Shown: positions 1 to 46,062 of the stretch, in pieces
Layout of the letters: each line of letters begins with the position of its first letter
Numbering within the stretch: position 1 is the stretch's first letter
DNA from: Chitinophagaceae bacterium
GTDB taxonomy: Bacteria > Bacteroidota > Bacteroidia > Chitinophagales > Chitinophagaceae
NCBI GenBank assembly: GCA_014879545.1
Contig: JACSRV010000103.1
Span: 1 to 46,062 of the forward strand
Length of the DNA stretch: 46,062 nucleotides
Reading direction: 5' to 3'
Notes under the pieces: generated by a model
Database searches by the model: none
Seen by the model: the letters and a program-made list of their open reading frames with translations, nothing else
What the model was told of the DNA's origin: nothing
Program-made: the position numbers and the translations under genes

Positions 1-64
1 TATAAGAGACAGATTAATAACTTATTATATTTCTAATAAATTGACAAGTATTTAATTACACAAA

Positions 65-92
65 CAAGGGCTACCCGATCGGATAGCCCTTG
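65..92 (-). terminator. Rho-independent terminator of the dcw operon
   Basis: A 9-bp stem, CAAGGGCTA pairing with TAGCCCTTG, encloses a further self-complementary CCGATCGG core with one C/A mismatch. It starts 25 nt past the ftsZ stop. Read on the minus strand it is followed by a T-rich stretch (TTGTTTGTG). It ends transcription after ftsZ, so no further gene belongs to this operon. Confidence 0.75.
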
Positions 93-116
93 ACTTCTTC
101 AGGATTCTCTTATGAA

Positions 117-1847
117 TCAATCCGGCTTACGACCGTCCAGAAAAGTATTTATAGTATTTATACCCGCCTGGTCGTTGGTACCGGTTTTACCTACGGTATA
201 TCCGCTGTAAAAGGAGTCGGATGATGCAGGTGCATTTTCAATATTTACATTTTTGCGCATGTACGCAGGAACAGATTCGATCTCATCACTGTTGTCATTA
301 CCACCCCGAATATTCATACTCAGACTGCGCAAACGTGCCGCCCTGTCTTCAAACGCACGTTTTTGCTCTTCAAATCTTCTTTTCTCTTCAATCTCATCTT
401 CCGACAGAACGCGTTCTCCTATTTTCATCACTACCGGCTCACGAACAGGTTCACGCACCGGCTCTTCAGCACGGGGCTGAACCGGCACATTGTAAACCGG
501 CTCAAAGCGGGTTGTTTCTTCAACGAACACAACGGCGGGTGCAGGCTCTTCATTTACCTCCAACACAAAACTCTCACGCTCCTGAGGCTGCTCTTCAGCA
601 ATAGTCATAACAACAGGTGCCTGCTCGGGTTCCGGAGTATACACCGGTGCTTCGGGCGCCACATAAGCGGTTTCTACAACGGGAGAGAATGACACCTCCA
701 CAACGGGTGCCTCGGCTACAACCACTGTCTCCTCAACCAACACCGGTGCCAGACTTTCTGGTGTTTGTACCGGAGCAATGTACTCATCTACAGGAGAGGT
801 GACGTTTGCGTTCACTTCATCTAATGAAACAACTACTTTCTCAGGCTCGCTGTTGCGGGCAGGCATATCAGTATTGATCTCGCGATAATTAAAACCTGTT
901 GCGATAACGGTTACCGCGATCTTATCGCCCAGATTCGGATCGTGACCCATTCCGAGGATCACATCGCAATTGTCTCCGGCCTGCATCTGCACATAGGCCT
1001 GTATTGCTTCTGCTTCGTCCATTGTATGTTCGTGCTCCCCTGCAGCTGATGTGATGTTGAGAAGCAACCATTTGGCACCACGAATGTCGCTGTCGTTCAG
1101 CAATGGTGAGTTGAGTGCGTCCTCAACAGCCTGCAACGCACGGTTCTCTCCGCTTGCTGAGCTGCTTCCGAGTATCGCCACGCCGCCGTTCTTCATTACT
1201 GTACAAACGTCAGCAAAGTCCACGTTGATCTGACCTGTTGATGTGATCACATCCGTGATACATTTTGCTGCTGTTGCAAGTATGTCATCAGCCTTGGCAA
1301 ATGCCTTTGTAAACGGCAGGTTGCCAAACTGCTGGCGCAACTTATCGTTTGAGATGATGAGGATGGTATCTACGTGATCGCGCATACGATCGATTCCCTC
1401 CTGCGCCTGCTTCATGCGCTTGCGGCCTTCGTAAGTGAAAGGAGTGGTAACGATACCCACAGTGAGTATACCAAGTTCACGGCAGATTTTTGCAACAACC
1501 GGTGCACCGCCAGTACCGGTACCACCGCCCATACCGGCAGTGATGAATGCCATACGTGTATTCACTTTCAGGATCTTAGAAACATCTTCCAGACTTTCTT
1601 CGCACGACTGTTTGCCGATCTCGGGGTTAGCACCTGCACCCAGCCCTTGGGTAAGATGCGGACCTAACTGGATCTTGTTGACCACAGGACTAAGTGCCAG
1701 CGCCTGAGAGTCGGTATTGCACACCACGAAGTCTACGCCTTCAATGCCAAGACTGTGCATGTAATTTACGGCATTGCTTCCGCCGCCGCCTACGCCTATC
1801 ACCTTGATGATAGATGACTGATTCTTAGGGATTTCGAAATGTATCAT
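117..1847 (-). CDS. ftsZ: Cell division protein FtsZ
   Basis: FtsZ is the tubulin-like GTPase that polymerises into the cytoplasmic Z-ring and directs septal wall synthesis. Visible are the N-terminal nucleotide-binding loop GGGGSNA (residues 20-26), the tubulin signature GGGTGTG (108-114) and the T7 loop NVDFADV (208-214) that completes the GTPase site of the next subunit. The globular part ends near residue 322. A Pro/Val/Glu-rich linker of about 200 residues follows, then the conserved peptide ESVPAYMRKN (524-533) that binds FtsA. About 43 more residues follow, ending NTFLDGRKPD, so the peptide is not at the extreme C-terminus. At 576 aa it is much longer than the ~380-400 aa of E. coli or Bacillus FtsZ because of linker and tail. 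It is the last gene of the operon, 72 nt after ftsA. The start is ATG at 1847. Confidence 0.98.
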   Translation of the reverse strand: MIHFEIPKNQSSIIKVIGVGGGGSNAVNYMHSLGIEGVDFVVCNTDSQALALSPVVNKIQLGPHLTQGLGAGANPEIGKQSCEESLEDVSKILKVNTRMAFITAGMGGGTGTGGAPVVAKICRELGILTVGIVTTPFTYEGRKRMKQAQEGIDRMRDHVDTILIISNDKLRQQFGNLPFTKAFAKADDILATAAKCITDVITSTGQINVDFADVCTVMKNGGVAILGSSSASGENRALQAVEDALNSPLLNDSDIRGAKWLLLNITSAAGEHEHTMDEAEAIQAYVQMQAGDNCDVILGMGHDPNLGDKIAVTVIATGFNYREINTDMPARNSEPEKVVVSLDEVNANVTSPVDEYIAPVQTPESLAPVLVEETVVVAEAPVVEVSFSPVVETAYVAPEAPVYTPEPEQAPVVMTIAEEQPQERESFVLEVNEEPAPAVVFVEETTRFEPVYNVPVQPRAEEPVREPVREPVVMKIGERVLSEDEIEEKRRFEEQKRAFEDRAARLRSLSMNIRGGNDNSDEIESVPAYMRKNVNIENAPASSDSFYSGYTVGKTGTNDQAGINTINTFLDGRKPD

Positions 1848-1919
1848 ATCTTTTCGTTTTGTGGGTTAGTGATTTTGTTGTGTTATTAGTTGTGAGTTAA
1901 TGTATGTTTTTAGGATGTT

Positions 1920-3326
1920 TTATTTCAGTTCTTTGTCGTCAATATCTTCAAACAGGTCCATGAACTTGCCACGAAGACGATCAAACAGTTCCTTCATCGT
2001 GTCCTGACGTTTTTTGAACTTCTCCCATTTGTTGTTTGCGGCTACCTCGTCTGATATCTCCTGAACCGGCTCTTCAATTGTTTCAATCTCCTGCATCACA
2101 GGCTGATCAACAGATACACGCAGATAGTTGCCACCATTACCGTAAAACTCTGTGCGACCGCTTTCATAGTCGTAATAACCTCGGAGAATAAGTCCGATAC
2201 AAGTTGAATACATCGGGCTCATCAAAGCATCGTTATAGCCCCCTGCCAGATGTTCGTTCGGGTAGCCTATGCGCGCCCCCATGCCTGTCACATACTCAGT
2301 GAGCTGAGTGATGTGCTTGAGGCGAGCTCCTCCACCAGTAAGAATGATACCTCCGTTTAACCTGTGCTCGAGGCCTATCTGACGGATATTGAACATCACA
2401 TAGTCGAGTATCTCTTCCATGCGTGCCTGAATGATATTGGCAAGGTTCACCACTGACACCTCTTTTGCGGGAAGGCCACGAAGACCCGGGATAGTGATAT
2501 ACGAATTACGGTTAGCCTCACTTCCCAATGCGGTACCGAACTGAACCTTCATTTGCTCGGCCTGTGAACGCAACACACGCAGACCCGTAAGGATATCGTT
2601 TGTGATGTTCACACCTGCGTAAGGAATAACCGCGGTGTGCTTCAGTATACCATCGCAGAACACAGCCATGTCTGTTGTACCACCACCTATATCCACTATG
2701 GCTACACCGGCCTCCATATCCTCATCATTCATCACTGCTGCAGCGGAAGCAAGTGGCTGCAATATGAGATCACAGGTTTTCAGGTTAGACCTGTCAACAC
2801 AACGCTTCATGTTGCGAATTGCAGTGCTATCACCGGTGATCACATGGAAGTTGGCACCGATCTTGACGCCACTCATCCCCACCGGATCGATGATATCAGG
2901 AATATTGTCCACAGTATAGTCCTGCGGAATGATATCTATGATCTGATCGCCGGTGGGCAGATATGTTTTATACTGGTCGCGCAGCAGTTGTTCAATATCA
3001 TCTTTGCTGATCTCAGTATCTACATTGGCACGCACCCGGCTGCCCTGAGCCTGCATGCTTTTGATGTGCTTACCCGCAATCCCCACATATACCTCTGTAA
3101 TGGTGAGATCAGGATTGTTCTCGAAACAGCGTTTAATAGCCAACTCTACCGAATGCACACACTGCTCGATATTAATGACCACACCATGGTTAACGCCTTC
3201 GGAATCGGCGCGGCCAAAGCCGAGTATCTCCAGCTTCCCGTACTCGTTCTTTCGACCGGCTATCGCAACCACCTTTGTGGTCCCGATGTCCAGCCCTACG
3301 ATAATTGGTTGTTGTTTCTTACTCAT
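1920..3326 (-). CDS. ftsA: Cell division protein FtsA
   Basis: FtsA is the actin-like ATPase that anchors FtsZ filaments to the inner membrane and recruits later division proteins. Actin-fold nucleotide motifs are visible: phosphate 1 loop GLDIGTTKVVAIAG near residue 11, phosphate 2 loop IVDIGGGTTDMAVF near 210, and adenosine motif ILTGGGARLKH near 330. The inserted SHS2 (1C) region lies around residues 85-165. The C-terminus (KKRQDTMKELFDRLRGKF and onward) is rich in Lys/Arg and hydrophobic residues, as expected for the amphipathic membrane-targeting helix. At 468 aa it is somewhat longer than the ~420 aa E. coli protein because of the linker before that helix. It lies between ftsQ and ftsZ, as in most dcw clusters. 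The start is ATG at 3326. Confidence 0.97.
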   Translation of the reverse strand: MSKKQQPIIVGLDIGTTKVVAIAGRKNEYGKLEILGFGRADSEGVNHGVVINIEQCVHSVELAIKRCFENNPDLTITEVYVGIAGKHIKSMQAQGSRVRANVDTEISKDDIEQLLRDQYKTYLPTGDQIIDIIPQDYTVDNIPDIIDPVGMSGVKIGANFHVITGDSTAIRNMKRCVDRSNLKTCDLILQPLASAAAVMNDEDMEAGVAIVDIGGGTTDMAVFCDGILKHTAVIPYAGVNITNDILTGLRVLRSQAEQMKVQFGTALGSEANRNSYITIPGLRGLPAKEVSVVNLANIIQARMEEILDYVMFNIRQIGLEHRLNGGIILTGGGARLKHITQLTEYVTGMGARIGYPNEHLAGGYNDALMSPMYSTCIGLILRGYYDYESGRTEFYGNGGNYLRVSVDQPVMQEIETIEEPVQEISDEVAANNKWEKFKKRQDTMKELFDRLRGKFMDLFEDIDDKELK

Positions 3327-3356
3327 ACTGCATTTATATTTTTGTTCGGTTAGTAT

Positions 3357-4769
3357 TTAATGCCCGGAAGGATAGAGATACTTGCCGGCCTTATTATCTT
3401 TTTTATTTTCTTTTTTATTTTCTTTTTTGTTCTCCTTCTTTACCTTGCTTTTGTCTTTCTTTTTTGTTGCTTCCTTTCCTTTATCACCCCTTTTACCTGC
3501 TTTAGACGCCGGCTTTTTCGGAGCAGTCTTCGAGTGCGGCTTTGCCGCCGGATGGGCTGAATTACCTTTCACCGACTTCTTTGCTGCGCTACTACTCTTC
3601 GCCGCCTTCTTCACATCTTTTTTCAATTCAGGGGCAACATGTTTCACCGCCTTCTTAGCATTCCTGTCAACTGCGTTTTGTTGAGTTGGTTTCCGCACAT
3701 TCTTCACGGAAGAGCCCACTGCAGACGCACCTGCCTTCACCGGAGCTGATTGCTTTGCCGACTTCTTCTTTTCCAGCTCGCGATCTCTGGCAGCTTTTGC
3801 TGCAGCGACAGCCTCTTCATACTTCTTTTGCGCCCTTTCGGCTGCAGCCGCTTTTGCAGCAGCCACGGCAGCCTGATGGTTCACCTCAGCACGAACTGAA
3901 TCTTCATGACGTTTCTGCGCTTCCGTTACTTCAATGCTGGTTATCCAGTTCATCTTGCTGATGGCCTTATCTACAGGTCCCTTGTAAGGAAGAGACGGGG
4001 AGGCGATCACCTGGTCCTGAAAACGCACATCCAATGTCTGATACTTATCCCAGCCAATTCGATTCAGCACGTTCTTATAGAATGCCATTACATTCGCGAA
4101 CTTCTCTGAAAGACGACTCGTATCTCCCAGCAATATCTTCTGTTCCCCTATCACAGGTGTCAGTTCAAACATTCCTGCCGAATCGATAGCGATCTGTGAA
4201 ACCTGCGCGCTCCAGAAACTATCGGTATTTATAAAACGTGCAAGCCGCACTATCTGCTTCTTCATTCCTATACCCGCACTGTCATTACCAAGTTGGGGTA
4301 CATTTGTAACAACGTTTGTGTAGTAGGTATAGTCGTCAGACAATGGCATAGTATGTAACGTACTATCGATATAGTAACTCACGCCATCGGCTCTGAACAA
4401 ACGGGCAACAGGTACGCGCCTTGTCACCTCTATATGCATTACCCTCTCAATATCAATATACACCTGCGCGTTCTGCACCCACGGATCAGTCTCAATAGCC
4501 CGCTCTATACCACGCACATCAAGCTTTGACACCGGAGTGTGCAGTATGTCTATATTTCTTTTATAGATAGCGAGATCCATTATCTTTTTCTGCTCCAGAG
4601 AGTGATACTTTCTGTCGTTACTGATACCGACCACCGGCAACTTACGCAATGGCTTTTCACCTTCCACTGTCGAAGCGCTTACCATGGCTATGACACACCC
4701 GGTTGCGCCCACTATCGTGAGCAGCAACTGGAGTATCTTCCGCACTGATATTTTACGCTTCTCTGCCAC
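3357..4769 (-). CDS. ftsQ: Cell division protein FtsQ with long Lys/Ala-rich C-terminal tail
   Basis: FtsQ is the bitopic divisome protein that in other bacteria binds FtsL/FtsB and links early and late division proteins. The start is GTG at 4769, directly after the murC stop; it gives a short basic cytoplasmic N-terminus and one membrane helix (about 11-31). The next internal Met lies past the helix. A POTRA-like segment follows (about 70-125, with DPWVQNAQVYIDIERV), then the FtsQ beta domain to about residue 270. Residues 283-470 form an Ala/Glu/Lys coiled-coil-like stretch and then a Lys/Ala/Pro-rich, histone-H1-like tail ending in KENK/KDNK repeats. By topology this ~188-residue polycation faces the periplasm. 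FtsQ is usually 250-300 aa, so the tail is the oddity. The identification is supported by position between murC and ftsA. Confidence 0.9.
   Translation of the reverse strand: MAEKRKISVRKILQLLLTIVGATGCVIAMVSASTVEGEKPLRKLPVVGISNDRKYHSLEQKKIMDLAIYKRNIDILHTPVSKLDVRGIERAIETDPWVQNAQVYIDIERVMHIEVTRRVPVARLFRADGVSYYIDSTLHTMPLSDDYTYYTNVVTNVPQLGNDSAGIGMKKQIVRLARFINTDSFWSAQVSQIAIDSAGMFELTPVIGEQKILLGDTSRLSEKFANVMAFYKNVLNRIGWDKYQTLDVRFQDQVIASPSLPYKGPVDKAISKMNWITSIEVTEAQKRHEDSVRAEVNHQAAVAAAKAAAAERAQKKYEEAVAAAKAARDRELEKKKSAKQSAPVKAGASAVGSSVKNVRKPTQQNAVDRNAKKAVKHVAPELKKDVKKAAKSSSAAKKSVKGNSAHPAAKPHSKTAPKKPASKAGKRGDKGKEATKKKDKSKVKKENKKENKKENKKDNKAGKYLYPSGH
3397..3432. repeat. 12-bp tandem repeat inside the ftsQ tail
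   Basis: Two exact copies of TCTTTTTTATTT (3397-3408 and 3409-3420) are followed by a third with two differences (3421-3432). Read on the minus strand they encode the repeated KENK/KDNK tetrapeptides near the FtsQ C-terminus. Twelve bases equals four codons, so copy-number changes would keep the frame. Confidence 0.9.
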
Positions 4770-6128
4770 TTATTTGTTCTCCAATATTTGTTTAATCGGT
4801 CCTGTCAATTTATCAATATCGCCTGCACCCGCCGTAATGAACAGATCCAGTGGCGCAACTTTTACAAACTCAAGCAATCCTTCTTTCGACAAAATTGTAT
4901 TTGCCGAATTGCACATTCTCGTAGTGATGGTCTCCGATGTCACCCCCTCCATAGGCAGTTCACGTGCCGGGTAGATATCGAGCAAGATCACCTCATCGGC
5001 CAGATCCAGACTGCGTGCAAAACCATCGGCCAGGTCACGTGTACGGCTGAACAGGTGCGGCTGAAACGCCACAACACACCTACGGCCGGGGAACAGCCTC
5101 TTGGCACTCTTTATCAATGCTGCAAGCTCTTCGGGATGGTGCGCATAGTCGTCAATGTAAACCACCTTCTCCGTGCGCACCAGATACTCGAACCTGCGCT
5201 TTATGCCTTTGAACTGCGCTAATGCCTCACGAACCCTGCCTCCATCAATTCCCAACATTTGCGTAACTGCAATGGCTGCAATTGAATTCTCTACATTGTG
5301 CATCCCTCCAATGTTCAGCACCATATTTTCCAACTTCCAGTCAGCAGCCACTACGTCAAAAATGTAGCCGCCGTTGTTCAGTCTTATGTTATCAGCATAT
5401 ATATCTGCAGCATCGTTCTGCAGGCTGTAGGTAACCGTTTTAGGACCCTTCAGTTCGGCAGACCGATGCAGACCATGCTTCACCAGCAATGTGCCGCCCG
5501 GCTTGATATTCCTGGCATATGAAATGAAAGCCTCCTCCATTTCAGCCGGCGTTCCGTATATATCCAGATGATCAGGATCGATAGACGTAAGCACTGCCAG
5601 ATCCGGACTCAACTTCAGGAAACTGCGGTCATACTCATCTGCCTCTATCACTGCAGTATCATTGTCACTGCTCCAGTAGTTGCTTTCATAATTTACAGAT
5701 ATACCACCCAGAAAAGCATTACATCCATATCCGGTCTCACGCAGCAGGTAGGCAGTTGTGGTAGAGATCGTAGTCTTGCCATGTGTACCCGCCACAGTTA
5801 TGGCATACATCGCCTCTGTGATCCATTTAAGCGCATCGCTACGTTTGTACACAGGATAATTATTGTCCCTGAACCAATTCAATTCTGAATGGTCTTTCGG
5901 TATAGCGGGTGTATAGATCACCAGTTCAGCATCCTTGCGCAGCAGTGCAACATCGTCAGTGTAGTGTATCTGCATACCCTCCGCAGCAAGGCGGCGTGTA
6001 AGGTCCGTCTCGGTGCGGTCATAGCCGCAAACAGTGGCGCCGCGGCCCATAAAGAACCTTGCGAGCGCACTCATACCGATGCCGCCGATACCCACAAAAT
6101 AAACGTTCCTGATGTTCCTTACATCCAT
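4770..6128 (-). CDS. murC: UDP-N-acetylmuramate--L-alanine ligase
   Basis: MurC is the cytoplasmic ligase that adds L-alanine to UDP-MurNAc using ATP, the first amino acid of the peptidoglycan stem peptide. The N-terminal Rossmann-like UDP-binding motif is FVGIGGIGMSALARFF (about 11-26). The ATP-binding loop of the Mur ligase family is AGTHGKTT, near residue 114. The family motif DEYDRSFLKL follows near 170. The C-terminal ligase domain contains DDYAHHPEELAAL, characteristic of MurC, and FQPHLFSRT. The length (452 aa) is normal. It lies 13 nt after murG, and its stop codon abuts the ftsQ GTG start, consistent with one polycistronic transcript. Confidence 0.97.
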   Translation of the reverse strand: MDVRNIRNVYFVGIGGIGMSALARFFMGRGATVCGYDRTETDLTRRLAAEGMQIHYTDDVALLRKDAELVIYTPAIPKDHSELNWFRDNNYPVYKRSDALKWITEAMYAITVAGTHGKTTISTTTAYLLRETGYGCNAFLGGISVNYESNYWSSDNDTAVIEADEYDRSFLKLSPDLAVLTSIDPDHLDIYGTPAEMEEAFISYARNIKPGGTLLVKHGLHRSAELKGPKTVTYSLQNDAADIYADNIRLNNGGYIFDVVAADWKLENMVLNIGGMHNVENSIAAIAVTQMLGIDGGRVREALAQFKGIKRRFEYLVRTEKVVYIDDYAHHPEELAALIKSAKRLFPGRRCVVAFQPHLFSRTRDLADGFARSLDLADEVILLDIYPARELPMEGVTSETITTRMCNSANTILSKEGLLEFVKVAPLDLFITAGAGDIDKLTGPIKQILENK

Positions 6129-6141
6129 TTTCTACTTCTTT

Positions 6142-7248
6142 CTATCTGTTAGCTTTTGCTATTTCAATCACTTTTGCCGCAATTCGCTCGTCTGCATCCC
6201 TGATGGCAACTCTGCTCAAATTTGCAGTCATCTCCTGTTGCACGGAATTATTATTCATCAGCTCCTTCAACTTGCCCACCAATACGCTGTTCACCTCACT
6301 GTCTTTCACCATCCACGCCGCGTTATTGTTTACTAATGCCATGGCATTACTCTCCTGATGATTTTCGGCAGCATGCGGATAGGGAACAAATATCACCGGC
6401 TTGCCGGCTATGCACAGTTCCGCTATTGCCAGTGCTCCCGCCCTGGAGATGACTACATCAGTTGCTGCATAGGCGTAATCCATATCTGCAATGAAATCAC
6501 GCACAACTACTTTATCACCAAACATAGCGGCTGCCGCGCAGGCTTGCTCGTAATAGGGCTTGCCTGTCTGCCACAACAACTGCACCTGCTCACTTACTAT
6601 ATTGGCAAGACCGGCCTCAACCGCCTCGTTCACGGAACGGGCACCAAGGCTACCTCCTATCACCAACACCGTCTTTCGCCCCTCCTTCAGCCCAAACTTT
6701 GCACGCCCCTCGGCCGACGAGCGGTTCATATCAGCGATTGCTTTCCGAACCGGATTACCCGTCAGCTGCAGCACTCCGGCCGGAAAGAAACGCTCCATGC
6801 CGGAGTAGGCTACACATATCGCCTTCGCATTCTTGCCCAGTATCTTGTTACTTTTTCCTGCCCACGAATTCTGCTCCTGTATCAAAGTAGGAATACCTGC
6901 AGCTTGCCCCGCATGCAGGATAGGGAAGCTGGCATAACCGCCAACGCCCACTATTGCCGTAGGTGCAAACTCCTTTATGATACTCCTTGCCTGCATTCTG
7001 CTTTTTAATAATTTTAGTGGTAGCGTTATGTTCTTCCACATATTGCTCCTATTGAACCCCGCTATGTCCAACCCTACTATTTCAAATCCCTCCCGCGGGA
7101 CTTTCTCCATTTCCATCTTACCCTTGGCGCCTACAAACAACAGGCGAGTACCCGGCGCCAGACGCTGTAACGCGTGCCCTATGGCCACCGCAGGGAATAT
7201 ATGTCCCCCGGTACCACCACCTGCTATTATGACACGCATCTCACTCAT
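6142..7248 (-). CDS. murG: UDP-GlcNAc:lipid I N-acetylglucosaminyltransferase
   Basis: MurG transfers GlcNAc to lipid I to make lipid II on the inner face of the cytoplasmic membrane. It is a GT-B fold enzyme of family GT28. The N-terminal glycine-rich loop IAGGGTGGHIFPAVAIG (about 8-24) is the MurG signature. The middle region has GVGGYASFP and QEQNSWAGKSNK (acceptor side). The C-terminal donor domain contains GGSLGAR, SRAGALAIAEL and PYPHAAENHQESNA, the UDP-GlcNAc site. The length (368 aa) is standard. It sits between ftsW (14 nt upstream) and murC (13 nt downstream). The start is ATG at 7248; another Met at codon 4 is possible. Confidence 0.97.
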   Translation of the reverse strand: MSEMRVIIAGGGTGGHIFPAVAIGHALQRLAPGTRLLFVGAKGKMEMEKVPREGFEIVGLDIAGFNRSNMWKNITLPLKLLKSRMQARSIIKEFAPTAIVGVGGYASFPILHAGQAAGIPTLIQEQNSWAGKSNKILGKNAKAICVAYSGMERFFPAGVLQLTGNPVRKAIADMNRSSAEGRAKFGLKEGRKTVLVIGGSLGARSVNEAVEAGLANIVSEQVQLLWQTGKPYYEQACAAAAMFGDKVVVRDFIADMDYAYAATDVVISRAGALAIAELCIAGKPVIFVPYPHAAENHQESNAMALVNNNAAWMVKDSEVNSVLVGKLKELMNNNSVQQEMTANLSRVAIRDADERIAAKVIEIAKANR

Positions 7249-7262
7249 TTATCTTACTCTGT

Positions 7263-8522
7263 CTATTTCGTTTTCTTACCCTTTAATGCAGCAACTGCCA
7301 CCTCTTCCGAGGCCGCTTCGGCCTCAGCTTCGGCCGCCGCAACTGCCGCTAGCCTCGCCGCATTCTTCCGCTCACCTTCCATTTCATCCACATACTTACT
7401 CACGCTCAACACAATACCTATAGCTATACTGGTAAACCATATTGACGATCCACCCATGCTGATCATAGGCAACGTGAGACCAGTTACAGGCACCAGGTGC
7501 ACATTCACTGCCATGTTCAACATAGCCTGAAACACAAGCGTCACACTGAGTCCCACTGCCAGAAACGCGCCGAATGCAAACGGACATCGTTTGAATATGA
7601 GTACACTTCGCCATAAGAACAGCAAGTACAACAGCACTACGAAGGTTCCCCCGAGCAACCCGTATTCCTCTATGATGATTGCGAAGATGAAATCAGAATA
7701 AGGATGTGGCAGGAAGTTCTTCTGCAGACTCTTGCCAGGTCCACGCCCGGTAAGGCCGCCATTCGCGATCGCGATCTTTGCCTGCTCTACCTGATAGACA
7801 TCCTGGTGTTTGCTGTTCTTATCCTCTTCTTTAAAAAAGTCCTTCACCCTGCGCTCCCATGTAGCAGCACGACCCACACCTGTAAGTTTGGAGATCGTAA
7901 ACACTACACTCAGGCACATAAAACCTGCTACTGCCAAAAACACGAGGTGCTTCAATTGAACTCTGCCGATAAAGAACATGATGGCGCAAGTGGCACCCAG
8001 CATCAACGCGGTAGACAAGTTCGCCGGTGCTATCAAGGCACAGGTAAGCAACATGGGTACCAACACAGGTATAAAACCCTTCCTGAAATCCTTGATCACG
8101 TCCTGCTTTATAGTAAGCATACGCGCCAAAAACATGAACAATGCCAACTTGGCAAGATCCGATGTCTGGAAAGTGAGATTAATTACCGGCAACTTTATCC
8201 AACGAGATCCCTCATTCAGACTGGTACCAAACATCAATGTATATATCAACAGCGGCAGCGATCCCAGGTACATATAAACCGACCATTTCGCAAACCTTGT
8301 ATAATTGATTCGGTGCACATAATAAACAATAAGCAGACCGAGCCCTAATACCATTACCTGTTTAGCCAGATAGTATCCTGAGTTTTTCTCCATGCGATAA
8401 GCAAGAGAACCTGTGGAGCTATACACCGCAAGCAGGCTGATAAAGGAAAGCACAAGCACGACGCCCCAAATTACTTTGTCGCCCTTCGTTCTTGTCAGTA
8501 TTTGCTTCATTCCGTCAGCCAT
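7263..8522 (-). CDS. ftsW: Peptidoglycan polymerase FtsW (SEDS family)
   Basis: FtsW is the SEDS-family glycosyltransferase that polymerises lipid II at the septum with its partner transpeptidase FtsI. The protein has about ten hydrophobic segments. SEDS landmarks are visible: STGSLAYRMEKNSGYY in the first loop, EGSRWIKLPVINLTFQTSDLAKLALF, and the C-terminal PVTGLTLPMISMGGSS. ftsI is in the same operon. After the last membrane segment (about residue 380) there is an Ala/Glu-rich cytoplasmic tail of about 35 residues ending LKGKKTK, longer than in many homologues. RodA is the main alternative, but the dcw location favours FtsW. The start is ATG at 8522. Confidence 0.95.
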   Translation of the reverse strand: MADGMKQILTRTKGDKVIWGVVLVLSFISLLAVYSSTGSLAYRMEKNSGYYLAKQVMVLGLGLLIVYYVHRINYTRFAKWSVYMYLGSLPLLIYTLMFGTSLNEGSRWIKLPVINLTFQTSDLAKLALFMFLARMLTIKQDVIKDFRKGFIPVLVPMLLTCALIAPANLSTALMLGATCAIMFFIGRVQLKHLVFLAVAGFMCLSVVFTISKLTGVGRAATWERRVKDFFKEEDKNSKHQDVYQVEQAKIAIANGGLTGRGPGKSLQKNFLPHPYSDFIFAIIIEEYGLLGGTFVVLLYLLFLWRSVLIFKRCPFAFGAFLAVGLSVTLVFQAMLNMAVNVHLVPVTGLTLPMISMGGSSIWFTSIAIGIVLSVSKYVDEMEGERKNAARLAAVAAAEAEAEAASEEVAVAALKGKKTK

Positions 8523-8560
8523 GACTATTGTTTAACTGTGCCTTTCCCTGAATAATAATA

Positions 8561-9916
8561 TTAAAGGCTCCTGACAGCTTCTTTAAATTGCTCTCCGCGA
8601 TCTTCAAAATTGTTGAACCTGTCAAAGCTTGCACAAGCAGGTGCCAGCAACACTACATCACCGGCCTCAGCGCAAGAATAAGCAGCATGTACTGCCTCTG
8701 CAGCGCCTGCTGTTTCGATAATAGTATCCACCATCGAATCAAAGGCATCATAGATCGGCTGGTTGTTTACACCCAGACAGATAATCGCCTTCACCTTCTT
8801 CTTCACCAGATCCATTATCTCGCTGTAGTCGTTACCCTTGTCCTGACCACCCAGAATAAGGATGGTCGGCTTGTCCATGCTTTCCAACGCAAACCATACC
8901 GAGTTTACGTTGGTCGCCTTGCTGTCGTTGATGAAATCAACACCACGAACGGTTGCAACATATTCCAGCCTGTGCTCCAGTCCCTTGAACCTTGTGAACG
9001 TCTCTCGTAATTTCTCCTTCCTTATGCCTGCAATGCGGGCGGATATGCCGGCTGCCATACTGTTATATTGATTGTGTTTTCCTTTGATAGCCAGGTCGTG
9101 AATGGACATATCAAAGTAGTCACCACCATACAATATGCGCATATTGTCGTCGTTGATGAATCCTCCTTCTTGGCCTGTAACGTTATCGCTCATTGTGAAA
9201 TAAATTGTAGTAGCGTGAATAGAATGGGTAGTAAAATATTGTTGTATTGCTTGGTCGTCTTTGTTTATTATGAAGTAGTCGTCTTTCGTCTGGTTGAGTG
9301 TGATTCGAAACTTTGAGGCAACGTAATTCTCAAACTTGTAGTCATACCGGTCCAGATGATCGGGGGTGATGTTGAGCAGTATCCCTATGTCTGGTCGGAA
9401 CTGGTGTATATCGTCCAACTGGAAACTGCTGATCTCCATCACATACCATGCACAAGGGCGTTCTGCAATCTGACGAGCAAAGCTGTATCCAATGTTGCCA
9501 ACGAGGGCCACATCATAGCCGGCATCTTTGAATAGGGTATAGGTGAGCATAGTTGTGGTGCTCTTACCATTGCTGCCCGTTATCGCCACTATCCTGCTAT
9601 CGCCTTTGTATCGGTATCCGAATTCTATCTCGCTGCATACTTCTATGCCGGCTGCCCTCACCTTCTTCATGATGGCCGTCTTATCGCTGATTCCCGGGCT
9701 CTTCACGAGACAGTCCGCATTCAGTACCAGATCTTCAGTATGTGCAGCCTCTTCAAACGGTATAGCATGGGCTTCAAGCGTCTCTCTGAACTTTGGTTTG
9801 ATCTTTCCACCATCGCTCACAAACACATCCCATCCCTGCTGCTTGCCAAGCAATGCAGCCCCTACACCGCTTTCAGCGGCGCCGAGTATGACAAGACGTT
9901 TTGAAATTGTGCTCAT
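8561..9916 (-). CDS. murD: UDP-N-acetylmuramoylalanine--D-glutamate ligase
   Basis: MurD adds D-glutamate to UDP-MurNAc-L-Ala in the cytoplasm, using ATP. The N-terminal UDP-binding start VILGAAESGVGAALLG (about 9-24), the Mur ligase ATP loop AITGSNGKSTTTML (near 112), the LNITPDHLDRY motif and the C-terminal NDSKATNVNSVWFALES (the MurD-type NDSKATN motif) are all visible. The length (451 aa) is typical. It is 4 nt from the mraY stop and 38 nt before ftsW. The start is ATG at 9916. Confidence 0.97.
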   Translation of the reverse strand: MSTISKRLVILGAAESGVGAALLGKQQGWDVFVSDGGKIKPKFRETLEAHAIPFEEAAHTEDLVLNADCLVKSPGISDKTAIMKKVRAAGIEVCSEIEFGYRYKGDSRIVAITGSNGKSTTTMLTYTLFKDAGYDVALVGNIGYSFARQIAERPCAWYVMEISSFQLDDIHQFRPDIGILLNITPDHLDRYDYKFENYVASKFRITLNQTKDDYFIINKDDQAIQQYFTTHSIHATTIYFTMSDNVTGQEGGFINDDNMRILYGGDYFDMSIHDLAIKGKHNQYNSMAAGISARIAGIRKEKLRETFTRFKGLEHRLEYVATVRGVDFINDSKATNVNSVWFALESMDKPTILILGGQDKGNDYSEIMDLVKKKVKAIICLGVNNQPIYDAFDSMVDTIIETAGAAEAVHAAYSCAEAGDVVLLAPACASFDRFNNFEDRGEQFKEAVRSL

Positions 9917-9920
9917 TTCT

Positions 9921-11192
9921 TTACTGCAGCTTTAATGTTACTATACTCATAATGGCAAGCATAATGCCCACTATCCAGAACCTCGTTACGATCTTCGCTT
10001 CGTGATAACCCTTCTTCTGATAATGATGGTGAAGGGGCGACATCAGGAAAATGCGTCGGCCTTCGCCATACTTTTTCTTCGTCCGCTTGAAATACCACAC
10101 CTGTAATATCACCGATAGGTTCTCGACCAGAAAGACACCACAAATAATAGGTATCAACAATTCCTTCCTCACAATGATGGCAAGTGATGCAATGATACCT
10201 CCCAACGCCAGGCTACCGGTGTCGCCCATGAACACCTGAGCAGGATATGCGTTGTACCAAAGAAAACCAACGCAGGCACCCACAAACGCACCTATGAATA
10301 TCGACAACTCGCCAAGGTTGGGTATGTCCATAATGCCCAGATAACCCGCAAACACATAGTTACCTGACACATATGCGAACACACCCAGACACACACCTAT
10401 GATTGCCGATACCCCTGTTGCCAGGCCGTCTATCCCATCGGTAAGATTGGCACCGTTGGAAACGGCCGTGATAATGAAGATCACAAACAGTATGTATATA
10501 AGCGGAGTGGTCCACTCTACATTCTTCTCACCGAATATCCTCGCTATCTTTTCATACCTGAACTCGTGCGACTTCAAAAAAGGTATCGTAGTCGTGGCTG
10601 TGCGCACTTTAACATATGTGTGTTCGCGCCCCTTATCATCTTTACGCACATAACGTGCGTTATCCGCTTTCTCCGTAACACTATAAACACCTTCCTGGCC
10701 ACGGGTCACCTCACGGCTGATCACCACATTGTCGTTATAATACATGGTAACACCCACAATAATACCAAGCCCTATCTGCCCCATTATCTTAAAGCGGCCG
10801 GCCAGCCCTTCCTTGTTCTTCTTGAACACCTTGATGTAATCATCCAGAAATCCTACTATCCCCAACCACACGGTTGAAACGATCATAAGCAGAATATACA
10901 CGTTCAGCACTCGCGCGAAAAGCAACGTAGGGATGAGAATAGACGCAAGAATAATGATACCACCCATTGTAGGCGTACCCTTCTTTTGTTGCTCACCGGC
11001 AAGACCCAGGTCGCGCACGGTCTCACCTATCTGCTTACGACGCAGAAAATCTATCAGTCGCTTGCCGAACACCATAGATATCGTGAGCGACAGGATGATT
11101 GCCATTGCAGCCCTGAATGTGATGTAATTGAACACACCCGCCCCCGAAAGGTGGAACGTATCGCGCAGGTATGTAAACAAATAGTACAGCAT
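9921..11192 (-). CDS. mraY: Phospho-MurNAc-pentapeptide transferase MraY
   Basis: MraY is the integral membrane enzyme that transfers phospho-MurNAc-pentapeptide to undecaprenyl phosphate, giving lipid I. Conserved motifs include KKGTPTMGG (71-79), [17 protein letters not shown] (114-130, with the Asp pair of the active site), [15 protein letters not shown] (246-260), [10 protein letters not shown] and a C-terminal [10 protein letters not shown]. At 423 aa it is longer than the ~360 aa of E. coli. The extra length is mainly a soluble insert at about residues 153-225 between two membrane segments, rich in charged residues. I associate this insert with Bacteroidota homologues, from memory. The start is ATG at 11192, 8 nt past the murE stop. 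Confidence 0.97.
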
Positions 11193-11200
11193 GCTGCCTG

Positions 11201-12667
11201 TTATTTATTGAGTGTTTCGAATATTTCTGTTAAAACCTCTTTGTCGTCAAAATGGTGCTTCACACCTTTTATCTCCTGATAATTCTCATGCCCCTTTCCT
11301 GCCACCAGTATCACGTCGCCCGGCTGTGCAAGTGAACATGCCACTTTTATCGCCTCGCGCCTGTCGGTTATCCGCAACGATTTGCGCTTTTGCACACCGG
11401 TCAGTCCGGCTTCCATATCGTTCAGTATCGCTTCAGGGTCTTCGCTTCGCGGATTGTCTGATGTAAGTACGGCCTTGTCACTGTGCTCACATGCTACTTG
11501 TGCCATTACAGGACGTTTTGTAGTATCTCTGTCTCCGCCGCATCCAACTACCGTGATCAACTGCTGACCATTTGTCCGCAACTGGTTGATGGTTGCCAGT
11601 ACATTGATCAGCGCGTCAGGCGTATGTGCGTAGTCCACTATTCCGAGGATCTTGTCATTAGTAGAAACCAATGTCTCAAAACGACCCGGCGCGCCGTGCA
11701 GTCCGCTCAGTACTGCCAAAATCTGCACCGGATTTTCGCCCAGCAACTTCGCTGCACCATATACCGCAAGGAGATTGTACGCATTGAATGTGCCGATCAT
11801 CCTGAAATGAGCCTCATGTCCATCTACTGTCATCACCAGCCCCGACAGATTGTTCTCGAGCACCTTTCCCTTCACATCGGCCGGTGCCCTCAAACTGTAA
11901 GTAAATCTGCGTGCGTCGGTGTTCTGCAGCATCACCATTCCTCGCTTATCATCAATGTTCGTGAGCGCGAATGCACCTTCGGGCAATCCGTCAAAGAACA
12001 TCTTCTTCACTCTGATATACTCATCAAACGTTTTGTGATAATCAAGGTGGTCATGTGTGATATTAGTAAAAAGTCCACCTGCAAAATCAATACCTGCTAT
12101 CCTATGTTGATGTACCGCATGCGAACTCACCTCCATAAAGGCATAAGTACATCCTGCATCTGCCATACGCCTCAGCAACGCATGCACCGAAACCGGATCA
12201 GGCGTGGTATGCGTTGAAGCGACCACCTCGGTGTGTATATGATTCTTCACCGTAGATAACAGTCCGCACTTATGGCCCATAGCCTCAAACAACTGATACA
12301 GCAATGTCGCAGTGGTGGTCTTACCATTGGTTCCTGTTACTCCTACCACTTTCATCTGGCGCGATGGCTGACCATAAAAGATATCCGCCATCAACCCTGT
12401 TGCGGCAGCACTGTCTCTAACAAGCACATACGCCACTCCCTCCACCCTTACTTCCGGCATACGCTGGCATACTACTGCGGCAGCACCCAGACTTATTGCC
12501 TTGTCAATGAAGTTGTGACCATCTACTGTGGTACCTGCTACTGCTACAAAAACGCTACCTTGCTGCACGGCCCTGGAGTCGATGCAGATACCGGAGACGG
12601 CAACAGAGGTATCTCCGTGCACCGCTACAGCCTGTATGGGTATCAATATGTCGCGCAGTAATATCAT
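11201..12667 (-). CDS. murE: UDP-MurNAc-tripeptide synthetase, probably meso-DAP-adding
   Basis: MurE adds the third residue of the stem peptide in the cytoplasm, using ATP. The ATP-binding loop is [16 protein letters not shown] (109-124). The motif [19 protein letters not shown] is typical of MurE. The C-terminal DNPRSEDP is the substrate-recognition motif associated with meso-diaminopimelate enzymes rather than L-lysine enzymes, so the wall is expected to contain meso-DAP. The length (488 aa) is normal. The start codon overlaps the ftsI stop by one base (TAATG), suggesting translational coupling. murF is not present here; in this lineage it probably lies elsewhere. Confidence 0.97.
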
Positions 12668-14781
12668 TAACTCAATTGAAGTATTATATCTTGTCCTTTT
12701 ATTAACCTTGTTCCTGTTGGCACCGACTGTGCCTGCACCCTTCCTTTACCCACAACACGCACACGCAATCCGTAATTCTCCAGCATGTATACGGCATCCT
12801 TCAGCTTCATTCCGGTCACATCAGGCATCACGCCTCTGTACACATGCCTTGGCACCACCTCGCTACGCCTGTTAGAATCGGTCACCAGTTGCATCATCGT
12901 GTTCCGGTAGTCAGCTACCACCGGCATTTTTTTGCTCAGTCTGCCCAGCAACACATCGTACGTCGCGGCAGTTGCCGCTTTGGCAGGTATAACTGACGAA
13001 CCGGTTAACGCCATGCTGTCCAACGGTGCCGACCATGCGCCCATGTTCTGTGAGAATATCTTGTCAGCAACCATCCTGAATACAGGAGCTGCAATGGTAC
13101 CCCCATAATAGGCCGCGGAATGCGCCTTTGTGCGTATCACTACACATATAGTGTACTTAGGGTTTTCAAAAGGCATGTAGCCCACATATGAACCCTGATA
13201 TACACCGTCCGTATACCTTATTCCTTTGTCTGCCACCTGCGCAGTACCTGTCTTACCTGCCATTGTATAGTATGGCGACTCAATTCCCTTCCCTGTGCCA
13301 TCTGTCACAACCGCACGTGTACACTTGCGAAGCTGCTCGATAGCCGCACTATCACAAATTGTCGTCAGCACCTCAGGCTCAAAAGTCTGCACATCGCGGC
13401 CATACTCCCTGATAGCACTCACTAGGTACGGACGCATCATTTTGCCGTAGTTGGCCACCGCATTATACATCATGCAGGTATGCAACGGGGTTATCATTAC
13501 ACCATATCCGGTAGCCATCCACGGCAATGTTGTTCCGCTCCATAGCGTACTCTTCGGGTCTGTGATAAAAGACCTGCGCTCGCCCAGCAGGTCGATACCT
13601 GTTGGCTTGTCAAGGCGCAGTTTCCTCAAATGTTCCACAAACTTCGATGGGTTATCACGGTAATGTATTTCTGCCAGCTTCGCCATACCCACGTTGCTCG
13701 ATATCGCGTACGCCTTCCAGATCGGCATCTCGCCCAGGCGCGCATCAGGGTGCGAATCCTGCATCACGCGGTTGCCAAACTGCCTGCGTCCACCCTGAAT
13801 GTCTACCGTCTGATCTACATTGATCTTCTTGTCGGACAATAATGAAATCAGGGTAGCCAACTTGAAGGTCGACCCCGGCTCTGTTGGTATGGTCGCATAG
13901 TTGAAATCTTCATCGTAGCTACCGTCCTTCTGCCGGCCCAGGTTCACGAGAGTCCTTATTTTCCCGGTTGCCACTTCCATCACTATACACGTGCCGTACT
14001 GGCATTCATACTCCTGCAGCTTGCTTAGCAACGCGTGATACGCAACGTTCTGCACGTTCATGTCCAGAGTAGTGATCACGTCCTTGCCATTCTGCGGATC
14101 TACTTCGCTACCCTCCACCGGCACCCATACACTACCTGTAGCCTTCTGCACTACCCTGCGTCCGTTCTCGCCCTTAAGTTGCTTATTGTACTTCGCTTCC
14201 AGTCCGGTTATGTTACTATCTCTGAAAACACCTATAGTCCTGCGTGCCAGTTTTTCATAAGGCAGCTTGCGCTTTTCACGGGGTTCAGCAATAAAACCTC
14301 CGTAGGCCTTGCCCTTGTTGAATATCGGGAAGCTACGGAGTGCCTCATACTCATAGTACTTCAGCTTGCGCGACAGCAGATAATATTTGTTCCTGTTGTC
14401 GTAAGCATTTACGAATTCTTCTTTAAACTGTTCAGCTGTCTTTCCGCTTGCTGGGAACAGAGCCGCCAGACATGTACACAACGTATCTATCTTCTGCTCA
14501 AACAGCGTTGAGTCTATCACAGAGAAATCAATGTGCACATCAAACTCCGGAATAGATGAACTTAATAATATCCCGTCCTCATTCAGAATGTTGCCGCGCT
14601 CAGCTATCAGCGTATCAAAACGGGTGTGCATCTCGCGGGCCATCGACCTCAGGCGCGGGCCTTCCTTAGCCTGTATCAGAAAGGCCTTCACAACAACAGC
14701 ACAGCCGAACAGGAATATACACGTAAACGTGATATATACCCTGAAACGGATATCGCTCTTTATGTTATCGGTAGCACTCAT
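12667..14781 (-). CDS. ftsI: Division transpeptidase FtsI (PBP3-like) with PASTA domain
   Basis: FtsI is the class B penicillin-binding protein that cross-links septal peptidoglycan with FtsW. It has one N-terminal membrane helix (about 15-35), a PBP dimerisation domain with RGNILNEDG (62-70), and a transpeptidase domain with the three active-site motifs: STFK with nucleophile Ser304, SSN at 361-363 and KTGT at 510-513. Residues about 650-704 form one C-terminal PASTA domain (MPDVTGMKLKDAVYMLENYG). This fusion is absent from E. coli FtsI but known from Gram-positive class B PBPs (SpoVD and PBP2x types). The length of 704 aa fits that architecture. It lies 3 nt after the ftsL-like gene. Confidence 0.96.
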   Translation of the reverse strand: MSATDNIKSDIRFRVYITFTCIFLFGCAVVVKAFLIQAKEGPRLRSMAREMHTRFDTLIAERGNILNEDGILLSSSIPEFDVHIDFSVIDSTLFEQKIDTLCTCLAALFPASGKTAEQFKEEFVNAYDNRNKYYLLSRKLKYYEYEALRSFPIFNKGKAYGGFIAEPREKRKLPYEKLARRTIGVFRDSNITGLEAKYNKQLKGENGRRVVQKATGSVWVPVEGSEVDPQNGKDVITTLDMNVQNVAYHALLSKLQEYECQYGTCIVMEVATGKIRTLVNLGRQKDGSYDEDFNYATIPTEPGSTFKLATLISLLSDKKINVDQTVDIQGGRRQFGNRVMQDSHPDARLGEMPIWKAYAISSNVGMAKLAEIHYRDNPSKFVEHLRKLRLDKPTGIDLLGERRSFITDPKSTLWSGTTLPWMATGYGVMITPLHTCMMYNAVANYGKMMRPYLVSAIREYGRDVQTFEPEVLTTICDSAAIEQLRKCTRAVVTDGTGKGIESPYYTMAGKTGTAQVADKGIRYTDGVYQGSYVGYMPFENPKYTICVVIRTKAHSAAYYGGTIAAPVFRMVADKIFSQNMGAWSAPLDSMALTGSSVIPAKAATAATYDVLLGRLSKKMPVVADYRNTMMQLVTDSNRRSEVVPRHVYRGVMPDVTGMKLKDAVYMLENYGLRVRVVGKGRVQAQSVPTGTRLIKGQDIILQLS

Positions 14782-14784
14782 TAC

Positions 14785-15141
14785 TTACTTTCCCTTTATC
14801 TTATAAGCCGGCAGTAAAGACGGTTTCAATCCTACTTTCTCAGCGTTGGTCATCACCTGTGTCTCAGTCTTCACATACATCAGCTGCGATTTCACATCCA
14901 TGTACTTCCAACGCAGTTCCTTCAGCTCCCGGTTACGGGCGTTCAGCTCGCGCTGCATATCTATCGCCCGCTGACTGTTGCTTATGTACAATACACACAG
15001 CAATACCAGGAATGCCAGAAAAGGAATATTATTTACGATTGCCTTATAAGATACTTTCTCCACCAGCGACTTCCAGTCACTCCGCACACGTTGCGCAGGC
15101 GTAAGCCCCTCCTGCGTTATTTCTTTTTCCTCGCTGCTCAT
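14785..15141 (-). CDS. FtsL-like bitopic division protein
   Basis: This 118-aa protein has a charged cytoplasmic N-terminus, one membrane helix (about 36-54) and a periplasmic heptad-like region (57-95, rich in Arg, Glu, Leu). This is the layout of FtsL, which pairs with FtsB-type coils and bridges FtsQ to FtsWI. Sequence conservation of FtsL is low in all phyla, so the call rests on topology and on position between rsmH and ftsI, the standard ftsL slot. The start is ATG at 15141, 48 nt from the end of rsmH. Confidence 0.8.
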   Translation of the reverse strand: MSSEEKEITQEGLTPAQRVRSDWKSLVEKVSYKAIVNNIPFLAFLVLLCVLYISNSQRAIDMQRELNARNRELKELRWKYMDVKSQLMYVKTETQVMTNAEKVGLKPSLLPAYKIKGK

Positions 15142-15189
15142 GCTCGCTATATTATCAGTCCCCGAAGGGCATTTTTATTCAACTTTTCT

Positions 15190-16092
15190 TTACAACTTCT
15201 CTCCTACCCTCAACCTTGCACTCCGCGATCTCGGGTTTGCTCGTTGCTCTGCATCACTTGACTCTATCGGCTTCGCGTTCACCGGCTTCATCACGGGTGG
15301 TGCCACTTCCTCATAAGCGCCCGGTTCATCCCAGCGGCCCCGCTTAATAAAGTGCTTCACTATCCTGTCTTCCAGCGAGTGAAACGAGATGATACTCAGG
15401 CGCCCTCCCGGCTTCAGACTCTGCGCTGCCTGCAACAGCAACTCCTTCAGCACACCCAACTCATCGTTCACTTCTATCCTCAGCGCCTGAAACACCTGCG
15501 CCAGGTACTTATTTGGATTCCCCTTCATCACCGGCGCCAGCATTGCTTTCAGCGATGCTATTGTCTGCACCTTTTGCACACTTCTCGCCGACACTATATG
15601 CTTTGCCAGCTGCCTCGAATTGCGCACCTCTCCATATTGCTCAAACAACTGGTGCAGCTGCGGCTCCGAATAGGTATTCACAATGTGCGCTGCTGTTAGC
15701 TCACCGCGCTTATCCATCCTCATATCCAACGGACCGTCAAACCTTATTGAAAAGCCTCGCTCTGCCGTGTCAAACTGAAAAGAACTTACGCCCAGATCCG
15801 CCAATATCCCATCCACCTCATTATGTCCGTGCAATCGCAAAAAACGACGCAGATACTTAAAATTTTCTGTTACCGGTATCAACCTTTCATCATCCGGCTT
15901 GTTCACCCAAGCATCAGCGTCCTGGTCAAATGCTATCAGTTTCCCTTCAGGCCCCAGCTGTTCCAATATCAGCCTGCTATGTCCTCCCCCTCCGAATGTC
16001 GCATCCACATAAACACCATCTTTCTTTATCGCCAACCCCTCCACTGCTTCATGCAGCAACACTGTGGTATGATAGAATTTTTGCTCTTCCAT
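15190..16092 (-). CDS. rsmH: 16S rRNA (cytosine-1402-N4)-methyltransferase
   Basis: RsmH (MraW) methylates N4 of C1402 in 16S rRNA, in the decoding centre, using S-adenosylmethionine. Motifs present are HTTVLLHEAVEGL at the N-terminus, the SAM-binding DATFGGGGHSRLILEQL, FDQDADAW, ADLGVSSFQFD and the C-terminal SFHSLEDRIVKHF, all typical of the family. I place the start at ATG 16092 (MEEQKFYHTTVLL, 300 aa). A further-upstream TTG at 16107 would overlap the end of mraZ and adds nothing conserved. From this ATG the gap to the mraZ stop is one base. Confidence 0.96.
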   Translation of the reverse strand: MEEQKFYHTTVLLHEAVEGLAIKKDGVYVDATFGGGGHSRLILEQLGPEGKLIAFDQDADAWVNKPDDERLIPVTENFKYLRRFLRLHGHNEVDGILADLGVSSFQFDTAERGFSIRFDGPLDMRMDKRGELTAAHIVNTYSEPQLHQLFEQYGEVRNSRQLAKHIVSARSVQKVQTIASLKAMLAPVMKGNPNKYLAQVFQALRIEVNDELGVLKELLLQAAQSLKPGGRLSIISFHSLEDRIVKHFIKRGRWDEPGAYEEVAPPVMKPVNAKPIESSDAEQRANPRSRSARLRVGEKL

Positions 16093-16093
16093 A

Positions 16094-16561
16094 CTACATG
16101 CCGTCAAAAGGGTTACCCAGATCTGCAGCTACACTGTTGGCAAGGTCACCGAAGTTTTCAGAATTATGTCGCAGATACGCATAATAGCTATCTTTGTCCC
16201 ACAACTCCATTTTATTGCCCTGCGCGGTCAACACAGCTTCCTTCGTTATCCCGGCATACTCCAGTAGTGGCTTGGGCACCAGCATCCTTCCGGCGCTGTC
16301 CAGTTCCACTATTGTTGCTCCGTTCAGAAACAAACGTTTGAACCTGCGCACATCTTCCTTGAAGTCATTCAACTTGCTCACTTTGTCGTGGATCACATTC
16401 CACACATCCATCGTGTACACATTGATACATTTCTCAAATCCACGATTGATCACAAATTTCTCACGCAGACCCTCGGGGATCTGCTTCTCCAGGCGCGCAG
16501 GCAGCATCAAACGCCCCTTGGCGTCTACTGCTACTTCACTTTCTCCGAGAAAATTGGTCAT
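16094..16561 (-). CDS. mraZ: Transcriptional regulator MraZ
   Basis: MraZ is the AbrB/SpoVT-like DNA-binding protein that heads dcw operons and, in studied species, regulates its own promoter. Two tandem half-domains are visible, each with the DxxGR core: DAKGRLMLPARL (from residue 13) and DSAGRMLVPKPLLEY (from residue 88). I place the start at ATG 16561, giving 155 aa beginning MTNFLGESEV, the usual family start. A further-upstream codon at 16603 would extend into the repeat operator. Phased GTGGT repeats lie 35-59 nt upstream of this ATG. Confidence 0.95.
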   Translation of the reverse strand: MTNFLGESEVAVDAKGRLMLPARLEKQIPEGLREKFVINRGFEKCINVYTMDVWNVIHDKVSKLNDFKEDVRRFKRLFLNGATIVELDSAGRMLVPKPLLEYAGITKEAVLTAQGNKMELWDKDSYYAYLRHNSENFGDLANSVAADLGNPFDGM

Positions 16562-16595
16562 GAGTGTGTTTGATGGATGATTACTAACACAAAGA

Positions 16596-16620
16596 AACAC
16601 CATTTACCACATTTTACCAC
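16596..16620 (-). promoter_or_regulatory. Putative MraZ operator (10-bp phased repeats)
   Basis: Read on the minus strand, GTGGTAAAAT, GTGGTAAATG and the weaker GTGTT follow each other at exact 10-bp spacing, ending 35 nt upstream of the mraZ ATG. MraZ proteins are known to bind short G-rich direct repeats (TGGG/GTGG-type) at 10-bp spacing in front of their own operon, so an autoregulatory site is the simplest reading. A clear TAnnTTTG box was not found here, so the promoter itself is unplaced. Confidence 0.7.
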
Positions 16621-16638
16621 TTTTGTAGCACTACATAT

Positions 16639-16703
16639 TTATCCACAATATGATATAAAATCCTGTGAATAACCTGTGACTTTATGTGGATATCTGTGCA
16701 TAA
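16639..16703. promoter_or_regulatory. Cluster of DnaA boxes between mraZ and purL
   Basis: Within 65 bp there are three exact matches to TTATNCACA: TTATCCACA on the plus strand at 16639-16647, TTATTCACA on the minus strand at 16664-16672, and TTATGCACA on the minus strand at 16695-16703. A one-mismatch copy, ATATCCACA, lies on the minus strand at 16685-16693. A degenerate copy (AAAGTCACA, minus, 16675-16683) makes the minus-strand series spaced 11, 10 and 10 bp. AT-rich tracts flank it (16631-16660 and 16721-16745). This could be a DnaA-controlled promoter region for the dcw operon and/or purL, or part of a replication origin. dnaA is not in the window. Confidence 0.65.
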
Positions 16704-16849
16704 CCTCAGCACGGCGCATTGCATAAAAATTTTCAATACTTTATCGTCCTCAGTTGGCTCAAACCAAAGCAAATACCTGAGGTCGAAACATTATTCTGTT
16801 CATATAATGTTACCCGAGAAAATTTGCCTCAAAATTGTACTTTTACGCC

Positions 16850-19057
16850 ATGTTAGCCACACTCGAACAGGCCGTGAAATTGGGCCTTCGCGAAGACGAA
16901 TTCGAAAAGATCAAACAGATACTGGGACGTACACCCAATTTTACTGAAACAGCAATGTACTCCGTAATGTGGAGCGAACACTGCAGCTACAAAAACTCCA
17001 TCAAGTGGCTGAAAACACTGCCGCGCGATGGCGCTAAACTACTCGTAAAAGCAGGTGAAGAAAACGCCGGCCTTGTGGATATTGGCGATGGTTGGGGTTG
17101 CGTATTCAAAATAGAAAGCCATAACCACCCGTCTGCTATCGAACCATTTCAGGGCGCAGCAACCGGTGTTGGTGGCATCCACCGCGACATTTTCACCATG
17201 GGAGCCCGCCCGATAGCGTCACTCAACTCACTTCGCTTCGGCAAGGTCGATAACCCCAAAACACGCTGGCTCATCAAGGGCGTAGTGAAGGGTATCGGAC
17301 ACTACGGCAATTGCTTCGGCGTGCCAACTGTGGCGGGAGAAGTGTACTACGAAAGTTGCTACCAGACCAATCCTCTGGTAAATGCCATGAGCGTTGGCGT
17401 TGTCCGCGTTGGACAGACAGTGTCTGCCACATCCCACGGCGAGGGAAATCCCGTATATATCGTTGGTGCATCTACCGGCAAGGATGGTATCGGCGGAGCT
17501 TCATTTGCATCTGCAGATATCACTGAGAACAGTGCTGAATCACTGCCTGCTGTACAGGTAGGAGACCCGTTTGAAGAAAAGAAACTGCTCGAGGCATGCC
17601 TCGAAATGATACCTACAGGTGCCCTCATAGGCATGCAGGACATGGGTGCAGCGGGTATCACCTGCAGCACCAGCGAAATGAGTGCGAAAGGTGAACATGG
17701 TATGGTCATTCACCTGGACAAGGTACCAACGCGTCAGGCCAACATGAAGCCTTGGGAAATGCTGCTGAGCGAGAGCCAGGAGCGTATGCTGATAGTAGTA
17801 AAGAAAGGCCGCGAAGCTGAAGTTCAGAAGATATTCGACAAATGGGACATCCACTGTGTTCAGATTGGCGAAGTGACCAAAGATACCAACCTGAAATACT
17901 ACATGAACGGCGAACTCGTTGCTGACGTTCCTGCCGAAAGCCTTGTACTGGGCGGTGGTGCACCGGTTTACGAAAGAGAATACAGTGAGCCCAAGTACTT
18001 CCAGGAGATCAACAATTTCAATCCTGATTCCGTTGCTGTCCCTGCCGATCTGCGCGACACGGCATACCAGCTGATCCAACTCCCCAACATCGCTTCCAAG
18101 CGTTGGATCTATGAGCAGTACGATAGCATGGTGGGCACTGGCAACACACAAACAAACGAACCGAGCGACGCGTCTGTTATCCGCGTTCATGGCTCAGATA
18201 AAGGACTTGCTGTAACGACAGATTGTAACAGTCGTTATGTTTTTGCCGACCCATATAAAGGTGGCATGATCGCGGTGTGCGAAGCAGCCCGCAACATTGT
18301 GTGCAGTGGCGCTCAGCCGGTTGCTATCACCAACTGTCTCAACTTCGGCAACCCATACAATCCTGAGGTTTATTATCAGTTCGTTTATGCCATCAAGGGC
18401 ATGGGCGATGCGTGTCGCAAGCTCGATACACCTGTTACCGGCGGTAACGTCAGCTTCTACAACCAGAGCGAAGATGGTCCGGTATATCCAACCCCGACTA
18501 TTGGTATGGTTGGCGTTATGGACTCTTTGTCTCAAAAAATGTCCCTCGGCTTCAAACACGCAGGCGACACAATCTATCTGTTGGGTGTGCAGACCAATGA
18601 TATCAACTGTTCAGAATACCTGCACCACATCGTGGGTGTTACGCACAGCCCTGCTCCGCATTTCGAACTCGAAGAGGAATATACCCTGCAGCAGACAGTT
18701 TCACGCGTTATCAGCGAAAAACTCATCCGCTCCGCACACGACATTTCTGAAGGTGGTCTGTTCGCTTGTTTGCTGGAAAGCAGCATGGCAGGCGGGCTTG
18801 GATTTACAATAAATACACCTGCTGGCATCCGAAAAGACGCAGCGCTCTTCGGCGAAGGACAGAGCCGTGTTGTTGTCACTGTTAACCCCGACCTGCACGC
18901 ACTGTTCGAAGCAGAACTGAAAGGCCTTCCATTCATCAAGATCGGACATGTAAATGCAGGAAAAGAATTGATGGTTGACGGTGAGAATTGGGGCTACATC
19001 GCCGACTGGCAAAACGCATACGATACGTCACTCGAACGTATGCTGGCTGGTCAGTAA
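16850..19057 (+). CDS. purL: Phosphoribosylformylglycinamidine synthase subunit PurL
   Basis: PurL catalyses the ATP-dependent conversion of FGAR to FGAM in purine synthesis. At 735 aa it is the small form, which needs separate PurQ (glutaminase) and PurS subunits; neither is in the window. Visible motifs include ILGRTPNFTE and WSEHCSYKNS near the N-terminus, HNHPSAIEPFQGAATGVGG with IHRDIFTMGA just after, MQDMGAAGITCSTSEM and HDISEGGLFACLLES. The first and second halves repeat the AIRS-type fold. I chose ATG 16850 over an in-frame TTG at 16835 because family members begin a few residues before the conserved helix. It is divergent from the dcw operon; its promoter was not clearly located. Confidence 0.96.
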   Translation: MLATLEQAVKLGLREDEFEKIKQILGRTPNFTETAMYSVMWSEHCSYKNSIKWLKTLPRDGAKLLVKAGEENAGLVDIGDGWGCVFKIESHNHPSAIEPFQGAATGVGGIHRDIFTMGARPIASLNSLRFGKVDNPKTRWLIKGVVKGIGHYGNCFGVPTVAGEVYYESCYQTNPLVNAMSVGVVRVGQTVSATSHGEGNPVYIVGASTGKDGIGGASFASADITENSAESLPAVQVGDPFEEKKLLEACLEMIPTGALIGMQDMGAAGITCSTSEMSAKGEHGMVIHLDKVPTRQANMKPWEMLLSESQERMLIVVKKGREAEVQKIFDKWDIHCVQIGEVTKDTNLKYYMNGELVADVPAESLVLGGGAPVYEREYSEPKYFQEINNFNPDSVAVPADLRDTAYQLIQLPNIASKRWIYEQYDSMVGTGNTQTNEPSDASVIRVHGSDKGLAVTTDCNSRYVFADPYKGGMIAVCEAARNIVCSGAQPVAITNCLNFGNPYNPEVYYQFVYAIKGMGDACRKLDTPVTGGNVSFYNQSEDGPVYPTPTIGMVGVMDSLSQKMSLGFKHAGDTIYLLGVQTNDINCSEYLHHIVGVTHSPAPHFELEEEYTLQQTVSRVISEKLIRSAHDISEGGLFACLLESSMAGGLGFTINTPAGIRKDAALFGEGQSRVVVTVNPDLHALFEAELKGLPFIKIGHVNAGKELMVDGENWGYIADWQNAYDTSLERMLAGQ

Positions 19058-19080
19058 AACAGTATTTAATTTCGGTGCTG

Positions 19081-19434
19081 CTATACCGTAGCACTACCAC
19101 ATGTGTCTGCAGCATTGTGCATCAGTTGACTGGTATTCCCCTCTGAGGATAACCACTCATGAAGATCACAATGCTGCATTCCGTATGTGTGCACTGAACC
19201 CGACACCACGGCAACACTATATCGTGTGCCCGAGTAGTCGAGAGTCAGTGCCTGGCGCGCGTCTTCAAGCATCAGATACAGCATGAAGAACCGACTGCGG
19301 TCAGACGTTTCAAAAGGAACAACGATCACTGAATCTATTGTGTTTCCGGCACTGTCATAGGGTTTCCCTATCAGGTGCTGATGTTGATCACAAGCTAATT
19401 TGGCCTCGGTGTAAGTATATGGTGGGTGTTTCAT
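19081..19434 (-). CDS. Hypothetical protein, 117 aa
   Basis: I do not recognise this family. The protein has no signal peptide or membrane helix and mixes beta-strand-like stretches (SVIVVPFETS, RYSVAVVSGSVHTY) with a helix-like N-terminus (YTEAKLACDQHQHLIGK), suggesting a small soluble alpha/beta protein. Two Cys-His pairs (QHCDLHEW and the C-terminal DTCGS) are too sparse to call a metal site. It converges with purL, 23 nt from its stop, with no clear terminator between. The ATG at 19434 is the only start that keeps the N-terminal helix. Confidence 0.65.
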   Translation of the reverse strand: MKHPPYTYTEAKLACDQHQHLIGKPYDSAGNTIDSVIVVPFETSDRSRFFMLYLMLEDARQALTLDYSGTRYSVAVVSGSVHTYGMQHCDLHEWLSSEGNTSQLMHNAADTCGSATV

Positions 19435-19507
19435 GGAACAAATTATTGGGTTGAATTTATTACCTATATATGAATATAGAAAAAAAGAACAACAAAATAA
19501 CGCTTGA

Positions 19508-20098
19508 TTAACTTTTAGCGTTCTTTCGCCTCAGATAATCGTAACGATAACCCGGCGGCAATGGATATCCCAGCTCCTCCATTATGTTTTCGAGGTCTTT
19601 CTCCTCATCCGGCTGATACTTCCTGTCCAGATTCATACCGTTCAACCGGGCCCACGCCTGCCACTTCACAGCTGTAAGCGGATTCTTAAACTCTTGCAGG
19701 ATATTATACAGATTCACTTCCGTCTGTCTGGCGATCAACTTCACCAACAATGTACCCTGAGTTACGTTCAGTTGTTTCACCTTCTCTTCAAAACTGGAGC
19801 GCATTTCCTCCTCCCGGCTGTGTACAAACTGCTTTCGCTCTTTCCGCGATACACCGTCCTCGTTTACCTTGGCATTGATCTCTTTAAACACCTTGGTCGC
19901 AGCGTCCAGATACGGCAATATTGTCGTCACATAAAACTTCATCTGATTATAACGGTAACGGTCTGTATCGTTCAGAAACTGTGCGGTCACCTTAACCTCA
20001 GGCAACATGTAAATGGTATCCACCTGCAACCCAACATTTCCCTGCCCGAACGATCGTATCGAAAGCAGCATGGCAATAATGATCAAAGCTCTTTTCAT
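19508..20098 (-). CDS. DUF4294 family exported protein
   Basis: This is a 196-aa protein with an N-terminal signal peptide (about 1-18, cleavage after SFGQ) and then an alpha-helical body. The central region (RYRYNQMKFYVTTILPYLD, then a charged helix, then LVKLIARQTEVNLYNILQEF) matches my memory of DUF4294, a family found almost only in Bacteroidota and of unknown function. The likely location is the periplasm or outer membrane. It has its own well-formed promoter (TTG-N19-TAATTTTG) 29-58 nt upstream and is divergent from the small-RNA candidate and the hydrolase. Confidence 0.8.
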   Translation of the reverse strand: MKRALIIIAMLLSIRSFGQGNVGLQVDTIYMLPEVKVTAQFLNDTDRYRYNQMKFYVTTILPYLDAATKVFKEINAKVNEDGVSRKERKQFVHSREEEMRSSFEEKVKQLNVTQGTLLVKLIARQTEVNLYNILQEFKNPLTAVKWQAWARLNGMNLDRKYQPDEEKDLENIMEELGYPLPPGYRYDYLRRKNAKS

Positions 20099-20126
20099 AT
20101 TATCTCTAACAGTGCAATATGCGTAC

Positions 20127-20156
20127 CAAAATTAGTAGGTATAGGCCATCCCGCAA
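20127..20156 (-). promoter_or_regulatory. Promoter of the DUF4294 gene
   Basis: On the minus strand, TTG (20156-20154), 19 nt, then TAATTTTG (20134-20127) is a full match to the Bacteroidota sigma-ABfr consensus (TTTG/TTG, N19-21, TAnnTTTG). It predicts a transcription start about 20-25 nt before the ATG at 20098. Confidence 0.7.
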
Positions 20157-20182
20157 TTGTGAAAAAAAATTAACACTCCGAA

Positions 20183-20214
20183 TTGTTTGAATTTCAGAAA
20201 AAGTTCTACTTTTG
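20183..20214 (+). promoter_or_regulatory. Promoter of a candidate small RNA
   Basis: TACTTTTG at 20207-20214 is an exact TAnnTTTG box. TTG at 20183-20185 (21-nt spacing) or TTTG at 20186-20189 (17-nt spacing) can serve as the -33 element. Transcription would start near 20220 and meet a strong hairpin terminator about 50 nt later. Confidence 0.65.
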
Positions 20215-20220
20215 TGGTGG

Positions 20221-20279
20221 GTATATTTTTCATAAGGTGTAAGTGAGGCCTCAGCGCATGCTGGGGCTTTGCTTTTTTT
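20221..20279 (+). ncRNA. Candidate small RNA of about 60 nt
   Basis: The segment lies between an exact -7 box and an intrinsic terminator and contains no plausible reading frame. The first ~24 nt are AT-rich and unpaired by eye; the rest is the terminator stem. It could be a stand-alone small RNA or an attenuated leader of the downstream hydrolase gene. The hydrolase has its own -7 box after the terminator, which favours a separate unit. No known RNA family is recognised. Confidence 0.4.
20245..20279 (+). terminator. Rho-independent terminator after the small-RNA candidate
   Basis: An 11-bp stem (GAGGCCTCAGC with GCTGGGGCTTT, some G-U pairs) closes a GCAT tetraloop and is followed by GC and seven T residues on the plus strand. 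It is well placed to end a transcript from the promoter at 20183-20214. Confidence 0.75.
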
Positions 20280-20347
20280 AGTCGGTGCCGCAAATTTGGT
20301 CAAAACCCTCGCCTACCCTACCTTCCTGCAAACCTCTGTGCCATTAT

Positions 20348-20380
20348 TTTGTGATTTTTACTGAAACAATAGTACTTTAG
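20348..20380 (+). promoter_or_regulatory. Promoter of the alpha/beta hydrolase gene
   Basis: TTTG (20348-20351), 21 nt, then TACTTTAG (20373-20380) matches the Bacteroidota promoter with one difference in the -7 box. The predicted start near 20387 leaves a leader of about 18 nt before the ATG at 20405. Confidence 0.65.
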
Positions 20381-20404
20381 CACCGTACACAGCATTATTT
20401 ATTG

Positions 20405-21166
20405 ATGAACTACGAAATAAAACAGTCGGGCAAGTTCAAGTATGTAGAAGAAGGGACCGGGGAGCCTCTTGTATTGCTACACGGGTTGTTTGGCGCGTTG
20501 AGTAACTTCAAAGACCTTGTTGATCATTTCAAATCCACACACAGGGTCATTATTCCGTTGCTGCCATTGTACGATCTGACAGTACTGGACACTACGGTCT
20601 CCGGGCTTGCAAAATTTGTGCAGAAATTCTTCGAAAATCAAAAGCTCCAGAATGTACACCTGCTCGGCAACTCATTGGGTGGCCATGTCGGACTTGTATT
20701 TGTTCTGAAAAATCCGGGCTTGGTAAAGACCATTACACTTACAGGCAGCTCCGGCCTCTTCGAGAACGGAATGGGCGAAACATATCCGAAACGCGGCGAC
20801 TATAATTACGTACAAAAGAAAACCGAACTTACCTTCTACGATCCCAAAATTGCAAACAAAGAATTGGTGGATGAGGTGTTTGGCATCATCAATAATCGAC
20901 TGAAGGCCATTAAGATCATCGCCCTTGCGCGTTCTGCTATACGCCACAATCTGGGCGACGAATTGCAGCAGATCAAACAACCTGTTTGCCTGATCTGGGG
21001 AAAAAATGATACCATCACTCCACCAATGGTGGCGGAGGAGTTTCATAAACTCTTACCCAACTCAGAGTTGCATTGGATCGACAAATGCGGACATGCCCCG
21101 ATGATGGAGGTACCCGGAGAATTCAATGTCATTCTAAGCAGCTTCCTCAGCAAGCATGTAGGATAG
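20405..21166 (+). CDS. Alpha/beta-fold hydrolase
   Basis: This 253-aa cytoplasmic protein has no signal peptide. It has the alpha/beta-hydrolase fold: the oxyanion region LLHGLFGALSNF near residue 25, nucleophile elbow GNSLGGH near 93, the acid in IWGKNDTITP, and the catalytic His in CGHAPMMEVP near the C-terminus. The residues around the elbow resemble the MhpC/esterase-type family, but the substrate cannot be told from the sequence. I use ATG 20405 rather than the TTG one codon upstream. It is followed after about 95 nt by the CBS-ACT gene on the same strand. Confidence 0.92.
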   Translation: MNYEIKQSGKFKYVEEGTGEPLVLLHGLFGALSNFKDLVDHFKSTHRVIIPLLPLYDLTVLDTTVSGLAKFVQKFFENQKLQNVHLLGNSLGGHVGLVFVLKNPGLVKTITLTGSSGLFENGMGETYPKRGDYNYVQKKTELTFYDPKIANKELVDEVFGIINNRLKAIKIIALARSAIRHNLGDELQQIKQPVCLIWGKNDTITPPMVAEEFHKLLPNSELHWIDKCGHAPMMEVPGEFNVILSSFLSKHVG

Positions 21167-21261
21167 GTGTTTGTCAGCAAACTGCAAGATTTATCGTTAA
21201 CTTGGTGTTTTCAACGATTTCGGCGCGGCTATTGCTGTTACAGTAACATAGACTGATTACT

Positions 21262-21921
21262 ATGACTATAGAAAAACTCATCGTTCATTCACTGCCGGTG
21301 CTCTCTCCGGATGACACTATTGGCAGGGCACTCGAGATCCTTGAAGATAATCAGGTCAAGGCACTTCCTGTTGTTGTAGATGAAGACTACAAGGGACTTG
21401 TCACTGAGGATCACTTGCTGGAATTGGACGACGACAACACAAAATTGGCTGACACCCATCTCCTGCAATACAAACCCGCCGTAACTTCTTTCTCTCATCC
21501 GTTCGAGGCCATCTCGGCTATGCACCAGGCTCGCCTTTCGGTGCTCCCTGTGCTCGACGGAGAACAGAAATACCTTGGATGCATCGATCGCGACAGCCTG
21601 TTGGCCTATGTAGCAGAGAACAGTGGGGTCAGTAACCCCGGCGGCATACTGGTGCTGGAGATTCCTCCACGCAACTATTCAATGTACGAGATCGCGCGCA
21701 TCTGCGAGAATGAAGATGTAATCATACTCGCTATGCATTCCCGCACTAATGAGGCCGGACTGCTGGAGATAACCATGAAACTGAACAGGACCGTACTCGA
21801 TGCTGTGGTAGCGTCTTTCGAGAGGCATAACTACCATGCCATTGAAGTGTACGGTAGAGAAACCAATAAAGAAGATATTCTCGGCAAATACAACCTGTTG
21901 ATGAATTATATCAATATGTAG
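21262..21921 (+). CDS. CBS-domain protein with C-terminal ACT-like region
   Basis: A 219-aa soluble protein. Two CBS motifs lie at about residues 7-60 (SPDDTIGRALEILEDNQVKA) and 72-130 (ISAMHQARLSVLPVLDGEQK). A C-terminal alpha/beta segment (about 135-205, starting GGILVLEIPPRNYSMYEIAR) looks like an ACT domain. CBS pairs bind adenine nucleotides and ACT domains bind amino acids or other small ligands, so a sensor or regulatory role is likely. The CBS-CBS-ACT order is that of AcuB-like proteins. The next gene starts 2 nt after its stop, so the pair is almost certainly co-transcribed. Confidence 0.85.
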   Translation: MTIEKLIVHSLPVLSPDDTIGRALEILEDNQVKALPVVVDEDYKGLVTEDHLLELDDDNTKLADTHLLQYKPAVTSFSHPFEAISAMHQARLSVLPVLDGEQKYLGCIDRDSLLAYVAENSGVSNPGGILVLEIPPRNYSMYEIARICENEDVIILAMHSRTNEAGLLEITMKLNRTVLDAVVASFERHNYHAIEVYGRETNKEDILGKYNLLMNYINM

Positions 21922-21923
21922 TC

Positions 21924-22508
21924 ATGATAGCAATCGACAACGTACTCCTTAGCGACGAGATCATCGAAGAACAATTTGTTTGCGACCTGAACAAGTGCAA
22001 GGGAGGTTGTTGTGTGGACGGCGACTGCGGAGCACCCCTCAGCAAAGATGAAACCAAGATCCTCAAAAACATCTACCCCATTGTAAAACCCTATCTGGTG
22101 CCTGAATACGTCGCCGAGATCGAGCGCCAGGGTACACACACCACCGACAGCGAATATGGCTATGTAACACCCACTGTGAACGGCGGAATATGTGTATATG
22201 GTTATACCGATGAAGCCGGCATCGTGAAATGTGCCATTGAAAAAGCCTGGAAGGAAGGCAAGGTAGACTTCCGCAAACCCATATCATGCCATTTATACCC
22301 TATTCGCATAATCTCGCATCCTGGTTATGAGGCTGTCAATTATGAGCCCCGTGAAACCCTTTGCAAGCCTGCATGTAAGCTGGGCAGTAAACTTAAGGTT
22401 CCCGTTTACAAATTCCTGGAAGAGGCGATAACACGCAAGTACGGGCCGGAATTCTACGGAGCGCTGGATGCGATAGCTCAAAAATACTTCGACAAGAAAA
22501 AGGATTAA
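21924..22508 (+). CDS. DUF3109 family Cys-rich protein
   Basis: A 194-aa protein with a conserved Cys pattern: CDLNKCKGGCC near the N-terminus (residues about 20-30) followed by DGDCGAPL, then a Cys in a CVYGY segment, KCAIEKAW, SCHLYPIR and LCKPACKLGSKL. The spacing recalls YkgJ-type Zn/Fe-chelating clusters, and the whole fits DUF3109, common in Bacteroidota and of unknown function. A bound Fe-S cluster or metal is inferred. It starts 2 nt after the CBS-ACT gene and probably works with it. It converges on the MORN protein gene, 9 nt away. Confidence 0.85.
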   Translation: MIAIDNVLLSDEIIEEQFVCDLNKCKGGCCVDGDCGAPLSKDETKILKNIYPIVKPYLVPEYVAEIERQGTHTTDSEYGYVTPTVNGGICVYGYTDEAGIVKCAIEKAWKEGKVDFRKPISCHLYPIRIISHPGYEAVNYEPRETLCKPACKLGSKLKVPVYKFLEEAITRKYGPEFYGALDAIAQKYFDKKKD

Positions 22509-22517
22509 AACACACCG

Positions 22518-24446
22518 CTACCTCACAAAAAGGTAATAAGGATACTTTCCGGTGGGCATATCGTGCTCAAACGGCCCTTCATACAGCAGTTTGCCATTAA
22601 AGTCATAGCACCGACCCAGTCCGTGCTTCTCACCATGTACCCACTGTCCTGAATACTTATAGCATCCAAGGCAATTCTTTATAGTTCCGTTCACGCCGCG
22701 CGTGTATGTACCATAGCCATGCCTCAGGTCGTTCTCAAACTCTCCCACATAGTTGTCTCCGTTGCGCCAGTAAAATGTTCCACAGCCATTCTTACTATCC
22801 TTCACCCATTGACCCACATACATGTCTCCGTTCGACCACAGGTAGGTCCCTTCTTCGCCCCAGCGCATATTGTTCTCAAAATCGCCGTCATAGCGCTCAC
22901 CCGACAGCCAGTAATAAGTTCCCTTGCCATGACGATTGCCGTTCTTGTATTCGCCTTCATACCGCTCGCCCGACCTCCACACCATTATGCCCTTACCATT
23001 CAGATCATTTGCGGCAAATTCACCGGTGTACACATCGCCTCCATCCCATCTGAAAACACCTGTTCCGCTTTGCACACCCTCCTTCCATTCTCCTTCATAC
23101 TGATCGTTAGATGGGTAATACATAATTCCCTTGCCCGACGCCAGTCCATCTTTGAATTCACCAACATATCGCTCACATGTACCCCAGATGAACTCTCCCT
23201 TGCCATTGAACTTGTTGCGCTCAAACCTGCCGATGTAGGTGTCTCCGTTTTTCCTTGTCAATGCACCGTCACCATGGTACATGCCACTCCTCCATTCACC
23301 CACATAACGGTCACCATTCCTGAAGATCACCATCCCCTTTCCGTTCAGCGCATCGTTCATAAAAGAACCACTGTATCTATCGCCTTTACTGCTTACCAGC
23401 ACTGCATATCCCAGCAAAGTGTCATTGCGCCATGTACCCTCCAGCTTGTCACCGTTTATGAGGTATTTCACGCCCTTTCCATTCATCTTTCCGTTGGCAA
23501 ACGGCCCAACATACTTATCGCCGTTTGCCCAGAAAAAAGTGCCCTTACCCGATAGTTTTCCATTCTCAAAAACACCCTCATACCTGTTGCCATTCCGCCA
23601 TTTAAAAGTGCCGTCACCCTGCAGTACACCGTTCACCCAATTGCCCGAATAACTATCCCCGTTCGACATAAAGAATGTCCCCGATCCGTGCATACGGTCG
23701 TTCTTCCAGTTACCCATGTACTTGCTACCCTCCACATACACAAACACTCCGAATCCATGCATTTCCCCGGCGGCCCAGTCGCCCACATACTTCTCTCCAT
23801 CGGCATAGGTCATAGTGCCTTGTCCGTGCCGTTGTCCGTTCACAATGCCCCCTACATAAACATTGCCGCTATCATACGTTTGAGTGACACTTTTTCCGTC
23901 TGCAATGGCAAAGTTCCCTTTATTATCCGCCAGCAACTTTGCAGCAGCTTTCCTATCATACTTCACTGCCCAGAACAAAGGTGTTGTATTGTTCAACGAA
24001 TTATGCCAGATCCCATTTACAGGTACCCCGCGTTTAAGGCACGCCTCGGCCAATTCCAGATCGCCTGCCAGTGCCGCCGCATGCAATACAGTCCATCCAT
24101 CAGCTGCAGTGGTTGTAATGTTTGCTCCGAACAAAAGTGCCTGCTTGATCCTGGTAATATCTCCGGAGCGGTTCTTCGCAAGCTCTCCTGCCAATTGTAC
24201 CTCGGCATCCTTTTTAGACAGTATCACCGCCGGCTTGCCTTTGCCCGACAACGATGGCTTACCATTATTGATCACCACCTGGCGGGTCATCAATCCCGAT
24301 TGTGCAAATGTGTACTGCGCACTAATACAAAATGATAAGACAAAGAAAAACGAGAGAAAACGGAAATATGATGCAAAACCATGCCCACCCGCAAAGCGGC
24401 ACACGATACGAGCCCCCTTTGGAAATGAGGGGAAACTGAGTTGCAT
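22518..24446 (-). CDS. Secreted ankyrin/MORN-repeat protein
   Basis: A 642-aa protein. I use ATG 24446; an upstream TTG at 24452 adds only two residues. A long basic N-region precedes the hydrophobic export segment (about 28-48, ending TFAQSG), so the protein should cross the inner membrane. Two or three ankyrin-like repeats follow (DGWTVLHAAALAGDLELAEA; TTPLFWAVKYDRKAAAKLL). From about residue 205 there are 18-19 tandem 23-residue MORN repeats of the form YxGxWxxGxxHGxGxFxxxNGD to the C-terminus. Repeat 15 has one extra residue. MORN arrays form extended beta sheets that bind lipids or partners; a surface or periplasmic scaffold is inferred. It has no clear promoter box. Confidence 0.88.
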   Translation of the reverse strand: MQLSFPSFPKGARIVCRFAGGHGFASYFRFLSFFFVLSFCISAQYTFAQSGLMTRQVVINNGKPSLSGKGKPAVILSKKDAEVQLAGELAKNRSGDITRIKQALLFGANITTTAADGWTVLHAAALAGDLELAEACLKRGVPVNGIWHNSLNNTTPLFWAVKYDRKAAAKLLADNKGNFAIADGKSVTQTYDSGNVYVGGIVNGQRHGQGTMTYADGEKYVGDWAAGEMHGFGVFVYVEGSKYMGNWKNDRMHGSGTFFMSNGDSYSGNWVNGVLQGDGTFKWRNGNRYEGVFENGKLSGKGTFFWANGDKYVGPFANGKMNGKGVKYLINGDKLEGTWRNDTLLGYAVLVSSKGDRYSGSFMNDALNGKGMVIFRNGDRYVGEWRSGMYHGDGALTRKNGDTYIGRFERNKFNGKGEFIWGTCERYVGEFKDGLASGKGIMYYPSNDQYEGEWKEGVQSGTGVFRWDGGDVYTGEFAANDLNGKGIMVWRSGERYEGEYKNGNRHGKGTYYWLSGERYDGDFENNMRWGEEGTYLWSNGDMYVGQWVKDSKNGCGTFYWRNGDNYVGEFENDLRHGYGTYTRGVNGTIKNCLGCYKYSGQWVHGEKHGLGRCYDFNGKLLYEGPFEHDMPTGKYPYYLFVR

Positions 24447-24552
24447 ATTCAATGGGTTGTGAAACTACATGCAAGATATAATAATGTATTGAATAATGAT
24501 CACTATATTTCCTAATCATTTGTTATTGAAAGAAAACGCCGATGTCAGTAAA

Positions 24553-24585
24553 TTTGACAAAAACGACGCCTAATCTGTATCTTTA
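24553..24585 (+). promoter_or_regulatory. Promoter of the exonuclease/GIY-YIG gene
   Basis: TTTG (24553-24556), 21 nt, then TATCTTTA (24578-24585, followed by G) is one base from the TAnnTTTG consensus with ideal spacing. The predicted start near 24592 gives a ~16-nt leader and supports the GTG start at 24608. Confidence 0.65.
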
Positions 24586-24607
24586 GTACACAAAACAGGG
24601 TAAAAAC

Positions 24608-25951
24608 GTGCTTTACGCGGTAGTGGATATTGAGACAACGGGGAGTTATGCCGCCGCAAACGGCATAACTGAGATCGCCATTGTCATCCACGACGGCAAC
24701 AAGGTGCTCCACTTCTACGAGAGCCTTGTCAACCCGCAAGTGCCGATCCCCTACTTTATCCAACGGCTCACCGGCATAGACGATGGCATGGTACAGAATG
24801 CACCTGTCTTCAGCGAAATAGCAGCACAGGTTTATGAGCTGCTGCAGGACAAGATTTTTGTGGCCCACAACGTGAACTTCGACTATTCCTTTGTAAAGCA
24901 CCACTTGCAGGCAGCCGGTTACGACCTTGACACCAAGAAGCTGTGCACTGTGCGTCTGTCGCGCAAGGTGATACCCGGCCTCAATGGTTATAGTCTGGGC
25001 AAGCTCACACAACAGCTCAACATCAATCATGCCAATCATCACCGTGCCGGTGGCGACGCCCTGGCCACTGCCGATCTGTTGGCCATGATCACTGCCCGCG
25101 ACAAGGGTGGCGCTATTGCCTCCATGCTCAAAGGCCGTAACTGCGAGCAATACCTGCCGCCGCACCTACCCGTTGCCGAGTTGGAAAAACTACCCTCATC
25201 GGCAGGGGTTTACTACTTCTATAATGCGGCCGGCAAGGCAATTTATATCGGCAAGGCACTCAACATCCGTAAGCGGGTAAAAAGCCATTTCTCCAACAAC
25301 AAACCCAATAAACAAAAGCAGGATTTCCTGCGAGAGACCTATCGCATCTCCTACAAAGAATGTGCCACCGAACTGATGGCACACATATTGGAGAGTGCCG
25401 AGATACGCAAACTGTGGCCCATACACAATCGTAGTCAGCGTGGCTACCTCGCCCGGTTTGGGTTGTTCGCTTACGAAGACATGCAGGGATTTATGAGGTT
25501 TGCGGTAGAGAAGATCCGCAGAACCGTTAAGCCTATCTATACCTTCAATACCATAACAGAGGGGCACTTTATGCTGCGCGAGCTGATTGAACAGTTCGGG
25601 TTATGTACCAGGCTTTGCAACATCACTACCCACCCCGAATGTGGCTGCGGGAACGACCATATAGACGCTACTGCATACAACCAAAAGACAGAGGCAGCCA
25701 TACTATGGATACGCAACAACCTGCCTACATTCGCGCTCATAGACAAAGGCATTGACGATAACGAGCACAGCTGCATTCTGGTGAAAGACGGTAACCTGTA
25801 CGGCATGGGCTACCTGAACGACAAGCAGAAACAACTGCAAAGTATTGATGCCCTCTTAGCAAGCATTGAGCCGCTGCAAGACAATGACTACATCCGCAAC
25901 CTGGTGCTGCGCCACGCAACAGAGTATCCCGAAAAATGTGTGCTGTTCTGA
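24608..25951 (+). CDS. DnaQ-type exonuclease fused to GIY-YIG nuclease
   Basis: A 447-aa two-nuclease protein. The N-terminus is a DEDDh 3'-5' exonuclease like Pol III epsilon: VDIETTG (Asp7, Glu9), VAHNVNFDYSFV, and HRAGGDALAT with the general-base His. From about residue 198 a GIY-YIG domain follows (GVYYFYNAAGKAIYIGKALNIRKR), as in the N-terminal half of UvrC and in Cho. The C-terminal ~200 residues contain a short Cys-rich patch (LCTRLCNITTHPECGCG) and no helix-hairpin-helix that I can see. This fusion is known in several bacterial groups and suggests a UvrC-like incision plus trimming role in DNA repair, which is inference. It starts with GTG; no neighbour is obviously related. Confidence 0.9.
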   Translation: MLYAVVDIETTGSYAAANGITEIAIVIHDGNKVLHFYESLVNPQVPIPYFIQRLTGIDDGMVQNAPVFSEIAAQVYELLQDKIFVAHNVNFDYSFVKHHLQAAGYDLDTKKLCTVRLSRKVIPGLNGYSLGKLTQQLNINHANHHRAGGDALATADLLAMITARDKGGAIASMLKGRNCEQYLPPHLPVAELEKLPSSAGVYYFYNAAGKAIYIGKALNIRKRVKSHFSNNKPNKQKQDFLRETYRISYKECATELMAHILESAEIRKLWPIHNRSQRGYLARFGLFAYEDMQGFMRFAVEKIRRTVKPIYTFNTITEGHFMLRELIEQFGLCTRLCNITTHPECGCGNDHIDATAYNQKTEAAILWIRNNLPTFALIDKGIDDNEHSCILVKDGNLYGMGYLNDKQKQLQSIDALLASIEPLQDNDYIRNLVLRHATEYPEKCVLF

Positions 25952-25954
25952 TAT

Positions 25955-26566
25955 CTAAGGGATGGTTGAGTAACCGCAGAATTTAAAGCTGCTCCCTGTT
26001 TTTACAAATGCAAAAGCTTTCTGCATGCCTTCACTCCCTCCCCCACTATCCATAACGGTCACCAATACCTCCGCAAATAAGGTCTTCTTTCTTTCTGCGA
26101 CCGATGCTATGCAGTTATTGTCATAGACACCGTGATTGTGTCCATTGTCAACGAAATCGAGCTTTGACTCATCGAGCAATCGCGCCCTTGTTTCTTCATT
26201 CAACACGACAGGAAGATCATCTCTAATGAACCTGCCTGTTTCTATAAAACAGAGCTTTTCATACATCATGTCATACCACTTCTCCGGATACTGATGGCGC
26301 ATTTCCATGATCTTTTTATACTCTTCGGCTGTATTGGTCAGGCAATCAACACAACCCACACATGGCGTAGATATTGCTTTTATCGCTGCAACGTCGTTAG
26401 TAGAGATAGCTGTTGCAAACGCAACCCATACCTTCTGCAGTTCCAGCCTATCTGCCGCCGATAGCGTATCCGGTTTACCATAACCAGACTGTGCAAAACA
26501 AGCACCGGCTACCAACAACAGCAACAAAGAAACGGAGCCGCGCAATGCGGCTCCGTGGCATTTCAT
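25955..26566 (-). CDS. Hypothetical exported protein with Cys-rich segment
   Basis: A 203-aa protein with a signal peptide ending LLLLLVAGACFAQ; the Cys before FAQ could also suggest a lipobox, but the position fits better with plain cleavage after FAQ. The mature part starts with a helical stretch (ADRLELQKVWVAFATAIST), then PCVGCVDC, a CxxCxxC-like cluster. I do not recognise the family. I place the start at ATG 26566. A TTG at 26545 would also give a good signal peptide. A terminator-like hairpin lies inside the first codons. It follows dnaJ with a 13-nt gap and may depend on read-through from it. Confidence 0.65.
   Translation of the reverse strand: MKCHGAALRGSVSLLLLLVAGACFAQSGYGKPDTLSAADRLELQKVWVAFATAISTNDVAAIKAISTPCVGCVDCLTNTAEEYKKIMEMRHQYPEKWYDMMYEKLCFIETGRFIRDDLPVVLNEETRARLLDESKLDFVDNGHNHGVYDNNCIASVAERKKTLFAEVLVTVMDSGGGSEGMQKAFAFVKTGSSFKFCGYSTIP
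26532..26556 (-). terminator. Terminator-like hairpin just after dnaJ
   Basis: A perfect 10-bp stem (ACGGAGCCGC with GCGGCTCCGT) has a 5-nt loop and is followed on the minus strand by TTCTTTGTT. It begins 24 nt past the dnaJ stop, so it looks like the end of the grpE-dnaJ transcript, although it overlaps the first codons of the next reading frame. Confidence 0.5.
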
Positions 26567-26579
26567 TTTATATTGCCAA

Positions 26580-27755
26580 CTATCCTGCAAACGCATCCTT
26601 TATCTTGTCAAAGAATCCACGCTCTTCCTTCTCTGCGCGGGCATTGGGCCCGGGTTTGAAGTTGGGAGAGTTTTTCAGTTTCTCCAGTATCTCCTTTTCT
26701 TCGTTCGAGAGGTTTTGCGGAGACCATACATTCACTTCTATCAGCTCATCGCCTTTTTCATAAGACTGGAACGCGGGGAAACCCTTGCCCTTCAGCCTGA
26801 ATATCTTACCGCTTTGTGTGCCTGCCGGTATCTTGATCTTAGCCTTGCCGTCTATTGTCGGCACTTCGGCCTGCATGCCCAGCACTGCCTCGGGGAATGA
26901 GATATGAAGCTGATATACCACATCCAGATCGCGACGGGTGAGGTGTTCGTGTTTCTCTTCTTCCACCACCAGCAGCAGATCTCCCGGAGGGCCGCCACGT
27001 TCGCCTGCATTGCCCTTGGCATGCATACTCAGCTGCATACCGTCCTGCACACCTGCCGGTATGTCCAGGCTCAGTGTCTCTTCGCCATATACACGTCCTT
27101 CGCCCTTGCAGCCGCCGCACTTCGCGGTTATGGTGCTGCCCTCTCCGTTACAGGTAGGACAAGTGGTGACAGTCTGCATCTGACCCAGGAAGGTGTTGGT
27201 GACACGGCGCACCTGACCCGATCCCGAGCAAGTGCCACAAGTCTGCACTGATCCTTTATCTTTCGCACCACTGCCGCTACATTGCTGGCAGGTCACGTGT
27301 TTCTTCACTTTTATCTTCTTAGTGGCACCGTTGGCTATCTCGCCATAGTCCATCTTCAGTTTGATGCGCAGGTTGGCGCCACGCGATCCCTGCCTGCGGC
27401 CACCACCACCACCGCCGCCGAACATGCCGCCAAACATATCGTTGCCGAATATGTCGCCGAAGTTCTGAAAGATATCTTCCATGCGCATGCCACCCTGCGG
27501 GCCATAACCACCACCATATCCACCGGCACCGCCGCTGGCTGCATGACCAAAACGGTCGTAGTTGGCGCGTTTATCAGGCGAGCTCAGCACATCATATGCC
27601 TCGGCCGCCTCTTTGAATTTCTCCTCCGCTTCCTTGTTGCCCGGATTGCGGTCGGGGTGAAACTCCATCGCTATCTTGCGATACGACTTTTTTATCTCGT
27701 CGGCCGATGCGGTCTTCGACACACCCAGCACCTCATAATAATCTCTTTTTGCCAT
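26580..27755 (-). CDS. dnaJ: Molecular chaperone DnaJ
   Basis: DnaJ is the Hsp40 co-chaperone that delivers unfolded clients to DnaK and stimulates its ATPase. It has the full type I layout: J domain (1-70) with the HPD motif at residues 33-35, a Gly/Phe-rich linker (about 75-120, with runs of Gly), four zinc-finger repeats ([32 protein letters not shown]) and a C-terminal client-binding domain. The length (391 aa) is typical. It lies 85 nt downstream of grpE, probably in one transcript. No CIRCE-type inverted repeat was seen. Confidence 0.97.
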
Positions 27756-27840
27756 AATAACACTGCCCTTTTCCGGGGCTGCCCCCCAACAACCTCAAAA
27801 GGCTACTGACGGCTATGTGAACAATTGCTTTCTTACTTCA

Positions 27841-28464
27841 TTATTTACCCACTACCACCTTGGCATGCCTTATCAGCTTGTCGTTCAGGAAGTATCCGCA
27901 TTCCACCTCTGCTACCACCTTTCCCTTCATGTCTTCGGTTGGTGCAGGTATCTCGGTGATGGCCTCATGCAGGTCCACGTCAAAATCTTTATTGAGTGCC
28001 TCCATCTTACGCAGGCCCTTCTGCTGCATGGTGTTGCGCAGCTTACTGAACACCAGAGATATACCTTCCTTAGCCACGGCCAGATCGGTAGTGGTCTCCA
28101 GCGTCTTCTCGGCACGGTCCACATCGTCGAGCGAATCAAGCAGCGACTGAATGATATCCCGGCCCGCTGTCAGGCGCATTTCATTCATTTCTTTGGCCTG
28201 CCTGCGCCTGAAGTTCTCAAATTCTGCCAGCTGGCGGATATGTTTGTCCTTCAGCTCTGCTATCTCGGCCAGCAACTTATCTTTCTCTTCGTCAATACCC
28301 TCATCTATCAAATCGGTACCGGCCCTGCTGTCGTCAGTATTCAACACGTTTGACAATATTTCCTCCATTGCCTCATTCTGCGACAAGTTGTCGGTATTTT
28401 CATTTGTTCCGTTCACGTTTTCGGCTTTCTGTTCGCTCATATTCTTCTTTTTTTTGAAAAACAT
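27841..28464 (-). CDS. grpE: Nucleotide exchange factor GrpE
   Basis: GrpE releases ADP from DnaK, resetting the chaperone cycle. An acidic, low-complexity N-terminus (about 1-65) is followed by a long helix (about 65-125: LAEFENFRRRQAKEMNEMR and onward) and a beta domain with the conserved C-terminal motif VVAEVECGYFLNDKLIRHAKVVVGK-like segment (positions about 183-207; key residues Gly-Tyr and Arg-Ala-Val/Lys-Val). The length (207 aa) is normal. ATG 28464 gives an MFFKKKKN extension; ATG 28440 (MSEQKAENVNG, 199 aa) is an equally plausible start. It is co-oriented with dnaJ, and dnaK is not in the window. Confidence 0.93.
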   Translation of the reverse strand: MFFKKKKNMSEQKAENVNGTNENTDNLSQNEAMEEILSNVLNTDDSRAGTDLIDEGIDEEKDKLLAEIAELKDKHIRQLAEFENFRRRQAKEMNEMRLTAGRDIIQSLLDSLDDVDRAEKTLETTTDLAVAKEGISLVFSKLRNTMQQKGLRKMEALNKDFDVDLHEAITEIPAPTEDMKGKVVAEVECGYFLNDKLIRHAKVVVGK

Positions 28465-28506
28465 AGTATGGTTAGTATTGTCAATTTCTTTGCCAAATTG
28501 CTTTTT

Positions 28507-28521
28507 CCGACAAAATGTCGG
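28507..28521. promoter_or_regulatory. 15-bp palindrome upstream of grpE
   Basis: CCGACA-AAA-TGTCGG is a perfect inverted repeat between the stop of the pore-loop gene (28522) and the grpE start (28464). Read leftward it is followed by A residues, not T, so it does not look like a terminator of the leftward genes. A repressor operator for the grpE-dnaJ unit is possible. It does not resemble CIRCE. Confidence 0.4.
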
Positions 28522-28884
28522 TCATTTTCCGGGTTGGATTTCGTCGTCCCCGTCGATATGCAGACTATGGAACAACCTGTGGGCCGCAGGGGCCAGAATG
28601 ATGCCGATATTGGTGATAAAGGCCACACCGCTGAAAATGGCATAGGCCGATGAGAACAACTTGCCGCCCACGTTGGTGATCTCTACCACAGGCCCCATGC
28701 CGCTGAGGATCATGGACGCATTATGAACAGAATCGATCCATGCGATGTGCGCACAATAGTGATAACCCAACACCCCGATGGCGAGGCAAACCAGCAATAT
28801 GACGGACGCCACCACAAGGCTGCGTATGACCCGCGACACAAACACTGCCCGTGTGGCTATGGGTTGACTCTTCTTTTCGTACAT
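28522..28884 (-). CDS. Two-helix membrane protein resembling a cation-channel pore module
   Basis: A 120-aa protein with a basic N-terminus, TM1 at about 21-43, a re-entrant-like amphipathic segment (48-60, AWIDSVHNASMIL), a short glycine motif SGMGPV (61-66) and TM2 at about 74-100 preceded by GGKLFSSAYAIFSGV. The order helix, pore helix, filter, helix, and the GKLF..YAIFSGV entry into TM2, are those of two-helix potassium channels. The canonical TVGYG filter is replaced by LSGMGP. I recall similar small proteins in other Bacteroidota and Proteobacteria annotated as hypothetical. Ion conduction is inference only. It lies 57 nt upstream of grpE on the same strand. Confidence 0.7.
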   Translation of the reverse strand: MYEKKSQPIATRAVFVSRVIRSLVVASVILLVCLAIGVLGYHYCAHIAWIDSVHNASMILSGMGPVVEITNVGGKLFSSAYAIFSGVAFITNIGIILAPAAHRLFHSLHIDGDDEIQPGK

Positions 28885-29289
28885 AACAACTGCAATTTAC
28901 TGATATGACCACGAACCACAACAAAGCGGAATCTCCCGTTTTTAAAAAAGTGCGCAAGGGAGTATAGAAACAAATAATCATTGACAATCAATCGGTTGTA
29001 CACCAACCATCGTAAACCCTACTGAAAAAAACTCCCAAAAAACTCCCACGCAACCATCCCTGGATTTTCCTTCACGGGTACCCTACCCTGTGCTTCGCGC
29101 CTCAAATATCGCAGAAAGGTCAATAACAGCGATGAAAAAAGATCTGTGATACTACAGAAAGTGCACTATCATGTGACTTTCTACCCGCAGGGTAGCCAGA
29201 GGGGTCAGAATTGAATAGATCGGCTAAAACGAATAGATTTTTTAAACAAATACAGGAATCATCTCATTGAAAAATTTATGGTAGATGGC
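28885..29289. other. Intergenic region without genes; short repeats
   Basis: No credible reading frame or RNA gene was seen. It contains a perfect 11-bp tandem pair AAAAACTCCCA (29027-29037 and 29038-29048), the inverted pair CTCCC/GGGAG (28933-28937 and 28958-28962), the inverted pair GGTTG/CAACC (28994-28998 and 29004-29008), CTACCC/GGGTAG (29181-29195) and the direct repeat GAATAGAT (29213-29220 and 29231-29238). Its left edge holds the upstream region of the pore-loop gene. Confidence 0.6.
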
Positions 29290-29327
29290 AAAAAAAGAGC
29301 CGCCGAATATCCCTGAATTCGGCGGCT
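29290..29327 (-). terminator. Rho-independent terminator of the lipoprotein operon
   Basis: An 11-bp perfect stem (AGCCGCCGAAT with ATTCGGCGGCT) with an 8-nt loop is followed on the minus strand by C-T and seven T residues. It lies 20 nt beyond the stop of the small membrane protein gene at 29348 and ends the leftward two-gene unit. Confidence 0.85.
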
Positions 29328-29347
29328 GCAATTAATCACGTTTGGAA

Positions 29348-29527
29348 TCAACTCAGCTTCTTCTTTCTTTCAGTCAACTGAAAGTATAAAAAAACTAAGA
29401 AACTCAGTATACCGACTACAAAGCTAGTTCGCGAATTGCCATAATTTTCTAGCTTTAACATTGCTCCCATGAATGTAAAAATCACGGAGCCAAGAAGAAA
29501 ACGATATTTAAATTTTTCCATGTTCAT
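29348..29527 (-). CDS. Small two-helix membrane protein
   Basis: I place the start at ATG 29527 (MNMEKFKYRF, 59 aa), so that it begins 5 nt after the lipoprotein stop. An upstream in-frame ATG at 29569 would overlap that gene. Two hydrophobic helices (about 8-24 and 33-51) are joined by a short loop with LENYGNSRTS, and the C-terminus is basic (ERKKKLS). The layout and the LGSVIFTFMGAMLKL segment faintly recall the N-terminal membrane hairpin of gliding protein GldL, but similarity is too weak for a name. A tight pair with the upstream lipoprotein and a shared terminator suggest a joint function. Confidence 0.6.
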   Translation of the reverse strand: MNMEKFKYRFLLGSVIFTFMGAMLKLENYGNSRTSFVVGILSFLVFLYFQLTERKKKLS

Positions 29528-29531
29528 AAAT

Positions 29532-30314
29532 TTAATATTTTGAAGTAAATCGATACGCATTTTGAGCAACAGTTACGTCGCATTTGATGATATGCAAACT
29601 ACAAAGACACTGAAGTGCTTCTGCTTGTGTTGGAGTTGGGTTGTCACATGCTACCGTTGCACTGGCTATGGCACAGTGTATGAGACATGCCGCAAGGCAA
29701 ATGTCTGGATTCAAGGCACATGCTATTGTACCAGCTAAATCATCCGTAATCGCATGCCAAGCAGCAATCATGCAACTTTTGAAATCACGATATGGCCTGT
29801 TGGCCGAATCTCCTGGCGAATCTATTTCCTCAAACGGATGCCCAATAGACTTCATATAGGTAGTTTTCGAGTTTCCATTTGTAACGGTCTTTACGACGTA
29901 CATTTCGTAAATTCCCAAGGCAGAATCATCATATCTGTAAATAATCAAACCAGCTTTGGTATTTGAGTCAGGACTATTTAGCGAAATTGCAAATGCAGTC
30001 TTGCCTGAGTTTTGGTCAACTAGTTTTGTATACAGGCTGTCGTCGTTGATACTGAGGCTATCTTGGCTTAAACCGTAAGCAACATAAGGCCCAAATACTA
30101 TATCTACTAAACTGGGGTTATTTTGAATGTAGTCACCATGCTGAGATATGTCAAGGCCAAGGTCAGAATAATTAGAACTGTATTTTTGGGCATTAACTTC
30201 TTTGGGTGGAGACTGTATTACCTCTTCTTGTCGTTCCTTGGTACAAGAGATAATGCCTACGGAAATTGAAATAAATGCTACGATTGTTGCGAAGATGATC
30301 TTTGTTTGTTTCAT
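29532..30314 (-). CDS. Putative lipoprotein with Cys-rich C-terminal domain
   Basis: A 260-aa protein not recognised by family. The N-terminus is a lipoprotein signal with Cys24 as the acylation site (SVGIISC). A Ser/Asp/Asn-rich central region (about 40-170) has beta-type segments. Residues 181-245 hold nine Cys in a hydrophobic, Ala/Ile-rich stretch (IACALNPDICLAACLIHC, then CDNP and CLCSLHIIKC), likely a compact disulfide-bonded domain outside the cytoplasm. Cys-rich hydrophobic modules occur in some peptide toxins and bacteriocin precursors, but no specific match can be claimed. Codon use looks more AT-rich than in neighbouring housekeeping genes. Confidence 0.7.
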   Translation of the reverse strand: MKQTKIIFATIVAFISISVGIISCTKERQEEVIQSPPKEVNAQKYSSNYSDLGLDISQHGDYIQNNPSLVDIVFGPYVAYGLSQDSLSINDDSLYTKLVDQNSGKTAFAISLNSPDSNTKAGLIIYRYDDSALGIYEMYVVKTVTNGNSKTTYMKSIGHPFEEIDSPGDSANRPYRDFKSCMIAAWHAITDDLAGTIACALNPDICLAACLIHCAIASATVACDNPTPTQAEALQCLCSLHIIKCDVTVAQNAYRFTSKY

Positions 30315-30701
30315 GTTATTTTGGTTAAATTGTTATAGATATGAAATGGTCTGTCTCCTAAACAGCACATATTCTAACAGGGAATCGAATATGCGTCATT
30401 TCAATACGAATGTACACAAAAAGCTGAACTGTGAACAAAATGTTAACCAAAAAACAAAAAATAACCTTCCAATCCAAAATTACAAAGGTAATATTCACCA
30501 AAAATATAGACATAGTCAGCGGTTTGAGCAACTTGTCAGGGGTTCGACATTGCTATATCTAATCAAGTTCCTCCGCATCGTTCTAATCTTCCTCGATAAC
30601 GCTACAAAACTACGTAAACACGTACTTTCCAAATGTAGGTTTCCTTCTTCCTTGACTATGCAACCCAAATTGCTAGATCATATTTAGCATTCTATTTTTA
30701 G
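30315..30701. other. AT-rich intergenic region without genes
   Basis: No credible coding sequence was found; a 161-codon plus-strand frame crossing it is low-complexity and overlaps the lipoprotein gene. Minus-strand boxes matching TAnnTTTG occur at 30483-30490 (TACCTTTG) and 30630-30637 (TACATTTG) and could start the lipoprotein transcript with a long leader, but neither has a -33 element at good spacing. Confidence 0.5.
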
Positions 30702-30709
30702 TAACTTTG
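30702..30709 (+). promoter_or_regulatory. -7 promoter box, probably leaderless transcript
   Basis: TAACTTTG matches TAnnTTTG exactly and ends 4 nt before the ATG of the 61-aa gene, so transcription would begin at or next to that ATG. No good -33 element was seen at 19-21 nt; only TTTA at 16 nt. Confidence 0.5.
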
Positions 30710-30713
30710 ATAA

Positions 30714-30899
30714 ATGCCTTCAACAAAAAATATATTAGAACGATTTCTTGATTGGTGCGACAAAATGGGAAGAGAATCGCTTTTGTATTACCGCAACCCT
30801 AAAAACCACCATTTTTATTATTCGGTATCACCAAACGCACGGAGAAAAGCAGTGAAATTGGTTGATGAAAAGTTATTTGGCATCGGCAAAAAGAACTGA
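30714..30899 (+). CDS. Small basic hypothetical protein, 61 aa
   Basis: A Lys/Arg/Tyr-rich soluble protein (LLYYRNPKNHHFYYSVSP, then RRKAVKLVDEKLFGIGKKN) without signal peptide. I do not recognise it. The exact -7 box right before the ATG supports a real, possibly leaderless gene. A weak hairpin (TCCG/CGGA) with a following run of six T (about 30908-30935) may end its transcript. It might be a truncated remnant of a larger gene. Confidence 0.5.
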   Translation: MPSTKNILERFLDWCDKMGRESLLYYRNPKNHHFYYSVSPNARRKAVKLVDEKLFGIGKKN

Positions 30900-30941
30900 T
30901 CGAAACAGATTCCGTTTAACGGAGCTCTTTTTTATCACTTT

Positions 30942-30949
30942 TATTTTTG
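30942..30949 (+). promoter_or_regulatory. -7 promoter box ahead of the 26-codon ORF and OM protein
   Basis: TATTTTTG is an exact TAnnTTTG box. The predicted start falls near 30956, the ATG of a 26-codon reading frame, and about 80 nt before the ATG of the outer-membrane-type protein at 31038. No TTG was found at the -33 position. Confidence 0.45.
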
Positions 30950-30955
30950 AGAATA

Positions 30956-31036
30956 ATGCAACCAACGCCAACAAAACTACTTGCTATAGGAATTATACAT
31001 TTAACGACTTCCGGTTCCGACGCATACCAACTATAA
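30956..31036 (+). CDS. Candidate 26-aa leader ORF
   Basis: The frame reads MQPTPTKLLAIGIIHLTTSG and continues SDAYQL to a TAA at 31034-31036, one base before the ATG of the next gene. It begins at the predicted transcription start of the -7 box at 30942-30949, so it would be translated from a leaderless message. It may be a leader peptide coupling translation into the downstream gene, or chance. No homologue is recognised. Confidence 0.3.
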   Translation: MQPTPTKLLAIGIIHLTTSGSDAYQL

Positions 31037-31037
31037 C

Positions 31038-31694
31038 ATGAAACGAGCACTTACTACAACAATCTTTGTATTGTTAACTGCAAGCCTATTCGCACAAATC
31101 CCTGATTCAGAAAAGAACTCAACCAGTGCCGTAATGCAACCTAGATGGTTCGAGATATCCGGTGGAGTGGGTCTACTTTTCAACCCTAAAGCGAAAAAAA
31201 ATGAATCAGGTTCCAAACTGCCGACTCCTACGCTTAAATACATTGCAGAACTCACAGGAAACGTCGGGGTTACATTTTACCCTATTCAACGACTCGGTCT
31301 TGGTTTGCAATGTCAGTATTTCTCCTATACGACGAGGTGGATTGTCGGCTCGCAAACAGCCAGTCGTTTCATCGCAACATCTTTATGCATCGACTATAAC
31401 CAGCCGTTGGAGCGAGACATACTTTACTTTGGGACACGCTTCGGTACTGTTTTAGGAATAGGAATTGACGAAATAAATACCGCTGGCATCAGGGACAAAA
31501 ACTCAATAGTCGGAAACGTTCATGTTGGATACAAATTAATTGCCATTCGCGATATTATGTGGGCATACGTTGAAGTAGGTAGAAGCATAAACCCAATTGA
31601 CGAACCACCTTTAATAGGTTTCCCCCAATTAGGAAGGTCAAAATACGCCATATCGTCGTGGCCATTGATTTTGGGAATTTGCTATAGGATATAA
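31038..31694 (+). CDS. Exported beta-rich protein, outer-membrane-barrel type
   Basis: A 218-aa protein with a signal peptide (1-19, MKRALTTTIFVLLTASLFAQ). The mature part alternates short hydrophobic and polar residues in strand-like segments (FEISGGVGLLFNP; NVGVTFYPIQRLGLGLQCQY; IVGNVHVGYKLIAI; WAYVEVGRSI) and ends in an aromatic/basic residue pair (CYRI), as in small outer-membrane beta barrels. I do not recognise the family. It has two or three Cys and no lipobox. Preceded by a candidate 26-codon leader ORF. Confidence 0.65.
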   Translation: MKRALTTTIFVLLTASLFAQIPDSEKNSTSAVMQPRWFEISGGVGLLFNPKAKKNESGSKLPTPTLKYIAELTGNVGVTFYPIQRLGLGLQCQYFSYTTRWIVGSQTASRFIATSLCIDYNQPLERDILYFGTRFGTVLGIGIDEINTAGIRDKNSIVGNVHVGYKLIAIRDIMWAYVEVGRSINPIDEPPLIGFPQLGRSKYAISSWPLILGICYRI

Positions 31695-31837
31695 TCAACT
31701 TGAGATAGATCATACAAACAAACCAATAAAATGCTCTACAAGAAGTCTTACATCCGCCTTGTTCTACATTGATATACTACACGGGAGATAATGCAAATTG
31801 AAGGTGTGATTCATATCCGGATTGAATAATAAAATCC

Positions 31838-31845
31838 TATATTTA
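31838..31845 (+). promoter_or_regulatory. -7 promoter box of the DUF3828 lipoprotein gene
   Basis: TATATTTA differs from TAnnTTTG only at the last base. The predicted start near 31852 lies downstream of the in-frame TTG at 31822 and upstream of the TTG at 31873, which supports 31873 as the start of the lipoprotein. Confidence 0.4.
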
Positions 31846-31872
31846 CCGAACACCAATAAAAATTTACCCCAA

Positions 31873-32289
31873 TTGAAAAAGACATTTTTTGCCGCCGTTG
31901 CGGTGTTGTTGGCGATGGGTTGTGCCGGGCCGGAAGAAGATGTGGAAGCGAAACTACAGCACTTCTACTCGTGGTACATCACCACCAACGACACACTCAA
32001 GACAGGGAAGGTATCGGCAGATACGCTGGAAAAGTACATTACCGCTGCCTACCGCGAGCGAATAGCCGGAGATTCTGAGCTTGATTATGACCCGCTGCTA
32101 TCGGCCCAGGATTATGACAAAAAGTGGGTGAACACACTGACGGTGAGCAAAGCCACTGCCGGCCGTGAGAAAATTTACCGGGTGAGTTTCCTAACCGACG
32201 AAAAAGAAAAGATCAGCCACAACATTGTTGTGACCATGAACAAAGAACATGGTGAATGGAAGATAGATTATGTAGAGGCGAATAAGTGA
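31873..32289 (+). CDS. DUF3828-like lipoprotein
   Basis: I place the start at TTG 31873, giving 138 aa beginning MKKTFFAAVAVLLAMGC: a normal lipoprotein signal with Cys17 as the acylation site. The mature part (YSWYITTNDTLKTG, then a helix, then SFLTDEKEKISHNIVVTMNK and GEWKIDYVE) fits the DUF3828 pattern, a small alpha+beta domain of unknown function. An upstream in-frame TTG at 31822 would put a polar stretch before the signal and precede the -7 box. A periplasmic, membrane-tethered location is expected. The T9SS cargo gene follows 97 nt downstream on the same strand. Confidence 0.7.
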   Translation: MKKTFFAAVAVLLAMGCAGPEEDVEAKLQHFYSWYITTNDTLKTGKVSADTLEKYITAAYRERIAGDSELDYDPLLSAQDYDKKWVNTLTVSKATAGREKIYRVSFLTDEKEKISHNIVVTMNKEHGEWKIDYVEANK

Positions 32290-32386
32290 TCGAAGATCGC
32301 GTTTCCTGATTATGGTTAATAAAGAAACCCCAAAGCCCAACTTATTTTACAAATTTATTGTCTGTTAATACTACAACACTCCTTAC

Positions 32387-35300
32387 ATGAAAAAATACAC
32401 CCTTTTTCTCGTCAATGCACTCCTATGCCTAACCGGCACCAACAGTACATTTGCCCAAATGGTGGGCACCAATGTGTTTCTAAAAGGCCAGTTTCTTGAA
32501 GTGGGCATCAACAACAACGGCTCGTTCGGGGCTTGTGGTTCTGCCGGAGCGATACCAACCGGATATCATCCGATGTATGGCGGTCCTCTGGCTTCGGTTT
32601 ACGACATTGGCCACGACGGATGGACAACGGGAAGCCCGGCCTATCTGGGGGACTATACCTACGCCGGTTCACCATTTGAAGGGTGGGAGATACAAATAGG
32701 CAGCGGACGGGTGCAGGCATTTCAGAACTGCCCGGGAACAATGACTACTTCTGTTGGTGGGCTGACTGTAACAGGATCTAACACCGGCTACACTAACACC
32801 GGGGGCAGCGCCAAGACGTATTGGGCGGGCAGCGCCATGGGCGGGCAATTGCTCATCAACAAAGAAACCCGGATAGACAGCACTGCTTCAAATGTGTTGG
32901 TGTCTGTAACATTACGCAATACAGGAAGCACACCTGTACCCGATGTTTACTACTTCCGCAGTTGCGACCCTGACATCTCCATGGCAGGGTCATTTTCAAC
33001 CGTGAATCGGATTGTCTATCAGGCTGATTCGAACCGCACTTTGGTTGAATCTTCGATATTCGGATCACCTACACATTCGCTGGGGCTTGGCACCAGAGAC
33101 GATCGCGCGAGAGTGTTGATCTACACTTCCTGGTGGCTGAGTTCCTCAATAGACCTTGCAACGGTATGGTCAGGCACATATGGCCCTCCCGGATCAGGAG
33201 CACAATATAGCCAAGGAGCATGCCTGCCCGTGAGTTGTACCCCATCGGACATTGCTATCGGACTTGTGTTCAAACTGGGTACAATTGCGCCCGGCGATAG
33301 TGTTACATTTCGCTACGCATACATCTACGATGGTGTCGCTGGATTTGCAACCGCATTTATGCCTCCATGCACCGGCACTCCCTATGCCGGAATAGTTGGC
33401 GCCAACACACCCATTGCGTGCCCAACCACGCCCATAACACTAGACCTTTCCGGCACAACACTTGCCACAGGGCTGACCTACCAATGGCAGTCATCGCCGG
33501 ACAGTACCACATGGACGAGTATAACAGGCGCTACCAATGCAACACATTCCGTTACAGGCTTTTCAGCAACAACCTACTACCGGTGCGGAGTAACATGTAC
33601 AGCGTCCGGCAGCACAGCATTTTCGGCAGGAAAAAAAATAAGTTACTCCTCGGCATGTCCATGCCTGCACACTGCGGGCACTGTAAATCCTAATACCGCT
33701 TCGGCTTGCCCCACTACATCGGTCGTTCTCAATAATACAGGATACACATCGGCTACAGGCGTGACACTGCAATGGCAGTCATCGCCCGACAGTGCGACGT
33801 GGAGCAACATTGCAGGCGCAACATCAGTGCCCTACAGTTTTACCGGTCTGGGCGCAACCACGTTCTACAGACTTAAAGCCACCTGTGTAGCCACATCAGG
33901 AGATGCGTACTCAGCTGTTCGGAAGATAATTTTCAATTCTGTTTGCTCCTGTGCCGGCACACCGGTAACTGCCACAACAACTGCCAGCACAACACTGTGC
34001 AGCAGCTGTAGCCTCACGCTGGATCTTTCCGGGCTTGCTGCAATGGCCGGCTACACCTACCAATGGCAACGTTCGGCAGACGGAGTTGGATGGACCAACA
34101 TACCCGCAGCAACCGCACTTCCGTATGTACACTCGCCATCTGACGCGTACTACTACAGATGTAATGTGACCTGTACGGCAAGTAGTGCCACAACACCCTC
34201 TTCTCCAATACTAGTTTCCGTTCCATACCATATTGATGATGACAGTGTACGTAACTCACCAGACACCTCCTGTATAGGGCAACTATTCTATGTAAGAACA
34301 AACGGAACATCTCCGTTACTTTCGGTGAAGACCTTTTTTGGTGATGGCTCTAACTCTTCATTGCCGATGGTTGCTTTTACCGGTATACCAGGTCGCGCAG
34401 CCAATGTCGGTCATACGTATTCACTCCCCGGAACCTACACAGTTAAGCAGATACTTTACCATGGGTCAAATGCACACGACTCGATTACATTCAGCTACAC
34501 ACACTCAGGATGTAAGATACTGCCGGTTAGGTACTTCATTGACACGAACAACAACTGCCTGAAAGACGCAAGTGAACAGATGAATTATCATCCCTTACTT
34601 ATAAGGGTAGACTCAAACAGCATTCCTGTGGACACTCTTACCGGGGCAGCAGGAATCTACTACAAGGCATATGGAGGCCCCGGAACCATTTATTCGTTCA
34701 CGCTATTAGCCGGCCCCATGGTAGTGTCTTGCTCATCTTCGGCAATCATCTACGACACTATTCTGACGGGCGTGTCGTATTATCCGACCAAATATGTAGG
34801 ACTGAACTGTTCATCCACGGACTTTGATCTTGCGCCGTTCGTAACTTTCTTTGCCAACTCAAATGCGGGACGTGCAACAATCTTGCCACGTAATCTACTT
34901 TGTACACCAACGCCTGCAGCTACAGTCATAAATTATAGTCCCAAATACAAGTATGTTTCGACCACTGCAGCTATTTCCCCAACTGCATCCGCAACGTCCG
35001 ACCATTCAATATCATGGAATCATTCTGCGCTCACATGCACGGCACCATCGGGGCTGGTGACTTCGAGACTTCGCCCGACAACCGGAACTCTGACCATTGG
35101 TGATACCGTGCAGACGAGTGTTCAGATGAGCCCAACAAGCGGTGATGCCAACACGACCAACAATATGATCATTCGTGTTGATACCGTCATTGGCCCCTAC
35201 GACCCTAATATCATAGAAGTGCTGCCTCGCGGTTGCTTCGATAACGACACAACACTTCAATTCACAGTGCACTTCGAAAACAAGGGAAATGATACAGCAC

Positions 35301-35860
35301 ATAATGTTCATGTCATGGATACCATTTCTGCCAACCTCGATTTCAGGACGCTGGAAATACTTGCAACATCGGCCGAAATGGACGTTTATCCCTACGAAGA
35401 CGCAGGATACACGATCGTGAAATTCGACTTCCCGAATATCAAGTTACTTGATAGCACCTGGGAAGGGCTGAATGAAGGAATGTTTGTGTACCAGATCAAA
35501 ACAAAGCCGGGCCTCGCTAACGGATCGACTATAACCAGCCGTGTGGGCATCTACTTCGACAACAATGAAGTGGTGATGACCAATACAGTTATAAATACCA
35601 AGGGCTGCCCTGTACCTACAAAAACAATATCCGTTACGGGTAATGATGTGAACCTTTTCCCTAACCCGACAACAGGAACACTTACTGTGACCTCGGGAGA
35701 AAAAATGCACCACATCGTTATCACAAACCTGCTGGGACAAACACTCTTGCAGACGGAATGCGACGCTACGTTCAAACAAATGGATGTAAGTGATCTGCCG
35801 GCGGGTATGTACCTGGTAAAGGTGAACAACCACTCAGTAAGGCGTTTTGTGAAGCAGTGA
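32387..35860 (+). CDS. Large T9SS-secreted protein with Ig-like repeats
   Basis: A 1157-aa protein with a signal peptide (1-23, ending STFAQ). The N-terminal ~320 residues form a Gly/Thr-rich beta domain. Three tandem Ig-like repeats of about 96 residues follow, each with LxYQWQxSxDxxxW and YYRCxVTCTA (near residues 366, 462 and 559). Next come a PKD-like segment (FFGDGSNSS and VGHTYSLPGTYTVKQI, about 645-705), a Ca-binding-like FIDTNNNCLKDASE segment, and a DUF11-like region (FTVHFENKGNDTAHNVHVMD). The C-terminal ~75 residues are a type A T9SS sorting domain (LFPNPTTGTLTV and DLPAGMYLVKV, ending RRFVKQ). It should be exported, passed through the type IX system and attached to the surface or released. 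An adhesin or surface-layer role is inferred; T9SS genes are not in the window. Confidence 0.88.
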   Translation: MKKYTLFLVNALLCLTGTNSTFAQMVGTNVFLKGQFLEVGINNNGSFGACGSAGAIPTGYHPMYGGPLASVYDIGHDGWTTGSPAYLGDYTYAGSPFEGWEIQIGSGRVQAFQNCPGTMTTSVGGLTVTGSNTGYTNTGGSAKTYWAGSAMGGQLLINKETRIDSTASNVLVSVTLRNTGSTPVPDVYYFRSCDPDISMAGSFSTVNRIVYQADSNRTLVESSIFGSPTHSLGLGTRDDRARVLIYTSWWLSSSIDLATVWSGTYGPPGSGAQYSQGACLPVSCTPSDIAIGLVFKLGTIAPGDSVTFRYAYIYDGVAGFATAFMPPCTGTPYAGIVGANTPIACPTTPITLDLSGTTLATGLTYQWQSSPDSTTWTSITGATNATHSVTGFSATTYYRCGVTCTASGSTAFSAGKKISYSSACPCLHTAGTVNPNTASACPTTSVVLNNTGYTSATGVTLQWQSSPDSATWSNIAGATSVPYSFTGLGATTFYRLKATCVATSGDAYSAVRKIIFNSVCSCAGTPVTATTTASTTLCSSCSLTLDLSGLAAMAGYTYQWQRSADGVGWTNIPAATALPYVHSPSDAYYYRCNVTCTASSATTPSSPILVSVPYHIDDDSVRNSPDTSCIGQLFYVRTNGTSPLLSVKTFFGDGSNSSLPMVAFTGIPGRAANVGHTYSLPGTYTVKQILYHGSNAHDSITFSYTHSGCKILPVRYFIDTNNNCLKDASEQMNYHPLLIRVDSNSIPVDTLTGAAGIYYKAYGGPGTIYSFTLLAGPMVVSCSSSAIIYDTILTGVSYYPTKYVGLNCSSTDFDLAPFVTFFANSNAGRATILPRNLLCTPTPAATVINYSPKYKYVSTTAAISPTASATSDHSISWNHSALTCTAPSGLVTSRLRPTTGTLTIGDTVQTSVQMSPTSGDANTTNNMIIRVDTVIGPYDPNIIEVLPRGCFDNDTTLQFTVHFENKGNDTAHNVHVMDTISANLDFRTLEILATSAEMDVYPYEDAGYTIVKFDFPNIKLLDSTWEGLNEGMFVYQIKTKPGLANGSTITSRVGIYFDNNEVVMTNTVINTKGCPVPTKTISVTGNDVNLFPNPTTGTLTVTSGEKMHHIVITNLLGQTLLQTECDATFKQMDVSDLPAGMYLVKVNNHSVRRFVKQ
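33390..34220 (+). repeat. Three Ig-like repeat units in the T9SS protein gene
   Basis: The units are spaced 288 and 291 bp apart, measured at the shared CAATGGCA (33482, 33770, 34061). Units 1 and 2 are identical over CAATGGCAGTCATCGCC and remain similar beyond it, while unit 3 is more diverged. Units 1 and 2 therefore look like a relatively recent internal duplication. Confidence 0.8.
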
Positions 35861-35892
35861 TGAACACCCCTATAAGCGACTAGCACCCCTCA

Positions 35893-36390
35893 TCAATGGC
35901 ACTTAAAATACTCGAACGGTTCTTTGCAGTCGAGGCATTTGTACAGGGCTTTGCAAGAGGTGGGGCCAAACCGGCTCACAAGTTCGGTATGGGTTGAGTT
36001 GCAGCGCGGGCAGGTGACGTCGTCGTCTTCAAAAAGGCCCAGATCGGCAAACGCTTTTCTATTGGGCGGGGCTATACCATATTCCTTCAGCTTTCGCTTG
36101 CCCTCCTCGGTCATCCAGTCGGTGGTCCATGCCGGGCTTATCTGCTGCTCCACCACTACATTACGGATGCCGCGTCCACCCAGTGCCATACGGATGGCAA
36201 CTGCGATCACATCCATAGCCGGGCAGCCGCTATAAGTGGGTGTAATGACCACACGCACCTGCAACGGGGGCTGCGTCACTACCACATCGCGTACAATGCC
36301 AAGATCCAGAATAGTAAGCACGGGTACTTCGGGGTCTGTCACTTCAGACAGCCACTCCATTACCTGCTCCTTTGTGATTTCGCGTTCCAT
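35893..36390 (-). CDS. paaD: PaaD-like protein (phenylacetyl-CoA epoxidase maturation family)
   Basis: A 165-aa protein with an N-terminal MIP18/DUF59 domain (SEVTDPEVPVLTILDLGIVR; TPTYSGCPAMDVIAVAI, with the Cys typical of Fe-S-handling members) and a C-terminal zinc-ribbon-like segment (CPRCNSTHTELVSRFGPTSC, then CLDC, ending EYFKCH). That combination is the PaaD (PaaJ) family, needed for assembly or activity of the PaaABCE phenylacetyl-CoA epoxidase. No paaABCE gene is in the window. Its ATG overlaps the stop of the upstream polytopic membrane protein by one base, so it is translated with that gene. A more general Fe-S targeting function is possible. Confidence 0.85.
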   Translation of the reverse strand: MEREITKEQVMEWLSEVTDPEVPVLTILDLGIVRDVVVTQPPLQVRVVITPTYSGCPAMDVIAVAIRMALGGRGIRNVVVEQQISPAWTTDWMTEEGKRKLKEYGIAPPNRKAFADLGLFEDDDVTCPRCNSTHTELVSRFGPTSCKALYKCLDCKEPFEYFKCH

Positions 36391-38696
36391 TACATGTTTG
36401 TTTTGAACAGATGTCCGTTCACCATCACCTCGCCCTTGGCACTACGTGTTATGAACAGCCCTGCAGCGGGGCGCAGCAACAGTTCGTCCATAGCCAGGTA
36501 TGCGGGGTTAAGTGTATTGACAACCTGCAGCCGGATGCGCCTGCATGCAGCCGGTATGTAAAAGTACTGCGCACAGCGAAACCACATATCACGACTGTCT
36601 ATACTTGCATTGGTGGCGGCTTTTACAGTGCCTATCTCGTTGCCCTTTTCATCCAGCAAATGGAGTAGCAGATCGGGTGAACGATAATCGGCCCGACCCA
36701 ACAGGAACCATGCGGACACTTCATATTCTATACTATCGGCAGAGATACTCACCGGTATATCAGCCACTACGCTGTCGTTGCCACGTATAACAGGCGCACA
36801 GCCAGTGCCGAATAAAGGAGTACCGTTCCTGCCATCATCGAAGTGGGCGGCATACCACGAGCCTGCTGCGCCTACAAGGGTGTCGGTAGTGACGTAGGGC
36901 ACCATCGCGTTCACACTGTCGGCAAAGTGTTTGTCTGCGGCCCGTATGCGGGCAGGATAAACGGCATAGACACGGCAGTCTGAGTGCTCACCAATATAGT
37001 CGGCATTGTCCAGCAGATACTGCTCGCCGTGCGAGAGTACATCAGTCTTCAGTACCATAGCCAGGAACGGACGGTCGTCGGGTAGCATGGCGAGAGTGGG
37101 CTTCTGCGCCAATGGCCCCGCTATGAGCCGCACCTGATCCTGCGCCTGCGACCACGAGGAACGCGACATCATGACATCCACAATGGGGAGATGTAGCTGC
37201 AGGGCTGCCTTGCTGCCCAGCGTCATCATCCAGCCCTCGTGACCTATCCATAACTTCTCGGTGCCTATATGAAAATACTTCAGCAGCAACAATGCCTGAA
37301 AGTCGGTGGGTTGGTATTTGTGCTCTGCGAGGAAATCTTTCCAATTCTTTTCGAGTTTGGACCAGATCATGTCATAGTTATAGGCTCCCTGCTCGGAGAT
37401 CTCTCGGGTGGTTTTCATGTAGCCACGCACTTCAAGACTCCACACCATGGTGGCCAATGCCAGCAGAGCCCATGCGCTGCGAATGCGGCCTGATGCCTTA
37501 AGGGCAGTAAACCATTGGTACATGACCACAGCGGCATAAACAGCAATGATGTAGTAGAAGATCCACACGAAGCGACCCAGCGCACGGAACTGCTTGAAGC
37601 CCACGAGGTACTGAATGAGCCACTGCATGTTCCAGATGAAGGGAATGCCCATGCTGAAGATGAGCACCGAAAAGGCCATCCACACCCAAAGTCTGTCGAA
37701 CTGCGGTAATGGCAGCAGCTGAACGGTGCCCTTGCGCACACGCACATATACCTGCTGCAATGCCAGCAGACCAAGCATGCCTATGACCACCAGACCAAGG
37801 TAAGAATAACCTTCTCCCCCGTTGCTTACCCGAGGCATAATATGATGCTCTACAAGGAACTTCCAGAAGGGTGAAAAGTAAGAAGTGATGACCTGCGGCA
37901 GATTGGTGTAACTATCCACCGGATTGTAGGGCGTCTGCGGGCGGTCGTGTACCGTGTCGGTGACGCGAATGAGCATCATAACGGTGGCCGGCACTGCTGC
38001 CCCCAACCCGAAGTAGGGCGCCACATGCCTGAAACGCTGTGCCCATGTGCCGCCTGAAAGCACCAGGTACCAGACCGAGTAAGCCCCTACCCACACCAGC
38101 ACCATGCCGGCATAGTATGGATGCAGCAACGAGCTGATGACACCCAGCAAAAAGATGTAGATGCAGTGGCGTATGCGTGCAGTCTCGTGGTATTGCAGCG
38201 ACCAGTAGAACAGCATGGGTATGACACAGGTAAAGGCCAGCGCATAGTGCCCGCGCACGCATATCATTTGCGGAGTGAGGAAGCTGATACACGCACCGAA
38301 CACCATAGCATAGAGTGGCGGGGTGCCGAACCGCAGCAATATCTTGTAGAGATAAACAACCGACAGCACATAACTAAGCCCCAGCAACCACCACAAGACC
38401 GTGAGTGCTACCGGCGCCGACACATTGCCGATGGACGCAAAGAACACCGACAGCAATGGTATGCCGTCGGTGAACACGATATGCTCACCAAACGGATAGT
38501 TCATGCCCTGAAAATGGTAACCGCTGCCCCACATGCTGTGGTAGAGGTAGGTAAGGTTGTTCTTGGCGCCATCGCCGCCTATGTCGGGCAGCATGCGCCA
38601 CGGAATGCGCACAATATGGTGCAGCGACAACACTGTAAGCACCACCGCGAATAAGGTGGTGGCCAAAAGCCATAAACTGCGTTGTTGCCGTGTCAT
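36390..38696 (-). CDS. Polytopic membrane protein, probable GT-C-type glycosyltransferase
   Basis: A 768-aa protein. Residues 1-440 hold about a dozen hydrophobic helices (for example SLWLLATTLFAVVLTVLSLH, residues 6-25). A periplasmic first loop contains PDIGGDGAKNNLTYLYH, with an Asp in the position often catalytic in GT-C enzymes, and MNYPFGEHIVFTDG. Residues about 440-768 are mostly soluble with a beta-rich, carbohydrate-binding-like region near the C-terminus. The layout resembles PMT/ArnT-like lipid-linked sugar transferases, but no specific family can be fixed. It overlaps the upstream GT2 by 4 nt (ATGA) and the downstream paaD by 1 nt. A GT2 making polyprenyl-phosphate sugar and a GT-C using it is a classical pairing, which supports this reading. 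Confidence 0.7.
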   Translation of the reverse strand: MTRQQRSLWLLATTLFAVVLTVLSLHHIVRIPWRMLPDIGGDGAKNNLTYLYHSMWGSGYHFQGMNYPFGEHIVFTDGIPLLSVFFASIGNVSAPVALTVLWWLLGLSYVLSVVYLYKILLRFGTPPLYAMVFGACISFLTPQMICVRGHYALAFTCVIPMLFYWSLQYHETARIRHCIYIFLLGVISSLLHPYYAGMVLVWVGAYSVWYLVLSGGTWAQRFRHVAPYFGLGAAVPATVMMLIRVTDTVHDRPQTPYNPVDSYTNLPQVITSYFSPFWKFLVEHHIMPRVSNGGEGYSYLGLVVIGMLGLLALQQVYVRVRKGTVQLLPLPQFDRLWVWMAFSVLIFSMGIPFIWNMQWLIQYLVGFKQFRALGRFVWIFYYIIAVYAAVVMYQWFTALKASGRIRSAWALLALATMVWSLEVRGYMKTTREISEQGAYNYDMIWSKLEKNWKDFLAEHKYQPTDFQALLLLKYFHIGTEKLWIGHEGWMMTLGSKAALQLHLPIVDVMMSRSSWSQAQDQVRLIAGPLAQKPTLAMLPDDRPFLAMVLKTDVLSHGEQYLLDNADYIGEHSDCRVYAVYPARIRAADKHFADSVNAMVPYVTTDTLVGAAGSWYAAHFDDGRNGTPLFGTGCAPVIRGNDSVVADIPVSISADSIEYEVSAWFLLGRADYRSPDLLLHLLDEKGNEIGTVKAATNASIDSRDMWFRCAQYFYIPAACRRIRLQVVNTLNPAYLAMDELLLRPAAGLFITRSAKGEVMVNGHLFKTNM

Positions 38697-39400
38697 CGGT
38701 TCTTATTGAAGAGCAGACTGATGAAGTTGCGCATTTCGGGCAGTAAAATACGATAATTCATGCTGCGGAAACGAATGTTCTCCTTCAGCGTGACCGGTAT
38801 GGCCACCATGCGTAAGGTCTTGCCCGCGGTACATTTGTACACAAATTCCAGGTCGAACAGATACCGGTCTATGGTGGTAGAGAGGAACACTCCCGCAGCC
38901 GCCCGGTTGAAGCCCTTGAGACCGCACTGTGTATCGGTGATGGGCATGGATAGCAGGGTGCGGGTGCCCAGTCGCAGCACACGCGAAATGACCCTGCGCA
39001 CGAACGGCACATGGCTGTAATAGTCGGCATTCTTAACGCCGATGGCCACATCGCACGATCCGCCGCTGAGTGTTTTGTACACCTCACAGATACTTGCCGA
39101 GGTGTACGGAAAATCGATGTCGGTATAGATTATGATGTCGCCGGTGGCGGCCTCAACACCTTTTCGGGTGGCGTATCCCTTGCCATGATTGTCGGGGTAG
39201 GTAATGACCCTGAGTGTGGGTATGTTGGCCAGCAAATGATCGAGCGCATGGTCGGTTACCGTGGCACTGCTGCCATCCAGCACCAGAATCAGTTCGGCAT
39301 TGCCGCCCCAGCACTCCGACAGTGCAGAGAAGCAGGAACAAACTACCTGTTCCCAGCCGGGCTGGGGATTGTAGCAGGGCAAAACCAGAGAAACGGGCAT
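38693..39400 (-). CDS. Family 2 glycosyltransferase, dolichyl/polyprenyl-phosphate-sugar synthase-like
   Basis: A 235-aa cytoplasmic GT-A enzyme. Motifs include VSLVLPCYNPQPGW at the N-terminus, ELILVLDGSS, the acidic DIIIYTDIDFPYTSAS (DxD-like metal site), and TDTQCGLKGFNRAAAG, the acceptor-site pattern of DPM1/GtrB-like enzymes. No C-terminal membrane helices are present. It likely makes a polyprenyl-phosphate sugar for the polytopic protein encoded next (4-nt overlap). An exact -7 box lies directly upstream, suggesting a leaderless first gene of a three-gene operon. Confidence 0.88.
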   Translation of the reverse strand: MPVSLVLPCYNPQPGWEQVVCSCFSALSECWGGNAELILVLDGSSATVTDHALDHLLANIPTLRVITYPDNHGKGYATRKGVEAATGDIIIYTDIDFPYTSASICEVYKTLSGGSCDVAIGVKNADYYSHVPFVRRVISRVLRLGTRTLLSMPITDTQCGLKGFNRAAAGVFLSTTIDRYLFDLEFVYKCTAGKTLRMVAIPVTLKENIRFRSMNYRILLPEMRNFISLLFNKNR

Positions 39401-39405
39401 GGGGT

Positions 39406-39413
39406 CAAAAATA
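39406..39413 (-). promoter_or_regulatory. -7 promoter box of the GT2/GT-C/paaD operon
   Basis: On the minus strand TATTTTTG matches TAnnTTTG exactly. It ends 5 nt before the ATG at 39400, so transcription would begin at the start codon itself. No -33 TTG was seen at the expected distance. Confidence 0.45.
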
Positions 39414-39509
39414 GTTATAAAAGTAACGGCACCCGATCCGAAAAATTACACGGTCAGGAACAGTTTCCTGTTCAGGGCAAACCGTAGACAATTGAACCGC
39501 CCGAAAGTA

Positions 39510-40352
39510 TTAGTTGAACTTGTCGTGCTGGTTATAGGTATCAAACGTATTGTACCATGTGTATTCCTTCCAACCGCCTGAGAATGGCATGATAATGAAA
39601 GAAAGCTGCAGCTGAGACGTAGAACTGAATTTGAACGGACCATCAGTGAGGTTGTTCAGAGAACGGTTCACATCCATAAGATTGACATTACCTGCAGAAT
39701 ACATGGCACGGATCTTCCAGCAGAAACCGGTGAATACCGACCAGTCGAACTTAGCGTAGGGAAGGCAGCTATAGCCATACTGCGCGGTGAAACCACTCAC
39801 ACCCTCCAGATTAGTAATCATGATCTGCGGTATCACACCGACCCCGAATGTTGCACCCATTGGCAGGCGCTTAGTGAGGATGGCGTCGTTACCTATCTTG
39901 TAATCAATACCTATGGGCATACACACCTGCATAGTAGCTGCGTTGAGCGAAGGACTACCTGCTTTGTATGTGCCGCTGGTGTTCATGGTCTGGTTCAGAT
40001 CGCTCCAGGTATACATATTTGCCTGCAACTGAGCCGCTACAGCCCAGCAACTGATGTGACCGGTAGCCTTGAACGGCAGACACAGCCCTATACTGCCACC
40101 AAAGCCCGTACCCGGTAGTTTGCGGGTAGCAGTAGAATCTCCTTTGAACTCACCACCGGCATCTACAACACGCACCACACCGGTAAAAGAACCTGACGGC
40201 ATGACCAGTCCGCCGCCTATTTCGTAACGTAACGGATTGCGCAGATTGCTCCAGAAGGGTTCAACCATGTGCTGGTACTGAGCAAAACTCACTACCGGCA
40301 TCATAGCAAAAATAAATGCAGTAACGAAACAGGCTTTCCTGATCAGATTCAT
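39510..40352 (-). CDS. Exported protein, probable outer-membrane beta barrel
   Basis: A 280-aa protein with a signal peptide (1-25, ending VVSFAQ). The mature chain shows many alternating strand-like segments with Gly and aromatic residues (RYEIGGGLVMPSGSFTGVVR; GFGGSIGLCLPFKATGHI; ATFGVGVIPQIMITNL; SVFTGFCWKIRAMYSAG), as in outer-membrane porin-like or PorP-like barrels. It has no lipobox. The C-terminus (YNTFDTYNQHDKFN) lacks a terminal Phe. I do not recognise a specific family. It stands alone between the GT2 operon and the divergent SET gene, about 107 nt from the latter. Confidence 0.7.
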   Translation of the reverse strand: MNLIRKACFVTAFIFAMMPVVSFAQYQHMVEPFWSNLRNPLRYEIGGGLVMPSGSFTGVVRVVDAGGEFKGDSTATRKLPGTGFGGSIGLCLPFKATGHISCWAVAAQLQANMYTWSDLNQTMNTSGTYKAGSPSLNAATMQVCMPIGIDYKIGNDAILTKRLPMGATFGVGVIPQIMITNLEGVSGFTAQYGYSCLPYAKFDWSVFTGFCWKIRAMYSAGNVNLMDVNRSLNNLTDGPFKFSSTSQLQLSFIIMPFSGGWKEYTWYNTFDTYNQHDKFN

Positions 40353-40441
40353 ACGTGTTGTGCCTTTGAGTTGTAAATATATAAAAAGACATCTAAAAAT
40401 ACTATTTTATTGACGATTAGCGGTTTTTGCGGGCGTGTAGC

Positions 40442-40449
40442 TACTTTTG
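40442..40449 (+). promoter_or_regulatory. -7 promoter box of the SET-domain gene
   Basis: TACTTTTG matches TAnnTTTG exactly and lies 9 nt before the ATG at 40459, giving a leader of only a few bases. The in-frame TTG at 40447 lies inside this box and so is not a likely start. No -33 TTG lies at 19-21 nt. Confidence 0.5.
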
Positions 40450-40458
40450 AACCCACTG

Positions 40459-40851
40459 ATGATCAAAACATATCTGCATATCGCTGATACGGCCCGGAAA
40501 GGCCGGGGCATGTTCACCAAAAAGGCCATAAAAGCCGCAACGGTGATAGAAAGTGCCCCTGTTATTGTAATGACATCGGAAGACAGGAAGCTGATAGACC
40601 AGACCCTGTTATATAACTATATTTTTGAATGGCAGCCGAACGGTGCCGATATGTGCTGTATGGCCCTGGGCAACATACCCATATACAATCATTCATATAC
40701 ATCCAACTGTGAGTACTTTATGGATTACGAAAAAAGTGAGATGTATATCCAAACAGTGCGGGATATTGAGGCGGGTGAAGAGCTGACCATCAACTATAAC
40801 GGCAATTGGGACGACAAAACACCGGTATGGTTTGATGTAGCTGCTGATTAA
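40459..40851 (+). CDS. SET-domain protein (putative lysine methyltransferase)
   Basis: A 130-aa single-domain protein starting at ATG 40459. It holds the SET hallmarks in order: GRGMFTKKAIK (15-25), NHSYTSNCEYF (77-87; the family NHSCxPN motif with Tyr in place of Cys), RDIEAGEELTINY (101-113; GEELTxDY motif). These bind S-adenosylmethionine and the target lysine and give the catalytic Tyr113. There is no pre- or post-SET zinc region. SET proteins methylate lysines of proteins; in bacteria the targets are largely unknown. Mostly eukaryotic in distribution but sporadic in bacteria. It is a single-gene unit with its own -7 box. Confidence 0.88.
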   Translation: MIKTYLHIADTARKGRGMFTKKAIKAATVIESAPVIVMTSEDRKLIDQTLLYNYIFEWQPNGADMCCMALGNIPIYNHSYTSNCEYFMDYEKSEMYIQTVRDIEAGEELTINYNGNWDDKTPVWFDVAAD

Positions 40852-41001
40852 GGAATCGGGAATTAAGGCATTGGGGAATCGTATATGGGGTCGCGGAAAC
40901 CGCAAAAGCCCAAATTGTTGCGGGTATTTTAAAATGAATACATTATTTTTACGGAAACTAATGCTGTCGGGTGATGCCCGGCACAAGAAAATTGTTTTGA
41001 T

Positions 41002-42639
41002 ATGATACGTAAAATTACCCTGATGATACTCTTATGCTTTGGCATTCATGGTTTTGTGAATGCGCAAACAGAAGACTCAGTATCGATCTACCTGCCCTTC
41101 GGAACGGATACGACCTGCCCGGGAGTTCAGCTCGACTTTACAGCTATCGAGTCGAACGACACGGCAATCGGCTCTACGTTCCGTTGGTTCGTGAACGGTA
41201 TATACACCGGGGTATCGATAGACACTTTTCACAGTTCAGCATTGGTGAACGGTGACATCGTGACTGCGAAGGTGTACTACATGTCAAGCGGCGGCTTTAT
41301 TGACAGTGCTGAATCCAACAGCATCACTGTGTACAGAAGCACGGCTATAATGCCGCATGTACTGAATTCGATAACCGCAGGCAGCAACCCTGATTGCCCC
41401 GGCCACCCTATCACATTCAGTGCATACCCCATAAACGGAGGAACAGCGCCCTTGTATTACTGGTATATTGATGGCATGCCTGTATTCGGTGCCACGAGCA
41501 GCAGCTTCACCAGTATTTTCGGTGATGGAGACACGGTTTCTGTGATGATGGTATCCAACTCAACCTGTGCATTCCCTACCGATACCGCTTACTCGAACGG
41601 CATCGAAGTGATCCATGATTCTCTTACAGCAACGCTCACCATGTCGGTGTTCCACAACCCTATATGCGAAGGTTATGCTGATACTTTCAGCGCAGTGGTT
41701 ACCGATGCAGGACTTGGTTCTACGATCTACTGGTATGTGAACGGAGTTCATGTGCCGGGTGCTATCGGCCCTATGTATGTGACTGATTCGCTGCACAACA
41801 CTGATATAGTTTACTGTATGCTGGTGGCACCGGACTCCTGCGTCATCAATGACACAACGATCTCATCGTCCATCACCATGACAGTGATTCCTAACATCAC
41901 GCCTACAGCAAGCATTGTGCTCACCAGTGGTGCCAACCCGGGTTGTATCGACTCGGTCATAACATTCACTGCAACCTATGGCTCTTCTGGCACCACTCCT
42001 GACTTCATCTGGTTGCTGAATGACACTGTAATTGCTACAGGCACTACAATACACACTCAGTCGTACGCTGACGGAGACCTGCTGAAATTCAGGGTGCGCA
42101 CCACCGACGGGGGTTGTTATACGTCAGATTCTGTGACCACTCCTGCAGTGCTTATGGTGCGCGATAGCACACCTGTAGCACCATTGGTATCGCTCATCGA
42201 CAATATGCTTGTGGCCAATACCGCAGGAACTTATGTGTGGTACTTCAACGGTGTTATCATACCGGGCGCAAATGCACAAACTTACCATCCGGGTGCTATG
42301 GGTTACTACTATGCAGTGCGCGACACAGGCAACTGCCAGTCTCGCCCGTCTAATGTCATCTATATCTCACTGCTGGACGTGAAGAACATCGCCGGAAGCA
42401 ATGTGAAGATCTATCCTAACCCAACTACCGGTCTACTCACGTTCGATTGGGGCAGCGATAAGGTTAACGCCCACCTCACCGTTTACAATGTTGTAGGCCA
42501 GGTGATGAAGCAGGAAGAAATCATCAACCGGTCGAGCTATGAAGCCGACCTGAGCATGCTGCCTGCAGGCAATTATGTGGTATCGCTGAAGAATGAAGAT
42601 GGCAGCGTGTCAACACACAAAGTGTTGCTATCAAAATAG
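41002..42639 (+). CDS. T9SS-secreted protein with Ig-like repeats
   Basis: A 545-aa protein with a signal peptide (1-21, ending GFVNAQ). Four or five Ig/PKD-like repeats of about 85 residues follow, each with a FxWFVNG / YYWYIDG / IYWYVNGV / FIWLLND core and a PxCPG or PICEG-like start (near residues 38, 130, 217 and 310). The C-terminal ~75 residues (VKIYPNPTTGLLTFDW and LPAGNYVVSLKNEDGS) are a type A T9SS sorting domain. It is likely a surface-exposed or released structural/adhesive protein. The repeat type is related to, but different from, the Ig-like units of the 1157-aa cargo protein upstream. A strong bidirectional terminator follows. Confidence 0.87.
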   Translation: MIRKITLMILLCFGIHGFVNAQTEDSVSIYLPFGTDTTCPGVQLDFTAIESNDTAIGSTFRWFVNGIYTGVSIDTFHSSALVNGDIVTAKVYYMSSGGFIDSAESNSITVYRSTAIMPHVLNSITAGSNPDCPGHPITFSAYPINGGTAPLYYWYIDGMPVFGATSSSFTSIFGDGDTVSVMMVSNSTCAFPTDTAYSNGIEVIHDSLTATLTMSVFHNPICEGYADTFSAVVTDAGLGSTIYWYVNGVHVPGAIGPMYVTDSLHNTDIVYCMLVAPDSCVINDTTISSSITMTVIPNITPTASIVLTSGANPGCIDSVITFTATYGSSGTTPDFIWLLNDTVIATGTTIHTQSYADGDLLKFRVRTTDGGCYTSDSVTTPAVLMVRDSTPVAPLVSLIDNMLVANTAGTYVWYFNGVIIPGANAQTYHPGAMGYYYAVRDTGNCQSRPSNVIYISLLDVKNIAGSNVKIYPNPTTGLLTFDWGSDKVNAHLTVYNVVGQVMKQEEIINRSSYEADLSMLPAGNYVVSLKNEDGSVSTHKVLLSK

Positions 42640-42660
42640 ATCAACAACGCACTATACAAC

Positions 42661-42692
42661 AAAAAATGCCCCGGTATCCCGGGGCATTTTTT
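42661..42692. terminator. Bidirectional Rho-independent terminator
   Basis: A 14-bp stem formed by AAAAAATGCCCCGG and CCGGGGCATTTTTT closes a 4-nt loop. It carries a T run for rightward transcripts and A residues that become a T run for leftward ones. It terminates the T9SS cargo gene on the plus strand and the GNAT-ending operon on the minus strand. Confidence 0.9.
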
Positions 42693-42711
42693 GTTTTTGG
42701 AAGACAAGAAC

Positions 42712-43185
42712 TCAGCCTTCGTTATGGATCTCCATGCGGTAGCTATCGCCTTCCTCGCCTACTATCTTGAAGCCACACTTCTCGTAAACACCCACTGCAG
42801 CCTTGTTGTCTTTGTGCACATACAAATGAATGTGGTTGACACCTTTTGAAAAAGCAAGTTCCAGCATGAGCTTTGCGGCCTTGGTCGCAAGGCCCTTGCC
42901 CCAATACTGCACCGCACCAATGTGGGTATGGAACTCACCCTTGTCGCCTTCAATATCGGTAATGGTCACGTTGCCGATGTACTCGTCGGTGTCCTTGATG
43001 CAGATACCATACCTCAGTGCGTTTGTCTGTTTCAACACACGCTCCATCCACTGCGCTTCAATCTCTTCTGTCACCACAATATCCGGACGTGATCCGGTGT
43101 ACTTCCAGACTTCAGGATTGTTTCTCCAATGGTAGGCAACCAGATGATCGCCCATGCGCAAGGGTCTGATATAAATGTCAATCAT
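42712..43185 (-). CDS. GNAT family N-acetyltransferase
   Basis: A 157-aa enzyme of the GCN5-related acetyltransferase fold, closest by eye to RimJ/RimL-type members. It begins IRPLRMGDHLVAYHWRNNPE and has the acetyl-CoA-binding segment GAVQYWGKGLATKAAKLML (motif A, Gln/Arg-x-x-Gly-x-Gly/Ala replaced here by YWGKGLA) and HLYVHKDNKAAVGVYEKCGF (motif B). Its start overlaps the stop of the upstream DegT-like gene by 8 nt, so the two are coupled. In surface-glycan operons such enzymes acylate the amino group of an aminosugar made by the DegT-type enzyme; that role is inferred here. Confidence 0.88.
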   Translation of the reverse strand: MIDIYIRPLRMGDHLVAYHWRNNPEVWKYTGSRPDIVVTEEIEAQWMERVLKQTNALRYGICIKDTDEYIGNVTITDIEGDKGEFHTHIGAVQYWGKGLATKAAKLMLELAFSKGVNHIHLYVHKDNKAAVGVYEKCGFKIVGEEGDSYRMEIHNEG

Positions 43186-44116
43186 TGATTACTCGTTTGA
43201 TGATCTCTGCCATGTCAGCCGCATCATAACGCTGATCGATAGGCAGGCTTATTAAATTATATGCGAGGTCGTATTCGGTGGTATGATGCGGCATATCGGC
43301 AATAACATTTGGCCAATAGGTGCCTATGTATATTTTGTGGTTGATGAGCCGTTGCATGATGACGCGCGATGCCAGCAGCGGATAGGATAAACCGGCAGCC
43401 ACATCGGGCAGCTTCAATCGGTTCATCTGCTTCAATGCTGCGTGCAGTGTACTATAATTGGCGCGGCGGCGACTCAGCGCACGATCATAGTCAATAGCCC
43501 CCATAACGGCAGCTGTGGATCCTGAAATGAGCTTTATCTCCTCGGTATCGAATGAATCCTCCACTTTGCGATAAAAACTGAAATGCTCATTTGCCGACTG
43601 ATCGCGGCGGCCAACGAGGTGCTGGTAGCGGTGAGCCGAAACATCGTGCGCAAACTGATGCTGTAACCTGTCGGTTGCGGCAACATATGCCCCATCGGGC
43701 ACGCCAAAGAACTTACGGCAGGAATAGAAGGTGTCTACACCCGCAAGGGCGGCCGAATAGAACGAATGGGCATTGTCGACGATGAGAGACGGATGTTGTT
43801 TTGCAAGCCCCGTAATATACTCATCCTTCAACCCGAAGAAGTTTATATAAAGCAAACCAGCCCCCTGCGGCACTTCGAAAGGAGTGAACTCGAAGTTGTA
43901 GTCGACACTGTAAAACTCATAGTCTATCTCCAGCCGCTTCAACGGCACAATAAGTGCATCGCAGTGATAGTACGGCAGATACAATTTATCATACCCCCTC
44001 AACCGAAGAATGTATTCCAGAGCATTACGGCCTGAGTTAAGGCCTACCACATCGGTATGATAACCGGAACCGCCGGCACCAAGCTCCATTTCCAGATAAC
44101 CGCCTATCTCTTTCAT
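43178..44116 (-). CDS. DegT/DnrJ-like PLP-dependent enzyme, short form
   Basis: A 312-aa protein. The fold-type I aminotransferase pattern is visible: GLNSGRNALEYILRLRG (25-41, cofactor phosphate region), YLPYYHCDALIVPLKRLEID (46-65), VDNAHSF with Asp114 for the pyridine nitrogen, and YSCRKFFGVPDGAYV with Lys135 as the probable Schiff-base residue. It is about 50-60 residues shorter than typical DegT/WecE enzymes, and the motif SxxKFFGVPDG is unusual. It may make an aminosugar for the GNAT enzyme encoded next. The ATG overlaps the WbqC stop by 4 nt (ATGA). Its catalytic competence is inferred. Confidence 0.75.
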   Translation of the reverse strand: MKEIGGYLEMELGAGGSGYHTDVVGLNSGRNALEYILRLRGYDKLYLPYYHCDALIVPLKRLEIDYEFYSVDYNFEFTPFEVPQGAGLLYINFFGLKDEYITGLAKQHPSLIVDNAHSFYSAALAGVDTFYSCRKFFGVPDGAYVAATDRLQHQFAHDVSAHRYQHLVGRRDQSANEHFSFYRKVEDSFDTEEIKLISGSTAAVMGAIDYDRALSRRRANYSTLHAALKQMNRLKLPDVAAGLSYPLLASRVIMQRLINHKIYIGTYWPNVIADMPHHTTEYDLAYNLISLPIDQRYDAADMAEIIKRVIND

Positions 44117-44775
44117 ATCAATGTATAGTTTTTGAGCATTTCCTTCACATCACCGGGCGCGGTGTTCATGCACACATCAATGATAGACAAACTGCCTGTT
44201 CCTTTCAGGAAATTCAGTTGAACACCATGACGCGCGAAGTCTTCCTGCGCATACAGCTCTTGTCCACCTATCGGATTGATATAATGATCGCCCCCTTCGG
44301 CGGCAAGGATATTGACAAGGTTCTGTACCCGGTCGTCGGTGCGTGCATACCCTCCTTCAGAAGAAACTTTGAACTTGGTAGCTATTCCAAGGTATTGCGA
44401 GAAACGAATGACACTATCGATCGCAAGCTGAGAAATTGTGTCGGGGCGCGCCGCAAAGATGGCATCCACTATGGGCATCACATCATTGTAGAAAGGCGCC
44501 TTCTTGTACGATAGCCTCACGTTGGTCACAAACTTATCTACGTCCTTGGAGCGCCAGTTGACCTGTGTGTCACGAATGAGCCTGAATGAACTGGCATCCG
44601 TTAGCGGAATGGTGAACAGAAACTCGCGACCATTGGACATAATGCGGTTCCGGTTGATCCAACCGCCCTTTATAAAATTGACATCGTCATAAAAAACAAA
44701 CGTATCTACAGCCGCTACCAACTGGAAATAACCCAGGTACGGACAAAAATATGGCTGCATGATGGCTACTTTCAT
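44113..44775 (-). CDS. WbqC family protein
   Basis: A 220-aa soluble protein starting at ATG 44775 (MKVAIMQPYFCPYLGYFQLV; a TTG two codons upstream is not needed). The first 45 residues (VDTFVFYDDVNFIKGGWINR) match the WbqC family, found in O-antigen and other surface-polysaccharide loci. The reaction is not established. It is the first gene of the wbqC, DegT-like, GNAT operon, with good overlap spacing (4 and 8 nt), which suggests production of an acylated aminosugar or similar surface-glycan precursor. Confidence 0.87.
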   Translation of the reverse strand: MKVAIMQPYFCPYLGYFQLVAAVDTFVFYDDVNFIKGGWINRNRIMSNGREFLFTIPLTDASSFRLIRDTQVNWRSKDVDKFVTNVRLSYKKAPFYNDVMPIVDAIFAARPDTISQLAIDSVIRFSQYLGIATKFKVSSEGGYARTDDRVQNLVNILAAEGGDHYINPIGGQELYAQEDFARHGVQLNFLKGTGSLSIIDVCMNTAPGDVKEMLKNYTLI

Positions 44776-44820
44776 TTGCAAAGGTTATAAACGGCGTCCG
44801 CTCCGGAGTTTGGTGGTGCG

Positions 44821-44852
44821 CAAATTTAGCGGTTCTTCTTAGACTTTAACAA
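44821..44852 (-). promoter_or_regulatory. Promoter of the WbqC operon
   Basis: On the minus strand TTG (44852-44850), 21 nt, then TAAATTTG (44828-44821) matches the Bacteroidota promoter fully. It overlaps the end of the upstream GT2 gene and predicts a ~40-nt leader before ATG 44775. Confidence 0.6.
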
Positions 44853-45779
44853 CCACGGGAAAAAGAGCGTCACTGTGTAGTAACTCATCTCTTTGAGGTT
44901 GATACCCTCAGAATACCTGAAATAGTTACCTGAGTTGGCCAACACATACTTCAGCTTCTCCATGCCTTGCATATCGCGGGAGAAATACATAAGCAATGTG
45001 CGTGACATCTGACCAAGTCGACGGCGGAAGATAGCATCGTATTTGCTGCCGAAGTGCGCGTTGGCGGCTTCATACATTCCGAATAACTGCCTGTAAGCCA
45101 ACCCTCCGAACTGACGGGTCTTGGTAACGCCGCCGGTGTGGTGCCGGTAAACAGCGGTCTTGCCGGGCAGGTACCGGATAGGGCCCTGATCGGCCATAAC
45201 AAGATGTATCGCGATATCTCCGTTGTTGGCATCTCTGAAAAACTGAGGCAACGGATCGGGCAGCTGATTGCGGAAGAATAATGTAGCTGTAGGAATGAAC
45301 ACACGTTCTGTCATGATCACATCCTCAATCGTCAATCGTTCTTTATCGGGCTTTGTGAAAGGGTCCGGGTGTTGGTCCGCAGTATCGTTCATCAGATCCA
45401 CATCGGTGAAGCAGATCATATATTCAGGATTGGCCTCCATAAAATCGGCCTGGCGCTGTAGCTTGGTAGGATCGGTCCAAAAGTCATCGCCCTCCAGAAA
45501 CGCTATATACTTACCACGGCATCGCTTCATGGTCTGCATTGCGTTCTGTTTTGCACCGAGGTTCTTTTCGGGAAACAGAGGAAAAATGAGGTCGGGATAT
45601 TGTGCCTGATACCTGCGTATAATGTCCCGGGTACCATCTTTTGAACAGTCGTCTCCTATGATGAATTCGACCTTAAAATTGTACCGTTGCTCCACAACTC
45701 CCTGAATGGCACGCTCAATGTATTTTTCATGATTGTAAGAAATGGTACAGACACTTACGAGCGGTTGTTCAGTATTCAT
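44826..45779 (-). CDS. Family 2 glycosyltransferase
   Basis: A 317-aa GT-A enzyme starting at ATG 45779 (MNTEQPLVSVCTISYNHEKY); an upstream ATG at 45905 would add 42 non-conserved residues. Motifs include VSVCTISYNHEKYIERAI (9-26), VEFIIGDDCSKDGTRDII and YIAFLEGDDFWTDPTKL (DxD-like metal site for UDP/GDP-sugar). The C-terminal half is helical without clear membrane segments. It probably adds sugars to a surface polysaccharide. It lies 50 nt upstream of the WbqC gene on the same strand; a strong promoter box between them suggests partly separate control. Confidence 0.9.
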   Translation of the reverse strand: MNTEQPLVSVCTISYNHEKYIERAIQGVVEQRYNFKVEFIIGDDCSKDGTRDIIRRYQAQYPDLIFPLFPEKNLGAKQNAMQTMKRCRGKYIAFLEGDDFWTDPTKLQRQADFMEANPEYMICFTDVDLMNDTADQHPDPFTKPDKERLTIEDVIMTERVFIPTATLFFRNQLPDPLPQFFRDANNGDIAIHLVMADQGPIRYLPGKTAVYRHHTGGVTKTRQFGGLAYRQLFGMYEAANAHFGSKYDAIFRRRLGQMSRTLLMYFSRDMQGMEKLKYVLANSGNYFRYSEGINLKEMSYYTVTLFFPWLLKSKKNR

Positions 45780-45921
45780 CAGCAGATCATCAGATTTTAG
45801 AATTTCAGAAGAAGCAGGTTGGGGGGGCTGTAACAGCCCGTTGCATTGCGAAAATACAGAAATATAAAGAGGCCGGGTAAAGAATATGACAAAAGTCAGG
45901 AGCAACGACCGATAAATGGAT

Positions 45922-45929
45922 TAGCTTTG
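45922..45929 (+). promoter_or_regulatory. -7 promoter box of the partial gene at the right end
   Basis: TAGCTTTG matches TAnnTTTG exactly and lies 45 nt before the ATG at 45975. No TTG is seen at 19-21 nt upstream. The divergent GT2 gene starts 143 nt to the left. Confidence 0.45.
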
Positions 45930-45974
45930 CGCCGATCAAAATACAATTCAAAAACGCTATTAATCTGAAAAATT

Positions 45975-46062
45975 ATGGGACCAAATTTCCTTAAAGAGGT
46001 TGTATACGCTCCGTCAGAAAATTTCGCGAAAGAGTTCGGCGATATCCTGAGCGACGAAGCCT
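45975..46062 (+). CDS. Partial gene, unidentified (5' end only)
   Basis: An open frame from ATG 45975 runs off the window after 29 codons (MGPNFLKEVVYAPSENFAKE, then FGDILSDEA). It is polar and probably cytoplasmic, with no signal peptide. The stretch is too short to assign a family. The -7 box 45 nt upstream supports a genuine gene start. Confidence 0.5.
   Translation, partial: MGPNFLKEVVYAPSENFAKEFGDILSDEA

Follow-up and report, generated by a model that had tools for sequence, protein, structure and literature searches.

Compact clusters of DnaA boxes that lie outside oriC are exemplified by datA and DARS of Escherichia coli, which are DnaA-control loci and not promoter elements. According to PMC8203912, DnaA was found by chromatin immunoprecipitation (ChIP) to be bound in vivo to the ftsL promoter region of Bacillus subtilis, the ftsZ and gcrA promoters of Caulobacter crescentus are DnaA-dependent, and the DnaA boxes upstream of ftsZ in E. 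coli later proved to have no role in ftsZ transcription. According to PMC11019786, replication arrest in B. subtilis brought no apparent change in RsmH and PbpB, which are encoded together with ftsL. An initial annotation of the locus described below had cited as precedent a DnaA-responsive mraZ-ftsL operon in Bacillus; the ChIP result bears this out in part, for DnaA at the ftsL promoter region, while the E. coli ftsZ and B. subtilis RsmH/PbpB results are counted here against DnaA regulation. As for MraZ, its site in Mollicutes is given as (AAAGTGKN3)3 in PMC5282649, and LexA is described in PMC3998124 as binding in vitro to an mraZ homologue from gut metagenomes. No report of DnaA boxes upstream of mraZ in Bacteroidota appeared in titles or abstract openings among the matches listed in our literature search, which covered few subscription papers, and the names ftsL and mraZ had no match in PMC4447404. 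Here, we describe a DnaA-box cluster from Chitinophagaceae that, with a probability of about three in four, serves the mraZ/dcw promoter as a DnaA-binding regulatory element beside a predicted MraZ operator, a reading drawn from the sequence and from its comparison with relatives.

The DnaA-box cluster upstream of mraZ

The window, i.e., the whole 46,062-bp stretch of DNA analysed, contains the dcw operon, the cluster, and a divergent neighbour in the following arrangement.

117..16107, minus strand: remainder of the dcw operon (rsmH, an ftsL-like gene, PBP/ftsI, murE, mraY, murD, ftsW, murG, murC, a 470-aa open reading frame, ftsA, and ftsZ)
16094..16561, minus strand: mraZ, gene 1 of the dcw operon (Pfam MraZ, 2e-31)
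16588..16623, minus strand: predicted MraZ operator, four GTGK repeats with an exact 10-bp period, overlapping the promoter
16590..16597, minus strand: -7-like promoter element TTTCTTTG of the Bacteroidota type, overlapped by the predicted MraZ operator
16639..16647, plus strand: inverted DnaA box TTATCCACA, exact (TGTGGATAA in the mraZ sense), the element most constant in place
16664..16672, minus strand: DnaA box TTATTCACA, exact, the array member nearest mraZ
16675..16683, minus strand: degenerate repeat AAAGTCACA, in helical phase with the array boxes, possibly a weak array site
16685..16693, minus strand: DnaA box ATATCCACA, one mismatch, array member number 2
16695..16703, minus strand: DnaA box TTATGCACA, exact, the array member most distant from mraZ
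16850..19057, plus strand: purL, the divergent neighbour, which starts at 16850 and lies outside the element

The start of mraZ is at 16561, and the N-terminus of its product can be aligned with family homologues; the Mur ligases of the operon were told apart by gene order, in part presumptively. The 470-aa open reading frame in the murC-ftsA interval (window 3357-4769, minus strand) is without a Pfam match and occupies what we take, from the usual gene order, to be the place of ftsQ. Elsewhere in the window, positions 22518-24452 of the minus strand encode a 644-aa protein in which MORN repeats, with ten stretches matched, are unusually combined with ankyrin repeats. The GTGK repeats upstream of mraZ are located at 16620, 16610, 16600, and 16590, and at least three such repeats with a 10-bp period was what we used to define an MraZ operator. 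The -7-like element was assigned with TAnnTTTG, which we take to be the -7 promoter consensus of Bacteroidota; from the transcription start that this element predicts, the centre of the inverted box would be approximately 60 bp upstream.

A motif scan of the window confirmed the number and spread of boxes that the initial annotation had claimed, as three exact copies of TTATNCACA (16639-16647, plus strand; 16664-16672 and 16695-16703, minus strand) and a one-mismatch box all lie within 65 bp, 78-142 bp upstream of the mraZ ATG, and these three are the only exact copies in the entire window. When up to one mismatch was allowed, 43 boxes were counted in the window versus 47.75 expected; since there is no window-wide enrichment, it is the clustering alone that is unusual. 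When the intergenic stretch 16604-16834 was shuffled 20,000 times with its dinucleotide content preserved, no shuffle contained three exact boxes, and the maximum of two was reached in 13. The phasing of the minus-strand boxes at about one helical turn, also claimed earlier, was upheld by their offsets of 10 and 21 bp, with the weak repeat AAAGTCACA filling the gap to give CACA steps of 10, 10, and 11 bp, and so was the AT-rich setting, with a GC content of 35% in the intergenic stretch as compared to approximately 48% in its surroundings. Folding of the intergenic strand as DNA gave a z score of -1.95, with 6 of 200 shuffles equally good.

We extended the scan to the window's own assembly, G000 (3.48 Mb, 250 contigs, 87.5% complete), in which exact boxes numbered 184, versus 95 matches of the backwards control pattern. 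Pairs of TTWTNCACA separated by a gap of at most 25 bp were searched in direct, convergent, and divergent orientations; the cluster upstream of mraZ supplied the sole direct and the sole convergent pair of G000, and no divergent pair with this gap was found in the assembly. By an arithmetic estimate, random scatter of 184 boxes would produce about 8e-4 such triplets per genome. The DnaA protein of this organism possesses all three Pfam DnaA domains, including the C-terminal helix-turn-helix.

Conservation of the boxes with mraZ in Chitinophagaceae

MraZ searches yielded 117 family genomes and 80 named loci, and mraZ upstream regions were taken from 79 of the 117 genomes (30 + 40 + 9). The top named match was a Flavipsychrobacter metagenome-assembled genome (MAG) with 96% identity, followed by a Taibaiella MAG, both Chitinophagaceae according to NCBI taxonomy. 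Removal of 2 loci with less than 260 nt upstream and 9 duplicates from 110 family loci left 99 distinct regions; the initial 30 and all 80 named loci were top-ranking MraZ matches, which biases them to close relatives, and the results agreed with those of 50 further regions, 40 of them drawn from weaker MraZ matches. Region counts are not independent events, as members of the family are akin. As controls, we used 10,211 half-overlapping windows of the named loci.

Among the observations that the initial annotation had named as speaking against it were a lack of conservation in relatives and a similar box density elsewhere, and neither of these two was made. Exact boxes occurred at 1.14 per 260 nt in the 99 regions, compared to 0.026 in their own shuffles, 0.0177 in the control windows, and 0.0162 in the 2,033 control windows with at least 60% AT, with at least two exact boxes present in 27 of the 99 regions and in none of the 10,211 controls; for the combined 149 distinct regions, the value was 1.12 per 260 nt, 41 regions having no exact box. 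In an unbiased count of the 13,669 4N4 patterns observed in the distal part, TTATNCACA ranked first, being found in 91 of the 149 regions, and it was strand-specific there, as the reverse form was seen in 1 region and the backwards control in 12.

Relatives also retain the boxes in position, strand, and helical phase. The inverted box, TGTGNRWAA, was present at -110 to -70 in 93 of the 99 family regions and absent in 6, and it was present at -130 to -60 in 41 of the 50 further regions. Of the regions in which its distance to the first MraZ repeat was measurable, 78 of 89 in the first set and 36 of 40 in the second had a value of 26 or 36 nt, and TTAtTTTG is the consensus at the -7 position in the 78 regions of the 36-nt type. 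Upstream of the inverted box sits the same-strand array, in steps of mostly 10-11 bp; forward boxes, scored with a relaxed pattern, were found in 95 of the 99 regions (spacings mostly 10, 11, 21, and 32 bp) and in 42 of the 50, none of which lacked both elements. Both elements were missing from their usual places in 2 of the 99 (L023 and L124). Among 84 distinct architectures, the spacing between the inverted box and the forward box nearest to it was phased, with R of 0.55 at 10.5 bp (99.9% null, 0.30) and 0.65 at 11 bp (99.9% null, 0.29); a test of all boxes gave R of 0.66 (null, 0.22) and counts the members of one array as if they were independent, which makes the nearest-box test the fairer of the two. 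Relative to L088, the lineage of the window is without approximately 68 bp of spacer, placing its array and inverted box out of their usual mutual phase, and because of this change the two modules may act separately. In several relatives (L249, L012, and L013), the spacer between array and inverted box holds a palindrome such as CTTTACAGTAAAG, with a terminator-like stem in L249; this type of palindrome is missing from the shortened spacer of the window.

Both repeat types upstream of mraZ share a GTG core and a period of about one helical turn, and MraZ-type repeats adjoin the array, so one may ask if the distal repeats could be read as an MraZ operator in inverted orientation, with TGTG every 10-11 bp on the other strand, in which case MraZ alone would explain everything. 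The inverted box itself, TGTGGAWAA, includes GTGG, with C at position 5 in 97%. Several observations on the array point elsewhere: it is the full TTATNCACA that tops the distal pattern count, TTMCCAC occurs in 6 of the 99 regions, the array steps are 10 or 11 bp and not strictly 10, and the element adjacent to the operator in class-level relatives is often TTATYAACA, which is without GTG. Because array boxes were picked at no more than one mismatch, position 5 is the sole unbiased position measure, and it is free in the array (C,.46; T,.29; A,.13; G,.13); G or T follows GTG in 59% of the array boxes, which do not conform to the GTGK rule. Based on the pattern counts and the free position 5, the MraZ-only explanation of the array was rejected, and we regard it as very unlikely.

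The gene beside the cluster varies. Among the 104 loci for which 800 nt or more upstream of mraZ was available, purL is there in three (the window, L087, and L088), and no purL match was found upstream of mraZ in the other 101, nearly all of which have boxes; since the boxes are kept where purL is absent, the cluster belongs with mraZ. Hence, in this family the boxes hold a conserved, fixed place and remain with mraZ despite a changed neighbour, both of which we looked for in a DnaA-regulated promoter. These properties also bear on the possibility that the cluster is chiefly a DnaA sink or reset site, similar to datA or DARS, that came to lie at mraZ by chance. A compact array of several boxes kept across the family would suit such a site, and titration is compatible with the data, but a sink need not be phase-locked to the MraZ operator of a promoter, nor need it stay with mraZ where purL is absent, and this alternative is, in our estimate, improbable. 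The proposal of the initial annotation that DnaA acts on the division operon is supported in part: the conserved position, strand, and phase of the boxes and the dispensability of purL favour it, and the action of DnaA itself is predicted.

The likely replication origin and the putative factor at the array

According to the other proposal of the initial annotation, the cluster would be part of oriC. If the cluster were oriC or part of it, DnaA would assemble on the array and open the adjoining AT-rich DNA. The locus does combine several phased boxes and an inverted box with an AT-rich gap and diverging genes, and it holds the sole close box pair found in G000; the origin of G000 itself cannot be placed, as a protein search did not find mnmG in this assembly (250 contigs, 87.5% complete). 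GC skew was sampled coarsely in seven complete relatives, each represented by ten stretches of 20 kb, with mnmG placed by ORF-size synteny with G017 in G112, by NCBIfam in G017, and by protein search in the others. In the detrended curves, the distance from the skew minimum to mraZ, as a fraction of the genome, was 0.40 in G053, 0.26 in G109, 0.22 in G115, 0.17 in G021, 0.10 in G017, 0.08 in G103, and 0.02 in G112, as compared to distances to mnmG of 0.00-0.04 in six relatives and 0.12 in G112, and distances to dnaA of 0.17-0.45 in the seven. Thus, the minimum was away from mraZ in five of the seven relatives by the detrended curve and in four by the raw curve, and those five (G053, G115, G109, G021, and G017), in which it fell at mnmG (0.00-0.02) and 0.10-0.40 from mraZ, all carry mraZ boxes.

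Not every genome agreed. The detrended minimum of G112 was closer to mraZ than to mnmG, the raw minimum of G021 fell at a contig end near mraZ, and G103, a single contig with one end 1,356 bp upstream of mraZ, has its minimum 0.08 of the genome from mraZ and within 0.00-0.04 of mnmG at this coarse sampling, which favours neither gene. Ten stretches of G091, which is not a single contig, gave no clear minimum. Within the window, negative skew was measured to either side of the cluster (-0.175 and -0.065). When 300-bp box clusters were scored, a score of at least 7 was reached in 11 of 18 mnmG regions versus 1 of 80 other 20-kb stretches, and G017 carries a separate dense cluster beside nadA, approximately 2 kb from mnmG (L168), inside the skew interval. 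The mnmG-region clusters (L296-L313) lie up to approximately 10 kb from mnmG, that of G094, which belongs to the same genus as the window's organism, approximately 4 kb away (L296); no convincing 300-bp box cluster was seen in 7 of the 18 regions. By the sampled, detrended skew of the seven complete genomes, an origin at mraZ was rejected for most relatives, G112 being contrary. The cluster is probably not the origin, and we consider that alternative extremely improbable. Because five complete relatives carry mraZ boxes away from the skew minimum, DnaA-box clusters taken by themselves can lead origin prediction astray in genomes of this kind.

The array boxes were also compared with 61 putative origin boxes. 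Both sets were picked at no more than one mismatch to the same consensus, so their TTAT/CACA likeness is partly built in. At position 6, 22% of the array boxes have A (TTATNAACA), versus 0 of the 61 putative origin boxes; the two sets are therefore not identical, and a claim that their profiles are the same was dropped, given the shared selection consensus and this difference. Since the site is short and TTATNAACA variants are common in the array while absent among the putative origin boxes, another transcription factor with a DnaA-like site could be thought to bind the repeats. The commonest distal pattern, however, equals the DnaA box, and exact boxes are frequent in this family upstream of the replication gene dnaB as well, with 22 located within 420 nt in 19 of 29 Chitinophagaceae loci (L325-L353; L354, an additional dnaB-like match from one of the genomes, was left out of this count). 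No exact box was found upstream of dnaB in the window's genome (L332) or in G094 (L334). We judge such an unnamed factor highly unlikely.

For DnaA regulation of the mraZ/dcw promoter, the following model is consistent with the architecture. The inverted TTATCCACA box, with its centre ~60 bp before the predicted transcription start, would be one target of DnaA, which would also occupy the same-strand, helically phased array farther upstream. There it would work next to MraZ, whose predicted operator, with its 10-bp period, covers the core promoter, so that the level or ATP state of DnaA, acting in concert with MraZ autoregulation, might set how strongly the division and cell-wall operon is transcribed. 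We infer DnaA binding, MraZ binding of the GTGK repeats, and the transcriptional response alike. As to the sign of this response, our guess is that activation, or relief of MraZ repression, fits somewhat better than repression, with a small share left to neither, because the site is upstream, does not overlap, and is placed one whole helical turn apart in two classes (26 and 36 nt).

Class-level relatives and comparison with described systems

The class-level set comprised 23 loci, 2 of which were left out for lack of a recognisable operator; the class covering these families is presumably GTDB Bacteroidia. In these relatives the array is absent, but the MraZ repeats are often accompanied by a single DnaA-like box in a constant position. 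This box is a forward TTATYAACA or TTATCCACA located upstream of the repeats by 11 nt in 10 of 12 loci of family f5, by 21 nt in both loci of f4, and by 22 nt in the single locus of f6; families f5 and f4 appear to be Flavobacteriaceae-like. In f3, an inverted box, TGTGGAAAA, lies 16 nt upstream in three of four loci, and a variant lies 14 nt upstream in the fourth. The TTATYAACA variant was chosen after viewing the sequences, and shuffles expect 0.94 of 12 for f5 and 0.27 of 4 for f3. Beside the MraZ repeats of the single f2 and f8 loci, no DnaA-like box was found. Across the wider phylum, sampled with one region per family outside f1, an exact box was present in 1 of 20 mraZ upstream regions.

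Other candidate DnaA targets were seen in the same searches. Candidate clusters found elsewhere have as neighbours nadA/mnmG, dnaB, smc, the gene for a ribonucleotide reductase, or genes without an evident link. One convergent DnaA-box pair (L174:8753-8786 and L175:9499-9532, congeneric) is found upstream of a 1,177-aa gene, which is smc in L174 and was matched by size in L175, and another, tight convergent pair (L169:9497-9517 and L170:9168-9188, congeneric) has a GGGP synthase-like gene on one side and a B12-dependent ribonucleotide reductase gene on the other, the genes being identified in L169 and matched by ORF sizes in L170. Upstream of dnaA, 1 exact box was found in 16 loci (L032-L046 and L001), one of which is without upstream sequence. 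At the class level, DnaA-like boxes lie just upstream of dnaB in three genomes (L317, L318, and L324), and are exact in two. Genomes of f5 have TTATYAACA pairs beside dnaB and a hup-like gene, with TTATCCACA once in one of the two places; the two boxes upstream of a 90-91-aa gene are 20 bp apart (L316:4037-4065, L319:3925-3953, and L320:3768-3796), this gene being HU-like in L316 and assigned by size and place alone in L319 and L320.

On a broader reading of these sites, the division operon across a class of Bacteroidota would be governed by a single composite, helically phased promoter switch of DnaA and MraZ, as part of a wider DnaA regulon (dnaB in Chitinophagaceae; hup, smc, and the ribonucleotide reductase gene in some lineages) that would wire initiation to the supply of division proteins. 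Its forms would be the inverted TTWTCCACA at 26 or 36 nt plus the array in Chitinophagaceae, an inverted box at 16 nt in f3, and a forward box at 11 or 21-22 nt in f4-f6. We hold this broader reading tentatively, at somewhat less than even odds.

DnaA control of division genes is known elsewhere, and it is the DnaA-MraZ architecture that appears to be new here. Because relatives keep the DnaA sites in much the same places, the data suggest a link between replication and division at the level of gene control, and the retention of the array at the dcw promoter by nearly all family members examined, in register with the predicted MraZ operator, makes this a case in Bacteroidota that can be put to the test. 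As with B. subtilis ftsL, DnaA sites, here putative and recognised from their letters, lie at a division-gene promoter; unlike at ftsL, they form a strand-oriented, phased array with an inverted box whose position is linked to that of a predicted MraZ operator, an arrangement kept across a Bacteroidota family. DnaA is proposed in C. crescentus, as it is here, to be a transcription factor that joins replication to division genes, whereas the sites at this locus precede the entire mraZ-ftsZ operon. The compactness of the cluster recalls datA and DARS of E. coli, from which the array differs in being position-locked to mraZ. Finally, the GTGK repeats with a 10-bp period before mraZ, at 16588-16623, match the Mollicutes MraZ operator, but here, separate boxes of the DnaA type lie upstream of the repeats.
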